Below, one piece after another: positions 1 to 64,000 of a stretch of 64,000 nt of DNA. Below the pieces are notes generated by a model, which saw nothing but the letters and a program-made list of their open reading frames with translations, was not told where the DNA came from and did no database searches. Position numbers and translations under genes: made by a program. The number at the start of each line of letters is the position of its first letter. Within the stretch, counting starts at the first letter, position 1. The DNA comes from Embleya hyalina (GTDB lineage Bacteria; Actinomycetota; Actinomycetes; Streptomycetales; Streptomycetaceae), in assembly GCF_003967355.1 (NCBI RefSeq), contig NZ_BIFH01000013.1:740651-804650 (forward strand), in the 5' to 3' direction.

Positions 1-227
1 CCGACACATACCTCGCCGGCCCACTCCCGCACGTTGGCCAAGCTCCACGAAGCCGCCGCTCGGTCGCCGAGAACACCAGGGCGAAGCGCCGGTCGGAGCG
101 GATGTCTCGGCTGTCGACCCGGCCGTGTGGGCCATCCGGTCGCGGGCGGCGTCGGTGTCGGCGTGCCGCCGACCTCCGCCGCCCGTGACCGGTCCGGCCG
201 GCCCCGTGCCGGCCGGGGCGAGGTCGG

Positions 228-419
228 CTAGCCGGCGAAGCCGAAGGCGGCGTCGCCGTCGCCGACGAAGAAGAAGTCGCCGTGGTGGCCGCCCTCGCCG
301 AACGCGACGACGGTCTCGGATACCTCGCCGCCGAACGCGTCGGCCTGTGCGGTCCCGGCACCGGCGATCGCGGTGATCCCGGTCAGGACGACGGCCGCGA
401 CAAGGGTACGAATACGCAT
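228..419 (-). CDS. Small secreted protein (63 aa), function unknown
   Basis: The start is set by AGGAGA a few bases upstream of ATG at 419; the longer reading frame upstream has no ribosome binding site. Residues 1-26 form a Sec signal peptide: MRIR, a hydrophobic stretch (TLVAAVVLTGITAIAGAG), then TAQADA with likely cleavage after AQA or ADA. The mature part is only about 37 residues, rich in Gly, Phe and Asp (for example HHGDFFFVGDGDAAFGF). Exported micro-proteins of this kind are common in Streptomyces and mostly uncharacterised. I recognise no domain. A cell-wall-associated or secreted role is inferred from the signal peptide only. Confidence 0.65.
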   Translation of the reverse strand: MRIRTLVAAVVLTGITAIAGAGTAQADAFGGEVSETVVAFGEGGHHGDFFFVGDGDAAFGFAG

Positions 420-1045
420 GATCTCTCCTATGGTTCGTGTTCGGATCTCAAGGACGATCACACCCGCCAACACCTGCCGAACCCCCGCATTGACCCGAAC
501 GGGGGCCGTGTCGCCGTCGATCCCGGTGAACCCACACCGACACCTCGACCGTCGCGCACACGGGCACCGGACCGCTCCCGGTGGTCACCCGCACGCCCGG
601 CGGCCCGACGTCCTCCGGCCCGCCGAACGCGGTCACGATCGGGCACGCGGCACCTCGAGGCGTCCGAGCCGGGTCCGGAGCGCCGCCGCTGCGCCGAGCG
701 CGATCGTCCAACGCCCGTTCCCCCGCGTGCGCTTCGGTCGACGGTGGTGCCGAACTCGGCTTCGGCTCGGCGGAATTCGCGTTCGGCGGCCACGACGTCC
801 CCGGCGTGGCCGCGACTCCCGGAGCGGTTGGCGCGTTCCGTCCGCCGGGCGGCGCATCGTGTCCCAGGATGCCCGCCCCGCGCGGAACTACGTTCGTTCC
901 GCAGCCGGGGAACGCCAGCCCGATCCCCGTCGACGTCCTGTCCGGGCGGCGCATGCGGAACACACCGGCACGCCCGGAGGCATCGCGCAACGTCCTTGCT
1001 GCGCAACGCCTTTCGCGCCAACGCGTCGTCCTCTGGAGATCCGCC
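420..1045. other. 626-base stretch with no supported gene
   Basis: This gap lies between the leftward secreted peptide and the rightward hydrolase. Open frames exist on both strands, but all have the Arg/Pro/Gly-rich composition of out-of-frame GC-rich DNA and lack ribosome binding sites. It should contain the divergent promoters for both neighbours; I could not place convincing -35/-10 boxes. Confidence 0.4.
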
Positions 1046-1894
1046 ATGTCCCGTGACCCCCACGGTCCGACCATCCACACGCACACGGCCTCGGAGGCCG
1101 GCCTGCTCGTCAACTCCTACCTGGTGGAGACCGACGAAGGCGTCGTGGTCGTCGACACCAACCTCCTCAACTCCGAGATCGCCGCACTCGTCGCCAAGGT
1201 CGACGCACTCGGCAAGCCGCTCCTCGGCGTTTTCGTCACCCACGCACACCCCGACCACTTCAACGGGGTCCACGCCCTCGTCGAGGGTCGCGACGTCCCC
1301 GTCTACGCCACCGAAGCCGTCGACCGCGTCATCCGCGACATCTCCGACGCCAAACGTGCCCAATGGGGACCCGTCTACGGCGACGAATGGCCCGCCGTCA
1401 CGGCCTTCCCCACCGTGCGGTTGAAGGACGGCGACCCCGTCACCCTCGACGGTGTCCGCTACACCGCCCGCGACCTCGGCCCCGCCGAAAGTCACGCGGA
1501 CAGCGTCTTCCTCGCCCGTGCCGACACCGCCGAGCAGGATGTGGCGTTCATCGGCGACCTGGCCTTCCACGGCACCCATTCCTACACCGCCGACGGTCAC
1601 GGAGCCCGGTGGCTGGAGGTCCTGGACACCCTCGCCACCGAACTCGTCGACGCCGCCGTACTCCTGCCCGGCCACGGCGCACCGACCGGCGTCGAAGTCC
1701 TCGCCGCACAGCGCGACTACCTGCTGTGCCACCGCGCCGAGGTCGCCCGCCTGGCCGACGGGAAGCCGTTCCTCACCGACGAGGCCAAGGAAGAGCTCAC
1801 CCGGGTCATGGAGAAGTACGCGCCGGACGCCCCGTTGTCCTGGATGATCGCCCTGGGTGCCGACGCCGTCGCGGCCGAACTCGCCGCGTCCTGA
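1046..1894 (+). CDS. Metallo-beta-lactamase-fold hydrolase
   Basis: This 282-residue protein starts at ATG 1046, where GGAG sits about 8 bases upstream; the open frame continues further left but without initiation signals or sensible composition. The metal-binding motif THAHPDH is clear (His66, His68, Asp70, His71), followed by an Asp in the GDLAF segment and a third-ligand His210 in PGHGAP. This is the standard dinuclear zinc site of MBL-fold hydrolases. Length and motif spacing fit the small quinoprotein/glyoxalase-II-like branch rather than a classical beta-lactamase. It has no signal peptide, so it is probably cytosolic. The substrate cannot be predicted. It converges on the AraC gene, with a hairpin between them. 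Confidence 0.85.
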   Translation: MSRDPHGPTIHTHTASEAGLLVNSYLVETDEGVVVVDTNLLNSEIAALVAKVDALGKPLLGVFVTHAHPDHFNGVHALVEGRDVPVYATEAVDRVIRDISDAKRAQWGPVYGDEWPAVTAFPTVRLKDGDPVTLDGVRYTARDLGPAESHADSVFLARADTAEQDVAFIGDLAFHGTHSYTADGHGARWLEVLDTLATELVDAAVLLPGHGAPTGVEVLAAQRDYLLCHRAEVARLADGKPFLTDEAKEELTRVMEKYAPDAPLSWMIALGADAVAAELAAS

Positions 1895-1940
1895 CGGGCG
1901 GCCGTCCCCCGCGACCGCACCACCCGCCCGCCGCGAACGC

Positions 1941-1967
1941 CCGCCGTACCGGTCCCCGGAACGGCGG
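1941..1967. terminator. Hairpin between convergent genes
   Basis: CCGCCGT (1941-1947) pairs with ACGGCGG (1961-1967), and inner CCGG/CCGG pairs leave a three-base loop. It lies in the 133-base gap between the converging hydrolase and AraC genes. There is no T-run, as is usual for actinomycete terminators. Confidence 0.45.
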
Positions 1968-2027
1968 CCCCGGCGCGGCCTCGGGACGCCGCGTGCCACG
2001 GCCGACGACCCGGCTCGGCCGGGCCGT

Positions 2028-3077
2028 TCAGCCCAACAGGGGTTCCGCGATGCCCGGCCCGGCCGGGTCGGGCCGGGCCCGCAGTGCCGACGGGTTCTCG
2101 CCCCGCCATCGGCGCACCGCCCGGCGGAGCGTGCGGGCGTCCGTGTAGCCCACGCGGGCGGCGATGGCCTGCTGCGGCAGATCGGTCTCCCGCAGCAGCT
2201 TCAACGCGCGCTCCTCGCGGGCGGCCGCGACCTCGCCGCGCCAGGTCGTCTCGTGCGCGGACAACCTGCGCTGCAGGCTGCGGCCGCTGATGTTCAGGCG
2301 GGCGGCGACCCGGTCGAGGGCGACCGCGTCGTCCCGGAACGCGGAGTCCAGGGCCGCGCGGAAGCGCTCCCGCCAGGTCGGCGTGGCGCGAGACGTCGCC
2401 ATGATGTGGTCCGCGTAGCCGCGTAGCACCTGGTCGAGGCCGGGCTGGAAGCCGGGCAGCGGACGCCGGACGTCGTCGAGCCGGAACGTCACGGAGTTGG
2501 CCGCCGCCTCGAACTCGATGTTCCGCGTACCGAAGTGCTCGGCGTGCCGGCGAACCCCGGCCGGGGCGCGATGCGTGAGGGTCACCTTCAGCGGGACCAG
2601 CGGCGTCCTGGTGGCCTCGCCCGCCCGGCGCAGGAACACGGCCAGCGTCATCAGGTCGAAGGCCTCGGCCACATCGGGGACGTCGACCCCGACGGACTGC
2701 CGCAGCGTGTAGAGCGAACCGTCCTCGATGCCCTCGATCCGCGTGTCCGCGTCGCCGACCACCCTCAAGTATTCCGCGGCGGTGGCGAACACCGTACGCA
2801 GATCGGGGCCGCAGGTGCTCAGGTAGTCCCACACCCCGAACGTCCCGATGCCGGCCGCGTCGGTGAGGCGCAGGGCGACGAAGGGACCGGATCCGGCCAC
2901 CACCAACTGCTCCCACAGCGCGACCGCCGACGTGGTCGGAACGCGTATCAGATCATCGCCGAGGTCCTCCGACGAAAGCCCCGGAAGTTCGTCGAACCGG
3001 TCGGAATCCCCACCCGAATCGCGCACAAGCGCGCGGAAGAACCGCGCACAGTGCGCCGAAACCGTCCATTCGTGCAC
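2028..3077 (-). CDS. AraC-family transcriptional regulator
   Basis: A protein of about 349 residues. The N-terminal two thirds resembles the arabinose-binding-type domain of AraC_binding_2/OruR-like regulators, with LxDAAGIGTFGVWDY near residue 90. The last ~100 residues form a double helix-turn-helix (ISGRSLQRRLSAHET, then QQAIAARVGYTDARTLRRA and a WRGENPSALR end). GTG at 3077 has AGGA about 10 bases upstream. A TTG at 3086 is possible but would sit directly against the AGGA, so I prefer the GTG. It is transcribed away from the MHS transporter and is a likely regulator of it. The effector is unknown. Confidence 0.88.
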   Translation of the reverse strand: MHEWTVSAHCARFFRALVRDSGGDSDRFDELPGLSSEDLGDDLIRVPTTSAVALWEQLVVAGSGPFVALRLTDAAGIGTFGVWDYLSTCGPDLRTVFATAAEYLRVVGDADTRIEGIEDGSLYTLRQSVGVDVPDVAEAFDLMTLAVFLRRAGEATRTPLVPLKVTLTHRAPAGVRRHAEHFGTRNIEFEAAANSVTFRLDDVRRPLPGFQPGLDQVLRGYADHIMATSRATPTWRERFRAALDSAFRDDAVALDRVAARLNISGRSLQRRLSAHETTWRGEVAAAREERALKLLRETDLPQQAIAARVGYTDARTLRRAVRRWRGENPSALRARPDPAGPGIAEPLLG

Positions 3078-3386
3078 GGTCGGCAATCCTAGATGCGGAT
3101 TCCGTCTCCCGCTGCGGAATCACGACCGAATCGCGCCACGACGAACGCGACACCGTCTTTCCGGCCGGCGACCCGCGCCCGTGGGCCGGCGAGGTCATGG
3201 TGCCCGAACCGTTTGCACCGGTGCCGGGGCGACGTCCGACGGGGCCTCCTTCTTCCGAAAATCCAAGGTTTGCCCGATCTTCAAGTAAATCAAGGCTTTT
3301 GTGAAAAATCCTGTGTCGCGCCACCTCTCCGGGGACCGCCTGCCCCAACCTGGAGCGCGGGGGTGGTCCGACGACGAAGGAGACAG

Positions 3387-4778
3387 GTGCGCGAGGAAGA
3401 CATCACGGTCGTCGACGCCAAGACCGTGGACACCGCGGTCAAGGCGACCATGCTCGGCAATGCCATGGAGTGGTACGACTTCGGCATCTACGCCTACATG
3501 GCGGTCACGATCGGCAAGGTGTTCTTTCCCTCGGGAAACGACACCGCGCAGACGTTGTCCTCGTTCGCGACCTTCGCCGCCGCCTTTCTGGTCCGACCGC
3601 TCGGAGGCTTCTTCTTCGGGCCGCTCGGCGACCGGATCGGGCGCAAGAAGGTGCTCGCGATCACCATGCTCATGATGGCGAGCGGCACGTTGTGCATCGG
3701 GCTGATCCCCGGCTACGGCACGATCGGCTTTCTCGCGCCGATCCTGCTCATCCTGTTCCGGATGCTCCAGGGATTCTCGGCGGGCGGCGAGTACGGCGGC
3801 GCGAGTACGTTCATCGCCGAGTACGCGCCCGACAAGAGACGCGGGTTCTACGGCAGCTTCCTGGAATTCGGCACGCTGATCGGGTACATCCTGGCGGCGA
3901 GCCTGGTCACCCTGCTGACGGCGGTGCTCGACGACCACGAGATGCGCACGTGGGGGTGGCGCATCCCGTTCCTGGTGGCCGGCCCGATCGGCGTGATCGG
4001 GCTGTACCTGCGGCTGCGGCTGGAGGAGTCGCCGGCGTTCGCGAAGGTGATGGAGCAGTCGGCGGAGACCGGGACGGACGCCGGGGTGAACGCGCACGGG
4101 AACGAGACGGTGCGCGAGTTCAAACGGATCTTCCTCGGCCAGCGGCGCGCGATGGTCATCTGCGTCGCGCTGGTCGCGGCGTACAACATCAACGACTACA
4201 TGCTGCTGTCCTACATGCCGACGTATCTCTCGGACACCCTCGGCTACGACGAGACGCACGGCCTGCTGCAGATCGTCGTGGTGATGATCGTGCTGCTCAC
4301 GGTGATCCATCCGCTCGGCGGGCTGACCGACCGGATCGGCCGCAAACCGGTGATCATCGCCGGGTGCGTGGGCTTCATGGTGCTGCCGATCCCGTGCTTC
4401 GCGCTGATCAAGCAGGGCGCCCTGGTACCGATCTTCATCGGCCTGCTGATCCTGGGCCTGGTTCTGGTCTGCTTTCTGGCCACGATGTCCGCCGCGCTGC
4501 CCGCGCTGTTCCCGACCGAGATCCGCTCCGGGGCGCTGTCCGTCGGGTTCAACATCTCGGTCTCGCTGTTCGGCGGCACCACCCCGTTCGTGGCCGAGGC
4601 GCTCGTCGACGGGACGGGCAACGACTACATGCCGGCCTTCTACATGATGCTCGCGGCGGCCGTCGGCCTGGTCGCCGCGCTCGCGATGACCGAGACGGCG
4701 CGCAAGCCGTTGATGGGTTCGCCACCGGCGGTGGAGACCGTCGAAGAGGCCCGTGAACTGATCGCCGCACAGCGATGA
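3387..4778 (+). CDS. MFS transporter, metabolite:H+ symporter (MHS/ProP-like) family
   Basis: This 463-residue integral membrane protein uses GTG 3387, set by GAAGGAGA at 3375-3382. The N-terminus MLGNAMEWYDFGIYAYMA is the hallmark of the MHS subfamily (ProP, ShiA, KgtP-like). It is followed by the MFS loop motif GDRIGRKKV and by RMLQGFSAGGEYGGA, which are typical of proton-coupled uptake of organic acids or betaine/proline. About twelve hydrophobic segments are visible, with a second GGLTDRIGRKPV loop in the C-terminal half. The substrate is probably a carboxylate or zwitterion and cannot be narrowed further. The divergent AraC gene suggests substrate-dependent control. An AT-richer patch at about 3262-3315 precedes it and probably holds its promoter. 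Confidence 0.88.
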   Translation: MREEDITVVDAKTVDTAVKATMLGNAMEWYDFGIYAYMAVTIGKVFFPSGNDTAQTLSSFATFAAAFLVRPLGGFFFGPLGDRIGRKKVLAITMLMMASGTLCIGLIPGYGTIGFLAPILLILFRMLQGFSAGGEYGGASTFIAEYAPDKRRGFYGSFLEFGTLIGYILAASLVTLLTAVLDDHEMRTWGWRIPFLVAGPIGVIGLYLRLRLEESPAFAKVMEQSAETGTDAGVNAHGNETVREFKRIFLGQRRAMVICVALVAAYNINDYMLLSYMPTYLSDTLGYDETHGLLQIVVVMIVLLTVIHPLGGLTDRIGRKPVIIAGCVGFMVLPIPCFALIKQGALVPIFIGLLILGLVLVCFLATMSAALPALFPTEIRSGALSVGFNISVSLFGGTTPFVAEALVDGTGNDYMPAFYMMLAAAVGLVAALAMTETARKPLMGSPPAVETVEEARELIAAQR

Positions 4779-4820
4779 CCGGGCCGGGATGTACCGAACC
4801 GCCGCATGGCGGACGGCGGA

Positions 4821-5759
4821 TCACCCGCGCTCCGAGGGCGTGGGCGAAGCCGCCGGTTGATCGACGTCGCGTCGACTCAGGCGGAGCTCCCGCAGGCGTG
4901 GCAGGTCGCGCACGGCCGGGTCCACGGCGCGTACCAGGGTCCAGCTGAGGTCGAGGTGCTCCAGGCCGACGAGGCGGGCCGTCTCCGGCGGAAGGGCTCG
5001 TACATCGCACCCGCTCAGGTCCAGGTACCGGAGCCGGGTCATGCGCCCGATGGCAGGCGGAACGTCGGTGAGGCCGCTCAGGGGGAGGATCAGTGTTTCG
5101 AGCGCGGTCAGGTCCCACAGGTCGACGGGTGGGGCGGACCACAGCCCGTCGTCGTCGCTGAGGATGCCGTTGTCGAGGTCGAGCCGGCGCAGCGCACGGA
5201 GGTTCCCGATGCCGTGCGGTAGTTCGTCGACCCGGCAGTCCGGCAGGGCCAGTTCGCGCAGTTCACCGAGTTCCCACAACGCGGCCGGGATCTTGCCGGA
5301 TTCCAGTGAAGCGCCGTTCAGCACCAGATGGCGCAGGGACGCGAGTCGGCCGAGTTCCACCGGGATGGCCTTCAGCGGCGCGGATGGGGCCTGGAGCACT
5401 TCCAGTCGGCGGAGCTCGCCGGTCGCGGCGGGCAGTTCGGCGAGTTCGCCGCTGGTGATGTTCAACTCGCGCAGCTGTACGAGGAGGCCGATCTCGGGCG
5501 GCAGGGCGGTGATCGGTGCGGAGATCTCCAAACGCTCCAGCCGCGTCAGCCGCGCGATCTCGGCGGGAATCTCGTGGAGGTGATCGGCATGCACGGAAAG
5601 GTGCCGCAGCCGCCGCAGGCGCCACAGCTCGTCCGGTAGTGCGGGCAGATCACACTCGTTGACGCGGACGACCTCGATGTCCGGTTCGGTGCGGGCCAGT
5701 TCGGCCGCCACCCTGTCGTACGCCCGCCGCTGCCAATCTCCCCAACCCACGGAACCCAC
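4821..5759 (-). CDS. Leucine-rich-repeat protein
   Basis: A 312-residue protein made almost entirely of about ten leucine-rich repeats of 22-24 residues. The recurring pattern is LxxLxxLxLxxxxLxxLPxxIGxL (for example LERLEISAPITALPPEIG and LRYLDLSGCDVRALPPE). This places it among bacterial LRR proteins that act as interaction scaffolds. There is no signal peptide, membrane segment or enzymatic domain, so it is cytosolic. The N-terminus (GWGDWQRRAYDRVAAELA) is a short helix before the repeats. GTG at 5759 or 5750 could start it, and neither has a strong ribosome binding site. It converges on the transporter, with a short CCGCC-GCAT-GGCGG hairpin (4799-4812) between them. Partner unknown. Confidence 0.82.
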   Translation of the reverse strand: MGSVGWGDWQRRAYDRVAAELARTEPDIEVVRVNECDLPALPDELWRLRRLRHLSVHADHLHEIPAEIARLTRLERLEISAPITALPPEIGLLVQLRELNITSGELAELPAATGELRRLEVLQAPSAPLKAIPVELGRLASLRHLVLNGASLESGKIPAALWELGELRELALPDCRVDELPHGIGNLRALRRLDLDNGILSDDDGLWSAPPVDLWDLTALETLILPLSGLTDVPPAIGRMTRLRYLDLSGCDVRALPPETARLVGLEHLDLSWTLVRAVDPAVRDLPRLRELRLSRRDVDQPAASPTPSERG

Positions 5760-5771
5760 CGTAGCGGCCGC

Positions 5772-6240
5772 GTGCGTTCCGATGTCGATCCGGGGGAGGC
5801 GCTGGCCGCACCGACGGCGAGAGGAGAGTGGTCGGCCGCAGACGTCGGCGGGGTCCGCGTCGAACGCGAGATCGTCCGGGACACCCTCGCCCGCGCGCTG
5901 GTCGACTGCGGCGAACACGTGCGCGCCGTCTCGCTGTTGCGCGATCAGCCACGAGGAACTCGCCGGCCCCGGCAACGGAGGCACCACCGGGGCCCGCGAG
6001 CAGGCGTTGCGCCGCCTCCTGAACGCCCTCGGCCGACCCGACGCCACGCCGGCCCGGGACCTGGCGATCCCGCCGACCCCGGACCCCGACCTGACGGTGG
6101 GTGCCTGGCGCGAGCACTTCACCGAAGCCCACCACCGCCTGCTCGAACGCCACCATCCCGATCTCTTCGTCCCCGACCTCGAGGCGCCCCTGGGCCCCGC
6201 CCGGACATACGTCCCCGCGCCCGCCGCGCCGGCGAGGTGA
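5772..6240 (+). pseudogene. Frameshifted hypothetical gene
   Basis: Two adjoining stretches look like real protein but sit in different frames. From GTG 5772 to about 5945 the frame reads as a soluble helical protein (ADVGGVRVEREIVRDTLARA, then LVDCGEHVRAVSLLRDQ). From about 5947 to the stop at 6240 the neighbouring frame continues as ISHEELAGPG, then REQALRRLLNALGRPD and WREHFTEAHHRLLERHHPDL. A single-base change near 5943 would join them into one protein of about 155 residues. I do not recognise the family. It could be a decayed gene or a sequencing error. There is no clear ribosome binding site. Confidence 0.35.
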
Positions 6241-6296
6241 GCGCGCTCCCCGGGCAGCGGCAGCGTGTCGAACCGCGCCCGCACCCATCCGTGAAT

Positions 6297-6316
6297 CTGA
6301 CTGACTTTTCAGTCAG
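6297..6316. promoter_or_regulatory. Perfect inverted repeat, TetR-type operator candidate
   Basis: CTGACTGA - CTTT - TCAGTCAG is a perfect 8-base inverted repeat with a 4-base centre. Its size and symmetry are typical of TetR-family operators. A -10-like TATGTG (6323-6328) follows directly, so a bound repressor would cover the promoter of the downstream deiminase gene (GTG at 6443). No tetR gene is visible in this window, so the regulator must lie elsewhere. Confidence 0.55.
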
Positions 6317-6442
6317 GTAGGCTATGTGGACCGGACCCGACGTCGATGCACGCGGCCTCGCGTGCGTGTGTCGCGGAGGGCCGCCGGGTATCGCGTCCCT
6401 CCCCGGGTGCGTCCGCATCGCCACGTCCGAACAGGAGACCTC

Positions 6443-7489
6443 GTGACCCACGGCAGTGGTGACCATTACCCCGACGGCCGCCATCGGGTGCCCGCGGACG
6501 AGGTGCCGCACGCGCGCACATGGATGTCGTGGCCGTGGCGCCGCGGCGTCTGGGGGCTGCGCCTGGGCAAGGTCCAGGAGGACATCGCGCTGATCGCCAG
6601 GACGATCGCGGAGTTCGAGCCGGTGGTCCTGTGCGCGCCCGACGACTACACGGCCCGGAAGGCGCGTTCCCGGTGCGGCTCCGGGGTGGAGGTGACGACC
6701 GACATCGCCGTCGACGACCTGTGGATGCGCGACATCGCCCCCGTGTTCCGCTACGACGGACGCGGCGGACTGGACGCGGTGGGCCTCAACTTCAACGGCT
6801 GGGGCGACAAACAGGTCCACGACGACGACGCCCTTGTCGCCGAGCACCTGGCCGGCCGGCTGGGCCTGCGGTATTCGCGCGCCGGCTTCGTCGGCGAGGG
6901 CGGCGCGGTGGAGACCGACGGCGACGGCACCGTCATGGCCACCGAGAGCAGCCTGGTCAACAAGAACCGCAACCGCGGCATGCGTCGGGACGAGATCGAG
7001 GACGCCGTGCTCCACGCCTACGGCGCGGAGCAGATGATCTGGCTCCCGGGGATCAAGGGCAAGGACATCACGGACGACCACGTCGACGTCACCTCCCGGT
7101 TCGTCCGGCCCGGCGTCGTGATGGTCCAACTGCCGCCACCGGACCGCAACGACGCCTGGGCACGGGACGCCCGCGAACAGTTCGCCATCCTGTCCGCAGC
7201 CACCGATGCCCGCGGTCGCCGGCTCCGGGTCGTCCCCGTGCACGGGCCCGACACCGTGCGCTCGTACAGCTCCTCGTTCGTCGACTCCTACCTCAACTTC
7301 CACGTCGTCAACGGCGGCGTGGTCACCGCCGGATTCGGTGACCACGCCAAGGACGCCGCCGCGAAGGAAGCGCTCGCCGAGGCGTTCCCCGGCCGCACGG
7401 TGGTCCAGATCGACGTCGACCGGCTGATGGCCGGAGGCGGCGGCATCCACTGCTCGACCATGCACGAACCGCTGCCCACCGCACGGTAG
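6443..7489 (+). CDS. Agmatine deiminase / peptidylarginine deiminase-type amidinohydrolase
   Basis: This 348-residue protein starts at GTG 6443 with AGGAGA at 6433-6438. It shows the agmatine deiminase (PAD_porph, guanidino-group-modifying) signatures: TWMSWPW near the N-terminus, WMRDIAPVF, the segment GEGGAVETDG, DDHVDVTSRF, and the C-terminal GGGGIHCSTMHEP with nucleophile Cys337. These enzymes hydrolyse agmatine to N-carbamoylputrescine and ammonia, or deiminate related guanidines. It stands alone, with no N-carbamoylputrescine amidohydrolase beside it, so its physiological substrate is uncertain. It is probably cytosolic. Control by a TetR-type repressor is suggested by the perfect operator-like repeat 127 bases upstream. 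Confidence 0.88.
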   Translation: MTHGSGDHYPDGRHRVPADEVPHARTWMSWPWRRGVWGLRLGKVQEDIALIARTIAEFEPVVLCAPDDYTARKARSRCGSGVEVTTDIAVDDLWMRDIAPVFRYDGRGGLDAVGLNFNGWGDKQVHDDDALVAEHLAGRLGLRYSRAGFVGEGGAVETDGDGTVMATESSLVNKNRNRGMRRDEIEDAVLHAYGAEQMIWLPGIKGKDITDDHVDVTSRFVRPGVVMVQLPPPDRNDAWARDAREQFAILSAATDARGRRLRVVPVHGPDTVRSYSSSFVDSYLNFHVVNGGVVTAGFGDHAKDAAAKEALAEAFPGRTVVQIDVDRLMAGGGGIHCSTMHEPLPTAR

Positions 7490-7520
7490 CCGGCACCCCG
7501 TACCGTCCGAAGACCCCCAC

Positions 7521-7537
7521 CCGGCGGCGAACGCCGG
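7521..7537 (+). terminator. Hairpin after the deiminase gene
   Basis: CCGGCG (7521-7526) and CGCCGG (7532-7537) form a 6-base GC stem with loop GCGAA, 32 bases past the deiminase stop codon. It is a plausible factor-assisted terminator with no T-run. Confidence 0.35.
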
Positions 7538-7568
7538 ACGAGGGGAGCCGCACACCGGGGGCAGGGCC

Positions 7569-7777
7569 GTCATCGACGGTGACCTCGCCGTCGGCGGCCG
7601 GGTGGACGCCGGAGGCGAATCGCACGCCGCCCGACCTTCGTCGCCGGCGGTCTCGACGTCGACGGGGAGTCCGCGTTCTCGGGGATGCCGAACGCCGACG
7701 CGCGGTTGTTCGATGACGACCGGACGTCGATCGCGGCCGACGTGCGGGTCCACGGGGCATTCCGCTCCGACTCGTGA
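7569..7777 (+). pseudogene. Remnant of a bactofilin-like beta-helix protein
   Basis: One frame from 7569 reads VIDGDLAVGGRVDAGGES; after about 7625 the neighbouring frame reads FVAGGLDVDGESAFSG, then TSIAADVRVHGAFRSDS and stops at 7777. The alternating V-x-G-x-L/V-x-V-x-G pattern resembles the short beta-helical repeats of bactofilins and other polymer-forming proteins. No start codon with a ribosome binding site is visible and the frame changes midway, so I read it as a decayed fragment. The rest of 7490-7956 holds only the hairpin at 7521 and no other gene. Confidence 0.3.
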
Positions 7778-7956
7778 CGGTCGCGGCCCGACGGCCGCCC
7801 CGCCGGTCCACGTGCCGGGGCGGGGGCGGCCGTCGGGCCGAGCCGCCCGGGGGACGAGGCCGAGCACCGCTCCGAGGCCATGATCGGCGCCGGTTGCCGA
7901 ACCGTGTGGTGGGTACGACGAGCACACATGCAACCGTTCGGTGATCGGAGCCACTC

Positions 7957-8187
7957 ATGGTCGTCATCGCAGTCCTGCTCGCCGCTCTCGCCGTCGTGGT
8001 CGTGGCGTTGACCGTGGTCGTGTCCCGACGCGCCGCGTGCCGCACGACCACGGTGGAGGGCCTGGCCACCGAACGCGCGCACACCGTGGACGCCCGCGCG
8101 GTGGGCGGTATCTGGGGTGTGCACGGCGCCGGCGCCGAGACCACCGCGGGCCTGACCGCCCCGGAGTCCACCCGCACCTTCCACTGA
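7957..8187 (+). CDS. Small single-pass membrane protein (76 aa)
   Basis: ATG 7957 follows GGAG within about 9 bases. Residues 2-22 (VVIAVLLAALAVVVVALTVV) form one transmembrane helix and are followed by basic residues (SRRAACR), which suggests the C-terminal ~50 residues are cytoplasmic. The tail (ERAHTVDARAVGGIWGVHG) has no recognisable domain. Composition and start signals make it credible as a gene. Function is unknown, and no partner is evident beside it. Confidence 0.5.
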   Translation: MVVIAVLLAALAVVVVALTVVVSRRAACRTTTVEGLATERAHTVDARAVGGIWGVHGAGAETTAGLTAPESTRTFH

Positions 8188-8345
8188 CCCTCGTACCGGA
8201 CGGGCCCGCCGGGGCGGCCGAATGCCGTCGCGCGTACCGCCGTCCGGGCGAAGCCTCCGCGCGTGGTCGGAATTCGGTGGGTGTCGACGGCGAGTATGGA
8301 GTTCCGCGCCGCGCGGGTCCGCAGTCGGTCTTCACGGGAGGTTCC

Positions 8346-8890
8346 GTGCGTCGCACGCTCGTTGCCATCGGGGTTTTCGCCGCCATGCTCGCCGGAAGCT
8401 CGCAGGCGGTGTCGGCTCCCGCAGGACCGCGGTAGCCGCGGGCCGCGCGTCGTCGGGCGACGGATGGGAACCCGCACCGCCCACGCCCGACTACGACTGG
8501 CCGGCCGGGTTCCGCTGTGATTTCCCGACGCACAGCACGACGCTCGTCGATGAAGTACTTCAGCAGGTCGTGGACACCCACCCCGACGGCCGACCGAGGC
8601 TCGTCGCCTACAAGGGTCCGCTGGTGCTGCGCATCACCAACACGAACACCGGAGCGTCCACCGACGTCGACGCGAGCGGCAGCGCGCTCGTCGAGTATCG
8701 GACCGACGGTTCGCAGATGTGGCGTGCGCGCGGCCCGGTGCCGGCCGGCTGGGCCGAGAACGGCGGCAACATGCCGCGCGGCCTGTACCGCCTCGACGGC
8801 GTCTACTCGCTGGAGATCGCCGCCTCGGGCACCAAGACCCTGTCGATGGAGCACGGCACCGCCGAACCGCTGTGCCCACTGATCGCATGA
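8346..8890 (+). pseudogene. Secreted protein gene split by a frameshift after the signal peptide
   Basis: GGGAGG (8336-8341) precedes GTG 8346, which opens a perfect signal peptide (VRRTLVAIGVFAAMLAG, then SSQAVSAPAG). That frame stops at 8433-8435. The next frame continues without a break from this point as a plausible mature domain (DGWEPAPPTPDYDWPAGFRC, later LVAYKGPLVLRITNTNTGAS and MPRGLYRLDGVYSLEI) and ends at 8890. A one-base change near 8430 would restore a secreted protein of about 180 residues. The body is unrecognised and probably beta-rich. Either the gene is broken in this strain, a base was misread, or expression needs slippage. The next gene's ATG overlaps its TGA. Confidence 0.5.
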
Positions 8891-9387
8891 ACGAACCCCG
8901 TCGCCCGACCGAAAACCCACGCCCCCCGCCCGAACGCGTCACCCCGGGTCCGGCCCGGGCGGCGGAGCACGTCGTTCGTGTTCCGTGCGTCGCGGATCGG
9001 GTCGAGTTGTTGAACCGTGCGATCCACACGGCGAACGAGGATCCCGGCACGTCGTGGAGCATCGTGCTCCAGCCGGGATGCGCCTACACCGTCGCGCAGC
9101 CGTACGGGGGCGTGAACGGTCTGGAAGCGGTCACCGGGAACATCCGCATCGGCTCCCCGGGGCCCGAGACCGCCGTCGTCGACCGCAGCCCGTCGGTCGA
9201 CACCGCGGCCTTCCGGATCCTGGAAGTCGAACAGCGCGGACGCCTGGTCATCGATCGCCTCACCATTCGCAACGGTGCGACGGGCAGCGGCGGTGGCGTC
9301 CTCACCACCACGGACACCCTCATCACCGCGAACACCCCCGACGACTGCGCCGGTTCCCGGCCCCCGGTACCCCATTGCGCAGGATGA
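8887..9387 (+). CDS. Short beta-helix-like protein, probably a truncated right-handed parallel beta-helix
   Basis: A 166-residue product whose ATG overlaps the preceding stop as ATGA. After a Pro/Arg-rich lead, the sequence RVELLNRAIHTANEDPGTSW resembles the opening of choice-of-anchor/CSLREA-type parallel beta-helix proteins. It is followed by repeating strands (GNIRIGSPGPETAVVDRSPS, RLVIDRLTIRNGATGSGGGV). Such proteins usually carry many more coils and a signal peptide. Both are missing here, so this looks like a truncated copy that may depend on the broken upstream gene. Function is unknown. Confidence 0.45.
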   Translation: MNEPRRPTENPRPPPERVTPGPARAAEHVVRVPCVADRVELLNRAIHTANEDPGTSWSIVLQPGCAYTVAQPYGGVNGLEAVTGNIRIGSPGPETAVVDRSPSVDTAAFRILEVEQRGRLVIDRLTIRNGATGSGGGVLTTTDTLITANTPDDCAGSRPPVPHCAG

Positions 9388-9923
9388 GCGGGCCGGACGC
9401 GGGGATCGTCACGCACGGGTGACCGAAGCGCTGTCCCGGGCGATCGAGCCCGCCGGCATCCGGCCGGGGCAGCCCCACATGTGGGTTGCCGCGCCAGGCC
9501 GTGGGGCGGTACGAATGCCGGTGTCCGCTTGCGCGGCGGTGACGTTGCCCGGTGGCACGACACGCGCGTCCCCACCGTTACAGCGAAGTGCCCGGCGCCG
9601 GCGCGGGCTTCGGCGGTACGAGCGCACGCCCCAGCCCCCCGCCGGCCGATGGTTTTCGGTGGGCGGGTTGTTGTAACACTGTCGTTCGGGGCGGGCTGTG
9701 ATGGGTGTGACCAGGGACGACGCGGTGTCGTCGGGGTTTCGGGCGGGGTCGGTCGCGGTGGTTGGCATTCCTTCTCGTGACCATGTCACCGGGCTGTGAC
9801 AGCGGTGTCGTGGTGCGACGACCGGGGTATCGCCCGGGCCGGCGGCTCCGCCATGGTGGTCGAGCAGGCACCGAGGGGTCGAGCGGGTTTCGGCTCCAAC
9901 CACCGGCTATCAAGGGGTCGTTC
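9388..9923. other. 536-base stretch with no supported gene; upstream region of a lipoprotein
   Basis: No frame on either strand has plausible coding composition plus a start signal. A perfect 5-base inverted repeat GTGAC-CAT-GTCAC lies at 9777-9789, 135 bases before the lipoprotein ATG, and TGTGACAG follows shortly after. This could be a regulator site for the downstream gene, but the evidence is slight. Confidence 0.35.
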
Positions 9924-10655
9924 ATGTTCCGCAACCGTCGCACCGCTCTCCTCGTCTCCGCGGCCGTGCTCGGCGGCGCGATGTCGATGACGGCGTGCCA
10001 GGGCTCGGACTCGAACTCGAACTCGGGGGCCGCGCAAGGCTCTTCGCCCGTCGTCCCGCCGGCCGCCTCGCCCGCGGCGTCGACCACCGGCGGCACCGGG
10101 AGCGGCACCGGGAATACCGACTCGGGAGGCAGCGCGGGCGCCGGCGGGACGGAACCCGCCGGGAAGGTGTCCTCCGGGAAGGACTCCGCCGGCAAGACCT
10201 CCGGCGGACAGGGCACGACCTCCGGCGGCAACGGCTCGATCGGCAAGTGCCGCACGGACGACCTGCGGGCCACCGCGCAGGACGCCACCATCGGCGGCGA
10301 CAACGAACTCACCGTCGCGGTGACGTTCAAGAACATCGGCCACAACTGCACGATGTCCGGATTCGCGGGCGTCGACCTCCAGACCGCCAAGGGACCCCTG
10401 TCCGCGAAGCGCGTCGGCGCCCCGGCCGACGCGTTCGTCCTGAAGAGCGACACGTCGGTGTCCTTCGGCGTCACCTACCCCTCCGGCGCCACCGGCGACT
10501 TCGGCGTCAAGATCACAGGCCTCGAGGTCACCCCGCCCGGAGAGACCAAGACCATCACCCTGAACTGGCCCGGCACGCCCACCCTTCCGGTCGTCGACGG
10601 CGCCGGCTCCCCGGTCGATGTCGGCCCCATCGGCAGCGCCGGCCAGGGCGGCTGA
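9924..10655 (+). CDS. DUF4232-type lipoprotein
   Basis: A 243-residue exported lipoprotein. The signal peptide (MFRNRRTALLVSAAVLGGAM) ends in the lipobox MTAC, so Cys should be lipidated and hold the protein on the outer face of the membrane. Residues ~28-105 are a low-complexity Ser/Gly/Thr/Pro linker. From ~109 the folded domain begins with GKCRTDDLRATAQDA and contains LTVAVTFKNIGHNCTMSGF, the pattern of DUF4232 domains common in Streptomyces lipoproteins. The fold is an immunoglobulin-like beta-sandwich. The role is unknown; cell-envelope binding is likely. It is followed by a strong 17-base hairpin. Confidence 0.85.
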   Translation: MFRNRRTALLVSAAVLGGAMSMTACQGSDSNSNSGAAQGSSPVVPPAASPAASTTGGTGSGTGNTDSGGSAGAGGTEPAGKVSSGKDSAGKTSGGQGTTSGGNGSIGKCRTDDLRATAQDATIGGDNELTVAVTFKNIGHNCTMSGFAGVDLQTAKGPLSAKRVGAPADAFVLKSDTSVSFGVTYPSGATGDFGVKITGLEVTPPGETKTITLNWPGTPTLPVVDGAGSPVDVGPIGSAGQGG

Positions 10656-10714
10656 CCGGTCGCCGTCAGCGGCCTTCCGCCGTTCGCGGATCCACCTGAG
10701 GAACGCCTCGCCAC

Positions 10715-10752
10715 CGCCCCGTACGGTCTCGTGCCCGAGACCGTACGGGGCG
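10715..10752. terminator. Strong 17-base-pair hairpin
   Basis: CGCCCCGTACGGTCTCG (10715-10731) and its exact complement CGAGACCGTACGGGGCG (10736-10752) flank a 4-base TGCC loop. A perfect 17-pair stem 60 bases past the lipoprotein stop is a convincing actinomycete-type terminator. It also insulates the oxygenase gene that starts at 10919. Confidence 0.75.
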
Positions 10753-10918
10753 AGCCGGTGTCGCCGACCCGATTCGTGACGTATCCGCGTCGGGCGGCCG
10801 CGTCGGTGCCGCTTCGCCGTTGTCGGGCGGGGAAGGTTGTCACCGATCCGGATCCGCCGGCCGGCCCGACCGGGCCCGTGTCCGGGGCGGGAAGTCGGGC
10901 GCGAGGCAGGGAGTATCC

Positions 10919-11818
10919 ATGAAGGACGAACCCGCCGTCGAACGGCGGCGCCGCTGGGACCGGGCCACGCTGCGGGAAGAGGACTGGCTCATCCACCTCT
11001 CGTCCCGGCCCGCCGGCGCGGCACACCTCGCCCGGCCGACGGACGACGTGGGGGCCGCGACGTACTTCCAGGCGAGGGACGACGTGAGACGCCGCCTCGT
11101 GTCGGCCCTGCGAGAGGGCCCGGGACTGGCGGTCGTGCGCGGTCTGCCCCTGGACGGGCTCACCGATCGGGCATGCGCGGACCTGTGCCGATCGGTCCTG
11201 TCCCTGGTGGGGTCACCCCGTCCACCGGAGTCCGCCGCACCGATGGACCACATCCTGACCACGGGGCCGCTCGCACCCGACGAGCGCCATGACGCCGCAC
11301 GCGGTCCGGCGCACCATCCGGCACTGGCCCCGCATACCGACCGCGCGGGGCCACCCGGGCCCCCTCGCCTGCTCGCTCTCCTGTGCGTCAGACCGGCGAT
11401 CACGGGAGGCGACTCCCTCCTGATCAGCGGCCACACCATCCATGCCCGACTCTCGGCCGACCATCCCGCCGCCCTGCCCACGCTCCGCCGCGATTTCCAC
11501 TTCGGCGCGGAGGCGCACCTCGCACGCACCGGACCCGTCCTCACTCGAACGGGCGGACGACTGACCGTGCACTACAACCGTCACCAGATCGACCGCGGGC
11601 ACGAGGCGGCCGGCGATCCACTGACACACGCCCGGATCGAAGCCCTCGACGCCGTCGACGAAGTACTTCGCGACGAAAGCCTGTTCCTGCGCCTGCCGCT
11701 GCGGCGCGGAGACGTCCTGGTGCTGGACAACACCACCGTCCTGCACGGTCGAACCTCCTTCGTCGACCACCCCGAGCCGCTCCGACACCGCTGCCTGGCC
11801 CGAGCCTGGGCCGATTGA
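10919..11818 (+). CDS. TauD/TfdA-family Fe(II)/2-oxoglutarate-dependent oxygenase
   Basis: A 299-residue enzyme. ATG 10919 has GGCAGGGAG upstream. The iron ligands are visible: HTD (His139, Asp141) and the distal His276 in LHGRTSF, with an Arg ~15 residues later (LRHRCLARAW) for binding 2-oxoglutarate. The DVLVLDNTTVLHGR segment closely matches clavaminate-synthase-like and SyrP-like members. Those members hydroxylate free or carrier-bound amino acids in natural-product pathways. It lies just upstream of NRPS-1 on the same strand, separated by a pseudogene remnant. Amino-acid beta- or gamma-hydroxylation for the peptide is a reasonable inference, but an unrelated catabolic role is not excluded. 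Confidence 0.85.
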   Translation: MKDEPAVERRRRWDRATLREEDWLIHLSSRPAGAAHLARPTDDVGAATYFQARDDVRRRLVSALREGPGLAVVRGLPLDGLTDRACADLCRSVLSLVGSPRPPESAAPMDHILTTGPLAPDERHDAARGPAHHPALAPHTDRAGPPGPPRLLALLCVRPAITGGDSLLISGHTIHARLSADHPAALPTLRRDFHFGAEAHLARTGPVLTRTGGRLTVHYNRHQIDRGHEAAGDPLTHARIEALDAVDEVLRDESLFLRLPLRRGDVLVLDNTTVLHGRTSFVDHPEPLRHRCLARAWAD

Positions 11819-11861
11819 ACCGCACCCGACACCATCCGACGACGGTCCCGGCCGCGGGCGA

Positions 11862-12224
11862 TCAGGGGGGTGTCACGGCCACCGGGGTGAGCCAGGGCAC
11901 GGCCGTGACCGGGGTGGTGGACGGTCGCCCGCACAGCGCCTGTTCCAGGTGGTCGAGGAGCGCGGCGTCGATGGGATGGAGGAGCGGCTTTCCCTCCGGG
12001 CCCAGGGTCTGGTAGCGCTCCAGGTTGATGCCGATCGCGGCCTGCGTGCCGCCGGTGGCGTTCGCGTAGGCCGCGGTGGCGGCCCCCAGAGTGCTCGCGC
12101 TGTAACCCCAGAACGTGCCGCAGCCGAACCTCCACGGCGCGATGCCCAAGCCGTACCCCGCCAGTTCCGGCGGTGCGCCCGGCACGGGCACCGTCGGTCG
12201 GTGACGCGCATGCTCGACGTGCAC
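11862..12224 (-). pseudogene. C-terminal remnant of a serine beta-lactamase/DD-carboxypeptidase family protein
   Basis: About 120 residues on the minus strand match the end of class-C-type serine hydrolases. LAGYGLGIAPWRFGCGTFWG corresponds to the usual YGLG...GH-GG region, followed by TAAYANATGGTQAAIGINLE. The catalytic SxxK and YxN motifs would lie upstream, but the DNA there (12225 onward) has no matching frame. The product could not be an active enzyme. The gene was probably truncated when the flank of NRPS-1 was rearranged. Confidence 0.55.
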
Positions 12225-12654
12225 CCCTGAACGGCGGGCTGGGCGACGACGGGCTCCGGGGCGGGCCGGTGCCGGTCGGAGTGGGTCGTCGGTCTCGACG
12301 CGCGACCAGCGGGGTTCGCCGGGGAGCCTCTTCGGCCCGCCGGGCGGTCCAGCGCCGTTCACTCTTTCGTGTTGTGCGGTGTCGTTGTTCTTGCCCATTC
12401 GACTAACCGACTGGTTGATTTTTCGTATGTTCGGAGAAATGCCGCGAGGGTCGAAAGGCACGATCGGCGATCGACGTGAAGGCATGTCGGGCGGGGACGG
12501 GCCGGGCCTGCCACACGAACAGCGAACCCGGCGACCGCTGTTCGTGCGCCTCCCGTCCGTTCGGGAGCGATCGTCCGGGCGGTGCCGTAGCCGACCGACG
12601 CCGTGTCCGTGACTCCTCGTCCGCTGCCCGAACCGTCCCCATTCGGAGGTTCCG
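12225..12654. other. 430-base upstream region of NRPS-1
   Basis: No supported gene lies here. The region contains an AT-richer patch (12403-12440) with the operator-like repeat at 12402-12419 and a -10-like TATGTT at 12426-12431. It ends with the ribosome binding site of the NRPS gene (GGAGG at 12645-12649). The probable transcription start gives a leader of roughly 200 bases. Confidence 0.45.
12402..12419. promoter_or_regulatory. Operator-like imperfect palindrome upstream of NRPS-1
   Basis: ACTAACCGACTGGTTGAT has a perfect AACC-GACT-GGTT core (12405-12416) and further partial symmetry outside it. This is the usual shape of TetR-family sites. It lies directly before the only AT-rich promoter-like patch upstream of NRPS-1. 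No TetR gene is present in the window. Confidence 0.4.
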
Positions 12655-15600
12655 TTGTCCAGTCCCGGCGCTACGACCGCCTCCTGTCCCGATCCGGCGC
12701 CCGGTTCGAGCCTCGACGAGGGCCGCGAGGAGGTTGCCTCGCGCGCGCTGCCGCTGACCTCCGCGCAACGCGAGTTCTGGCTCGCGGAGCAGCGTCGACC
12801 CGGCATCGGCGCGGTCTACCGGGTCGCGGAGTGCGTGGAGATCCACGGCCCGGTCGACGCCGCGCTGTTCGAGGCCGCGCTGCGGCAGACCGTGTCGGAG
12901 GCCGAGGCCGTGGGCCTGCGCGTCGTCGAGGGCGGCGACGGCCCGATGCAGGTCGTCGACGTGGACCGGCAGTGGTCGCTTCCGCACGTGGACGTCAGCG
13001 GTGAAGACTGCCCCGAGGCGGCGGCACGGGCCTGGGTGGCGGCGGACATGGACACCCCCATGGACGTATCCCGCGGTCCCCTGTTCCGGTTCGCGTTGTT
13101 CCGGCTGGGGACGGACCGCTGGTGGTGGTACGGCAGCAGCCACCACCTGGCGATGGACGGCTTCGGCTTCGCCCTCGTCGCGCGTCGGGTCGCGCGGGTG
13201 TACACGGCCATGGTCGCCGGAAAGGCCACGGGAGCCTCCCCGTTCGGATCGCCGACGCATCTGGTGCGCGCCGATCTGGACTACCGGACCTCCGAACAGT
13301 TCGACGCCGACCGCGCGTACTGGACGAACGTGCTCGCCGACCTGCCCGACCCGGCCCCGCTGCCCGCCCGACCGGACCTCGCGCACACCGAAGTCGGCGC
13401 CGACGACGGCACGTGGTTCCCCGGCGCCGGCCGCAGGACCCAAGCGCGCCCGATGGCATCCCCTGAGGCGTTGCGCGCGGCGAGCGAGCGGAGCGGGACA
13501 CAGCGCTCGCGCTACGTCGTCGCCGCCGCGGCGGCATACGCGCACCGGCTGACCGGCGCGCGCGACGTGCTCCTGGGCCTCGTGGTCTCCGGTCGCATGC
13601 GGCGTGACCTGCTCAACGTCCCGGGCGTACTGGCCAACATCGTGCCGCTGCGCCTGCGGGTGCATCCGGCCATGCCACTGGCGGAGTTGCTCGCGCACGT
13701 CGACGACGCGGTGGAGCAGGCGGTGGCGCACGAGCGCTACCGAGGCGAGGACATCACCCGCGACCTCGGCCTGCCCGACCCCGTCGGCTCCCGGTTCACC
13801 ATGACCGTCAACGTCATGACGTTCGGCGCCTCCCTCACGTTCGCCGGACACCGTTCCACGACGCACAACCTCTCCCGGGGAGGCGTCGCCGGCCCGACAC
13901 TCGTGGTCCTGGAACAGCGCGACGGCGCCGGCATGCGCTTGGAACTGCACGCCCCCGCGGACCGGTACGGCGACGCGGACCTGGTGGACCACCAGACCCG
14001 GTTGCTGCGCCTGCTGGACGCCATGGCCGCGGCCGGCCCCGATCGGCGTATCGGCGATCTCGAACTGCTCTCCGACGACGAGCGCCGCGAGTCGACGGGC
14101 CGCCGCGACGAGGCGCCGGCCGACGTCGCGCGAAGCAGTGTGCCCGAGCTGTTCGAAGTGCACGCCCGCACCACCCCGCGGGCCGTCGCCGTGGTGTGCG
14201 GGGACGACGCCCTGACCTACGGGGAGCTCAACGCCGGAGCGAACCGGCTCGCGCACGCCCTGATCGCCCGCGGCATCGGCCCCGAGGACATCGTCGCCCT
14301 CGTACTGCCGCGCGGCGTCGAGATGGTGACCACGATCCTCGCGGTCCTCAAAACCGGTGCCGCTTATCTGCCCATCGAACCCGGCTGTCCCGCCGCACGG
14401 CTCACGGACACGCTCGCCGACACCGGCGCGGCCCTGCTGCTCACCCACTCCGCGATCCACGCCGCGATCGACCCCGCCCCCGGCACGGATTCGCTGCTCC
14501 TGGACGCCCCCTCGACGGCGGCACTGCTGCGGGATCACCCCGATCGCGACCCGCTCGTCGCGATCGACCCCCGGCATCCGGCCTATGTCATCCACACGTC
14601 GGGTTCGACCGGCCGGCCCAAGGGCGTGGTGGTCTCGCACCGCAACGTGATGCGGCTGTTCGCCATGACCCGGGGCCACTTCGCGTGTGGTGCGGACGAC
14701 GTGTGGACGATGTTCCATTCCTATACCTTCGACGTCTCGGTCTGGGAGATCTTCGGCGCGCTGCTGCACGGCGGGCGCCTGGTCGTCGTCCCCCACGACA
14801 CCACCCGCTCCCCGGAGAAGTTCCTGCGCCTGCTGGTCGACGAGCGCGTGACGGTGCTCTGCCAGACCCCGTCCGCGTTCCATCCCCTGATGCACGCCGA
14901 CCGCGACGCGCCGCGGATCGGGCAGGCGCTCTCGCTGCGCACGGTGACGCTCGTCGGCGAGGCGCTCGACCCCGCCCGTCTGGACGAGTGGTACAGCCGC
15001 CACGGCGACCGCGGGGCGGCGGTACTCAACCTGTACGGCCCCACCGAAACCACGATGTACGTCACCCACGCCGCGTTCGACCGGGCGACCGCCGCCGCGG
15101 CGGGGGCCAGCGTCATCGGCACCGTCCTGCCCGACGTGCGCGCCTTCGTCCTCGACGCCGCCCTGCGACCGGTACCCCCGGGCGTGCCCGGCGAGTTGTA
15201 CCTCGGCGGCGAGGGACTGGCCCGCGGCTATCTGAACCGGCCCGGCCTCACCGCCGAACGTTTCGTCGCCTGTCCCTACGCGACACCGGGCGAGCGGATG
15301 TACCGCACCGGGGACCTGGTGCGTCGGCGCGCGGACGGCGCCCTGATCTACCTCGGCCGCGCCGACCGACAGATCAAGATTCGCGGCTTCCGGATCGAAC
15401 CCGGCGAGGTGGAAACCGTCCTGGCGGCCCATCCGGGCGTGGTCCGGGTCGCGGTCACCGCGCGGGGGGATCGGCCCGGCGACAGGCGCCTGGTCGCCTA
15501 CATCGTCCCCGGCTCGAGTGGTGCGAACGCCGCGGAACTGCGCGAGTACGCGCGGCGGCACCTGCCCGACCACATGGTCCCTTCGGTATTCGTGACGCTG

Positions 15601-18600
15601 GACGCGCTTCCCCTGACGGTGAACGGCAAGCTGGACACGGCCGCGCTCCCGGCCCCCGAGCACCACCCGGGTGAGGCCGGCCGGGCCGCGCGCACCCCCC
15701 ACGAACAGGTGTTGGGCGAGTTGTTCGCCGAGATCCTCGACCTGCCGCGGGTCGGTGCCGACGATTCCTTCTTCGACCTGGGCGGACACTCCCTGCTGGC
15801 CACCCGCCTCATCTCCCGCCTGCGCGCGGTGCTGGGCGTCGAGGTGGGGATCCGCACTCTGTTCGAGGCACCCACCCCGGCCGGTCTGGCCGCCCGTCTC
15901 GACCCGACGGGGCGCACGCGGCCCGTACTGCGCCCACGGGACCGGCCGACGCCGCTGCCGCTGTCCTTCGCCCAGCGTCGCCTGTGGTTCCTCCACCGCA
16001 TGCACGGCCCCACACCCACCTACAACATCGCCGTCGCCCTGCGCCTGTCCGGGGAACTCGACCCGACGGCACTGGAACAGGCCCTGGTGGACGTCGCGCT
16101 GCGACAGGAGAGCCTGCGCACCGTCTTTCCCGTGTCCGAGGACGGACTGCCCTGTCAGCGGGTGCTGGACGAGACGCGAACCCGCCGGCACCTGGCCCTG
16201 CCGGTGACGTCCGTCGACGAGCGGGAACTGGCGGACCGGCTGGCGTCGGCGGCGCGCCGGGGCATCGACCTGCCGACCGAACCCCCGGTGCGCGCCGAGT
16301 TGTTCGCCCTGGCCCCGGACGAGCACGTGCTGTCGCTGGTGGTGCACCACATCGCGGGCGACGGCTGGTCGATCGGCCCCCTGGCCCGGGACCTGACGGA
16401 GGCGTACCGCGCGCGGCGCGGCGGCGGGGCACCCGAGTGGAAGCCGCTGCCGGTGCAGTACGCCGACTACACCCTGTGGCAGCGGCACCTCCTCGGTGAT
16501 CCGGCAGATCCCGAAAGCCTTGCCGCGCGTCAACTGGCCTACTGGAAACAGGCGTTGGCCGGGCTGCCCGAGCAACTCGCGCTGCCCACCGACCGACCCC
16601 GGCCCGCGGTGGCCACCCACCGCGGCGCCACCGTCGACCTCACGCTGGGCGCCGACCTCCACGCCGCCCTGCTCGACCTCGCCCGCGCCCGCGGGGCCAG
16701 TCTGCACATGGTCCTCCAGGCGGGTCTCGCCGCGCTGTTCACCCGGCTCGGCGCCGGGCACGACATCCCCATCGGCACCCCGATCGCCGGGCGCACCGAC
16801 GAGGCCCTCGACGACCTCGTGGGGTTCTTCGTCAACACGCTGGTCCTGCGCACCGACACCGGCGGCGACCCGTCGTTCGCCGAACTCCTCACCCGTGTCC
16901 GCGACACCAACCTGGCCGCCTACGCCCACCAGGACCTGCCCTTCGAACGCCTGGTGGAGGAGCTGAGTCCGACCCGCTCACTCGCGCACCACCCGCTGTT
17001 CCAGGTGATGCTCGCTCTTCAGAACACCCCCGACGCGACGATCGAGCTGCCCGGTCTGCGGGTGAGCGGCCGGCCGACACCCACCGGCACGGCGCGCGTG
17101 GACCTGACCCTCGAACTCACCGAACGGCACACCCCCGACGGCGCCCCGAACGGGATCGTGGGCACCGTCGAATACGCCACCGACGTGTTCGACGGCGCCA
17201 CCGTCGAGACGCTGACCGAACGCTGGACACGCCTGCTGGGTTCGGTGGCGGCCGACCCGGACCGCCCGATCGGCCGAGCGGAGATCATGTCGGCGCACGA
17301 ACGCCGACGCGTGCTCCCGGAGTTCGACCGGGATGCCCCCGCGACGCCGTGGCGGTCGATGCCGGCGCTGTTCGCGGCACGGGCGGAGGAGACACCGGAC
17401 GCGGTCGCGCTGATCGCCGGCGAGAGCCGGTCGACCTACCGGGAGTTGAACGCTCGGGCGAACCGGCTCGCGCACGCTCTGATCGCCCGCGGCGTCGGTG
17501 CCGAGGACGTCGTCGCCCTCGTGCTGCCCCGCTCGGTCGACCTCGTGGTCGCGATCCTGGGCACGCTCAAGGCGGGCGCGGCCTGCCTGCCCGTCGATCC
17601 CGACCACCCGACCGCCGGGGTCCGGTCGATGCTCGACGACGCCCGCCCCGCTCTCGTCGTCGACCGGTCGGACCTGGTCACCGCCCTGCGGGAGGAACGC
17701 CCGGACACCGACCCGGGCATCGCCGTCGACCCCCGGCACGGCGCCTGCGTCCTCCATGCCTTCGGCGCCCACGGCCGCCCCGGGGGAGTGATCGTCACGC
17801 ACGCCGGCATCCCCCACATGGCCGCCGCCCAGGCCGAACTGCTCGAACTCGGCACGGGCAGCCGCGTGTTGCTGCCCGCCGCCGTCGACGTGCTGGTCCG
17901 GGACGTGTGCGCGGCCCTGCTGTCCGGCGCCGCGCTGGTGATCGCCCCGGCGGCCGACGCGCGGTCGGCGCTCGGCGAACCGTCGTCCGCCGGTGCCGCG
18001 TCCGGCGCCGCGTCGCCGAACGCGCTCGCCGACTCGCTGTCGCGCCCGACGCACGGCACCGTGTCGTGGCCCGCGACCGGCAGCTCCGCGGCCGCGATCG
18101 TCGTCGCCGGCGAGGCGCGCCCGGGGGACCCGTCGGCGGCGCCCGGGCGGCGCGTGATCCACGCCTACGGTCCGCCCGAGACCACCGCGTGGGCGACGAT
18201 GAGCGCCCCGCTCGCCCCCACCGGCCCCGTCCCGCCGATCGGCCCCGGCCGGCCCGTCGCGGGGATGCGGGCCTACGTGCTGGACGCCGCCCTGCGGCCG
18301 GTGCCGCCGGGAGTGACGGGGGAGTTGTACCTCGCCGGAGCGGGACTGGCACGCGGCTACCGGGGCCTGCCCGGCCCCACCGCCGAACGGTTCGTCGCCT
18401 GCCCGTGGGGCCGGCCGGGCGAACGCATGTACCGCACCGGCGACCTCGCGGCATGGCGCTCGGACGACGACGGGCTGGACCTTCGCGGTCGCGCCGACGA
18501 TCGGGTCGGGTTCCGCGGCCTGCCCGTCGACCCCGGCGGGATCGAATCCGTCCTGGCCGCCCACCCGGACGTCGACCGGGCCGCCGTCGTCGTCCGGGAG

Positions 18601-21600
18601 GACCGGCACGGCGGCGAACACCTGGTCGCCTACCTCGTCCCCACCACGGGCCGCACCGCGTCCCCCGCCGAACTGCGGGCGTACGCACGCCAACACCTGG
18701 CCGAAGGCATGATCCCCTCGACGTTCACGAGCGTGGACGTCCTGCCCCTGACCGCGCACGGCACACTCGACCGCGCCGACCTCCCCGCCCCCGAGCACCG
18801 CCCCGCCGACGAACACCCGCGAGCCCCCGGCACCTCGCACGAACGTGTGCTGTGCGAGCTGTTCGCCGAAATCCTCGGCCTTCCGCACGTGTCCGTCGAC
18901 GACAACTTCTTCGACCTCGGCGGCCACTCCCTGCTCGCGACCCGACTCACCTCCCGCATCCGCGCCGCCCTCGACACCGACGTGGAACTGCGCACACTCT
19001 TCGAGGCCCCCACCCCGGCCGACCTGGCCGGACGGTTGTGCGGAGGGAGCGCCCTCCGGCGGCCGGCCCTGGGCCGCAGGCAACGCCCCCGGGACCTGCC
19101 GCTGTCCTTCGCCCAGCGCCGGTTGTGGTTCCTGTACCGCCTCGAAGGCCCCAGCCCCACCTACAACATCCCCCTCGCGGTGCGCCTGACCGGGCGCCTG
19201 GACCGACCGGCCCTGCACGCCGCGCTCGGCGACGTCGCGGCCCGACACGAGAGCCTGCGAACGATCTTTCCCGCGTCGGGGGACGGGCCGCCCCACCAGC
19301 GCGTGCTGGACCCGGCGCACACCCGCCGATCCCTGCGCCTGCCCGTCACCCGACTCGACGAGAGCGAACTGCGCGACCGGCTCGGCGCCGCCGCCCGACA
19401 CTGCTTCGACCTCGCCGTCGAACCGCCGCTGCGCGCGGAGCTGTTCATCGTCGGTCCGAACGAGCACGTGCTGCTGCTGCTCGTACACCACATCGCGGGG
19501 GACGGCTGGTCGACGGGCCCGCTCTCGCGCGACCTCACCCTCGCCTACACCGCCCGGGCCCGCGACGAGGAACCGGCGTGGGAACCGCTGCCGGTGCAAT
19601 ACGCCGACTACACCCTGTGGCAGCGGGACCTGCTCGGCGACCCGGCCCGTCCCGACAGTCTCGCCGCGCGCCAACTCGCCCACTGGAAACACGCCCTGCA
19701 CGGCCTGCCCGACCAGCTCCCGCTGCCCTTCGATCGCCCCCGCCCCGCGACCGCCACCCACCGCGGCGAGCACCTCACCGTCGAACTCGACGCCGAGTTG
19801 CACGCGGCCCTGACCGAGTTGGGCCGACGCCACGGCGCGAGCCTGTTCATGGTCCTGCACGCCGGGCTCGCCGCCCTGTTCACCCGCCTGGGCGCGGGCA
19901 CCGACATCCCGATCGGCAGTCCCATCGCCGGACGCACCGACCAAGCCCTCGACGATCTCGTCGGATTCTTCGTCAACACCCTCGTCCTGCGCGCCGACAC
20001 CTCCGGCGATCCCACCTTCGCCGAACTCCTCGCCCGCGTCCGCGACAACGCCCTGGCCGCCTACGCGCACCAGGACCTGCCGTTCGAACAACTGGTGGAA
20101 GAACTCAACCCCGCCCGGTCGCTGTCCCGGCACCCGCTCTTCCAGGTGATGCTCGGCCTCCACCCCGCGCCGGCGCAGCACCTCGCGCTGCCGGGACTGC
20201 GCACCACCGCCGTGCCGCTGGACACCCGAACCGCCCGGGTCGACCTCGCGTTCCTCCTGGAGGAGCGGTACGGCCCGCACGGCGATCCCGCCGGTGTGAG
20301 CGGCCTGCTCGAATACGCCACCGACCTCTTCGACCGGTCCACGATCGAGACGCTGAGCACACGATGGATCCGCCTGCTGCGGGCGGCCGCCACCCGTCCC
20401 GACACACCCGTCGGCCGCGTCGACCTGCTCTCCCCGAACGAGCGGCGCACGCTGCGCTCCGGCACCGAACGGCCCGAGACCCGGGCCGAGTCCGTGCCGT
20501 GGATCGCCCTGCCCGAACTGTTCGCCGAGCGGGCGCGGGCCACCCCGGACGCGCCGGCCGTGATCGCCGGCGACACGACCGTCACCTACCGCGAACTGGA
20601 CGAGCGCGCGAACCGGCTCGCACACGCCCTCGTCGACCGGGGAGTACGACCCGAGAGCACGGTGGCGGTCCTGCTGGAACGCTCCCCCGACCTGGTCGCG
20701 GCCCTGCTGGCGATCGTCAAGGCCGGGGCCGCGTACGTGCCGCTGGACCCGCGATTCCCGTCCTCCCGCATCGACCTGATCATGCGTCACACCGACGCGA
20801 CGCTGCTGCTGACCCCCGAAACGCTGACCACGCTGGACCGCCACCACCACGGCGACTCGGCTCCGGACATCGTCTGCCACCCCCGCCGACTCGCCTACGT
20901 GATGTTCACCTCCGGGTCGACCGGCGAACCCAAGGGCATCGCGGTGACCCACCACGACGTGGCCGCGCTGGCACTGGCCCCCACCTGGCGCGGCGGCGCC
21001 CACGAGCGTGTCCTGGCCCACTCGCCCACCGCGTTCGACGCCTCCACCTACGAACTGTGGACGCCCCTGCTCAACGGCGGCGCCGTCGTCCTGGCCCCAC
21101 CCGGCCCCCTCGACGCCGACGCCCTCCAGCGTGTGCTCGATCGCCACGCGGTCACCGCCGTGTTCCTCACCTGCGGGCTCTTCCACCTGATCGCGGAACA
21201 ACAACCGCACTGCCTGGCGGGGGTGCGCGAGGTGTGGACGGGCGGCGACGTGGTCTCCCCCGCCGCGGTCGCCCGGGTGCGGCGGGCCTGTCCCGGCACG
21301 GCGGTGGTGCACGTGTACGGCCCCACCGAGACGACGACGTTCGCCACCCACCACCGGGTCGGTCCCGTGGTCGCCACCGACCGGCCGTTGCCGCTGGGCC
21401 GGCCCATGCCGGGGATGCGGGCGTGGGTGCTGGGCCCCGCGCTCGACCCGTTGCCGCCGGGCACGACGGGCGAGTTGTACCTGGCCGGCCCGGGTGTCGC
21501 CCGCGGCTACCTCAACCGGCCGGCCGTGACCGCCGAGCGGTTCGTCGCGTGCCCGTTCGGTCCGCCCGGGGAACGGATGTACCGCACCGGAGACCTCGCC

Positions 21601-23094
21601 CGCCTACGCGCCGACGGCACCGGCCTGGAGTTCGGCGGTCGCGTCGACCAGCAGGTCAAGATCCGCGGATTCCGCATCGAGCCCGGCGAGATCGAAGCCG
21701 TCCTCACCGCGCACCCCGCGGTGGCCCAGGCCGCGGTCGTCGTCCGGGAGAACCACCGCGGCGACAAACACCTCACCGCCCACCTCGTCCCCGCCCGCGG
21801 CGAGCCCGCGACCCCCGCGCAACTGCGCGCGTACAGCCGACGACACCTGCCCGACTACATGATCCCCTCGGCGTTCGTCCTCCTCGAGACGATGCCACTG
21901 ACCCCCAACGGCAAGCCGGACCGCGCCGCGCTGCCCGACCCCGAACACCGCACGAACACCGAGGACGACACCCACACAACCCCACGGACCCCCCACGAAC
22001 GGATCCTCACCGAACTGTTCGCCGAGGTATTGGACCTGCCCGCCGTCGGGGCCGACGACTCCTTCTTCGACCTCGGCGGCCACTCCCTCCTCGCCACCCG
22101 CCTCGTCTCCCGGATCCGCGCCGTCCTCGGCCTCGACATCGCGCTCGGCGCCCTCTTCGAGACACCCACCCCGGCCGGCCTGGCCGCACGATCGGGGACG
22201 GATCGCCCCGGCGGCGCCCTGGAGGTGGTACTGCCGCTGCGCCCGCACGGGACCCGGCCCCCGCTGTGGTGCGTGCACCCCGCGGGCGGTATCGGCTGGT
22301 CCTACGGCGGGTTGCTGCGCCACCTGCCCCCGGACCAGCCCGTGTACGCGCTCCAGGCCCGCGCGCTGAGCCGGCCCGATCCGGTGCCCGCCTCGGTCGA
22401 GGAGATGGCCGCCGACTACCTGGAGGAGATCCGCGCGGTCCAGCCGCGGGGTCCCTACCGGCTGCTCGGCTGGTCCGCCGGCGGACTGATCGCGCACGCC
22501 ATGGCCACCGAACTGGCCGCGCGCGGCGAGCACACGGCGCTGCTGGCCGTGCTCGACGCCTACCCGCTGTCCACGGTCTCCCCCCACGCGTCGACCCTGC
22601 GCGGGGGAGCGGAGCATCTGGCCCTCGTCCTCGACTGCGACCCGGAGTCCTTCGCTCCGCACCGGATCACCTACGACGGGCTCGCCCGGGTGCTGCGCGA
22701 GCGAGAACACATCCTGGCCGCCCTGGAACCGCACCAACTCGCGGCCGTCGCGGCCGTACTGGACCACAACGCGGCGGCGGCGCACGCGTTCACCCCCGGC
22801 GTCTTCGACGGCGACATGCTGCTGTTCAGGGCCGGCGTCGACCGCGCCCCGCACACCCCCGAACCCGCGTCGTGGCACCGGCACGTCGGCGGGCGCATCG
22901 AGGTCCACGAGATCCCGGCCCGACACAACGCCCTGACGCACCCGGACGCCCTCGCTCGCATCGGCCCCGTCCTCGCGTCCCACCTCGACCGGAGCACCGC
23001 GTCCGACCCGACGGACGGACCCGGCACCCCGCATCCCGCACCGCCCACACCCGGTCCGGCCGGACCGCCGACCCTCCTCAGGGAGCCGACATGA
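12655..23094 (+). CDS. Non-ribosomal peptide synthetase, three modules: C-A-T / C-A*-T / C-A-T-TE
   Basis: 3479 residues. TTG 12655 is the start: CGGAGG lies 5 bases upstream. C1 (~30-470; HHLAMDG at 163) resembles the EntF-type starter condensation domain. A1 (~490-1000): P-loop at 648, Lys992; specificity residues D V W C T V L M Y K fit no substrate I know. T1 Ser1046. C2 (HHIAGDG at 1231). A2 (~1565-2045) is degenerate: the P-loop reads [10 protein letters not shown] (1702-1711), the core-8 loop is lost, and Thr2037 replaces the catalytic Lys. T2 Ser2092 is intact. C3 (HH at 2278). A3: P-loop at 2752, Lys3087, residues D A Y F W G V T F K suggest an aliphatic residue (Val/Ile-like, low certainty). 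T3 Ser3144. TE with GWSAGG, Ser3274. No epimerase. C2 and C3 are very alike, suggesting module duplication. ATGA overlap with the MbtH gene implies co-translation. Confidence 0.95.
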
Positions 23095-23318
23095 GCCATC
23101 CGACCAATCCCTTCGAGGACGACGACGCCACCTACCTGGTCCTGGTCAACGACGAGAACCAGCACTCCCTGTGGCCCGCGACCCTCGACGTACCCGCCGG
23201 CTGGACGGTGACCCACCCCGAGGCCGACCGGCGGACCTGCCTCGACCACGTCGAGCGGACCTGGACCGACATGCGCCCACGAACCCTGATCGACGCCATG
23301 AACGCCCGGGAGGGATAG
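23091..23318 (+). CDS. MbtH-like protein
   Basis: A 75-residue protein with the family pattern: [31 protein letters not shown], and the closing W-T-D-M-RP segment. MbtH-like proteins bind adenylation domains and are often needed for their solubility or activity. The ATG overlaps the NRPS-1 stop (ATGA), with GGGAG upstream, so it is co-expressed with NRPS-1. It is the only such gene in the window and may also serve NRPS-2. Confidence 0.95.
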
Positions 23319-23391
23319 CCGGCGGTACACACGACGGCGGCCGGCGGCGGCCCCGGCTCCGCGTTTCGCCCGGACCGGTCGGCGGGCTCCG

Positions 23392-24264
23392 TCAGGACGG
23401 GGCATCCCGTCGCGAAGCGGTGCGGCGCGCCGTTCTGTCGCGCCTCATGCGGACGTGGATGTCCGTGTTGCGCTCCCGGACGAGCGGGCGCAGGACATGG
23501 GGGTCGCGCAGCGCCGGGTGCTCCGCCGTGACCTGAGCCCGGGCGAGTCTCGCGGCCGTCACGCGGTCGCGATAGTTGTCGAACACGTGGACTTCCAGGC
23601 TGAAATCGGTGTGGATGGCGTCGTACACCCTTCCCGACCCGCGCGCGGGGCCGGGATCCGCCGGATCCAGCGAGCCGATGTCCACGGCCCATTCGCACAA
23701 CCACCGCGTCGTGCCGGGCAGCACGAGCAGTCCCGCGCGCATGCCGATCACCGGACGGCGATGCCGTTCGTCGTACCCGTCGAAACGTCGGGGCGGGCGC
23801 GCGGCGAACCACGCCTGTCGGTCGGCCAGCGCCTCCGCGAATCCCGGCGTGCGCAGCCGGACCGTGCCCTCGGACGGCGTCGACAGCGGGAGACGCCGCC
23901 GGAGTTCGCGTGCCGCACGGTCACCGAACGGCGCCGCCTGCGCCGGCACGACCACGATGGCCGGCGACGGCTCCGCGTCGAACGGATTCGCGTCCAGGAA
24001 CGGGCGGTCGATCACCAGGACCGTGTTCCGCGCCCGCCGGTGCGCCATGCCCCACAACAACGAACCCAGCAACAACGCCCCCGATCGGTGGGTGACGATC
24101 TGCCGATGGCCGTGGAACTCGTCGACGGCGAAACGCTCCGTGGTCCCGGGACGCAGCCCGAGGACCGCGTACGCGCGACCGTCCAGGACGAGAGTGCGCC
24201 TGTGCAGCTTGAGTCCGTCGTACGCGGTCATGCCCGTCGGTTCTTCACGTCGCGTCACATCCAT
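23392..24264 (-). CDS. Hypothetical protein (290 aa)
   Basis: I do not recognise this protein. It is soluble, with no signal peptide or membrane helix. Visible segments include GLKLHRRTLVLDGRAYAVLG, a hydrophobic GALLLGSLLWGM, NTVLVIDRPFLDANPFD and VIGMRAGLLVLPGTTRWLCE, and the C-terminus is Arg-rich. ATG at 24264 has no strong ribosome binding site, and an internal ATG at 24231 is an alternative. It converges on the MbtH gene with a 73-base gap and lies downstream of the exporter gene on the same strand. It could therefore be the last gene of that unit. Composition argues for a true gene. Confidence 0.6.
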   Translation of the reverse strand: MDVTRREEPTGMTAYDGLKLHRRTLVLDGRAYAVLGLRPGTTERFAVDEFHGHRQIVTHRSGALLLGSLLWGMAHRRARNTVLVIDRPFLDANPFDAEPSPAIVVVPAQAAPFGDRAARELRRRLPLSTPSEGTVRLRTPGFAEALADRQAWFAARPPRRFDGYDERHRRPVIGMRAGLLVLPGTTRWLCEWAVDIGSLDPADPGPARGSGRVYDAIHTDFSLEVHVFDNYRDRVTAARLARAQVTAEHPALRDPHVLRPLVRERNTDIHVRMRRDRTARRTASRRDAPS

Positions 24265-24356
24265 CCGGGTGAGGGTCCGTCATCCGGCAAGGATCCGGCC
24301 GAGGCGCCCGCTTGTCATCGGGTTTTCGCCGGCACACCGCCTCGGCGCGAACGTGT

Positions 24357-25010
24357 CTACGCGAGTCTGACGAGTTCGTACGTGCTCTTCGCGGCCAACC
24401 ACAGGCCCAGAAGCAACGACAACACGACGATCGCCTGGTCCTGGTGTGTGGCGACGGCCGTGCGCAGCCGCTCGAGTTCGATGTGCGCCCGGGTCGGCGC
24501 GAAGCACGCGTACAGCTCCATCGCGAGCAGACTGGCCGTGGCGAGCAGGAAATAGCCCATCAGGGCGACGAACGTGACCGCCGAGGAAAGGTCCGCGTTC
24601 ATCACGGTGGCCCCGCCGGCGGCGACCATCGCCCATGGCTGGAGCAGGATGGCGAGGCCGGCCGCGGTCCACCCGGAAACACGGTCCAGCCGTGCCATCC
24701 ACTTCGGATTCCCCCGGGAACGGGTGGTGCCTCGGCGTCGTTTGCGCTCGCCGTAGACGACCAGCGTGATGCCCAGGGTCAACTTGATCACCAGACCCGC
24801 CGTCGAGGGTGCGCTGTGCCTCGATGGCGGATCGCCCCCGGTCAACAACAACACCCCCGCGACCACCGCGACGAGTTCCAGGAGCCAGGTCAGGGTGAAC
24901 ACGAGCCCTTTCAACAATCCCCTGTTCGCGGACAGCAACAGAATGAACGCCGAGTTGTGCATCGGGCCCAGGGTGATGGCCGTTCCGATGACGACGAGAT
25001 CAAGGACCAT
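24357..25010 (-). CDS. GAP (Sap)-family membrane exporter
   Basis: A 217-residue protein with six hydrophobic helices. It has the N-terminal pattern of the GAP/Sap family (LVVIGTAITLGPMHNSAFIL) and a central helix pair around WTAAGLAILLQPWAMVAAGG. Mycobacterial members (Gap, Sap) help carry glycopeptidolipids or sulfolipids across the membrane. In Streptomyces the family is widespread and poorly studied. Its position beside an NRPS makes export of an acylated peptide conceivable, but nothing in the sequence proves it. The membrane protein encoded at 25059-26396 lies upstream on the same strand with a 48-base gap, so the two probably share a transcript. Confidence 0.75.
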   Translation of the reverse strand: MVLDLVVIGTAITLGPMHNSAFILLLSANRGLLKGLVFTLTWLLELVAVVAGVLLLTGGDPPSRHSAPSTAGLVIKLTLGITLVVYGERKRRRGTTRSRGNPKWMARLDRVSGWTAAGLAILLQPWAMVAAGGATVMNADLSSAVTFVALMGYFLLATASLLAMELYACFAPTRAHIELERLRTAVATHQDQAIVVLSLLLGLWLAAKSTYELVRLA

Positions 25011-25058
25011 GGCCGTCCTCGTGTGTCGGAAGGCGGACCGATCGCGGGGTCGGACGGA

Positions 25059-26396
25059 TCACGGCACATCGCCACCGACCGGACCCGGCCGCCCGTTCGG
25101 GGTGCGAGTCCGCGAGAGTGTCGTTCGTCCGGTCGCGGCCAACAGCGCGATGATCGCGAGCAGGGCGAGAAGTACGACCACGAGCAGCAGGATCGTCAGC
25201 CCCGTCGGGCGGTTCCACAGGGCGAACCACAAGGCGATGACGAGGAGCGCGGCGATGGTGAGCCACCGGCGGTAGGCGACCACCCACGTGCCGGTCCTGC
25301 CCGTGTGCAGCCCGTGTCCGTCGGCCCACCGCGCGACGGAGTCGGCGCCGCGCTCCAGCGATCCGCGCAGGGCGCGCGGCAGTCGGCCCGTCCCGGACAG
25401 GTAGGCGCCGATGGCGACGACCAGGCCCAGCACGATCCCGGTGCGGACGCTGTTCTTCAGGAAGCGCAGCAGCGTGTCGAAGATCGCCGAGGCGGCGGCG
25501 GGGGACTGCACCTGAGCCGGCAGGTGGTCCAGGTAGAAGCGTCGCGCGACGGCCAGGGCGATGGCCACGACCAGGCAGCCGAAGGCGACGCCCAGGGCGG
25601 TGGTGACCAGGGCTCGACGGCGACGCCGGGCCAGGAGTACCCCGATCGCGCCGAGCACCACGGCGATGATCGGCAACCAGTTGCCCATCACGTCGAGGGC
25701 GTGCGCCGCGCCTCGCAACTTCCGTAGTTTGTCGGACTGGATGAGAACCATCTGCTTGTCGACATCGGGAATCTTGTCCGCGGGGCCGACCCCGGCGTTG
25801 ACGAGGTCTTGTTTCACCGTGTCCACCGCGGCGCCGACGTCGAGGGTGACGGTGCCCTCGTCGACCCCGAGCGCGCCCCGGCCCTTGCCGGTGAGCGCGT
25901 GGTCGATCGCCGAATGGGCGGCGCGGTTGGCGTTGGTCCAGACGGTCTCGAACCTGTCGCTCCGGGTGAAGCGTGTCGCCGCCTTGTGGGCGGCCTGGGT
26001 CGCCGCTTCGTCCAACTGCGGTGCCAGCGACTTCACGGCGTTGCCCACCCGGGGCGGCAGTCCCTGGGACTGGAGCCAGGCGGCGAGGTCCGAGGTCACC
26101 TGCTTGCCGTCGACCCGGACGTCGACCGCTTCGGTGATCCGGTCGGCGACGGCGGCCTCGATCGCGGGATTCGAGGCGAGTGGGGCGACCGTCTCGACGT
26201 AGCGGTCGGTGTCCAGCACGATGTCGTGCACCCACACCGTGATCAGCGACACCGGTACCAGGACACAGGTGAGCGTGATCAACACGGCCGACACGGTGCT
26301 CATCACGATTCGCCACGCGCGGGAGCCCCGTCGACGGCCCGGTGCGTGGGTGACCCGAGCGGACCCGGTGTCGGGCGGCTCCGACTGCGTACTCAT
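25059..26396 (-). CDS. Multi-pass membrane protein of unknown function
   Basis: A 445-residue protein. ATG 26396 is set by GGAGAG just upstream; longer frames are not credible. The N-terminal ~30 residues are polar. One helix follows (VMSTVSAVLITLTCVLVPVS), then an extracytoplasmic segment of ~190 residues (VHDIVLDTDRYVETVAPLAS and on). Four further helices follow (WLPIIAVVLGAIGVLL; TTALGVAFGCLVVAIALAVA; TGIVLGLVVAIGAYL; a final hydrophobic pair). The pattern 'DTDRYVETVAPLASNPAI' recurs in actinobacterial membrane proteins annotated only as hypothetical. It is probably co-transcribed with the downstream GAP-family gene. I infer an envelope function only. Confidence 0.75.
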   Translation of the reverse strand: MSTQSEPPDTGSARVTHAPGRRRGSRAWRIVMSTVSAVLITLTCVLVPVSLITVWVHDIVLDTDRYVETVAPLASNPAIEAAVADRITEAVDVRVDGKQVTSDLAAWLQSQGLPPRVGNAVKSLAPQLDEAATQAAHKAATRFTRSDRFETVWTNANRAAHSAIDHALTGKGRGALGVDEGTVTLDVGAAVDTVKQDLVNAGVGPADKIPDVDKQMVLIQSDKLRKLRGAAHALDVMGNWLPIIAVVLGAIGVLLARRRRRALVTTALGVAFGCLVVAIALAVARRFYLDHLPAQVQSPAAASAIFDTLLRFLKNSVRTGIVLGLVVAIGAYLSGTGRLPRALRGSLERGADSVARWADGHGLHTGRTGTWVVAYRRWLTIAALLVIALWFALWNRPTGLTILLLVVVLLALLAIIALLAATGRTTLSRTRTPNGRPGPVGGDVP

Positions 26397-26517
26397 ACCA
26401 CTCTCCGGACGGCTGCGGGGAGAATTGCCATCGGGTCGAATATGCGCAGAGCGTGCGGGATCGCGCACTTTCGGTTGCGCCTGCCGGGTGCTCGGACGAC
26501 GAGGCTTCACCCGGATC

Positions 26518-26533
26518 GGCGCACCGGTGCGCC
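26518..26533. repeat. Perfect 16-base palindrome
   Basis: GGCGCACCGGTGCGCC is its own reverse complement. It is the first of two perfect palindromes 12 bases apart in the gene-free stretch upstream of the membrane-protein operon. Confidence 0.6.
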
Positions 26534-26545
26534 CGCGTGGACGCC

Positions 26546-26567
26546 TCGCGGGCGGATCCGCCCGCGA
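26546..26567. repeat. Perfect 22-base palindrome
   Basis: The core CGCGGGCGGATCCGCCCGCG (26547-26566), with flanking T and A, is exactly self-complementary. As RNA it would fold into a very stable GC stem closed by a tight loop. It could act as a terminator for the leftward gene at 26860-27273 or as a protein site. Confidence 0.6.
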
Positions 26568-26859
26568 CAGGCGGGCCGATGCCGTCGAGGCGTGCACGGC
26601 CGCCGGCAGGCGACAGCCGTCGACGGCCATGCGCGCCGGGCCAGGTCGATTGGGGTCGGACCGCCCGGGCGGATGGGCCGGATCGATTTCGACGCGCCCG
26701 GACGCGGGTGTCGCGTGTCGGTGAACTCGGGGGCGTCGGAGAAGGAGGTGAGAGTGCTGCCGTCTTCCGCTCGCCGTCGGGCGGCGGGCGTCGGGTCACC
26801 GGATCGTGCTCGATACCGGCGGCCCGGGCAACGCAACGCCCGCCGACCGACGGGGTTTT

Positions 26860-27273
26860 CTACTCCGGTTGGGTTACCGTCAGTGCCCACCGCAGCGTCT
26901 GCGCCGAGGCGTCGACTCCCACGGTGAAGGACCCCGAGCGCACGATGCCCGGATCCATGGTCGCCGAGTTCAGGCCGACACCGCCGACGGGGCAATCCAC
27001 GGTGAACGCGGCGACCTCCGCGTCCCGGGAGTGCATCCTCACCCGGACGCTGCCGCCGCCCTCACAGGCGACGGTGAGTATGGTCGGCAGTCGTTCCGAG
27101 GCGCCCCCCGATACGACACCACCGTCTCCCGTGCTCTCCTCCACCCACACCAGGCCGTCCGGCCCGGGGTGCGGGAGCAGTCCTCCGGCCGCTGTCGCGG
27201 GTGTGGCTCCCATGCCCGACAACGCCAAAGCCGCCAGTATCGCCGCGGGCACGGTCTTCCTCACACGTAACAT
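26860..27273 (-). CDS. Secreted protein of unknown function (137 aa)
   Basis: ATG 27273 is chosen because GAGGAG lies 6-7 bases upstream. Residues 1-29 are a signal peptide (MLRVRKTVPAAILAALALSG, then MGATPATAAG), with likely cleavage after ATA or TAA. The mature ~110 residues contain two Cys (VACEGG, VDCPVG) that may form a disulfide. Strands such as GLVWVEEST, VRVRMHSRD and GSFTVGVDA suggest a small beta-sandwich. No family was recognised. Neighbours give no hint of function. Confidence 0.7.
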   Translation of the reverse strand: MLRVRKTVPAAILAALALSGMGATPATAAGGLLPHPGPDGLVWVEESTGDGGVVSGGASERLPTILTVACEGGGSVRVRMHSRDAEVAAFTVDCPVGGVGLNSATMDPGIVRSGSFTVGVDASAQTLRWALTVTQPE

Positions 27274-27441
27274 CTTCGCTCCTCGCCAACGCGTCGTGGA
27301 GCGCACAGTCTCGCGCGAGCCGAGGCCCGCGCGCACGGGTTACGGCCGAGGGTTCCGGCGAACGGGACACGTTCACCCGACCGACGCGAACGGGCGAGTG
27401 CGGCGGGGGAGTTCGACGCGGCCGCGCACACCACGCCCGAG

Positions 27442-27918
27442 GTGTGTTCGTACGCCCTGACCCAGCGCGCCCTCGTCCAAGCCGTCGAGGGCCATCGCAC
27501 GACCACCCTCGCCGATGTGGCCGAAGCGGAATGTCAACACGATCGCGACCGGCCGCCGCCCGGCCCCTTCGACACCTATCCGCAGCCGGCACTGGACTAC
27601 CGGCGGGCCCGAATCCTCCACACACTCGGCGAACGCCGGCAGAGCCTGGACGCGTTCCGCGCGTCGCTCCGCAAACGCCCACCCACCCGGCACCGGGCGC
27701 ACGCGATCACCCAGGCACACCTCGCCCGGACCCTCACCGTCACCGGTGACCTCGACCTCGCCGCCCGACACCGGCACGCCTTCCTGGAGCACTACCCCCA
27801 CCTGCGCTCCGCCCGAGTCGACCGCGAACTCACCCCGCTGCGCCGGTTCCTGGGGCAGTTCCCGCACGTCCGGTGCCTGCGTTCCCTCCGCGAACGCGCA
27901 CAAGTCCTGACGGCGTGA
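27442..27918 (+). CDS. TPR-like C-terminal fragment, probably of a helix-turn-helix regulator
   Basis: About 158 residues, with no convincing start: GTG 27442 lacks a ribosome binding site and coding-like sequence extends somewhat upstream (EFDAAAHTTPE). Helical repeats such as ALDYRRARILHTLGERRQSL and HAITQAHLARTLTVTGDLDL resemble the C-terminal TPR-like region of the XRE-type regulators common in Streptomyces. No N-terminal DNA-binding part was found, so this may be a 5'-truncated gene. It lies divergent from the secreted-protein gene. I leave it as CDS because the frame is intact. Confidence 0.45.
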   Translation: MCSYALTQRALVQAVEGHRTTTLADVAEAECQHDRDRPPPGPFDTYPQPALDYRRARILHTLGERRQSLDAFRASLRKRPPTRHRAHAITQAHLARTLTVTGDLDLAARHRHAFLEHYPHLRSARVDRELTPLRRFLGQFPHVRCLRSLRERAQVLTA

Positions 27919-28008
27919 CACCCGCGTCCACCGCCCCGTCCCGGCGCGCGATGCCCGGCGGCGCATCGACCGCGGCGGGCCCGGACGGCACGCGCGGGCT
28001 GGGATCGT

Positions 28009-29037
28009 TCAGGTCGCGGGACGGTCCGAGGAGGGGTCGACGGGGCCGGCGAGTGTGGCGGGGGAGTCCGCGTCGGGGATCAGCTTGCTCGGGGCGCCCG
28101 ATCCGTCCGCCGGGACCTGCCAGACATCGGCGTGCCCACCCCCTCGGCGGACTCCGTAGGCGACGGTGCGGTCGTCGATCCACGCGGCCTGGTCGTCGAC
28201 CGAACGTGTCTCGGCGAGCGGGGTCACCCTGCCGCCCGCCAGGTCCAGAACGGACAGGCGCCAGCCGCGGTTCGGATCGCCGGCCACCGCGGCCTTGAAG
28301 GCCAGCCTGGTGCCGTCGGGCGAGAGCGAGGGACACTCGACGTTCTCCCGGACGGTGCGGATGCTGCGCGTGCTCAGGTCGCCGTGCACGAGGTAGCGGT
28401 GGCCGGCCGTGGACATGGTCGCGTAGAAGTAGCGGTCGTCGGGGGCGAACGTGACGCCCCAGAAGTTGAGATCCTCCGCCCGGTACGGCCTGTTGTCGAC
28501 GCTGACCGCCCAGTCCTCGAGGGTCGAGATCAGGTCCCCGCTGCCGGTGTCGAGGATGCCGACGCGGGTGGCGAAGCGGCCCCCGTTGTAGGAGTCGCCG
28601 GTGACGAACACCGTCCAGGTGACCAGTCGGCCGCTGGGCGAGACCCGGGCCCGGTTGGGCACGCCCACCAGTGGCAGTGCGCGTTGCTCGGTCCCGTCCG
28701 GGCCCAGAACGACCGCCTCGAACGTGCGCAGGCCCTCGCCCAGGCGCAGGCAGATTCCGGTACCGCCGGCCGCGGACACCCGTACGCACGAGGTATCGGC
28801 CACGGTGCGGGGCCCGCCGGGATCGTTCGCGGCCACCGCGACCAGGTGATCGCGGGTGTCGCGCGCGGTGCTGCGGGCGATCAGGCGCGGCCCCGGGTCC
28901 AGGGTCACCGCGCCCGGTGTACCGGCGTGCGCGGCCCGCCGGGTGGGCTCGGCGGCGGATCCGATCGCGACGAGCGAGATCGCCACCAACGAGACGAATC
29001 CGACGACGGCGATCAGGATACGAATGCGCGCACTCAT
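28009..29037 (-). CDS. Membrane-anchored or secreted PD40/TolB-like beta-propeller protein
   Basis: 342 residues, with ATG 29037 overlapping the stop of the upstream MFS gene (ATGA). Residues 1-27 are a signal or anchor helix (MSARIRILIAVVGFVSLVAI, then SLVAIGSAA). The rest has TolB/WD40-like PD40 blades: FWGVTFAPDDRYFYATMSTA, CPSLSPDGTRLAFKAAV and QAAWIDDRTVAYGVRRGGG. The S-P/D-D/G-x-R/T-x-x-A/F pattern is typical. Such propellers bind ligands or partners outside the cell. Tight overlap with the MFS transporter implies translational coupling and a shared process, which is otherwise unknown. Confidence 0.8.
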   Translation of the reverse strand: MSARIRILIAVVGFVSLVAISLVAIGSAAEPTRRAAHAGTPGAVTLDPGPRLIARSTARDTRDHLVAVAANDPGGPRTVADTSCVRVSAAGGTGICLRLGEGLRTFEAVVLGPDGTEQRALPLVGVPNRARVSPSGRLVTWTVFVTGDSYNGGRFATRVGILDTGSGDLISTLEDWAVSVDNRPYRAEDLNFWGVTFAPDDRYFYATMSTAGHRYLVHGDLSTRSIRTVRENVECPSLSPDGTRLAFKAAVAGDPNRGWRLSVLDLAGGRVTPLAETRSVDDQAAWIDDRTVAYGVRRGGGHADVWQVPADGSGAPSKLIPDADSPATLAGPVDPSSDRPAT

Positions 29038-30365
29038 GCGTGGGCCTCCTCGGCGGCGGGTTCGGGGAGCAGGACCGCGGTGACCGCGATCGCCGCGAGT
29101 ACCGCGCCGGCGGCGAACCTGGTCGCGGTGGCGGGGCCGTGGCTCACCCAGGCGAGGCCGAACGCGACCGACGAGACGAGATAGGCCAGCGCCTGTGCGG
29201 TCTGGACCAGGGCCAGTCCCGTGGTGCGCAGCGACGCCGGCAGCACCGGGCCGGCGAGCGCCATCAGGACGCCGTCGGCGGCGGCGTAGAACATGCCCAG
29301 GCAACCCAACACGAGCACGGTGGTCCACGTCGCGGACAGCGGGCCGAACAGCAGGAGATAGCCGACGCACAGCGCCGCGTAGCCGCACAACAACATACGT
29401 TTGCGGCCCCAGCGGTCGGCCAGCGCACCGAACGGCGCCGCGAGCGTCAGGTATACGAGGTTCGTCCCGACGGCGCACAGCGGAAACCAGCCCGCCGAAA
29501 ATCCCTGACGATCCATCAGCACGAGGTAGACGAAACCGTCGCCGATGGTGGCCAGGCCGAGCAGGGCCGCCGCGTACACCAGACGGCGCACCCGGACCGA
29601 GCCGAGCAGGCCGAGCGCGGCGCGCGCGGTGACCGGCTCCGTCGGCGATGTCCGCTCGCGCCGGTCGCGGGTGAACAGCATCAGCGTCAGCAAACCCATG
29701 CAGGCGACGCAGAAGCTGGTGATGAACAGCGCGTCGAACGCGGCCGGGGAGGCCGCCCCGACGGCACCCAGCAGGCCCAGCGCCACGAGCGGTCCGGCGA
29801 ACGCGCCCGCGCTGTCCATGGCGCGATGCACGCCGAACGCCCGACCGAGCATCGGTTCCGGTGTGGAAAGGGTGATCAGGGCGTCCCGGGGGGCCGATCG
29901 CAGGCCCTTGCCGGCTCGATCCGCGACGATCACCGCGCCCAGCGCCGGCGTCGATCCGCCCGCGAGGAGCAGGGCGGGTTTGGCCAGCGCGGAGATCGCG
30001 TAACCGACCCCGGCGACCCGCTTGCGCCGGCGGGTGCGGTCGGCCACGTAGCCGCCGACCAGCCGCAGCAGCGCGGTCGCGCCGGTGTAGAGGCCGTCCA
30101 TGACGCCGTACGCGGCCGGGCTCATGTCCAGGGCGAGGACGAAGTACAGCGGCAGTACGGCGGTGACCATCTCCGAGGAGACGTCGGTCAACAGGCTTAC
30201 GGCGCCGAGCGCGAGCACGTTGGCGCTGATCCCGGCCGGCGGGCGGCGTGGTCGGCGCGAGCGCGCGGCGTCCTTGGCCGGCCGGTCGATGGTCGAGAGG
30301 TACACGGGTGCGTTCACCTTCTCGGATGCCGAGCGGGAGGGGGACGAGATCGGCCCGGTGGCCAC
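29034..30365 (-). CDS. MFS transporter
   Basis: A 443-residue membrane protein with twelve predicted helices. The SLLTDVSSEMVTAVLPLYF opening, VADRTRRRKRVAGVGYAISA loop and ADRAGKGLRSAPRDALIT segment place it in a subfamily of MFS proteins annotated as multidrug or unknown transporters. GTG 30365 or an internal GTG (at VNAPVYLS, preceded by GAAGG) could be the start; the helices begin ~45 residues in either way. It sits 45 bases after the phosphoesterase gene and overlaps the propeller gene by 4 bases, so all three are probably one operon. Substrate unknown. Confidence 0.8.
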   Translation of the reverse strand: MATGPISSPSRSASEKVNAPVYLSTIDRPAKDAARSRRPRRPPAGISANVLALGAVSLLTDVSSEMVTAVLPLYFVLALDMSPAAYGVMDGLYTGATALLRLVGGYVADRTRRRKRVAGVGYAISALAKPALLLAGGSTPALGAVIVADRAGKGLRSAPRDALITLSTPEPMLGRAFGVHRAMDSAGAFAGPLVALGLLGAVGAASPAAFDALFITSFCVACMGLLTLMLFTRDRRERTSPTEPVTARAALGLLGSVRVRRLVYAAALLGLATIGDGFVYLVLMDRQGFSAGWFPLCAVGTNLVYLTLAAPFGALADRWGRKRMLLCGYAALCVGYLLLFGPLSATWTTVLVLGCLGMFYAAADGVLMALAGPVLPASLRTTGLALVQTAQALAYLVSSVAFGLAWVSHGPATATRFAAGAVLAAIAVTAVLLPEPAAEEAHA

Positions 30366-30410
30366 GATCGGGGCGCGGCCACCGGGCCGATCGACTGCGG
30401 GTGGTGCGGC

Positions 30411-31874
30411 TCAGCCGGTGATCGTCACGTCGTCGACCTGGGCCTCGACGAGACTGGCCGTGCCGCCGTCGGCGGCCTGGATCTCCAGCCGGATCGTCCG
30501 ACCCGAGAAGGCCGAGAGGTCGGCCGTGGCGTTCTGCCAGGCGCCGGCCACCTCGTCCGGCGAACCGGTGCGCTCGAACACCGTGGTGGTCTGCTCACCG
30601 TCGATCACCCGGACGCGGATGTAGTCGTCCGCGTCGGAGTTGTTCGCGTGGGCCAGGTTGTACGAGAACCGCAGGTTCGGCGCCGACCCGCCCGCGGGCA
30701 GGGCGATCTCCGGCGAGCGCACCGAACTCACGCCCCCGTCCAGGTCGTTGGAGCTGTAGTCGGCGCCGGCTCGGGCACCGGTGGACAATGCGCCGGTCCC
30801 GGACACGGTGGTGCCCAACTGCTTGACCTGCTTGGGACCGTAGGTGGATCGAGTCTCTTCGGGGTCGCCCCGCTCCCAGGCTCCGGATGTGGCGGTGTCG
30901 GCGCCGGCGGAGTTCACCGTCCAACCCCGATCGGCCTCGAAGTCGTCGGCGAACAGCGTCGAGCCGCCCGGGGTCGACCCGGACCAGGCGTCGGTGATCG
31001 GTGACTTGCGGGCCGCCTCACCCAGCGCGGGCAGGCCGTGCATGTCCTCGAGCGTGCGTAGCACGCTGTAGTGGTTGATCGAGCCGGAGGACTGGTGACC
31101 GGCCTTGACGTGGTCGCCGACGAAGACGGTGTGGATCTGGTTGACGGAGCGGAAGTCGTCCTCGTCGAAGGTGGTGATCAGCAGGCTGTTGTGGGTCTTG
31201 GCCCACTGCACGTATCCGTCGAGATTGCGCTGGAGCCAGGTGTCGCCGGTGCCGGTCGAGCAGTCGTGCATGTCGTTGCACATGTCCGGCACCACGAACG
31301 ACACGTCGGGCAGCTTGCTGTAATCGGTCGGGAAGGCCGAGAACGGTACGTGGGTGCTCGCCCCCGCGGTGTTCGCGAAACTGGCCCAGGGCGCGTGCTT
31401 GCGGCGGTACTTGCCGCTCTTGCAGTCCCGGGAGCCGGCCTTGGGCAGGCCCTCGGAGTACGCCTTGAACGTCTTGCCCGCCGCCGCGAGTTGTTGTCCG
31501 AGGTTGTCGCCGGTCAGGTTCGTACAGTCGTCGCCGGTCACGCCGTGCTGCGAGCCGGAGAACAGCCCGATGTAGTTGGGCTGGCTGGGATGGGTGATCC
31601 CGAACGAGTTGGTGAACAACGTGCCCTGCTGCGCCAAGGAGTTGAAGTAGGGCGCCTTCGAACTTCCCTTGATGGTCTCGTAGTTGGTGTTCTCGAAGAG
31701 CACGATCACCACATGATCGAACTCGGGTACGGCCGACGCGGCGGCGGGTGCGGCTGCCGGGTTCGCGGCGGACTGTTCCTTCGCCTGCGCCGTGGGGGAC
31801 AGCGCGGCGGCTCCGACGACCAGTACGGCCAACGCGGGGATGCCGAGCCTGGCCGGGATGCGTGGGATCCGCAT
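30411..31874 (-). CDS. Secreted phosphoesterase (acid phosphatase/phospholipase-C-like) with C-terminal beta-sandwich
   Basis: 487 residues. ATG 31874 follows AGGAGG. Residues 1-31 are a signal peptide (RLGIPALAVLVVGAAALSPT, then AQA). Residues ~47-320 match the PF04185 phosphoesterase family: FDHVVIVLFENTNYETIKGS at the start, THPSQPNYIGLFSGS, SFVVPDMCNDMHDC and ITTFDEDD near the end of the domain. These are typical of secreted acid phosphatases acting on phosphomonoesters. The last ~165 residues (from LFADDFEADRGW) form a jelly-roll/MAM-like sandwich for binding. Four Cys in the catalytic domain may pair. It is the first gene of a likely operon with the MFS and propeller genes. A phosphate-scavenging role is inferred. 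Confidence 0.88.
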   Translation of the reverse strand: MRIPRIPARLGIPALAVLVVGAAALSPTAQAKEQSAANPAAAPAAASAVPEFDHVVIVLFENTNYETIKGSSKAPYFNSLAQQGTLFTNSFGITHPSQPNYIGLFSGSQHGVTGDDCTNLTGDNLGQQLAAAGKTFKAYSEGLPKAGSRDCKSGKYRRKHAPWASFANTAGASTHVPFSAFPTDYSKLPDVSFVVPDMCNDMHDCSTGTGDTWLQRNLDGYVQWAKTHNSLLITTFDEDDFRSVNQIHTVFVGDHVKAGHQSSGSINHYSVLRTLEDMHGLPALGEAARKSPITDAWSGSTPGGSTLFADDFEADRGWTVNSAGADTATSGAWERGDPEETRSTYGPKQVKQLGTTVSGTGALSTGARAGADYSSNDLDGGVSSVRSPEIALPAGGSAPNLRFSYNLAHANNSDADDYIRVRVIDGEQTTTVFERTGSPDEVAGAWQNATADLSAFSGRTIRLEIQAADGGTASLVEAQVDDVTITG

Positions 31875-31936
31875 CGGGGACCTCCTCATAGGGGACGGGT
31901 TTCCATCGGGAGTGCGGCCGGTGCCGTGCCCTCGGC

Positions 31937-33133
31937 TCAACCGCCGGTGTAGAGAAGGCGGTTGGGGGTACCCGAGCGGGCGTCGGAGATCCGGTCGGGG
32001 GTGGATTGCCGGATCAGGGCGCTCTCCACCTCGGCCGGGGTCGCCGTGGGGTGCTCGGACAACCACAGGGCGGCGGCGCCGGTCACGTGCGGTGCCGCCA
32101 TCGAGGTTCCGGTCCTGCTCTTGGTCGCCGTGTCGGTGGAGTTCCAGGCCGACACGATGCCGGTGCCCGGCGCGAACAGGTCGGTGCACGACCCGTAGTT
32201 CGAGTCGGAGCGGCGCCGGTCATTGGAGTCGGAGTTGTTCACCACGATGGCCTGCTCGACCGCGGCCGGCGCGTTGCGGCACGCGTTGGTGCCGTCGTTC
32301 CCGGACGAGACGACCCACGTGACACCGGACGCGATCGATTTCTTGATCGCGCTCTCCTCGCTGGTGCTGCGGGAGCCGTTGATGCTCATGTTGACCACGG
32401 CCGGCTTCACCGCGTGCGCGGTGATCCAGTCGGCGGCCGCGATGATGCCCGACTTGCTGGCACTGTCGTTGCAGTCCAGGACCCGCACCGACACCAGGTG
32501 CACACCCTTGGCCACCCCGTGGTCCCGGCCGCCGATGGTGCCGGCCACGTGCGTGCCGTGACCGAGACAGTCCTGGCCGTCGTGGCCGTCGCCGACCTCG
32601 TCGACGCCCACGCTCGCCCGCCCCTCGAACTGCCCGTGCGAGGTGCGGATTCCGCTGTCGAGGACGTACACCGTGACGTTGCTCGCGGTGTTCGCGTAGG
32701 TATAGGAGTGATCGAGCGGCAACTTGCGTTGATCCACCCGATCCAGACCCCAGGACGGCGGGTCGGATTGGGTGGTCGAGGCGGACGCCCGCACCGCGGT
32801 GTCCGGTTCCACGTAGGCCACGCGTGGATCCGTCGCGATCCGACGCGCCTGCGCCGGACTCAGCTCCGCGGCGAACCCGGCGAGCGCCGCGCCGTAGGTG
32901 GCCCGCACGACGCCGCCGTACGACGCCGCGATGCGGGCGGACTCCGCGCGGACCGTCTCCGGCGACGCCGCTTCGTCCTTGAGGACCACGATGTGCCGAC
33001 CGGTGACGGAAGCGCCCTCGGTACCGCCGGGAGCCGTCGATCGGGCCACGGCGTGAACGGGTGACACGAGCAGGAGCGGAAGGACCACCGCCGCGGCGAT
33101 GGCAGCGGTCGGCCTTCGGATGCGTATGCGCAC
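31937..33133 (-). CDS. Secreted S8 family serine protease (subtilisin/proteinase K type)
   Basis: 398 residues from GTG 33133, with GGGAG upstream. The order is: signal peptide (1-28, AAIAAAVVLPLLLVSPVHAV), an I9 inhibitor propeptide (~46-115, RHIVVLKDE ... VAYVEPD), then the catalytic domain. The triad is Asp159 (VLDSG), His192 (GHGTHVAGT) and Ser344 (GTSMAAPH); the oxyanion Asn lies in SSGNDG. Four Cys fit the proteinase K-like branch. It should be exported, self-process and degrade extracellular protein. It lies 62 bases upstream of the phosphoesterase on the same strand, and the regulator at 33352 is divergent. Confidence 0.93.
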   Translation of the reverse strand: MRIRIRRPTAAIAAAVVLPLLLVSPVHAVARSTAPGGTEGASVTGRHIVVLKDEAASPETVRAESARIAASYGGVVRATYGAALAGFAAELSPAQARRIATDPRVAYVEPDTAVRASASTTQSDPPSWGLDRVDQRKLPLDHSYTYANTASNVTVYVLDSGIRTSHGQFEGRASVGVDEVGDGHDGQDCLGHGTHVAGTIGGRDHGVAKGVHLVSVRVLDCNDSASKSGIIAAADWITAHAVKPAVVNMSINGSRSTSEESAIKKSIASGVTWVVSSGNDGTNACRNAPAAVEQAIVVNNSDSNDRRRSDSNYGSCTDLFAPGTGIVSAWNSTDTATKSRTGTSMAAPHVTGAAALWLSEHPTATPAEVESALIRQSTPDRISDARSGTPNRLLYTGG

Positions 33134-33351
33134 AACTGCTCCCAGGGGGAGGAGGGAACGCCCCGGAATTCGGGGGTGTGCATGGTCTACTCCCGATCCG
33201 CACCGCGCAGCGGCACATGATCGCCAGTGGCGGAATTGGGCACTTCGGCCCAACCGGACGGCCGCGCTGTCATGCTGCCTCCGGATCGGCCACCGTGTCC
33301 GCGCCGTGAACGCATCGCCGCGGGCGGCAACAGGCAGGCGAAAGGACGAGG

Positions 33352-34341
33352 ATGCGCGACGAGGATCTACCGAAACATCTGGGCCGACTCGGCCTTTCCG
33401 ATCGTGAGGCGCTGGTCTACCGGGCGATGCTCGGTACGGGACCGACCGGGACGGCGAACCTGGCCGCCCGCCTGGGGATGGGTCCCGAAGAAGTGGACGA
33501 GTCGGTGGCCCGCCTGGTCGAATTGGGCCTGGCCTCCGCGGCCGGGCCCGCCCCGGCGGCGGTCGTCCCCATCGAACCGAGCATCGGCATCGAACGCCTC
33601 GCGCACGTGCGCTCCGCCGAACTGCGCCAGGCCCAACTGGCGGCGATCGACGCCTATCGCGGCTACCGGCGTTCGGTCCACCCGCAGCAGGCCGGTACCG
33701 ACGACATGATCGAGGTGCTCACCGGGGCACGGATCAAGGAGCGCATCCGCCTCTCCGAGCACACCGCGACCACGGAGGTGCTGCGCTTCGATTCGCCGCC
33801 GTACCACACCGGCGGCGTGTCGAACGAGGTCGAGGAGCGCAACCTCGAACACGGCGTCGCGTATCGGATCGTGTACTCGAAGTCCGCCGTGCAGAACGCG
33901 CATTACTACGAGTGCAACATCAAGCCCTGCATAGCCGCCGGCGAGCAGGCCCGGGTCCTGCCGACCGTGCCCGTGAAGCTGACCATCTTCGATCGGCGAC
34001 TGGCCCTGGTGTCCATGTCGTTCGTCGAGGCCGACATCAACGACTCGCTGCTCATCGTGCGTGCGTCGAGTCTGCTCACCGCCCTGATCGGGCTGTTCGA
34101 GAGTTCGTGGCGGGCGGCCTTCCCGCTGCACCTGGGCGGTCGGGTGCCGCCAGCGCTGCGCCCGATCCACCGCCGCATCCTGGAACTGCTCGGCAGTGGT
34201 CTGACGGACGAGGCCATCGCCGAACTCCTGGGCATCAGCCGCCGAACGTTGTCGCGCAATCTGGAGCACCTCAACAGCAGCGCCGGCTCCACCACCCGCT
34301 TCCAACTGGCGTTGTACGCGGCCCGAAAGGGCTGGATCTGA
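33352..34341 (+). CDS. LuxR-type regulator with TrmB-like N-terminal domain
   Basis: 329 residues. ATG 33352 has AAAGGACGAGG upstream. The N-terminal ~70 residues are a TrmB-like winged helix (LGLSDREALVYRAMLGTGPT). The middle is a phospholipase-D-like/TrmB effector region (EVLTGARIKERIRLSEHT, later LPTVPVKLTIFDRRLALVSM). The C-terminal LuxR helix-turn-helix covers ~265-325 (GLTDEAIAELLGISRRTLSR). This architecture is frequent among Streptomyces regulators, often inside or beside biosynthetic clusters. It converges on the chain-extension operon. It is the best candidate for the pathway-specific regulator of the NRPS-2 block; its signal is unknown. Confidence 0.88.
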   Translation: MRDEDLPKHLGRLGLSDREALVYRAMLGTGPTGTANLAARLGMGPEEVDESVARLVELGLASAAGPAPAAVVPIEPSIGIERLAHVRSAELRQAQLAAIDAYRGYRRSVHPQQAGTDDMIEVLTGARIKERIRLSEHTATTEVLRFDSPPYHTGGVSNEVEERNLEHGVAYRIVYSKSAVQNAHYYECNIKPCIAAGEQARVLPTVPVKLTIFDRRLALVSMSFVEADINDSLLIVRASSLLTALIGLFESSWRAAFPLHLGGRVPPALRPIHRRILELLGSGLTDEAIAELLGISRRTLSRNLEHLNSSAGSTTRFQLALYAARKGWI

Positions 34342-34342
34342 G

Positions 34343-34369
34343 CCCGGTACCGGCCACCGCACGACCGGG
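34343..34369. terminator. Weak hairpin between convergent genes
   Basis: CCCGGT (34343-34348) and ACCGGG (34364-34369) can pair across a 15-base loop in the 32-base gap between the regulator and the dehydrogenase gene. It is a modest bidirectional terminator candidate. Confidence 0.3.
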
Positions 34370-34373
34370 ACGA

Positions 34374-35426
34374 TCAGGCGTGGGGCTCGGGTCGGGCGTC
34401 GGCGAGGTTCTTTTCCAGCCGGGTCATGACTTCCGCCATGAAGGTGCCGGTGGTGCCGTGACCGCCCAGGTCCGGGGTGGCGGAGTCGGTGCGCGCCGCG
34501 GCGGCCAGTGCCCGGCGCAGCGAGGCCGCCGCCGGGAGATGGCCGAGATGGTCGAGCATGAGGGCGACCGCCGTCGCCGCGGCGTACGGATTGGCGATGC
34601 CCCGGCCCGCGATGTCGGGCGCGCTTCCGTGTACCGGCTCGAACAGGGCACAGCCGGTCTCCGGGCACACGCTCGCACTGGCGGCCAGCCCGAGTCCGCC
34701 CATGAGGGCCGCACCGATGTCGCTGATGATGTCGCCGAAGAGATTGGAGGCGACGACGCCGTCGTAGGGCGAGGGGTCGCGCACCAGGTGGTAGCAGAAG
34801 GAGTCGACGTACTCCTCGTTGCCCACCAGCTTTGGAAAACGGGCGAGTTCGGCACGGAAGACCTCCTGCCAGAGGCGACCCGTGTGGGGGACCGCGTTGC
34901 TCTTGTGCACCAGGGTGACCCGTTCGCGACCGCTCTCGCTCAGGGTGCGCAGGCAGTAGCGGAGGAACTTCTCGACGGTCTCCCGGGTGTATACGCATTC
35001 GTCGATGGCCACGGCCGGGTGCCTCCCGTGTGAGACGGTGCCGCCGACTCCGGCGTAGAGGCCCTGGGTGTTCTCCCGGAACAGGGCGATCGCCCGGTCG
35101 CTGCCGCGCGGGGTGAAGGGCCGGTGGTTGACGTACAGGTCGAGGCCTCGACGAAGGCCCAGCAAGATGTCGCGACCGTGTGCCATGTCGGGGATCCTGG
35201 GGTCGCCCAGGGCGCCGAGGAGAATGGTGGGGTAGTCGGAGGCGAGCAGGTCGAGCGCGTCGGGCGGCAGGCCGACGCGCTCGGCCAGCCACCGCTCGGC
35301 GCCCCAGTCGAAGATCCGGTACGAGAGGTCCAGTCCGAAGTGCTCGCCGAGGAGTTCGAGAGCGGGCAGGACGGCCGGGACGACCTCGCCGCCGATTCCG
35401 TCCCCGGGAATCACGGCGATCCTCAT
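34374..35426 (-). CDS. Isopropylmalate/isocitrate-dehydrogenase-like oxidative decarboxylase
   Basis: 350 residues, matching the usual length of LeuB/homoisocitrate dehydrogenases. It has the NAD-binding start MRIAVIPGDGIGGEVVP, the substrate-loop HRPFTPRG and FRENTQGLYAG, the Lys of LVHKSNAVPHT, the metal-binding Asp of SNLFGDIISDIGAALMGGLG, and EPVHGSAPDIAGRGIANP for nucleotide binding. It would oxidise and decarboxylate a 3-substituted malate to give a 2-oxo acid one carbon longer than the starting one. ATG overlaps the stop of the fused aconitase gene (ATGA), so it is the last gene of a translationally coupled three-gene operon. The specific substrate cannot be read from sequence. Confidence 0.9.
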   Translation of the reverse strand: MRIAVIPGDGIGGEVVPAVLPALELLGEHFGLDLSYRIFDWGAERWLAERVGLPPDALDLLASDYPTILLGALGDPRIPDMAHGRDILLGLRRGLDLYVNHRPFTPRGSDRAIALFRENTQGLYAGVGGTVSHGRHPAVAIDECVYTRETVEKFLRYCLRTLSESGRERVTLVHKSNAVPHTGRLWQEVFRAELARFPKLVGNEEYVDSFCYHLVRDPSPYDGVVASNLFGDIISDIGAALMGGLGLAASASVCPETGCALFEPVHGSAPDIAGRGIANPYAAATAVALMLDHLGHLPAAASLRRALAAAARTDSATPDLGGHGTTGTFMAEVMTRLEKNLADARPEPHA

Positions 35427-37405
35427 GTCCGCGCTCCGCCGGCGAGCATGTCCTCCACGGAGCTGAGCCGCCCCGCGATGGCGCTCGCCGCGACCACGTA
35501 CGGGGAGGCGAGATAGACCCGGCCGGGTCCGGACCGTCCGGGGAAGTTGCGGTTCTGGGCGCTGACGGTGATTTCGTCGGGCCGCTCCGAGACACCCGGC
35601 CCGGCGTTGATGCAGGCGCCGCAGGAGGGCGGCAGGACGGTGACGCCGACCTGCTCGAAGAGGTCGAGATAGCCGCGTTCGACGGCGTGGTTCAGCACGG
35701 CCTCGCTGCCGACCTGGATGTATGCCCGGACCTCGGCGGGTACCGATCGCCCCTGGTCGCGGGCGAGCCTGAAGACGTCGGCGTACATGTCCATGTCCGC
35801 GGCCTTGCCGCCGGTGCAGGAACCGCCGTACACCTTGTCGACGCGGACGTCCTCGCGCACCGAGGCGAGCGGGACGGCGTTGCGGGGGTCTCCCGGCAGG
35901 GCCACCATGGGCTGGACGGAGCCCAGGTCCACGGTGACGGTGGAGTCGTATCGTGCGCCGGGGTCCGAGGACGGTACGGCGCCGGCGGGAGTCGCCGGAG
36001 TGCGGCGGGCCAGGTGGGCGTGGGTGACGTCGTCGGCTTCGAACAACGCGGTCATGCCCCCCGCCTCCACCGCCATGTTGCACAGGGTGGCGCGTTCGTC
36101 CATGCCGATGGACCCCACGCCGGAGCCGGTGAACAGGAGAACCTTGCCCAGGGTCCGGCTCCCCTCGATCCCGGGGTGGACCAGCAGGCCGAGCATGACG
36201 TCCTTGGCGCAGACGCCCGGGCGCAGTGTGCCGTCGAGTTCGACCCGGACGACGGCCGGCACCTTCACCAGGGTCTCCCGGTTGTACCAGGCGTTGGCGA
36301 TGTCGGTGGCGCCCACCCCGAAGGCCAGGGCGCCGACGGCGCCGCCCGTGCAGGTGTGGCTGTCGGTACCGATGATCACGTCCCCCGGGCGGGCGACGTG
36401 CTCCAGGATGTGGTTGTGACAGATCGCCCGGCTTCCGCCGCCCTCGCGGGGGCCGATGAAGTGTGCGCCGCCGAGTTCGGCGAACTCCCGTTGCCGGACC
36501 CCGAGGTCCTCGACGCGGGCGATCAGCCGGTCACCGTTCTCCCGGCGCCTCAGGACGGGGGCGGCCAGGGAGAGGTGGTCCTGGAAGAAGTAGCAGGTGT
36601 CGGGCTGTTCGAGCCGGGCGTGCGGTCCGAACTGTCGGGTGAACATGCCTGCGGCCATGGGGGTGACGTACTCGTGCGAGAATCGGACGTCCGTCGTGAC
36701 GAAGTACGACTCGCCGACGCTCACCGAGGCGTTCGCGGGGAGCGGGTTGCGCGGCGACAGGGCACGCTGAAGGATCTTCTCCACGACGTTCAGCGGGCGC
36801 GCGGGAGCGAACTCGGGGGTGAGGACCGAGCGTTGGCGATTGAAGCCGAACAGGCCCCCGAGGTCGACGATGGCGCGCTCGATGTTGTTGGCACGTCGGG
36901 TGAACGCGGCGAGCGGCAGTTCCTCGCCGTCGAGAAGGGACTCCAGCACGTCGAAGTCGGTGCAGGTGACGATGCCGACGTTGCGGCAATTCTGCTCGTA
37001 GATGCGCTCGAAGGAGCGGGCGAAGACGACTTCGACGCCGGCGTACTTCTCCGCGTAGACGGCGTGCTCCCGGGAGGAGCCGCAGCCCTTCGCCTCGCCG
37101 CTGACGATGATCCGGGGCGCGAGTGACTTCAGCGCGCCCTCGGCGACCTTCTTGTCCCGCAGTCCCAGGTAGGCGTAGTCGCCGAGTTTCTCGTCGTACC
37201 GGTAACAGCACCAGCCCGGGATGATCTCGTCGGTGGAGATGTTGTTCATCAGCGGCGCGCGCAGGAGTTCGGCGGTGCCGAGCGCCGAATCGCCCGACAA
37301 TTGGTCGGCCACGAGATCGGTGTTCTCGGTCAGGACGAGGACGTTGCCGTGTGGGCCGATCCGGCGCTCCGCGGACTCGTCCCGGGGGTCATTCCGCGGT
37401 CGCAA
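35423..37405 (-). CDS. Fused aconitase-family isomerase with swivel domain at the N-terminus
   Basis: 660 residues joining both halves of an isopropylmalate isomerase/homoaconitase-type enzyme in reversed order. Residues ~20-205 are the small (LeuD-like) swivel domain: NNISTDEIIPGW, GEAKGCGSSREHAVYAE, YEQNCRNVGIV. Residues ~215-655 are the large (LeuC-like) domain with the iron-sulfur ligand motifs GTDSHTCTGGAVGALAFG and PPSCGACINAGPG. Most bacteria keep these as two proteins, or fuse them with the large domain first. It would move the hydroxyl of a 2-alkylmalate via an alkene. The start at TTG 37405 overlaps the preceding gene by 17 bases and has only GGGCGG upstream, so the exact start is uncertain. 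Confidence 0.9.
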   Translation of the reverse strand: MRPRNDPRDESAERRIGPHGNVLVLTENTDLVADQLSGDSALGTAELLRAPLMNNISTDEIIPGWCCYRYDEKLGDYAYLGLRDKKVAEGALKSLAPRIIVSGEAKGCGSSREHAVYAEKYAGVEVVFARSFERIYEQNCRNVGIVTCTDFDVLESLLDGEELPLAAFTRRANNIERAIVDLGGLFGFNRQRSVLTPEFAPARPLNVVEKILQRALSPRNPLPANASVSVGESYFVTTDVRFSHEYVTPMAAGMFTRQFGPHARLEQPDTCYFFQDHLSLAAPVLRRRENGDRLIARVEDLGVRQREFAELGGAHFIGPREGGGSRAICHNHILEHVARPGDVIIGTDSHTCTGGAVGALAFGVGATDIANAWYNRETLVKVPAVVRVELDGTLRPGVCAKDVMLGLLVHPGIEGSRTLGKVLLFTGSGVGSIGMDERATLCNMAVEAGGMTALFEADDVTHAHLARRTPATPAGAVPSSDPGARYDSTVTVDLGSVQPMVALPGDPRNAVPLASVREDVRVDKVYGGSCTGGKAADMDMYADVFRLARDQGRSVPAEVRAYIQVGSEAVLNHAVERGYLDLFEQVGVTVLPPSCGACINAGPGVSERPDEITVSAQNRNFPGRSGPGRVYLASPYVVAASAIAGRLSSVEDMLAGGART

Positions 37406-38651
37406 TGATCCGCCCTATCTGTTCGTCGGTGAGGGGACCCCGATTGACCCTCGAGCCGTCCAGGATCTTTTTGAGGAGTGACGCGTCGGTGCTGTCGTAG
37501 CCGTGCACGGTCAGCCAGTAGCGGACGTTGTTGGTGCCCGACGCCTGATCGATCAGCACTTCCTGTTCGCGGCCGAGGTAGCCGGCCGGGACGCTGGAGT
37601 ACACGCTGTCCTTGACGAGTGTGTTGCCCTTGAGGTGGGCCTTGAGGATCGCGGAGGCGTGGACACCGGCGCTGGTCTTGAAGACGTCCCGGCCCAGCGC
37701 GGGGTAGTTCTGCGGGATGTCCACGTCGAGCACGTGCGCCGCGTATTCGCCGTACTGTCTGAGCGCCTTCAGGTCGTACGGCCCGTGTCCGTCGAGATGA
37801 CTGTTGATCATGAGCTGGTCCAGAGAGGCGTTCCCCGCGCGCTCGCCGATTCCCAGGATGGTGCCGTGCACCCGGGTGCAGCCCAGGGCCAGCGCCGTCA
37901 GGGAGTTGGCCAGGGCGAGTCCCCGGTCGTTGTGACCGTGCCACTCCAGGTCGACGGGCCGCTGCCGGTCCCGGAAGTACCGAGAGGTCCAGTGGAGCAG
38001 CGCGGCCGTACCCTCCGGGCGGGCCGCTCCGACGGTGTCGCACAGGGTCAGCCGGGTCACTCCGGAATCGATCGCGGCGTCGTATACCTGCCCGAGGACT
38101 TCCGGGGTGCATCGCACCGCGTCCTCCAGAACCAGGACGAAGTCGACCTCGCCGTGCCCGCAGGCCGCGGCCGAATCGACGATGTTGCGCTGGATGCCGG
38201 CGATGCTCCAGTCCTCGACGTACTGCCGGATGGGGCTCACGCCGACGAAGACGTAGGCGTCCACCGCGGTCTCGGCCCGCGCCGCGATCTCGCGGATCGC
38301 GGCGATGTCGGCGGGGTGGGTGCGGCCGGCGTAGCCCGGGACGATCGGGTGTCCGGAAGCGATGATGTGGCGGGCCAGGGCCACGCATTCACCGAGCGTT
38401 TCCGGGTCGGCGCCGGGGAAACCCAGGTCGGCGGAGCGCACCCCGGCGCGCGCCATGTGGTCGACCAGGGCCCTTTTCTGAGCCGGCGAAGGATTTCTGA
38501 TGTGGGGTGCCTGCACCCCATCGCGGAGGGTTTCGTCGAAGAACGTTCCGGAGTACGCCGGAGGGTGCGGGGCGGCGTCGACGACCATGGTGTTCCAGTT
38601 GAACCAGATGTCGGGGCTCGGATATGCGCTCCGGCCGGTCGTGCCGTTCAA
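37389..38651 (-). CDS. Isopropylmalate/homocitrate-synthase-like acyltransferase (DRE-TIM metallolyase)
   Basis: 420 residues. TTG 38651 is the start: AAAGGAGGT lies 5 bases upstream. The DRE-TIM signature is [10 protein letters not shown], the metal ligands are HGHND ([14 protein letters not shown]), and the C-terminal catalytic region follows ([20 protein letters not shown]). There is no LeuA regulatory domain, so it should escape leucine feedback. This family condenses acetyl-CoA with a 2-oxo acid and includes homocitrate synthases, Re-citrate synthases and the phosphonomethylmalate/phosphinomethylmalate synthases. It is first in the chain-extension operon and is transcribed away from NRPS-2. 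No phosphonate gene is present, so an ordinary 2-oxo acid is the simpler substrate. No aminotransferase gene is in the operon. Confidence 0.9.
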
Positions 38652-38924
38652 TTCGACCTCCTTTGCGATGGGGCGGGATCTTCGGCGGGACCGGGGTGGA
38701 CACTCGGGAAGCCGGAGTATGCACCGTGACAGGATCCGGGATGCCCCTCGGGGGAATCAATGCTTCGAGACGTACCGGCCATTGCGCCCGCCGAGTACGA
38801 AGTGGACGGACCTCGTCCGCTTTTCCGGATCCGTCCTGTTACCGGGACAGGGCCGGTTGCGTCGAATTCACTTTCTCGCATCATGTTTCCAGGGTCCGAC
38901 AGCCGGTCGGGGGAGCCGAGTTCC

Positions 38925-38954
38925 GGAATACGGGATTCCGAATTCGGGGAATCC
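38925..38954. promoter_or_regulatory. Nested inverted repeats, operator candidate
   Basis: GGAAT-N5-ATTCC (38925-38939) overlaps GGATTCC (38933-38939) paired with GGAATCC (38948-38954). The centre CCGAATTCGG (38938-38947) is itself a perfect palindrome, and TTCCGGAA lies at 38921-38928. Repeated GGAAT half-sites in the divergent promoter region suggest cooperative binding by a dimeric regulator. Confidence 0.5.
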
Positions 38955-39020
38955 GCATGGGCGGAGAGCACGACCGCGGGCAGCCCGTGGCAGGTGGAAC
39001 GACAGTGGAGCGCGCACGTT

Positions 39021-39046
39021 CGTGGTGATCTCGCGATCTCACCACG
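39021..39046 (+). promoter_or_regulatory. Leader hairpin upstream of NRPS-2
   Basis: CGTGGTGA (39021-39028) and TCACCACG (39039-39046) are exact complements around a 10-base centre and are followed by CTCTTTTC. It lies 48 bases before the NRPS-2 start. It could be an operator or a weak attenuator-type terminator in the leader. Confidence 0.45.
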
Positions 39047-39093
39047 CTCTTTTCAGCCTGTTCCGACGCGTTTTTACGAGGGAGCCGAATCCG

Positions 39094-42000
39094 GTGCGTT
39101 CCATTGGCGTTTCACAAGCGCAGGAGAGCCTGTGGCTGGCTCAGAAGATCGCGCCGGATGTGCCGAACATCCCCGGGTCCAGGTGGATCGTCGTGGGCGA
39201 TGTCGACGTGGAACTGCTGCGTGCCGCGCTGCGCGTCGTCTTCCACGAGAACAGCACCGCACGGGTGAACTTCCGGCAGTTCGGGGACGAGTTGCGGCAA
39301 GTGGTCCGCGAGGGCGACACGGACACCTGGACGCCCTCCTTCCACGACGTGAGCGCTGCCGACGACCCCGAATCGGCGGCCCACGCGTGGGCCGACGCCA
39401 TCGAGCGAGAGCCGGTCGACCTGGAACACGACCTCCTGTTCCGGGCCGGGATCGTCCGCGTGTCGGACTCGCGTCACCTGGTGTTCCTCGCCGCCCATCA
39501 CATCGTCGCCGACGGCTACACGTTGACCCGGCTCCTGCCGTTCCGAACGGCGGAGTGCTACCGGGCCCTGAAGCAGGGCGCGCCGATACCGGAGCGCTCC
39601 CACGGCGCACCGGAGCTGATCCGCGAGGAAGACCTACGCCACCGGAACTCTCCGCAGTTCGCCGAGGACGCCGAATTCTGGCGAACGCGTCTGCACGACG
39701 CGCCCGAACCGCTACGGCTGCCGGGCCGGCGCAGCGCCGGCCGCCCCTCGGTGCTGCACCACGAACTGGCCGTGCCGACACGGGAGACGGACGCGTGGTT
39801 CGAGGCCGCCGCGGCCATCGGCCTGCGCATGCCCGCCTTCCTGACCGCCGCGGCCACCGTCTTCTTCCGGCACGTGGGCGGGCGCCGGGACTTCACCTTC
39901 TCCATGATGGCCCTCGGCCGCACCAAGGCCACGAGGGACTTCTACGGTTCCTACTCGACCTCCCTGCCCTTCCGCGTGCACGCCCCGTTGGCCACGCGGT
40001 TCCGAGACTTCGCGCACACGGTCTCCGACGAGCTGTGGCAGGTCGGGCGGCACTCCACGCACCAGGTCTCCGACATCCGTTCGGCGGCCGGGAGCCCCGA
40101 CACGGGGTCGGTCGCCGGCCCCTTCGGCGTCACCCTCAGCATCCTCCCCTTCGTCGCACCGGTGGTCGACTACGCGGGTGCGAGCGCGCACGGGCAACCC
40201 GGTTCCTCCTGGGGCGCCTTCGACGACCTGCACTTCGCCGTCTACTACGACAGCCGCGCCAAGAGCGGCCTGCACATCCGGGTGGACGCCAACAGCACCC
40301 TGTACAGCGCGGACGACGTGCGTCGTTTCGCCGCCGGCCTGGTCGCCTGCATCGGCGGCACGGCACGCCACCCGCAGGCCGCGATCGGCTCGATGGACCT
40401 GCTGGGGCCGGGTGCGCGCGAGCAGGTGCCGGGCATCGCCGACGGCACGGCGGCCGAGCTGCCCGAGGTGACCGTTGCGGAACTGTTGGCAGGCCCGGCG
40501 GCGGCGCATCCGGACGCGGTCGCGGTGCTCTTCGAGGATCGGCGCGTGACCTACGCCGAGCTGGCGGCGCGCTCGGGCCGCCTCGCCCGGGAGCTGACCG
40601 GCCGGGGCATCGGCCCGGAGACCCTGGTGGGGCTGGCGCTGCCACGCTCGATCGACCTGATCGTGGGCATGCTGGCCGTGCTGGAGTCGGGGGCCGCCTA
40701 TCTGCCGATCGATCCCCGGTACCCCGGCACCCGACTGGACCTGATCCTGGCCGACGCGCGGCCCGCGCTCGTGCTCACCGACGCGGACACGGCATCCGTC
40801 CTCCCACGGACCGGCATACCGCGTCTGCTGTTCGGTGACGTCGACTTCACGAGCACGGCCCGGGAGCCGGCTCCCGCGCCGATGCCGGTACGGCCCGCGA
40901 ACGCCGCGTACGTGATGTACACGTCGGGCTCCACCGGCACGCCCAAGGGCGTGACCCTCACCCACCGCGACATCGTCAACGGCGTGCTGCGCCTGCGGGA
41001 CGAGGTCGGTATCGACGCGGGCACCCGTACCCTCGCCGGAACCTCGATCAACTTCGACGTCTCCGTCTTCGAGGTGATCACCACCCTGGCCGCGGGGGGC
41101 ACGGTCGAGGTCGTCCCGGACGTGCCGACCATCGCCGAACGCGGTGGTTGGCGAGGGGGTGTGATCAGCACCGTCCCGTCCGTCCTGACCGCACTGCTGG
41201 ACCGGTGCGGCGACGCGCTGCGGGCCGACGTCGTCGTGCTGGCGGGCGAGGCGCTGCCCGCCGCACTCGTACGGCGCACACGCGAGGCCATTCCCGGCGC
41301 CCGCGTGGTCAACGCGTACGGCCAGACCGAGTCCTTCTACGCCACCACCCACACCGTCGGCGAGGACCGGCCCGGAGCGGTGACCGCTCCGATCGGTGTG
41401 CCGCTGGGCAACATGCGCGCCTACGTGCTCGGCCCGGGTCTGGCGCCCGTACCGCCGGGCATGCCGGGCGAGTTGTACGTGGGCGGCCACGTCGCGCGCG
41501 GATACCGTGACCGCCCCGGCCCGACCGCCGAGCGCTTCGTGGCCGATCCCTACGGGCCGCCCGGTGCGCGCATGTACCGTACCGGCGACCTCGCCCGCCA
41601 AAACGCCGACGGGCACCTGGAATACCTCGGCCGCACCGACGCCCAGGTCAAGATCCGCGGCATCCGGGTCGAGCCCGGCGAGATCGAGGCCGTGCTGACC
41701 GCACACCCGGGCGTTGCGCAGGCCGTGGTCGTCGTCGGCGCCAACCGTTCCGGAGAGCGGCAGTTGGTGGGGTACGCGGTGCCCGTCGGCGCCGGCCCCT
41801 CCGGTCTCGGCGCCGCGGGCGGCCTCGGCGAACCGCTCCTCGACCTGGAGGGGACCGTGTCGCCGCGAGAACTGCGCCGATTCGCGGCCGCCAGGCTGCC
41901 CGAGTTCATGGTGCCGTCGGTGTTCGCGTTGGTCGACCGGCTCCCGCTGACCCCGAACGGCAAGCTGGACCGCAAGGCCCTGCCCGAACCGGAGGTCACC

Positions 42001-45000
42001 GTCGGTGCCTACCGCGCCCCGGGCACTCCCGTCGAGGAGGTGCTGGCCGGGGTGTACGCGGAGGTACTGGGTCTGGAACGGGTCGGCGTCGAAGACGACT
42101 TCTTCGCCGTCGGCGGCGACAGCATCCGCTCGATCCAGGTCGTCTCGCGAGCCAAGGCACAGGGCGTCGAGATCACACCCCGGCAGATTTTCGAATACCG
42201 CACCGTGGCCGAACTCGCCGAGGTGGCCGGCGACGCGCGCCACACGCCGGTGCTCGCCGAGTTGCCCGGGGGCGGCGTGGGCTTCACGCCACTGCTCCCG
42301 GCGGCCCACCACGTGCTGCGCGCGGGCGGCGGCCACGGCCGGCTCGCCGCGACGACGACCGTCGATCTGCCCCTCGGGATCGACGAGGCCGGTCTGGTCG
42401 CGACGCTGGCCGCGGTCGTCGACCGGCACGACATCCTGCGCTCGACCCTGGTGAACGGCGACGAGGCGACGGGGCTCGACGTGGCCCCGCCCGGGGCCGT
42501 CGATGTGGCGGGGCGCATCCGCCGTGTCCCCGTCGACGGCGATCGGGGCCGGGATCGGTCCGACCGGGCGCGCGAGGAACCGGACGACGCGGCCGACCGA
42601 CTGGCCCCGGAAGCCGGGGTGATGGCCCGGTTCGTGTGGTTCGACGCGGGCCCGCGAACCGCGGGTCGCCTGAGCATCGTCCTGCACCACCTCGTCGTCG
42701 ACGACGTCTCCTGGCGCATCCTGCTCGCGGACCTGGCCGCCGCCTGGCGGCAGGTCCGCGACGGCCGCGCCCCGTGCCTCGCCGAGGTCGCCACGTCGGT
42801 ACGCCGCTGGGCGCACGCCCTCACCGAGGAGGCGGCTTCGCCCCGGCGCACCGGCGAACTCGCCCTGTGGCGACGCGTGGTCACCGGACCCGACCCCGAC
42901 CTGGGCCCGCGCCCCTTCGACCCGGCCGTCGACGTGACGTCCACGGTCGGGTACGTACACCTGGAACTGCCCGCGCCCTGTACGCGGACCCTGCTGACCA
43001 CCGTGCCCACCGCGTTCCGCGGCGGTGTCGACGTCGGTCTGCTCACCGCACTCGCACTGGCGGTGGCCCGGTGGCGCGAGCGTCGCGGCATCGCCGAGAC
43101 CTCGCTCCTGCTGCGGGTCGAGAGCCACGGGCGGGAGGAGACGACCGTGCCGGGCGCCGATCTGTCCCGTACCGTGGGCCGGCTCACCGGCGTCTTCCCC
43201 GTCCGCCTCGACGTGCACGGGATCGACCTGGACGAAGCGCTCGAGGGCGGGTCGGCCGCCGGCGCCGCCGTCAAGGCCGTCAAGGAACAACTCGCGGGCA
43301 TCCCGGACAACGGCATCGGATACGGGCTGCTGCGCCACCTCAACGCCGAGACCGGCGAAGCCCTGCGCCGGTACTCCACCGGGCAGATCGCCTTCACCTA
43401 CGCGGGCCGGTCCGCGGCGGCCGGGAGCACGTCCGACGACCTCGACGGCCTCGGCTTCACGCCGAGCGCGGGCACCACGGGCCCGATCCCCGAGCCCGAT
43501 CCGGACATGCCCGCACCCGCGTCGCTGGACATCGACGTCCACGTCGACGAATCGGCCCAGGGTCCGTGCCTGAAGGCCAGGATCGGCTTCCCCGAGTCCC
43601 TGCTGTCCCGCCGTGACGTACAGGACCTGACGGACCTGTGGCGCACGGCGCTGGAGGCGCTCGCCGACCACGGCAGCCGCCCCGACGCCGGCGGGCCGAC
43701 CCCGTCCGACACCGCCCTCGTGGACATCGACCAGGCCGAACTGGACCTGTGGCAGGCGCGGTACGGAAGGCTGATCGACGTCTGGCCGTTGACCCCGATG
43801 CAGTCCGGTCTGCTGTTCCACACCATGTTCACCGGTGCCGGGTCCTTCGACGCGTACCACATGCAGCTCACCTTCCACCTGTCCGGCGAGGTGGAGCCGG
43901 AGCGCATGCGCGCGGCCGGGCAGGCCCTGCTCGACCGGCATCCCAACCTCGGCGCGGCCTACCCCGCGAACAGGTCGGGCGAGTGGCGCCAAGTGGTGCC
44001 GGAGCGGGTGGAACTGCCCTGGTGCCACCTGGACTTGAGCACGCTCGACGCGCCGCACCGGGACGCGGAACTGAAGCGCTTCCTGGCCGCCGACCACAGC
44101 GCGTACTTCGATCCGGCGACGCCGCCACTGCTGCGGCTCTCCCTGGTCGAACTGGCGGCGGACCGCTGGGAACTGGTCCTGGCGGCCCATCACATACTGT
44201 TCGACGGCTGGTCCGTGCCGCTCCTGATGAAGGAGTTGGCACGTCTGTACGCGGCGGCCGGCGACGGCACGGCGCTGCCCGCGGTGCGTGGCTACCGCGA
44301 CTTCCTGTCCTGGTTCGCGCGGCAGGATCGGCAGGCGGCGGCCGACGCCTGGGCCCGGGAACTGGCCGGGATCGAGGAGCCGACCCTGCTGGTCCCCGAC
44401 GCGCCCGGAGACGGGCACGGCACGGGGATCGAGCTGATCGAGGTACCCCTGTCGGCGCAGGCGGCGCGGGACGCGGCCCGGACCGCGGCCGAACTGGGAG
44501 TCACGTCCAGCACCCTGCTCCAGGGTGCCTGGGCGGTGCTCCTGGCCGGGCTGACCGGGCGTCAGGACGTGGTCTTCGGCACCACCGTCTCCGGACGGCC
44601 GCCCGAACTCCCCGAGGTCGACGCGATGGTGGGCCTGTTCATCAACTCGCTTCCGGTGCGCGTCGACTGCGCCCCCGGCCGGACGCCGCGCGAGATCCTG
44701 ACCGGACTGCACCGCCGACAGGGCATCCTGCAGGACCACCAGCATCACGGCCTCCTCGACATCCAACAGGACCTCGGCCTGAGCACCCTGTTCGACACGA
44801 TGGTGGTCCTGGAGTCGTACCCCGTCGACGGCGCGGCCCTCGGCGAGGCGACATCGGCCGCCGGAATCCGGATCACCGGCCTAAGCCCGCTCACCGGTGT
44901 GCACTACCCGATGGCGGTCGTCGCCCTCGCCGAACCGCACCTGAAGGTGGCCGTCCAGTACCAGACCCACCTCTTCGACCGCGAGCGCGCGAGCGGGATC

Positions 45001-48000
45001 GCCGCCGCGTACGCGAGGATCCTGCGCCGTCTCACCCAGGACCCCGACACACCGGTCGGCGCGATCGACATCGTCACCGGCGCCGTCCGCGACCGGCTCC
45101 TGACCGAAGGGAACGACACCGCGACGGCACTGCCGGAGAGCACCCTCGGCGAACTGTTCACCGCGCGGGCCGCCGAGGCCCCCGACGCCGTCGCCGTCGT
45201 CGACGGCGAACGGCAGCTCACCTACGCCGAGTTGGAGACCCGCTCCAACCGGCTCGCCCGGGTCCTCGCCGCACGAGGCGTGGGCCCGGACACGCCGGTC
45301 GGGCTCGCGCTGCCGCGTTCGGCCGACCTGATCGTCGCCACGCTCGCGATCCTCAAGGCCGGGGGCGCCTATGTACCCCTCGACCCGGACTACCCGGCCG
45401 AACGACTCACGTTCATGCTGCGCGACGCCGCCCCCGCCATGATCCTCACCGACACCCGGCTCGCCGCGGAACTCCCGCCGGACATCCGCCCGTTCCTGAT
45501 CATCGACGAGCCCGCCGTCCGACAGGAGATCGCGCGGTCCGCCGATCGCGCCCCGCGACGACGGCACCATCCCGACCAACTGGCGTACGTCATGTACACA
45601 TCCGGCTCCACCGGCACCCCGAAAGGCGTCGCCGTCACACACCGCGCCGTGGCGAGCCTCGCCCTGGACCGCCGCTTCGCGAACGGCCCGCACGAGCGGA
45701 TCCTGATGCACTGCGCACAGGCCTTCGACGCCTCCACCTACGAGCTGTGGACCCCGCTGCTGCGCGCCGGCACCCTCGTCCTCGCCCCGCCCGGTCCCCT
45801 GGACACCACCACACTCGCCGATCTCGTCGCCGCCCGGGGGGTGACGCTCGCGTGCTTCACGGCGGGACTGTTCAAGGTGGTGGCCGAGAGCGCGCCGGAG
45901 AGCTTCGCGGGCCTGCGCGAGATCCTGGTCGGCGGCGACGTGCTGTCCCCGACCGCCGTGGCCCGGGTCGCCGCCGCCTGCCCCGACACCGCGATCTTCA
46001 ACGCGTACGGACCCACCGAGACCACCAGCTTCTCCGTCTACCACCCCGTTCCCGCCACCGCTGATGTACCCCACACGCTGCCCATCGGCCGGCCGAGGGG
46101 CAACACCCGCGCCTACGTCCTGGACTCGGCCCTGCGACCCGTGCCGCACTCGGTCCCCGGCGAGCTGTATCTCGCGGGCACCGGCCTGGCCCGCGGCTAC
46201 CTCGGGCGCCCCGCCCGGACCGCCCGGTCCTTCGTGGCCTGCCCGTTCGGGCCCGCGGGGGAGCGCATGTACCGCACCGGCGACATCGTCGTGCGTACCC
46301 CCGACGGGCGGCTCGAGTTCCGTGGCCGCGCCGACTCGCAGGTGAAGATCAACGGCTTCCGCGTCGAACCGGGGGAGGTCGAGGCCGCCCTGAGCGCCCA
46401 CCCCGGCGTCGCCCAGTCCGCCGTGACGATCGTCGCGGACCGCACCGGCGAGCGACGCCTGGTCGGCTACGTGGTGCCCGGCGCCGACCTTCCCCCCGCC
46501 GTCGACGAGGCACAGCGGATCGAGGGCTGGGAGCAGATCTACGACCGGGTCTACGCCGAGCCGCGTGCCCCCTGGGGGGAGGACTTCTCGGGCTGGGAGT
46601 CCAGCTACACGGGCCGGCCGATCCCGGCGGCCGACATGCGGGAGTGGCGGGCCGCGACGGTGGACCTGATCACCGCGGGCGAGCCGCGCCGGGTGCTCGA
46701 ACTCGGCGTGGGCTCCGGCCTGTTGATGTCGGCGATCGTCGCACGGGTCGACGAGTACTGGGGCACCGACCTGTCCGTCGAGGCCATCGAACGGCTCGCC
46801 GGCGAGGTCGAGCGGGCCGGGTACGCCGATCGGTGCACGCTGCGCCGGCAGCCGGCCGACGATGCGAGCGGCCTGCCGCACGGCCGCTTCGACGTCGTCG
46901 TACTCAACTCCGTCGCGCAGTACTTCCCCGACGCCGACTACCTGGACCGGGTGCTCGCCCGGGCACTGCCGCTGCTCGCGCCCGGCGGACGGCTGCTCGT
47001 CGGCGACGTGCGCAACGCGGCCACGCTGTGGCTGTTCCGCGCCGGAACGCAGCGCGCCCGGCGTCCGGACGACTCCCCGGCGGCGGCCCGCACCGCGGTC
47101 CGGCGCGCCATCCTCCTGGAACCGGAACTGGCCCTGGACCCCGAGTGGTTCACGCGTTGGGCCCGGCGGCACGGCGTCGCGAGCGTGGACGTCGCGCTCA
47201 AGCCCGGCCGAATCCACAACGAACTCACCCGGCACCGCTACGACGTCGTGCTGCGCCCGGATCCGGTCGCCGGCGCCCTCACCCTCGGCGACGCTCGGCG
47301 TGTGCCGTGGGGCCCGGAGGCAGCGGGTCCGGACGACCTGGACCGGCTGTGGCGCACCCGCGACGGCGAGGGCGCGCTGGTCGTCACGGGCATCCCCAAC
47401 GCCCGGCTCGGCGCGGAGGCGGCACTCGCGGCGGAGCCGGCGCCGACCGGTCCCGCGACCGGGAGCCCGACCCGCCCCGCCGCCGGGCACACCGACGCCG
47501 TCGGCGCGGCCCTGGACCCGCACGACCTGCTCGTCTGGGCGGCCGAACGCACCCTGACCGCCCGGCTCACCTGGTCGGCGACAGGAGCCGAACGCTTCGA
47601 CGCCGTGCTCCTCCCACGCGGCCACCGGCCCATCGCCCTGTGCCCCGCGACCACCGCACGCCCCGATCGGGACCTGGCCACCGACCCGTCCACCGCGTCC
47701 CGCATCGACGTGCTCGTCGGCTCGCTCCGCGGCGGGCTCGGCGAGCGACTGCCCGCCCACCTGGTCCCCGCCGCCGTCATCGCCGTCGCCGCACTGCCCC
47801 TGACACCCCACGGAAAGCTGGACCGGCGAGCCCTGCCCGTCCCCGACTTCGCGCCGACAGCCACCGGGCGGGCCCCGCGCACCCCGCTGGAGGAGTTGTT
47901 GTGCGGGCTGTTCGCCGAGGTGCTGGGCCTGGACCGGGTCGGTATCGACGACGACTTCTTCGACCTGGGCGGCCACTCCCTGCTGGCGACCCGTCTGGCC

Positions 48001-51000
48001 GGCAGGGTCCGCTCCGTCCTGGGCGTCGAACTGTCACTGCGCGTCCTGTTCGCGGCCCCCAAGGTCGCCGAACTCGTCGAGCACCTGCCGCACGACCCCC
48101 GTACCCGCACCCCGCTGCGCCGTGCCACACCGCGCCCCGAGACCGTGCCGCTCTCCTTCGCACAGCGCCGCCTGTGGTTCCTGGACAAGTTCGAGGGCGG
48201 ATCGAGCACCTACCACTCGCCGTTCCCGCTGCGCCTGACCGGCCGACTCGACGCGGCCGCGCTCGCCGAGGCACTTCGCGACGTGGTGACGCGCCACGAG
48301 AGCCTGCGCACCCTGTTTCCCGAGGACGCCGCGGGCGAGCCCCACCAGTACGTCCTGGCCGCCGGGGAGCCCACCATCGACCTGCCCGTCGTCGACGTCG
48401 CGTCTCGGGACCTGGACGAGGTTCTGGCCTCGGCGGCGTCCCGCCCCGTCGACCTGGCCACGCAGATCCCGATCCACGCCACGCTCCTGCGCCTCGCCGC
48501 CGAGGAACACGTCCTCCTCCTGATGATTCATCACATCGCCGCCGACGGAGAATCCCTCGCGCCGTTGGCCCGGGACCTGTCCGCCGCCTACACCGCCCGC
48601 CTGCGCGGCGAGGCGCCGCGTCGGCGCGAACTGCCCGTACAGTACGCCGACTACACGTTGTGGCAGCACGAACTGCTCGGCTCCCACGACGACCCCGACA
48701 GCCTCCTGACCGCGCAACTCGACTACTGGAAGGGAGAGCTCGCGGGTCTGCCGCAGCCTCTTCCGTTGCCCACCGACCGCCCGCGCCCGCTCGTCGCGAG
48801 CCACCGGGGCGACGTCGTGGAGTTCGCCATCGACCCGCGCACGGCCGCCGCCGTCGAGGAACTGGCCCGCGGCCGCGGCGCCACCGCGTCCATGGTGTTC
48901 CAGTCCGCGCTCGCCGTCCTGCTGCACGCGCTGGGCTCCGGTGACGACATCGCCATCGGTTCCCCCATCGCCAACCGCACCGACGACAACCTCGCCGACC
49001 TGATCGGCTTCTTCGTCAACACCTGGGTCCTGCGCGTGCGGATGGTGGGCAACCCCGGGTTCCCGGACCTGCTCGATCAGGTGCGCGGCAAGTCGCTGGA
49101 CGCCTACGACCACCAGGACCTGCCCTTCGAACGCCTGGTGGAGGTCCTCAACCCCGAGCGCTCCACGTCCTACGCGCCGCTGGTGCAGGTGATGCTCGCC
49201 TGGCAGAACTTCACGCGTGAGAACGTCGTGCTGCCCGGGTTGCGGGTGGCCTTCGAGCCGCTGCGCGGCCGCGTCGCCAAGTTCGACCTGATCTTCAACC
49301 TCGCCGAGTCGGCCGGCCAGGGCATCGTCGGCCACCTCGAATACGCCACCGACCTGTTCGACCGGGACACCGCCGAACGCCTCGCCGACCGCTTCGTGCG
49401 GGTCGTGGAACAACTCGTGGCCGATCCCGCGCGGCGCGTCGGCGCGGTGGACGTACTGGAACCGGGGGAGCGACTGCGCCTGAGTGCCTGGTCGCGCGCG
49501 GGCGGCCCCGGCGGGCCCGTCCCCGACCTGACCCTCGCGCAGGCCTTCGAGGCGACGGCGGCGGCGCACCCGCGGCGCCCCGCGGTCACCGGGGGAGCAC
49601 GAACGCTCGACTACGCGGAGCTGAACGCCGCCGCGAACCGCCTGGCCCGCCTGCTGCGCGGGCACGGCGCGGGGCCCGGCCGGCCGGTGGCGGTGGCGCT
49701 GCCCCGCTCGGCCGAACTGGTCGTCGCGCTGCTCGCGGTCCTGAAGACGGGCGCCGCGTACCTGCCGGTCGACCCGGGCCACCCGGTCGACCGCATCGCG
49801 TACATGCTCGGCGACGCGAATCCCGGGCTCGTCGTCACCGACGCCTCGTTCGCCGACCGATCGCCGTCGGGGCCGCCGTGCGTGGTCGTCGGGGGCCCCG
49901 GCTCCGACGCGGCGCTCGCCGCGCTGCCGGGCCACGACCTCGACGCGGACGAGCGCGGCACGCACGGCCCCGACGACGCGGCCTACGTCATCTACACCTC
50001 GGGCTCCACGGGCCGTCCCAAGGGCGTCGTGGTCACCCACCGCAACGTACTCGCCCTGATGACCCGGACCCGGGACCTGTTCGACTTCGGCGCCGACGAC
50101 GTGTGGACGATGTTCCACTCGCCCGCCTTCGACTTCTCGGTGTGGGAACTGTGGGGACCACTGCTCCACGGCGGGCGCCTGGTGACGGTGCCGGAGCACA
50201 TCGGCCGGTCGCCGGACGACTTCCTCGCGCTGCTCGTGCGCGAGGGGGTGACGGTGCTCAATCAGACCCCGTCCGCCTTCTACCAGCTCATCCGCGCGGA
50301 CCGGGAGAGCCCCGCGACCGGTCGCGGAGCGGCCCTGCGCACGGTGGTGTTCGGTGGCGAGGCATTGGATTCGGCGCGTCTGGCCGAATGGTACGAGCGG
50401 CACCCCGCCGACGCCCCGCGGTTGGTGAACATGTACGGCATCACGGAGACCACCGTGCACGTCACCCACGGCCCGCTCGATCCCGCGCTCGTACCCGGCG
50501 GCGCGGGCGGTGCGATCGGTGTCGGCCTGCCCGGACTGGACGTGCGCCTGCTCGACGGGGCCCTGCGGGCCGTACCCGCGGGGGTCGTGGGGGAGTTGTA
50601 CGTGGGCGGCGGCCAGCTGTCCCGTGGCTATCTGAACCGTCCCGGACTGACGGCGGCGCGGTTCGTCGCCGACCCGTACGGGCCGCCCGGCGGTCGCCTC
50701 TACCGCTCCGGCGACCTGGCCCGCTGGACGCGGGCAGGACGGCTCGAATACGTCGGGCGCTCGGACGACCAGATCAAGCTCCGCGGGTTCCGGATCGAAC
50801 CCGGCGAGGTCGAGGCGGCACTCCTCGCGCGTGCCGAAGTGGCCGACGCACGGGTCGCCGTGCGCGTGGACGCGGCGGGGGACAAGGCGCTGATCGCCTA
50901 CGTGGTTCGGGCCGGCGCCCGGGATCTGCCCGAACCGGTTGTGCTGCGCGCCGAGTTGCGCAGGGTACTGCCCGACCACATGGTCCCCGCCGCCTTCGTG

Positions 51001-52068
51001 TCGCTGGACTCCATCCCGCTGACCGGAAACGGCAAACTGGACTACGCGGCCCTGCCCGCGCCCACGCGCACCCCGTCGGGCACCGCCGCCGCCGGGCCCT
51101 CCGGGGCCGTGGAACTGCACGTCGTCCGCGCGTGGAGCCGCGTCCTGGACCTCGACCAGGACGGCGTGGGCGTCGACGACGACTTCTTCGACGCCGGGGG
51201 AGACTCGTTCAAGGCGGTCGCCCTGGCCCGTGCGATCGGCCGGGGGCTGCCCGTGGTCGAGGTCTTCAAGAACCCCACCCCCCGTCGACTGGCCGCATGT
51301 CTGGTCTCGACGGCGGACGCATCCGGGCTGTTGCACCGCCTGACCCCCGAACCCGAGGACGGGACGGTCCCGGAGCACACCGTCGTCTGCATCCCGTACG
51401 GCGGCGGCAACGCCACCGCGTACCGGGCACTCGCCCGGGAGCTTCCCGAACGCGCCGACCTCTGGGCCGTCGAGCTGCCCGGACACGACCCGGTGCGACC
51501 CGACGAGCCCCTGCGGCCCTGGGCCGAGACCGCCGAGCTGCTGGCGAAGGAGATCGCCCGGACCGTGCGCGGCCGGTACACGCTCTACGGGCACTGCGCG
51601 GGCACGCTCCTCGCCGTCCGCGTGGCCCGCCTCCTCGAAGAGCGCGACGCCGCCCCCTCGCGGATCGTCCTGGGCGCCGCGTTGCCAGGGGGCGCCGAGG
51701 CCGACGCGGCCGACGCCCCGCGGGCGGACGTGGCCGAGGACGAGCTCTACGCCACGCTGCACGCGCTGGGCGGCTTCTCCGGAGCCCTGGACGACACGGA
51801 TCGCCACCGCGTCCTGACCGTCGTACGCCACGACATGGCCGAGGCCACGCGGTTCCTGCGCGAGACCGCGACGGACCGGGAGCGGCTGCGCACCCCGATC
51901 CGCGCCGTGATGGGCAGCGCCGACCCGCTCACCGAGGGCTACACGACGGGCTACCGCGCCTGGGAGCGCTACGCCCACGACGTGACCCTGCACGTGATCG
52001 ACGGCGGAGGACACTACTTCGTCAAGGACCACGCGAAGGAGGTGTCCCACGTGGTCACCGGCGAATGA
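39094..52068 (+). CDS. Non-ribosomal peptide synthetase, three modules: C-A-T-E / C-A(nMT)-T / C-A-T-TE
   Basis: 4324 residues from GTG 39094 (GAGGGAG upstream). C4 (HHIVADG at 135) is EntF-like, so the chain starts with an acyl or aryl group supplied elsewhere. A4: P-loop 610, Lys957, residues D V F S V A A Y A K, unassigned. T4 Ser1010. E (HHLVVDD at 1198, VSWRIL, NGIGYG) should give a D-residue. C5 (HHILFDG at 1699) has the [13 protein letters not shown] start of D-accepting C domains. A5 (P-loop ~2169, Lys2908; D A Y C L G A S F K, probably aliphatic) carries an inserted N-methyltransferase (~2480-2830; VLELGVGSG at 2534). T5 Ser2962. C6 (HH at 3146). A6: P-loop 3635, Lys3981, D F W N V G M V H K, the threonine code. 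T6 Ser4038. The TE resembles type II thioesterases but has GHCAG with Cys4168, Asp4277, His4307. Confidence 0.95.
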
Positions 52069-52163
52069 CCGGCCCCGGCGGGCGGGGACGTTCGCTTGCG
52101 CAGCCTCGATGGTGGCCCGAAAGAGCGCGGAGCGCCGTGGGGTCGGCGGGTGGGCGGTGCCGC

Positions 52164-52730
52164 TCAGCGTCTCGTCTCGTACCTGGTCAGGACCACGCCG
52201 CCGGGGAACGTCCGGGTCTCCACCAGGTTCAGGTTCACCCAGGCGTCCAGCGCGGCGAAGAACGGCGTGCCACCGCCCACCAGGACCGGGTGGGTGGCGA
52301 TCGCGTACTCGTCGATCAGCCCGGCGCGCATGGCCGCACCGGCGAGCGTTGCGCCGCCGATGGTCATGGGGCCGCCGTCCTCGGCCTTGAGCCGGGTGAT
52401 CTCGGCGATCGCGTCGCCGGTGACCAGACGGGTGTTCCAGTCGACCCGGTCGATCGTCGAGGAGAACACCACCTTCGGCGTGTCCCGCCAGTTCCGCGCG
52501 AACTCGATCTCCGCCGGGCCGGCGTCGGGCTGCCGGTCGCCGGTCGGCCAGTAGGAGCTCATCGTCTCCCACAACTTGCGCCCGTACAGGGTCAGATCAC
52601 TCGCCTGCTCGTGGTCGAGCCACCACCGGAACAGCTCGTGGTTCCGCGGTCCGCCCCAACCGATGTCGTCGCCGGCCGCGGCGATGTAGCCGTCCAGGGT
52701 CAGGTTCATGCCGTAGACCAGTTTCCGCAT
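52164..52730 (-). CDS. RibD C-terminal / dihydrofolate-reductase-family protein
   Basis: 188 residues from ATG 52730 with GGAAGG upstream. It begins RKLVYGMNLTLDGYIAAAGD, then has LYGRKLWETMSSYW, FSSTIDRVDWNTRLV, MTIGGATLAGAAMRAGLIDE and the final GTPFFAALD. This is the pattern of the small DHFR-like RibD_C proteins common in actinomycetes. These bind NADPH-like cofactors, but their substrates are mostly unknown. It converges on NRPS-2 with a 95-base gap and is more likely the cluster boundary than part of it. The product is cytosolic. Confidence 0.85.
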   Translation of the reverse strand: MRKLVYGMNLTLDGYIAAAGDDIGWGGPRNHELFRWWLDHEQASDLTLYGRKLWETMSSYWPTGDRQPDAGPAEIEFARNWRDTPKVVFSSTIDRVDWNTRLVTGDAIAEITRLKAEDGGPMTIGGATLAGAAMRAGLIDEYAIATHPVLVGGGTPFFAALDAWVNLNLVETRTFPGGVVLTRYETRR

Positions 52731-53063
52731 GGCGCAGCCTTCCGTCCGTGGGTGTCCGGCGTATGGACCGGCACGGCGCGGGAAACTCATCGGTGCGCGA
52801 TCCCGGCTCGCGGGCGGTCCTCGTGTCCGGGCCCAGCGTGGTGTACCCCACCGACACGGGCAAGCGGTGCGATCCCGCTCTCGTCCTCGCCCTCGCTTCG
52901 GGCGGCGGATCACGATCCGGTGCCGGGTACGAGAACGCCCGGTGGTGCGGGCGTCGGCCGGTAGAGGCCGGGGCGTCCCACACCACCGGGCGCGTAATGC
53001 CGGCGCCGTCTCGCGGCGTCGACCCGGTGTCGACCATCTCGAGCTCGGTCGACTCCCGCTCGG

Positions 53064-54674
53064 CTAACTCAGGCTCAGCGTGAGCGTCCCCGAGTAGGTG
53101 CCCGGGCGGACGAACGCGGGGGTCGTCAACGTCAGGGCGGCGTCCGCCGAAACGCTGCCGCCCGTGGCTCGACCGTCGACCGGCGTCTGCGTGCACAACT
53201 GGGCCTGGGTCGCTCCGAGCGGCCCCGGAGTGCCGGGGGTGACCTTTCCGGGCGCGCCATCGGCCGCCACGCACGCGGGGGTCCACGTCACGCTTCCGGC
53301 CGGGAGCTTGTCGGTGCCGTTCGCGGCGGTCAGCTCCGACATCGTGCCGGTGAGCGACCACCCCAGGTCGGTTCCTCGGGCGTCGACCACGGTGACCCGG
53401 TTGAGCGCGGCGTTCAGGCGCAGCGGTTTGCCGTCGATCGTCGCGCTGCCGAAGTCGATCCGACCGCCGGTCTGGGACATCGTCAGGCCGCCGGGTTTGA
53501 TCTGCCCACCGACCGACTGGTTCAGCCCGGCCGGGCCCTCGCCCACCGTGTACGGCGTCCGCATGCCGATCGCGGGGTTGCCGAACTCGTACGCCGCGAC
53601 CGCGGCGGTGGCCGCGGCGGTCACCGTGAACGTCGCGGTGAACGAGCCGTTCGCGTCCGCGGTGGTGGTCACGGCGTCCTCCGTCGGCGCCCCGGGCTCG
53701 TCCTGGGGCTGCACGGTGATTTGGGCGTTCGGCGAGAACGCGGTACCGCTGACGGTCACCCGGGTGCCGACCGGACCGGTGTTCGGGCTCAGCACGAGCC
53801 CTCGCCCGCCGACCGGTACGGACACGACGGTCAGCGGTGCCTCCAGGGCCACCGATCCCGACGTGACCTTCAGGAGCGCCGCCGTACTGGGCACCGCGCC
53901 GGCGACGTGCACCCACCCCGACAACACGCCGTCGACGACCTTGACGTCGCTCGCGGCGATGGTCGAGTAGCCGTTGTCGCAGAATCCGCCGAACTCGGGG
54001 AAGCACATGGTCAACCCCACCGGACCGGCCGGCCAGTGCGCGCCGGACAGCGTGACCCGGGAGTTGGAGTCGACGGTGCTCGGCGTCGCGGTCAGCGTGG
54101 GCGCCTGACTGCCCTGCTCGACCGTGTACGACGCGACCACGCCGTTGCCGGAGATCGGCACGCACGTCGCCGTCGCGAGCGGGTTTCCGCCGACGAGGGT
54201 CTGCACCACGATCGACTTCAGGGTGAGGTTCACGGTGGACCCGGCCGCCGCGCCGACGATCGTCGTGGGCACGGTGAACGGGGGCGGCACGATGGGCGTG
54301 TTCACCTCGATCGGCGTTTCGAACGACGGCGGCGTCACCGAGAGATCGCCGGTCGTGCCGCCGGACATGGCGAACGTGTAGACGGACTTGATCGTCGCGA
54401 GCGCGATCGGGATCGGGCTGGTCGCCGGACTCCCACCCGCCACGACGTGCATCGAGGTGGCGCCGTCCCCGTGCGTCGGGTCCAGGGTCACCTCGAACCG
54501 CTGCTGTCCCTCGGGGGCGCCGACCGGGGTCGTACACCGCATGACCGGGGTCACGGTGCCCGCGCCCGCCGACGGCGCGAGGGCGACCAGACCGCCGCCG
54601 AGGGCCAGGGCGGCCGCCGCCACCCGGGCGGTCCGGCGATGGCGGGTCAATCTTCGGGATAACCGTTTTGACAC
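53064..54674 (-). CDS. Large secreted beta-rich surface protein
   Basis: 536 residues. GTG 54674 follows AAGGAG. The signal peptide covers ~1-38 (RVAAAALALGGGLVALAPSA, then GAG). The mature protein is Thr/Val/Pro/Gly-rich and beta-stranded. Two IPT/TIG-like or Ig-like repeats are visible: TPSTVDSNSRVTLSGAHWPA and SPNTGPVGTRVTVSGTAFSP. The C-terminal ~130 residues end in GTYSGTLTLSLS, reminiscent of WxL-type cell-wall-binding domains. There is no LPXTG motif or transmembrane tail. It is probably a secreted or wall-associated protein; the role is unknown. The divergent gene at 55015 encodes another exported protein, and the two may share control. Confidence 0.75.
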   Translation of the reverse strand: MSKRLSRRLTRHRRTARVAAAALALGGGLVALAPSAGAGTVTPVMRCTTPVGAPEGQQRFEVTLDPTHGDGATSMHVVAGGSPATSPIPIALATIKSVYTFAMSGGTTGDLSVTPPSFETPIEVNTPIVPPPFTVPTTIVGAAAGSTVNLTLKSIVVQTLVGGNPLATATCVPISGNGVVASYTVEQGSQAPTLTATPSTVDSNSRVTLSGAHWPAGPVGLTMCFPEFGGFCDNGYSTIAASDVKVVDGVLSGWVHVAGAVPSTAALLKVTSGSVALEAPLTVVSVPVGGRGLVLSPNTGPVGTRVTVSGTAFSPNAQITVQPQDEPGAPTEDAVTTTADANGSFTATFTVTAAATAAVAAYEFGNPAIGMRTPYTVGEGPAGLNQSVGGQIKPGGLTMSQTGGRIDFGSATIDGKPLRLNAALNRVTVVDARGTDLGWSLTGTMSELTAANGTDKLPAGSVTWTPACVAADGAPGKVTPGTPGPLGATQAQLCTQTPVDGRATGGSVSADAALTLTTPAFVRPGTYSGTLTLSLS

Positions 54675-55014
54675 GTTGCTCCTTCGTGTGGACGGCCGGG
54701 TGCCGACGGCCTGTTCGGAGCCCGTCGGAAACGAAAGGCTGGCGAACCATTCGCACATTTGGATCATCCGTAGTCAAGAGCGAGGCGCGATCCGATTCAT
54801 GCGACACGTGTCACCATGATCGAGAAATACCCGGGAAACCGAATATTCTTTGCCGAGGTGACTGATCGTGAATTGCGATCATGAATGATCCGTCGTGGAT
54901 TTCGCCGGCGGAGAATGGCGTTCCGATCCTGCTTGACGAAATCCGAGACTTCGGATTCACTCCAAATGCGCCGACAGGAACTTTCCGCAGTATCTGTCGA
55001 AAGGGGCACCTTCC
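54675..55014. promoter_or_regulatory. 340-base divergent control region with several inverted repeats
   Basis: This is the least GC-rich stretch of the window. It contains the palindrome GACACGTGTC (54803-54812), a -10-like TATTCT (54844-54849), TGATCG-N7-CGATCA (54863-54881) and a hairpin at 54940-54957. It separates two exported-protein genes. I see no gene in it; the open frames across it have no ribosome binding site. Confidence 0.5.
54940..54957 (+). promoter_or_regulatory. Leader hairpin upstream of the secreted protein at 55015
   Basis: AATCCGA-GACT-TCGGATT is a perfect 7-base stem with a 4-base loop, 57 bases before the ATG at 55015. It probably lies in the 5' untranslated region and could affect mRNA stability or be a protein site. 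Confidence 0.4.
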
Positions 55015-55518
55015 ATGTCACGATCCAAAGCCCTTGCGGCCGGCGCCGCCGTCTTCGCCGGCGCCATGGCCGCGACCGTCGCACTCGGCGGCACGGCCTC
55101 GGCCGGCGGCCCGTCCACCGCGAAGTACGACTGTCTGACCTCGATCGGGGTCAGCTACACCGGCAAGTCCGCGACGTTCACCACCAACGCGTCGCACCAG
55201 CTCTCGGCCACCATCGCCCTCGCGCCGCTGATCACCATCAACAACGGCGACCTCACGATCACCGCCAACCTCGGAGGGCCGAGCGGCACGGTCACCTTCA
55301 GCGGCACCGCCGGCACGTCCGGCCCCTTCGGTCCGGTCAACCTGGGTCCGCTGAACAAGACGGCGGGCACGATCTCCGCCGGTCAGGCCATGACCGTGAT
55401 CCAGTCGACCAGTCCGCCCAGCGCCACGAACTGGTCGGTCAAGCTGCACCACAATCCCAACAACGTCGACATCTGGTGTGTCGGCAAGAGCACGTTCAGC
55501 CCGGCCTTGACCTACTGA
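55015..55518 (+). CDS. Secreted protein of unknown function (167 aa)
   Basis: ATG 55015 with AAAGGGG about 9 bases upstream. Residues 1-30 form a signal peptide (LAAGAAVFAGAMAATVALGG, then TASAGG). The mature part is a beta-rich domain with two Cys (YDCLTSIGVSYTGKSATFTT near the start, DIWCVGKSTF near the end) likely joined by a disulfide. The strands NNGDLTITANLGGPSGTVTF and SATNWSVKLHHNPNN fit a small immunoglobulin-like sandwich. It resembles in style, not clearly in sequence, the first part of the divergent surface protein. A strong hairpin terminator follows. Function unknown. Confidence 0.72.
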   Translation: MSRSKALAAGAAVFAGAMAATVALGGTASAGGPSTAKYDCLTSIGVSYTGKSATFTTNASHQLSATIALAPLITINNGDLTITANLGGPSGTVTFSGTAGTSGPFGPVNLGPLNKTAGTISAGQAMTVIQSTSPPSATNWSVKLHHNPNNVDIWCVGKSTFSPALTY

Positions 55519-55829
55519 TCCACCGGCCCCGCCCTCGGCGCGGCGGGGAATCGACAGCGAAGGGGTTCGACGCCGCTTCGACAGTCACGCCGGACCAACC
55601 AGTCCCGAAGCCCGTCGAACCCCGATGCCCACACCCTCGCGCCGTCCCACTCCCGACCCGACCGTCGGTCGACGGCCCGGTCCCGGTGGTTCATGGTCCG
55701 GAAATTCCGGTTGAACATGGTGCGGCCGACGAAGGCGCCGATTTCCGGCGGCTCGATGCGCATCGAGGCGTCGCGGTATCTGCGGATTCGGCTCCGGATG
55801 TACTCGGCGGTTTTCGCCGAGGTGGTGGG
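55519..55829. other. 311-base stretch; terminator plus a possible minus-strand gene remnant
   Basis: Besides the hairpin, a minus-strand frame (about 55800 down to 55512) reads in part like real protein: AEYIRSRIRRYRDASMRIEP, then PEIGAFVGRTMFNRNFRTMN. No ribosome binding site or full domain is seen, and the frame runs into the end of the secreted-protein gene. It may be a fragment of a lost gene. Confidence 0.3.
55527..55548 (+). terminator. Hairpin terminator after the secreted-protein gene
   Basis: CCCCGCC (55527-55533) and GGCGGGG (55542-55548) pair around an 8-base loop, starting 9 bases past the stop codon at 55518. Confidence 0.6.
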
Positions 55830-57188
55830 TCAGTGGGGGGTTGGGAGGGTGTGCATTATGTGTTTGGCTCGGGTGTAGGTGTCCAGGGCGTAGGTGGAGA
55901 GGTCTTTGCCGTAGCCGGATTGTTTGAAGCCGCCGTGGGGCATCTCGGTGGCGTATACGCCGTGGCAGTTGATCCATACCGTGCCGGCGTCGAGCCGGCG
56001 GGCGAGGGCATCGGCGGCGGCCGCGTCGCGCGTCCAGATCGAGGCGGCCAGGCCGTACGCGACCCCGTTGGCCAGGCGCAGCGCGTCGGCCTCGTAGGCG
56101 AAGGCCTGCACGGTGAGGACCGGGCCGAACACCTCGTCCTGGACGATCGTGTCGTCCTGACGCACGCCCGTGACCACGGTGGGCGGGTAGTGGAATCCGG
56201 GCCCGTCGCCCACCCGCCCGCCGGTGACGACCGTGGCGTGTGCCGGGAGCCTGGTGAGGTACGCGGCGACCCGATCCAGGTGGTCGCGGTTGTTCAGCGG
56301 GCCCACCTCGGTCCGGGCCGCCCGCTCGGCCAGCAGCGCCACCAGTTCGTCGTGCGCCTCGGCGGCGACCAGCACCCGGCAGGCGGCGGTGCAGTCCTGG
56401 CCGGCGTTGTAGAAGGCCGCCTCGGCGATACCGTCGGCCGCCTCGCGCAGGTCGGCGTCGGCGAGCACGATCGCCGGGGCGTCGCCGCCCAGTTCCAGAT
56501 GCAGGCGCTTGACGCCGGCGGCGGCGGTGACCTCCGCGCCCGCCCGACTGCTCCCGGTCAGCGAGATCAGCGCCGGGACCGGGTGCGCGACCAGGGCCCG
56601 GCCGGTGTCCCGGTCACCGCACACGACGTTGACCACACCCGGCGGGAGCACCTTCGCGCACAACTCGCCCAGGACGAGCGTGCCGAGCGGGGTGGTCTCG
56701 GCGGGCTTGAGCACGACGGTGTTGCCCGTGGCCAGAGCGGGGGCGAGTTTGTCGAGCGCCGATCCCAGTGGATGGTTCCAGGGGGTGATCAGCGCGCAGA
56801 CGCCGACGGGTTCGCGCAGCACGGTCGAGGTGTGGCCGGGCACGTACTCGGCGGCGAGCGGCCCGTGCGCGGCGCGCGCGGCGCCCGCCATGAACCGCAA
56901 CACGTCGATGCCGGCCGGGATGTCGCCCTCCAGGACCTCGGTGAAGTCCTTGCCGGTGTTGCGCGATTCGACGGCGGCGATGCGCTCCGCGTCGGCGGCG
57001 ATCGCGTCCGCCAGTGCGAGCAGGGCCTCCTGGCGCTGCCCGGGCGTGCTGCGCCGCCACGTCTCGAACGCCTCGGCGGCGGCCCGCACGGCCGCGTCGA
57101 CCTCGGCCGGTCCCGCGATGGGGACGCTGTCGTACGTCTCGCCGGTGCGCGGATCGACGATCGGGCTGTGCGTCGCGTGGTCGGTCAC
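55830..57188 (-). CDS. Aldehyde dehydrogenase (aminobutyraldehyde/betaine-aldehyde type)
   Basis: 452 residues from GTG 57188, which overlaps the stop of the GMC gene (GTGA). It has the full ALDH set: PWNHP (Asn138), the KPAETTP nucleotide loop (Lys161), general base Glu232 in LELGG, nucleophile Cys266 in NAGQDCTAACR, and EVFGPVLTVQ plus the GGFKQSGYGKDLS end. GQDCTAACR is typical of gamma-aminobutyraldehyde and betaine-aldehyde dehydrogenases. It should oxidise the aldehyde made by the neighbouring GMC oxidoreductase with NAD+. It is last in a permease-oxidase-dehydrogenase operon. An amino-alcohol or amine-derived aldehyde is the probable substrate. Confidence 0.92.
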   Translation of the reverse strand: MTDHATHSPIVDPRTGETYDSVPIAGPAEVDAAVRAAAEAFETWRRSTPGQRQEALLALADAIAADAERIAAVESRNTGKDFTEVLEGDIPAGIDVLRFMAGAARAAHGPLAAEYVPGHTSTVLREPVGVCALITPWNHPLGSALDKLAPALATGNTVVLKPAETTPLGTLVLGELCAKVLPPGVVNVVCGDRDTGRALVAHPVPALISLTGSSRAGAEVTAAAGVKRLHLELGGDAPAIVLADADLREAADGIAEAAFYNAGQDCTAACRVLVAAEAHDELVALLAERAARTEVGPLNNRDHLDRVAAYLTRLPAHATVVTGGRVGDGPGFHYPPTVVTGVRQDDTIVQDEVFGPVLTVQAFAYEADALRLANGVAYGLAASIWTRDAAAADALARRLDAGTVWINCHGVYATEMPHGGFKQSGYGKDLSTYALDTYTRAKHIMHTLPTPH

Positions 57189-58654
57189 AGGATCTCCTTG
57201 AGGAAGGCCGCGATGCGCTCGCCGACGACGGTGGTCGGCAGCGCGGGGGTGGCGCGGGGGATGTCGGGGAAGACGGAGGCGTCGGCGACGTGGAGGCCGG
57301 TCAGCCCGTGCACCCGGCCGGTGTGCTCGACCACCGCCGCCGGGTCGTCGGCCGGGCCCATCCGGCAACTGCCCGCCGGGTGCCAGTAGTGCCGGTGACG
57401 GGACCGGATCCAGGTGTCGCGGTCGCCGTGCGGGGTGAGCAGCGGGGTGCCCAGGTAGGGGGCCATGTCCAGTTGCTCGAGCCAGTCCAGGCCGTACCCG
57501 ATCGCGGCGAGGTCGTCCGGGTGGGTCAGGTAGGCGTGGTCGACCGCGGCCCGCGTGTACGGGTCGGCCGAGCGCAGTCGTACGCTGCCGCGCGAGCGCG
57601 GGCGCAGCAGGGCGACGGGCAGGACGCAGCGCCAGCCGTGCCGAGTCCGCTCGTCGCGTTCGACCCACGGGTACACGTGCAGGTCGTACGGGGCGTCACC
57701 GGCGTACGGCGAGCGGACCTTGGCGATCGCCTGCTCGTCGGGCAACATCCGGGTACGGGCGAAGTCGGCGAGATCCGCGGCGAGTTCGGCGGTCGCGGCG
57801 TATTCGAGCTGCACGGCGGGGTGGTCGTGGAGGTTGGCGCCGACGCCGGGCAGGTCGTGGCGTACGGCGATGCCGACGTCGGCGAGGTGATCGGCCGGCC
57901 CGATGCCCGAGCGCAGCAGGATCTCGGGGCTGCCGTAGGCGCCGGCGCCGAGCACGATCAGGTCGGCGCCGATCCGATGCCGGGCACCGTCGGCGGTGCG
58001 CACGTCGACGGCGACCGCGCGCCCGTTCGCGATCACGACGCGCTCGGCGGTGATCCCGCCGACCACGGTGAGGTTGCCGCTCTCGCGGACCGGGTCGAGG
58101 TAGCCGAAGGCGGTGTTGACCCGGACCGCGTCGGCGGTGATGTTCACCGGTGCGCAGCCGATGCCTTCGCCGCCGTCGAGTCGGTCGAGGTCGTGCCGGA
58201 CGGGCAGACCCAGCCTGCCGCCGGCGGCGGTGAACAGGCGTTGGAACGGCTGGATCTCGTCCTCTCGGTAGTTCCGCAGCCGCAGTGCCCGCGTGGCGGC
58301 GGCGAAGTGCGGGCGCAGCGTGTCCGCGTCCCACCCGGGGTTGCCGGCCGCGGCCCAGGCGTCGTAGTCGCCGGCCCAACCGACGCTCTGCGTACAGCCG
58401 TTGTGCGCGGAGCAGCCGCCGATCACCCGGCATCGCTCGAAGGTGTGCCGGCCCTCGGCGTAGCCCCAGTCGTGCGACGTGGGCAGTGTGGTGGCGTCCA
58501 GCAGGTCGGTGGGCCAGGAGCGATGCTCGGGGCCGTAGTCGGGGCCGGCCTCCAGGACGAGGACCGGGTGTTCTTCGGCGAGGCGGCCGGCGACGACGCA
58601 GCCGGCCGTGCCTCCGCCCACGACGACGATCTCGGCGTGGTCAGGCAGCGTCAA
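57185..58654 (-). CDS. GMC-family FAD oxidoreductase (choline-dehydrogenase-like)
   Basis: 489 residues. TTG 58654 is the likely start, with GAGGAG 6 bases upstream. The FAD-binding motif VVVGGGTAGCVVAGRLAE is at the N-terminus, followed by VIGGCSAHNGCTQSVG (GMC signature 1) and GAYGSPEILLRSGIGPA (signature 2). The C-terminal HYWHPAGSCRMG carries the catalytic His, and VADASVFPDIPRATPALPTT completes it. Family members oxidise alcohols to aldehydes (choline, glucose, PEG). It overlaps the permease gene by 14 bases and the ALDH gene by 4. The three together look like an uptake plus two-step oxidation pathway of an amino alcohol. Confidence 0.9.
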   Translation of the reverse strand: MTLPDHAEIVVVGGGTAGCVVAGRLAEEHPVLVLEAGPDYGPEHRSWPTDLLDATTLPTSHDWGYAEGRHTFERCRVIGGCSAHNGCTQSVGWAGDYDAWAAAGNPGWDADTLRPHFAAATRALRLRNYREDEIQPFQRLFTAAGGRLGLPVRHDLDRLDGGEGIGCAPVNITADAVRVNTAFGYLDPVRESGNLTVVGGITAERVVIANGRAVAVDVRTADGARHRIGADLIVLGAGAYGSPEILLRSGIGPADHLADVGIAVRHDLPGVGANLHDHPAVQLEYAATAELAADLADFARTRMLPDEQAIAKVRSPYAGDAPYDLHVYPWVERDERTRHGWRCVLPVALLRPRSRGSVRLRSADPYTRAAVDHAYLTHPDDLAAIGYGLDWLEQLDMAPYLGTPLLTPHGDRDTWIRSRHRHYWHPAGSCRMGPADDPAAVVEHTGRVHGLTGLHVADASVFPDIPRATPALPTTVVGERIAAFLKEIL

Positions 58655-60158
58655 CGGTGACTCCTCGGTCGGGGGTGTTCGAGGCTCGGGCGCGCCGCCC
58701 GAGCAGGTGGAAGAGGAAGCCGATCGCGAGGATCAGCGCGATGGGGACGAGTTGGCTCGCGGTGTAGGCGCCGCGTTGGCCGGCGAATCCGTCCGGGAGG
58801 TAGTCGGCGGGTGTTCCGGAGGTGCCGAACCAGCCGACGCCGAGGCCGGGCCACACGAGGGCGACGACCGTGAAAAGCATGGTGCCGACGGTCAGGACGG
58901 TCACCGTCCAGGCACCGGCGGCGCCGCCGGGTACCCGGTAGGGGCGGTGTGTGTCGGGGTACTTGCGGCGCAGCACCAGGAACGAGGAGAAGGTGAGCAG
59001 GTAGGAGATGGCGGTCGCGGAGATGGCCAGGCCGATGCCGGCGCTGAAGTACTTGCGGGCGTCGCCGTCGGTGAGCGCGATCGAGGCGACCATCACGGTG
59101 GCGGCGATCGCCGTGGACAGGAGGTTGACCCGCACCGGGGCGCCGGTGCGGGCGCTGACCCGGCCCAGCCAGGCGGGTCCGGCGCCGTCCGCGCAGGCCA
59201 CCGCCTGGGCGCGGCTCAGGCCCATGGCCCAGGCGGTGCCGCTGGTGAACAGCCCGATGATCAGGCCGGCGGCGGCGACCTTGGCGAGGACCGCGCCGGC
59301 GCCGGTGAGGACGATGTCGCCGTCGGCGGTGACATGGCCCCCGTACACGGTGAACACCGCGCGGCAGGCGTCGATGAACCCGGACAGCGAGCCGAGCCGC
59401 TCGGCCGGGAGCACGAGGAGGGTGCCGAGGATGGGCACGCCGTACAGCAGGGCCGAGCCGAGTCCGCCCCGGAGCAGGGCCGCGGGTACCTCGCGGCGTG
59501 GGTCGCCGATCGCCTCGGCGGCGCTGGGGATCTCGAAGCCCATGTAGTTGAAGGCGATGACCGGGGTGAGGGCGACCAGGCCGAGGTAGGTGGGCAGGTA
59601 GTCGCCGCCCGGCTGGGACTGCACGCCGTGGCGGACGGCGTAGACCACGAGCGAGAGCACGAAGAAGCCGAGCAGCAGGACGCGGGCGAGGGCGCCCGCG
59701 AGGGTGACCCGGCGGCCGATGGTCTCCGACGCGTGCACGGCGTATCCGGCGGCGCCGACGAAGATCGCGCCGGCGAGGTATTGCCAGGCGCCGGGCAGCG
59801 GGTGGAAGAACGTCTCGAAGGTGGTCAGCGCGACGATGCACAGCGAGCCGCCGAGCCACACCGGGTTGGAGATCCAGTAGAAGACCTGGTTGATGCCCGC
59901 GGGCAGGCGCCCGAAGGCCAGTTTGGTCCAGGTGTAGGGGCCGCCCTCGTGGGGGAAGGCGGAGCCGAGTTCGGCGATGAGCAGCCCGTAGGGGGCGAAG
60001 AACAGCAGCCCGAGGACGACCATCCAGGTCAGTCCCTGTGGGCCGTTGGCGGCGACGGCGCCGAAGGTGTCCAGGCCGACGATCGCGCACAGCAGCATGG
60101 CGGGCGCGTCGAGGCGGGTCGGCTCGCGACGGGCCGTGCGGGGATTGGCCGATGTCAT
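58641..60158 (-). CDS. APC-family amino acid/amine permease
   Basis: 505 residues with about twelve membrane helices. ATG 60158 follows GAAGGAGGG. The pattern GLDTFGAVAANGPQGLTWM in helix 1, the helix-2 GSAFPHEGGPYTW and the helix-6 PVIAFNYMGFEIPSAAEAI are typical of the APC superfamily (amino-acid:H+ symport/antiport, glutamate:GABA antiporter-like branch). The C-terminal tail is short and Arg-rich. It is first in the operon with GMC oxidoreductase and ALDH and probably imports their substrate. The divergent IclR gene is the expected regulator. Confidence 0.9.
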   Translation of the reverse strand: MTSANPRTARREPTRLDAPAMLLCAIVGLDTFGAVAANGPQGLTWMVVLGLLFFAPYGLLIAELGSAFPHEGGPYTWTKLAFGRLPAGINQVFYWISNPVWLGGSLCIVALTTFETFFHPLPGAWQYLAGAIFVGAAGYAVHASETIGRRVTLAGALARVLLLGFFVLSLVVYAVRHGVQSQPGGDYLPTYLGLVALTPVIAFNYMGFEIPSAAEAIGDPRREVPAALLRGGLGSALLYGVPILGTLLVLPAERLGSLSGFIDACRAVFTVYGGHVTADGDIVLTGAGAVLAKVAAAGLIIGLFTSGTAWAMGLSRAQAVACADGAGPAWLGRVSARTGAPVRVNLLSTAIAATVMVASIALTDGDARKYFSAGIGLAISATAISYLLTFSSFLVLRRKYPDTHRPYRVPGGAAGAWTVTVLTVGTMLFTVVALVWPGLGVGWFGTSGTPADYLPDGFAGQRGAYTASQLVPIALILAIGFLFHLLGRRARASNTPDRGVTVDAA

Positions 60159-60290
60159 CCGGCCCTCCTTCGGTGGGGTACCGGAATCATGAAGGGTCCG
60201 TTCACAATCGTCAATGACTCATGTTTATTTTGATCGCTCGGATTGCCCCGAGCGCACCACGCCGACGTCGGGCGCACTAGGGTTGCGAGC
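60159..60290. promoter_or_regulatory. Divergent promoter region, permease operon / IclR
   Basis: This 132-base gap has an unusually AT-rich core (about 60201-60237) and outer CAATC/GATTG half-sites. It is where an IclR-type regulator would act on both genes. Confidence 0.35.
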
Positions 60291-61103
60291 GTGACCACCA
60301 CCTTCGACCGGGGCCTGGCCCTGCTCGACGCGATCGTCGCGGCGGAACTCGGCTCGACCGGCTACCCGGGAAACGCCCAGCTCGCCGAGCGGATCGGGCT
60401 CGACCAGGCGCAGACCTCCCGGATGCTCAAGGACCTCGCGGCGGCCGGCCTGGTCGAGCGCGACGAGCCGTCGCGCGGCTGGCGCGCCGGACCCGGCTGG
60501 TTCGCCCTCGCCGCAGCCGCGGGTGACGGCGAACTGCTGCGCGGCGCACGGCCGTTGCTGCGTGCCCTGGTGGCGCGACGGCACGAGCCGGCGTGGTTGT
60601 CGGTGCGGTCGGGGACGGCCGTGTTGACGGTCGGGTCCGAGGCGAGTCACTGGGCGTCCTACGTCGCCGCCACGCCCGGCGCGCTGACCCCGCTGTGGTG
60701 CACCGGTCCGGGGCGCGCGCTGCTGCTCGACCACTCCGACCGGGAACTCGCCGAACTCCTCGACGGGGTGAGCTTCGTCGGCGGCGGCCCGCGCGCGGCC
60801 CGGGACCTGGCCACGCTCGCCGCGCGCAACGCCGAGGCACGCGCGGCGGGAGTGGTCGTCGCCGACCGCGAGTTCGAACACGACGTGGTGGATTTCTCCG
60901 CGCCGGTACGGGACCGCCTGGGCACGATCACCGCCGCCCTCAGCCTCGCCGTGCCGCGCTTTCGACTCGGCGGGCACACCGCCGAGATCGCCGCCTCGGT
61001 CGCCGAGGCGGCGCGGGCCCTTCAGGTCAGGACGGGAGCCGCTTCGGGGCCTGGGCCGGCCGCCACCCGAGCAGGCCGGACAGCCGATCGGCCAGCGTCC
61101 TGA
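60291..61103 (+). CDS. IclR-family transcriptional regulator
   Basis: 270 residues from GTG 60291. The N-terminal winged helix reads DRGLALLDAIVAAELGST, then LAERIGLDQAQTSRMLKDLA. The effector (GAF-like) domain follows (~85-250), with LTPLWCTGPGRALLLDHSD, GVVVADREFEHDVVDFSAPV and GTITAALSLAVPRF. It is transcribed away from the permease-GMC-ALDH operon and is likely to control it in response to the imported substrate or its product. Its last 77 bases overlap the end of another IclR gene on the opposite strand. Confidence 0.88.
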   Translation: MTTTFDRGLALLDAIVAAELGSTGYPGNAQLAERIGLDQAQTSRMLKDLAAAGLVERDEPSRGWRAGPGWFALAAAAGDGELLRGARPLLRALVARRHEPAWLSVRSGTAVLTVGSEASHWASYVAATPGALTPLWCTGPGRALLLDHSDRELAELLDGVSFVGGGPRAARDLATLAARNAEARAAGVVVADREFEHDVVDFSAPVRDRLGTITAALSLAVPRFRLGGHTAEIAASVAEAARALQVRTGAASGPGPAATRAGRTADRPAS

Positions 61104-61800
61104 TCACCCGGCCGTGCTCGTCGGCCAACGGCGCCAGGCGTTCCGACGGCCCCTCGGTGTGCAGCGCGCAGACCACCTCGCCGGAGAAGTCCCGCACCGG
61201 CGCGGCGACCGCGAACACCCCCGGCTCGGACTCCCCGTCCACCACGGCCCAGCCGCGCGCACGGGCGGCGATCAACCGTGCCTCGAACTCGGCCACGTCG
61301 GCCGGCGCGGCCGGCCCGTACGCGATGAACTCGGTGCCCGCGAAGACGATCTCCAACTCCTCGCGGTCGCAGTCCCACAGCAGCGCCTGTCCCGCGTCGT
61401 CGCAGTGCAGCGGGTAGGACCGGCCGACCCAGGAGAGCCCGGAGGGCACATGCTCGGCGATCGCCACCGAGCCGTCGCCGCGCACCTCGGCCAGGAACGT
61501 GCTCGCCCCGGTCGCCGCCGACGCCTCGCGCAGGATGCCCGGGCCCTCCGCCGCGAGGCGGGCCCGCACCACCCGCCCGGCCTGGCTCCGCAACCGCCAA
61601 CTCGGCCCGTAGGCCAGGCTCGTCGGATCCCGGGTCACCAGGCCCGCCGCCGCCAGGCTCCGCAGGGTGCGCGAGACCTGTACCCGGCCCCGTCCGAGCC
61701 GCTCGGCGATCGCCGACGAGGTCTCGGGCTCCCCGGTGTCGGCCATCGAGAACAGCACGTCGAGGCCGCGACCGAGGCTTCTGACGGTTCCGGGACTCAC
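61027..61800 (-). CDS. IclR-family transcriptional regulator (second copy type)
   Basis: 257 residues from GTG 61800. The helix-turn-helix is SSAIAERLGRGRVQVSRTLR and the wing GLVTRDPTSLAYGPSWRLRS. The effector domain contains VGRSYPLHCDDAGQALLWDC, GWAVVDGESEPGVFAVAAPV and EVVCALHTEGPSERL, closely following the IclR pattern. It differs enough from the tail-to-tail neighbour to be a distinct paralogue. Targets are unknown; the neighbouring catabolic operon or the MlrC-type gene are candidates. The 77-base overlap of coding ends means convergent transcripts would be antisense to each other. Confidence 0.87.
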   Translation of the reverse strand: MSPGTVRSLGRGLDVLFSMADTGEPETSSAIAERLGRGRVQVSRTLRSLAAAGLVTRDPTSLAYGPSWRLRSQAGRVVRARLAAEGPGILREASAATGASTFLAEVRGDGSVAIAEHVPSGLSWVGRSYPLHCDDAGQALLWDCDREELEIVFAGTEFIAYGPAAPADVAEFEARLIAARARGWAVVDGESEPGVFAVAAPVRDFSGEVVCALHTEGPSERLAPLADEHGRVIRTLADRLSGLLGWRPAQAPKRLPS

Positions 61801-61899
61801 CCGGAAATGGTACCGATCACCACCGCCGCGCCGGCGCGGCCCTCGACCGCGAACGGCGCCGTCGACGCTTCGGCGCGGCCGCGGCGGGGACTTCGGGTC

Positions 61900-62922
61900 T
61901 CAGTCGGGCGTCGCGGCCCATGGGTCGGGTGGGATCACCTCGATGCAGCGGCCGGTCTCGTCCACCAGGCGGCCGTGGATTTTCACCGGCCGCAGCACCA
62001 GCCGTCGGTCGGTGACGACAACGCCGGGGAAGGCCGTGGCGATGCGGACCAGGACTTCCTCCAGGTGGTCGAACGAACGCAGGTCGACGATCACGGCGAG
62101 ATTGCTCGGGCCGGCCACGGCCGCGCACATCCGCGTCTCCGGCCGGCTCGCCATCCGGTGTCCCACCGTCCGCAGGTCGATGTCGGGGACGGCCAACCAC
62201 AACAACGCCGTCGTGTGCCATCCGGCGAGTGCCCGGGCGACGTCGCAGCGGTAGACGATGTCGCCGTTGCGCCGGAGCCGGCCGAGTCGGCGCCGCACGG
62301 CGTTCGGTGTGGTGTCGAGTTCTTCGGCGAGATCGGTATAGGTACGCCGCCCGTCGTGGCCGAGGGCGAGGAACAACGCCCGGTCCCGGGGGCCGAACGG
62401 GCGCATTTCCCGAGGCGGCGGACCGAGGGTCTCGCGGATCCGCTCGGCCTGCGCGCGGTTCAGCACGCCCAGGCGCCACGTCATTCCGCCGAAGAGGCCG
62501 CCGAACACGTGGCTGCGCATCCGGATCACGTAGGGCGGCAGGGGCAATCCGTTCAGCAGGACACGCGTCGTGGCGGCCAGACTCGGGGCGACGATGTTCG
62601 CGAACACCTGGTACTCGCCGCTGGTGATGCCCACCGTGCCGACATGGGGCAGTCTCGCCAGGTGGCTCGCGAGCGCCGTCTCCGTACCGGGAGCGCAGGC
62701 CCACTCCACGATCGCCCCGCGAGCGCGCGCGTCGCCGTGCGCGACACTCACCCACGCGGCACCGTCGTCCACGAGCCGCCGCCATCGACGGGCCAGGGTG
62801 ATCGGAGCGGGCCCGAGCACATCGGCGAGCTTCGTCCAACTCGCCCTCGGGTTGATCTGAAGGGCGTCCACCAGGGCGAGATCGGTCTCGTCGAGCACGC
62901 CGGCCTCGATGTCGGTTCTCAT
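61900..62922 (-). CDS. Lrp/AsnC-family regulator with tandem domains
   Basis: 340 residues (a start further upstream at 63009 is possible, but conservation begins here). It has two AsnC-type helix-turn-helix units: LDETDLALVDALQINPRASW with KLADVLGPAPITLARRWRRL, then FGPRDRALFLALGHDGRRTY with DLAEELDTTPNAVRRRLGRL. Each is followed by a RAM-like effector domain (VGTVGITSGEYQVFANIVAP; PSNLAVIVDLRSFDHLEEVL). Double-length Lrp proteins are common in Streptomyces. It is divergent from the MlrC-family gene and probably regulates it in response to an amino acid. Confidence 0.88.
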   Translation of the reverse strand: MRTDIEAGVLDETDLALVDALQINPRASWTKLADVLGPAPITLARRWRRLVDDGAAWVSVAHGDARARGAIVEWACAPGTETALASHLARLPHVGTVGITSGEYQVFANIVAPSLAATTRVLLNGLPLPPYVIRMRSHVFGGLFGGMTWRLGVLNRAQAERIRETLGPPPREMRPFGPRDRALFLALGHDGRRTYTDLAEELDTTPNAVRRRLGRLRRNGDIVYRCDVARALAGWHTTALLWLAVPDIDLRTVGHRMASRPETRMCAAVAGPSNLAVIVDLRSFDHLEEVLVRIATAFPGVVVTDRRLVLRPVKIHGRLVDETGRCIEVIPPDPWAATPD

Positions 62923-63028
62923 CGTTCGGACCCGTTCGGGTCGCCGACATCCTTCACGGCGCGCTTCGTGTCGGGCATCATCCGTCGTTGTCCGAGTCGG
63001 GTCCGGCATCGCGTCCAGACTGCCGAAG

Positions 63029-64000
63029 GTGCGCATCATGACCGCTGGGTTCCAGCACGAGACGAACACCTTCGCCGTGACACCGGCGACCTACGACAGC
63101 TTCGTCCGCGGTGAGGGGTTTCCCGCCCTGCGCCGGGGCGAGGCAATCCACGAGTTGGCGGACGTCGACATCGCGATGGGCGGCTTCCTCACCGCGATGC
63201 GGGCGTACGACCGCGACATCGTGCCCGTGATCTGGGCGGGAGCCTGCCCGTCCGGACGGGTCACGAGCGATGCCTACGAACGCATCGCCGGCGAGATCCT
63301 CGACGCGGCGCGGACGGTCCGGCCGGACGCGATCTACCTCGACCTGCACGGCGCGATGGCGACCGAGCACCACGACGACGGCGAGGGCGAACTGCTCACC
63401 CGACTGCGCGCGATCGTCGGGAGTACCGTCCCGATCGTGGTGAGTCTGGATCTGCACGCCAACGTCACCGAGCGCATGATGTCCTCGATGGACGCCGCGG
63501 TGGGGCTGCGTACCTACCCGCACGTCGACATGGCCCGGGCGGGCCGCCGGGCCGCCGCGTTGCTGCTGCGGTTGTGCTCCGGGGAGCGGCTGCACCGGCA
63601 ATGGCGGCGGATTCCCTTCCTCGTTCCGGTCAACAGTGGTTGCACCGACCTGGAACCCGCCCGAGGCATCCACGACCGCCTCGCCCGGGCGGACGAGGAC
63701 GGCGCCTGCCTGTCCTTCGCCGCGGGCTTTCCGGCCACGGATTTCCCCGAATGCGGCCCGGTCGCATGGGGATACGGGGCCGACGCCGACGTGTTGCGGA
63801 GCGCGCTCGACACGCTGTACGGCGACATCGTGCGACGGGAGGCCGACTGGCGGGTCGACGTCCTGTCGCCCGAGGCGGCGATCGCCGCCGCGAGCCGGAT
63901 GGCCGATGGCGCCGCCCGTCCCGTGGTGATCGCCGATACCCAGGACAATCCCGGCGCCGGCGGCGACGCCCGCACGACCGGCATGCTTCGCGCACTGGTC
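63029..64000 (+). CDS. MlrC-family (M81) metallopeptidase-like protein, 3' end outside the window
   Basis: The first 324 codons are present; the gene runs off the right edge. The start GTG 63029 gives the family-typical opening (VRIMTAGFQHETNTFAVTPA, then TYDSF). Metal-binding and conserved segments are GAMATEHHDDGEGELL, VVSLDLHANVTERM, GLRTYPHVDMARAGRRAA and ADTQDNPGAGGDA. The founding member, MlrC, degrades linearised microcystin peptides, but most bacterial members (DUF1485/M81) have unknown amide or peptide substrates. The divergent Lrp regulator suggests amino-acid-linked induction. A link to the NRPS products of this locus is only speculation. Confidence 0.88.
   Translation, partial: MRIMTAGFQHETNTFAVTPATYDSFVRGEGFPALRRGEAIHELADVDIAMGGFLTAMRAYDRDIVPVIWAGACPSGRVTSDAYERIAGEILDAARTVRPDAIYLDLHGAMATEHHDDGEGELLTRLRAIVGSTVPIVVSLDLHANVTERMMSSMDAAVGLRTYPHVDMARAGRRAAALLLRLCSGERLHRQWRRIPFLVPVNSGCTDLEPARGIHDRLARADEDGACLSFAAGFPATDFPECGPVAWGYGADADVLRSALDTLYGDIVRREADWRVDVLSPEAAIAAASRMADGAARPVVIADTQDNPGAGGDARTTGMLRALV

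Follow-up and report, generated by a model that had tools for sequence, protein, structure and literature searches.

A cysteine thioesterase of the ObiF1/SulM class behind a threonine module in Embleya, and its possible role in releasing a peptidyl threonine β-lactone

The accounts of four-membered ring closure by non-ribosomal peptide synthetase (NRPS) thioesterases (TEs) on which we draw describe ObiF and SulM, both from Pseudomonadota. In the open-licence literature, we recognised no described actinobacterial NRPS that ends in threonine and a cysteine TE; SQ 26,517 is a threonine-type β-lactone of Bacillus. The TEs of ObiF1 and SulM are reported to combine a Cys nucleophile with a catalytic Asp in the loop after strand β7, known as position II (PMC6668435, PMC11298585), and among the structurally characterized NRPS TEs compared in 2024 only these two are listed with both features (PMC11298585). 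The TE analyzed here, at the end of a synthetase that we call NRPS-2, is a real and conserved domain of this known class with few characterized members; what is new is the host group, the module in front of it, and the predicted product.

The window, by which we mean the whole 64,000-nucleotide stretch of DNA analyzed, spans positions 740651–804650 of contig C13 in the 12.05 Mb, 78-contig genome of a soil actinobacterium. Its closest named relative, judged by the TE, is Embleya scabrispora DSM 41855 (83% identity), and the matching genome, G391, belongs to the window's own genus. NRPS-2 lies in an open frame at 38500–52068 of the forward strand, with the TE in frame within it. Since the first condensation domain opens at 39109, the likely start is GTG 39094, which gives a 4324-residue protein (39094–52068) whose order by Pfam and motifs is C-A-T-E-C-A(nMT)-T-C-A-T-TE. 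Pfam accounts for four condensation-type domains, three A domains, three carrier domains, one methyltransferase core, and one TE, and NRPS-2, as its domain order reads, is a self-contained three-module line.

All features of NRPS-2 are encoded on the forward strand. The N-terminal condensation domain (39109–40425, PF00668) occupies a starter position and is followed by A1 (motif at 40909, code DVFSVAAYA) with carrier T1 (FFAVGGDS at 42100; together 40909–42123), and by a motif at 42685–42714 that we take to mark the epimerization (E) domain of module 1. Module 2 contains a methyltransferase core (46663–47022) recognised by Pfam methyltransferase families, which we read as an N-methyltransferase because it is placed inside the A domain. 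Module 3 consists of the condensation domain C3 (48142–49473, Pfam), A3 (49546–50634), whose code reads DFWNVGMVH, and carrier T3 (motif FFDAGGDS, 51184–51207). The TE (51379–52044) follows this last carrier domain in-line, is not a standalone protein, and matches the Pfam Thioesterase family at 79.5 bits against a cut-off of 26.4. Its nucleophile, Cys4168 (TGC, 51595–51597), sits in GHCAG (residues 4166–4170 counting from GTG 39094), and the triad is completed by Asp4277 at position II, in ADPLT (51919–51933), and by His4307, in GGGHYF (52003–52020). The original prediction had named this cysteine, both partners, and a preceding threonine-code module, all of which are found, with Asp and His in register at the predicted positions; the TE start it proposed, 51365, is out of frame, and 51328 was used instead.

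The best PDB sequence match of the window TE is ObiF1 (E 1.7e-35), and the next is a type II TE (1.3e-18). An AlphaFold2 model built from a 22-row alignment (mean pLDDT 91.0, pTM 0.90) superimposes best in VIA-align on ObiF1 (Z 32.9, rmsd 1.9 Å, 240 aligned residues) and then on the SulM TE (Z 29.9, 2.0 Å, 230 aligned), followed by BorB (Z 26.2), other type II TEs with lower scores, the NocB TE (21.1), and AB3403 (20.4); Foldseek agrees in returning ObiF1 and the SulM TE as its first two matches. The window triad aligns to Cys1146/Asp1254/His1284 of ObiF1, and position I, occupied by Gly1173 in ObiF1, is Ala. The features that define the ObiF1/SulM class are thus present in the window TE, namely an in-line location, the Cys of GxCxG, Asp at position II, and the nearest fold, and the Thr code supplies, from sequence alone, a last residue with a β nucleophile. 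Sequence and model together support membership of the window TE in this class.

The main tree (IQ-TREE, 52 rows) includes nine standalone type II TEs, RifR being absent, and separates them at 100/100 from the in-line TEs, a set that takes in ObiF1, SulM, and the window TE. The same split appeared in an earlier tree that lacked SulM and RedJ. The window TE falls inside a 100/100 group of six orthologs, which joins two of five single-module Cys TEs (L010, L017) at a weak 83/76 and then the other three together with a group marked by the code DMYNFGLIH, again weakly (90/65). ObiF1 and SulM fall in the other branch of the in-line clade (91/80) and are not sister to the window TE; long branches underlie this placement and that of L077 and L078. 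The tree therefore supports the ObiF1/SulM class but no particular nearness to ObiF1. An editing type II TE is ruled out by the 100/100 split and by the fold. The kinship with the ObiF and sulfazecin Cys TEs suspected at the outset is thus confirmed by sequence, fold, and tree, and the tree that the original prediction proposed, with ObiF1, SulM, and type II TEs, puts the domain outside the editing enzymes. Its further impression of a type II TE fused to the line fits the class, as the ObiF1 and SulM TEs have their Asp where type II TEs have it; in our tree the in-line TEs separate from the standalone enzymes. A grouping with type II TEs would in any case be compatible with a strained ring, because the ObiF1 and SulM TEs, which have the type II position of Asp, cluster with type II TEs in the tree of the SulM report (PMC11298585).

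The A3 code, DFWNVGMVH, is by its letters a threonine code: DFWNVGMVHK is tabulated for Thr (PMC9113097), and a second source lists DFWNIGMVHK and DFWSVGMVHK under Thr (PMC12283262). Among the matches listed, a Thr code directly precedes a GHC[AV]G TE in all six genomes with an NRPS-2 ortholog, namely the window's, E. scabrispora (G391 and G394, treated as one genome and counted once), a third genome of the same genus (G392), S. typhae, S. sp. NRRL B-1347, and S. aureocirculatus. Retention of Cys in six of six genomes places it beyond chance. Another genome of the genus, G393, gave no match to NRPS-2 at 1e-40. The G392 ortholog (L074) is spread over three frames, with breaks at about 9123–9150 and 13937–13949 that reflect assembly errors or decay.

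The same pairing, DFW[SN][VI]GMVH followed by a Cys TE, is found in five of five single-module C-A-T-TE proteins (L043, L044, L046, L048, L049) from five genomes of the same family, whose TEs are 43–48% identical to that of the window; Pfam confirmed the domain order for L044 and L048. Genes that resemble, by eye, KASIII, SDR, and zinc-dehydrogenase enzymes adjoin L048 and L049 (about 6680–9590) and possibly make an unusual acyl group, and L044 has an AsnB-like gene in place of this set.

As a control, we picked 40 Pfam TEs in ORFs of more than 1200 residues from 11 of 13 genomes searched. An upstream A code could be read for 26 of them, and every one of these has GxSxG; the other 14 lack a readable NRPS code, and L186, one of the 14, is the NRPS-2 TE of S. 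typhae. The TE of NRPS-1, the second synthetase in the window, likewise uses Ser (GWSAGG at 22468). Elsewhere in the same genome, a second Thr-terminated NRPS (L190, 4981–12342, ~2450 residues) carries the same Thr code and ends in a GWSTG Ser TE, so threonine release there uses another TE class; its neighbors look, by eye, like iron-siderophore transport genes and an esterase. ORFs of 2440–2530 residues with the L190 Thr code are also present at L160, L169, L170, and L173.

Relatives were gathered by searching three genome samples (391, 394, and 394 genomes) for matches to the window TE, with up to 30 loci per search and, in most genomes, seven scored candidates, and the resulting collection therefore leans towards this TE. 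At least 14 of 394 family genomes, the window's included, hold a window-like TE at E 1e-45 or better, and at least 30 of 394 class genomes do so at 1e-28. The pseudomonadotal relatives L077 and L078 came from a plasmid search, and L039–L042 from a single scan of genome contigs. Among the matches listed, the nucleophile is Cys in 58 and Ser in nine of 67 distinct places, counted as places and not as independent events (65 of 84 rows plus the window and L110, after leaving out 14 duplicate or double-fetched loci and five standalone type II TEs). The codes before the 58 Cys TEs are Thr (11), Ser-type (15), Cys-type (1), DMYNFGLIH (7), other (18), and unread (6), so that 27 of the 52 readable cases have a Thr, Ser, or Cys code and 18 of 52 another one; the assignments to Ser, Cys, Asp, Asn, and Orn are our own reading, under which several of the 18 look Asp-, Asn-, or Orn-like. 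Cys is kept in all 11 Thr-code cases among the places examined. Eight GHS[SA]G TEs follow the code DIWQSTADD, the ninth Ser TE (L033) follows another, and the last code tends to be common to closely related TEs. The many Cys TEs behind other residues weaken the step from Cys to β-lactone: many of those with other codes could not make β-lactones unless the residue were β-hydroxylated, and several are unfit. Cys as a sufficient mark for a β-lactone is ruled out by these varied codes and by the BulbE TE.

Several relatives have features of their own. The Cys TEs of L012–L016, L018, and L020, which are related to one another, follow A domains whose code, DMYNFGLIH, is presumably Cys-like. L085 and L110 carry tandem TEs, GHCAG and then immediately GHCLG; the 1.5 kb upstream gave no match to the Thr A domain. 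In NRPS proteins at three loci of the window's own genome, L054 (7210–15225, C28), L055 (3058–11550, C16), and L056 (5668–11550, C38), and likewise at L050, L051, and L053, a TE of the class, with Cys or, in L053, Ser, has a tail of 467–518 residues after it in the same ORF; Pfam identifies the tail as an MFS transporter in L050, and the other tails are similar by eye.

A homocitrate/isopropylmalate-synthase-like gene (37389–38522, reverse strand, start provisional) diverges from NRPS-2 and matches TIGR02146 at 130.9 bits against a cut-off of 413.55. On the same strand are genes for a fused aconitase-like protein with small and large subunits (35423–37345, start provisional) and an isopropylmalate/homoisocitrate-dehydrogenase-like enzyme (34374–35426), both with NCBIfam matches below cut-offs, and a possible HTH regulator (33352–34341, forward strand) was picked out by eye and has no NCBIfam family. 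The synthase, aconitase, and dehydrogenase genes, which adjoin NRPS-2 in Embleya and S. aureocirculatus, are likely a 2-oxoacid elongation set. Homophenylalanine and 2-aminoadipate were considered as products of this operon and dropped, as the NCBIfam matches of all three enzymes fall below cut-offs. The synthase-like gene stands beside NRPS-2 in other genomes too. S. typhae (L084, 1795–3400) has a dehydrogenase-like gene and a synthase fragment beside NRPS-2, with no aconitase match there, and S. sp. NRRL B-1347 gave no close synthase; the operon is therefore not essential to the line.

NRPS-1 (ORF 12655–23094) is about 16 kb from NRPS-2, with unrelated-looking genes between, and its first C domain found no match above 49% in six other genomes searched. 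A single line made of both synthetases was rejected, since NRPS-1 does not recur alongside NRPS-2 in those genomes. The second A domain of NRPS-1, at 17749, is without the usual TSGSTG..PKG motif and may be degenerate. The target of obafluorin is threonyl-tRNA synthetase (ThrRS), and a second ThrRS was considered in a search for a resistance gene, which found none. The second copy, ~617 kb from the window in its own genome, occurs in six of six ortholog genomes, two of five single-module genomes, and 71 of 121 family genomes, and self-resistance through ThrRS was dropped as evidence because the copy is this common in the family.

The A1 code, DVFSVAAYA, matches the opening nine letters of HmtL-A1, and the ortholog of S. 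sp. NRRL B-1347 reads DVFSVGPYA, as does KtzH-A1; both HmtL-A1 and KtzH-A1 are reported to activate piperazic acid (PMC5031334, PMC9866976). The NRRL B-1347 genome has a further A domain of the piperazic-acid kind. The A2 code, DAYFLGASF, differs between the Embleya and Streptomyces orthologs. A piperazate synthase homolog (PDB 9ebk, E 7.6e-101) is encoded on contig C14, outside the NRPS-2 cluster, and is adjoined by a divergent N-hydroxylase-like gene whose best NCBIfam match is below cut-off. The pair is present in six of seven genomes searched, and G393, without NRPS-2, has a synthase-type gene with no hydroxylase beside it. G395, G397, and G079 have further NRPSs whose codes are of the piperazic type, and the pair therefore need not serve NRPS-2. 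In G396, a single ORF (L118, 139–2193) joins parts that resemble, by eye, ornithine hydroxylase and piperazate synthase. The predicted product of NRPS-2 is an acyl-D-piperazyl-(N-methyl-aminoacyl)-threonine, in which the monomer identities, the N-methylation, and the acyl cap are inferred.

In the mechanism we propose, module 1 would load piperazic acid (Piz) and epimerize it to D-Piz, module 2 would load and N-methylate one residue, and module 3 would load threonine, with the linked 2-oxoacid elongation operon perhaps supplying a monomer or the acyl group. The TE would take acyl-D-Piz-(NMe-aa)-Thr from T3 onto Cys4168 by transthioesterification, a step we propose because of the TE class, and an ObiF1-like pocket would let the Thr β-hydroxyl attack the thioester to give a peptidyl threonine β-lactone. 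The domain order, the Thr and Piz codes, the Cys/Asp(II)/His triad, the fold class, and the conserved Thr–Cys pair are read from sequence or model; ring closure extends them by analogy, and we put release of a β-lactone by NRPS-2 at a probability of about 0.5. Four-membered closure is the best reading because both solved enzymes closest to the window TE in fold produce rings of this size and because the terminal Thr supplies a suitable nucleophile. The contrast with L190, where the same Thr code precedes an ordinary Ser TE, also speaks for it. The C1146S variant of ObiF1 is reported to turn mostly to hydrolysis, which gives a reason to keep Cys, and loss of Arg1190 to lower ObiF1 activity about 10-fold (PMC6668435). 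The window TE has Val at the Arg1190 position, which counts against the β-lactone, as do the varied residues in front of Cys TEs, the large ring made by BulbE, the distance from ObiF1 in the tree, the lack of a fused MbtH domain, and the resistance-gene search that found none.

A macrolactone or cyclic oligomer is a rather unlikely outcome, in which the Thr hydroxyl would attack the thioester of another chain, as happens in enterobactin and bacillibactin, or another nucleophile would close a larger ring. A terminal Thr and a starter-position C domain suit such a release, and the BulbE TE, itself a Cys TE, is reported to make a 15-atom ring (PMC11536411), but Asp is at position I in BulbE and EntF and at position II here, and the other Thr-terminated NRPS of the genome, siderophore-type by its neighbors, has an ordinary Ser TE. 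Release by simple hydrolysis would give a linear peptide acid and make the Cys a habit of the lineage that has no consequence; it would fit the occurrence of Cys across many relatives with varied last residues and of Ser in nine of the 67 places within the clade. We consider it unlikely, since replacing Cys by Ser is what turns ObiF1 (PMC6668435) and BulbE (PMC11536411) to hydrolysis in the reports on these enzymes. The unbroken retention of Cys behind the Thr code argues in the same direction.

Acyl transfer, in which the Thr-terminated chain would pass to a different carrier protein or to a hydroxyl on a separate molecule, is decidedly improbable, although shuttling by such enzymes has precedents, SyrC being a Cys shuttle. 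LgnA, a type II TE, is described as shuttling Thr between carriers (PMC8748450) and the FrsA TE as moving acyl β-hydroxyleucine onto a macrocycle (PMC7794379); LgnA, however, is a standalone Ser enzyme (PMC8748450), no acceptor gene common to the ortholog neighborhoods was seen by eye, and NRPS-1, the nearby synthetase, does not travel with NRPS-2.

The peptidyl threonine β-lactone reading can be widened, tentatively and at somewhat less than even odds, to an actinobacterial NRPS family of multi- and single-module lines that make N-acyl or peptidyl threonine β-lactones, the member described here making a Piz-containing tripeptide β-lactone; relatives with a Ser code and a Cys TE, some with an MFS-like exporter, may make serine β-lactones. 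If a conserved actinobacterial threonine branch exists, it offers a genome-mining handle for covalent β-lactone inhibitors. Because the same genome has a Thr module with a Ser TE, the Cys/position-II class becomes testable as a predictor of ring size.

Among known systems, NRPS-2 is most like ObiF1, its best match in sequence and fold, with which it shares GHCAG, Asp at position II, no acid at position I, the DPLT and GGHYF motifs, and a β-hydroxy amino acid in the last module. The two TEs are only 35% identical, and NRPS-2 differs from ObiF in its three modules, where ObiF has one, in a final Thr where ObiF has β-OH-p-NO2-homoPhe, in the lack of a fused MbtH domain (the ORF ends right after the TE), and in Val in place of Arg1190. 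The SulM TE, the second-best fold match, also has Cys, Asp at position II, and a tripeptide-sized product, but its QCN (Gln-Cys-Asn) motif is replaced by HCA in NRPS-2, and the last code is that of Dap in SulM and of Thr here. Type II editing TEs (BorB, RedJ, RifR, YbtT) share the overall fold and Asp at position II, aligned in BorB and RedJ, whereas they are standalone, use Ser, and form a separate clade at 100/100. Thr-terminated synthetases of the griseobactin/DhbF type resemble NRPS-2 in the Thr code of the last module; L190, which we compare with them, differs in its ordinary GWSTG Ser TE. The trilactone TE of EntF has a Ser nucleophile where NRPS-2 has Cys. The Asp of EntF is reported at position I (PMC6668435), as is that of the BulbE/AB3403 Cys TEs (PMC11536411, PMC11298585), whereas that of NRPS-2 is at II. 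Finally, the A1 code links NRPS-2 to the piperazic-acid NRPSs of himastatin, kutzneride, and aurantimycin, although those lines are described as longer and as giving products of the cyclic hexapeptide type (PMC5031334, PMC9866976).
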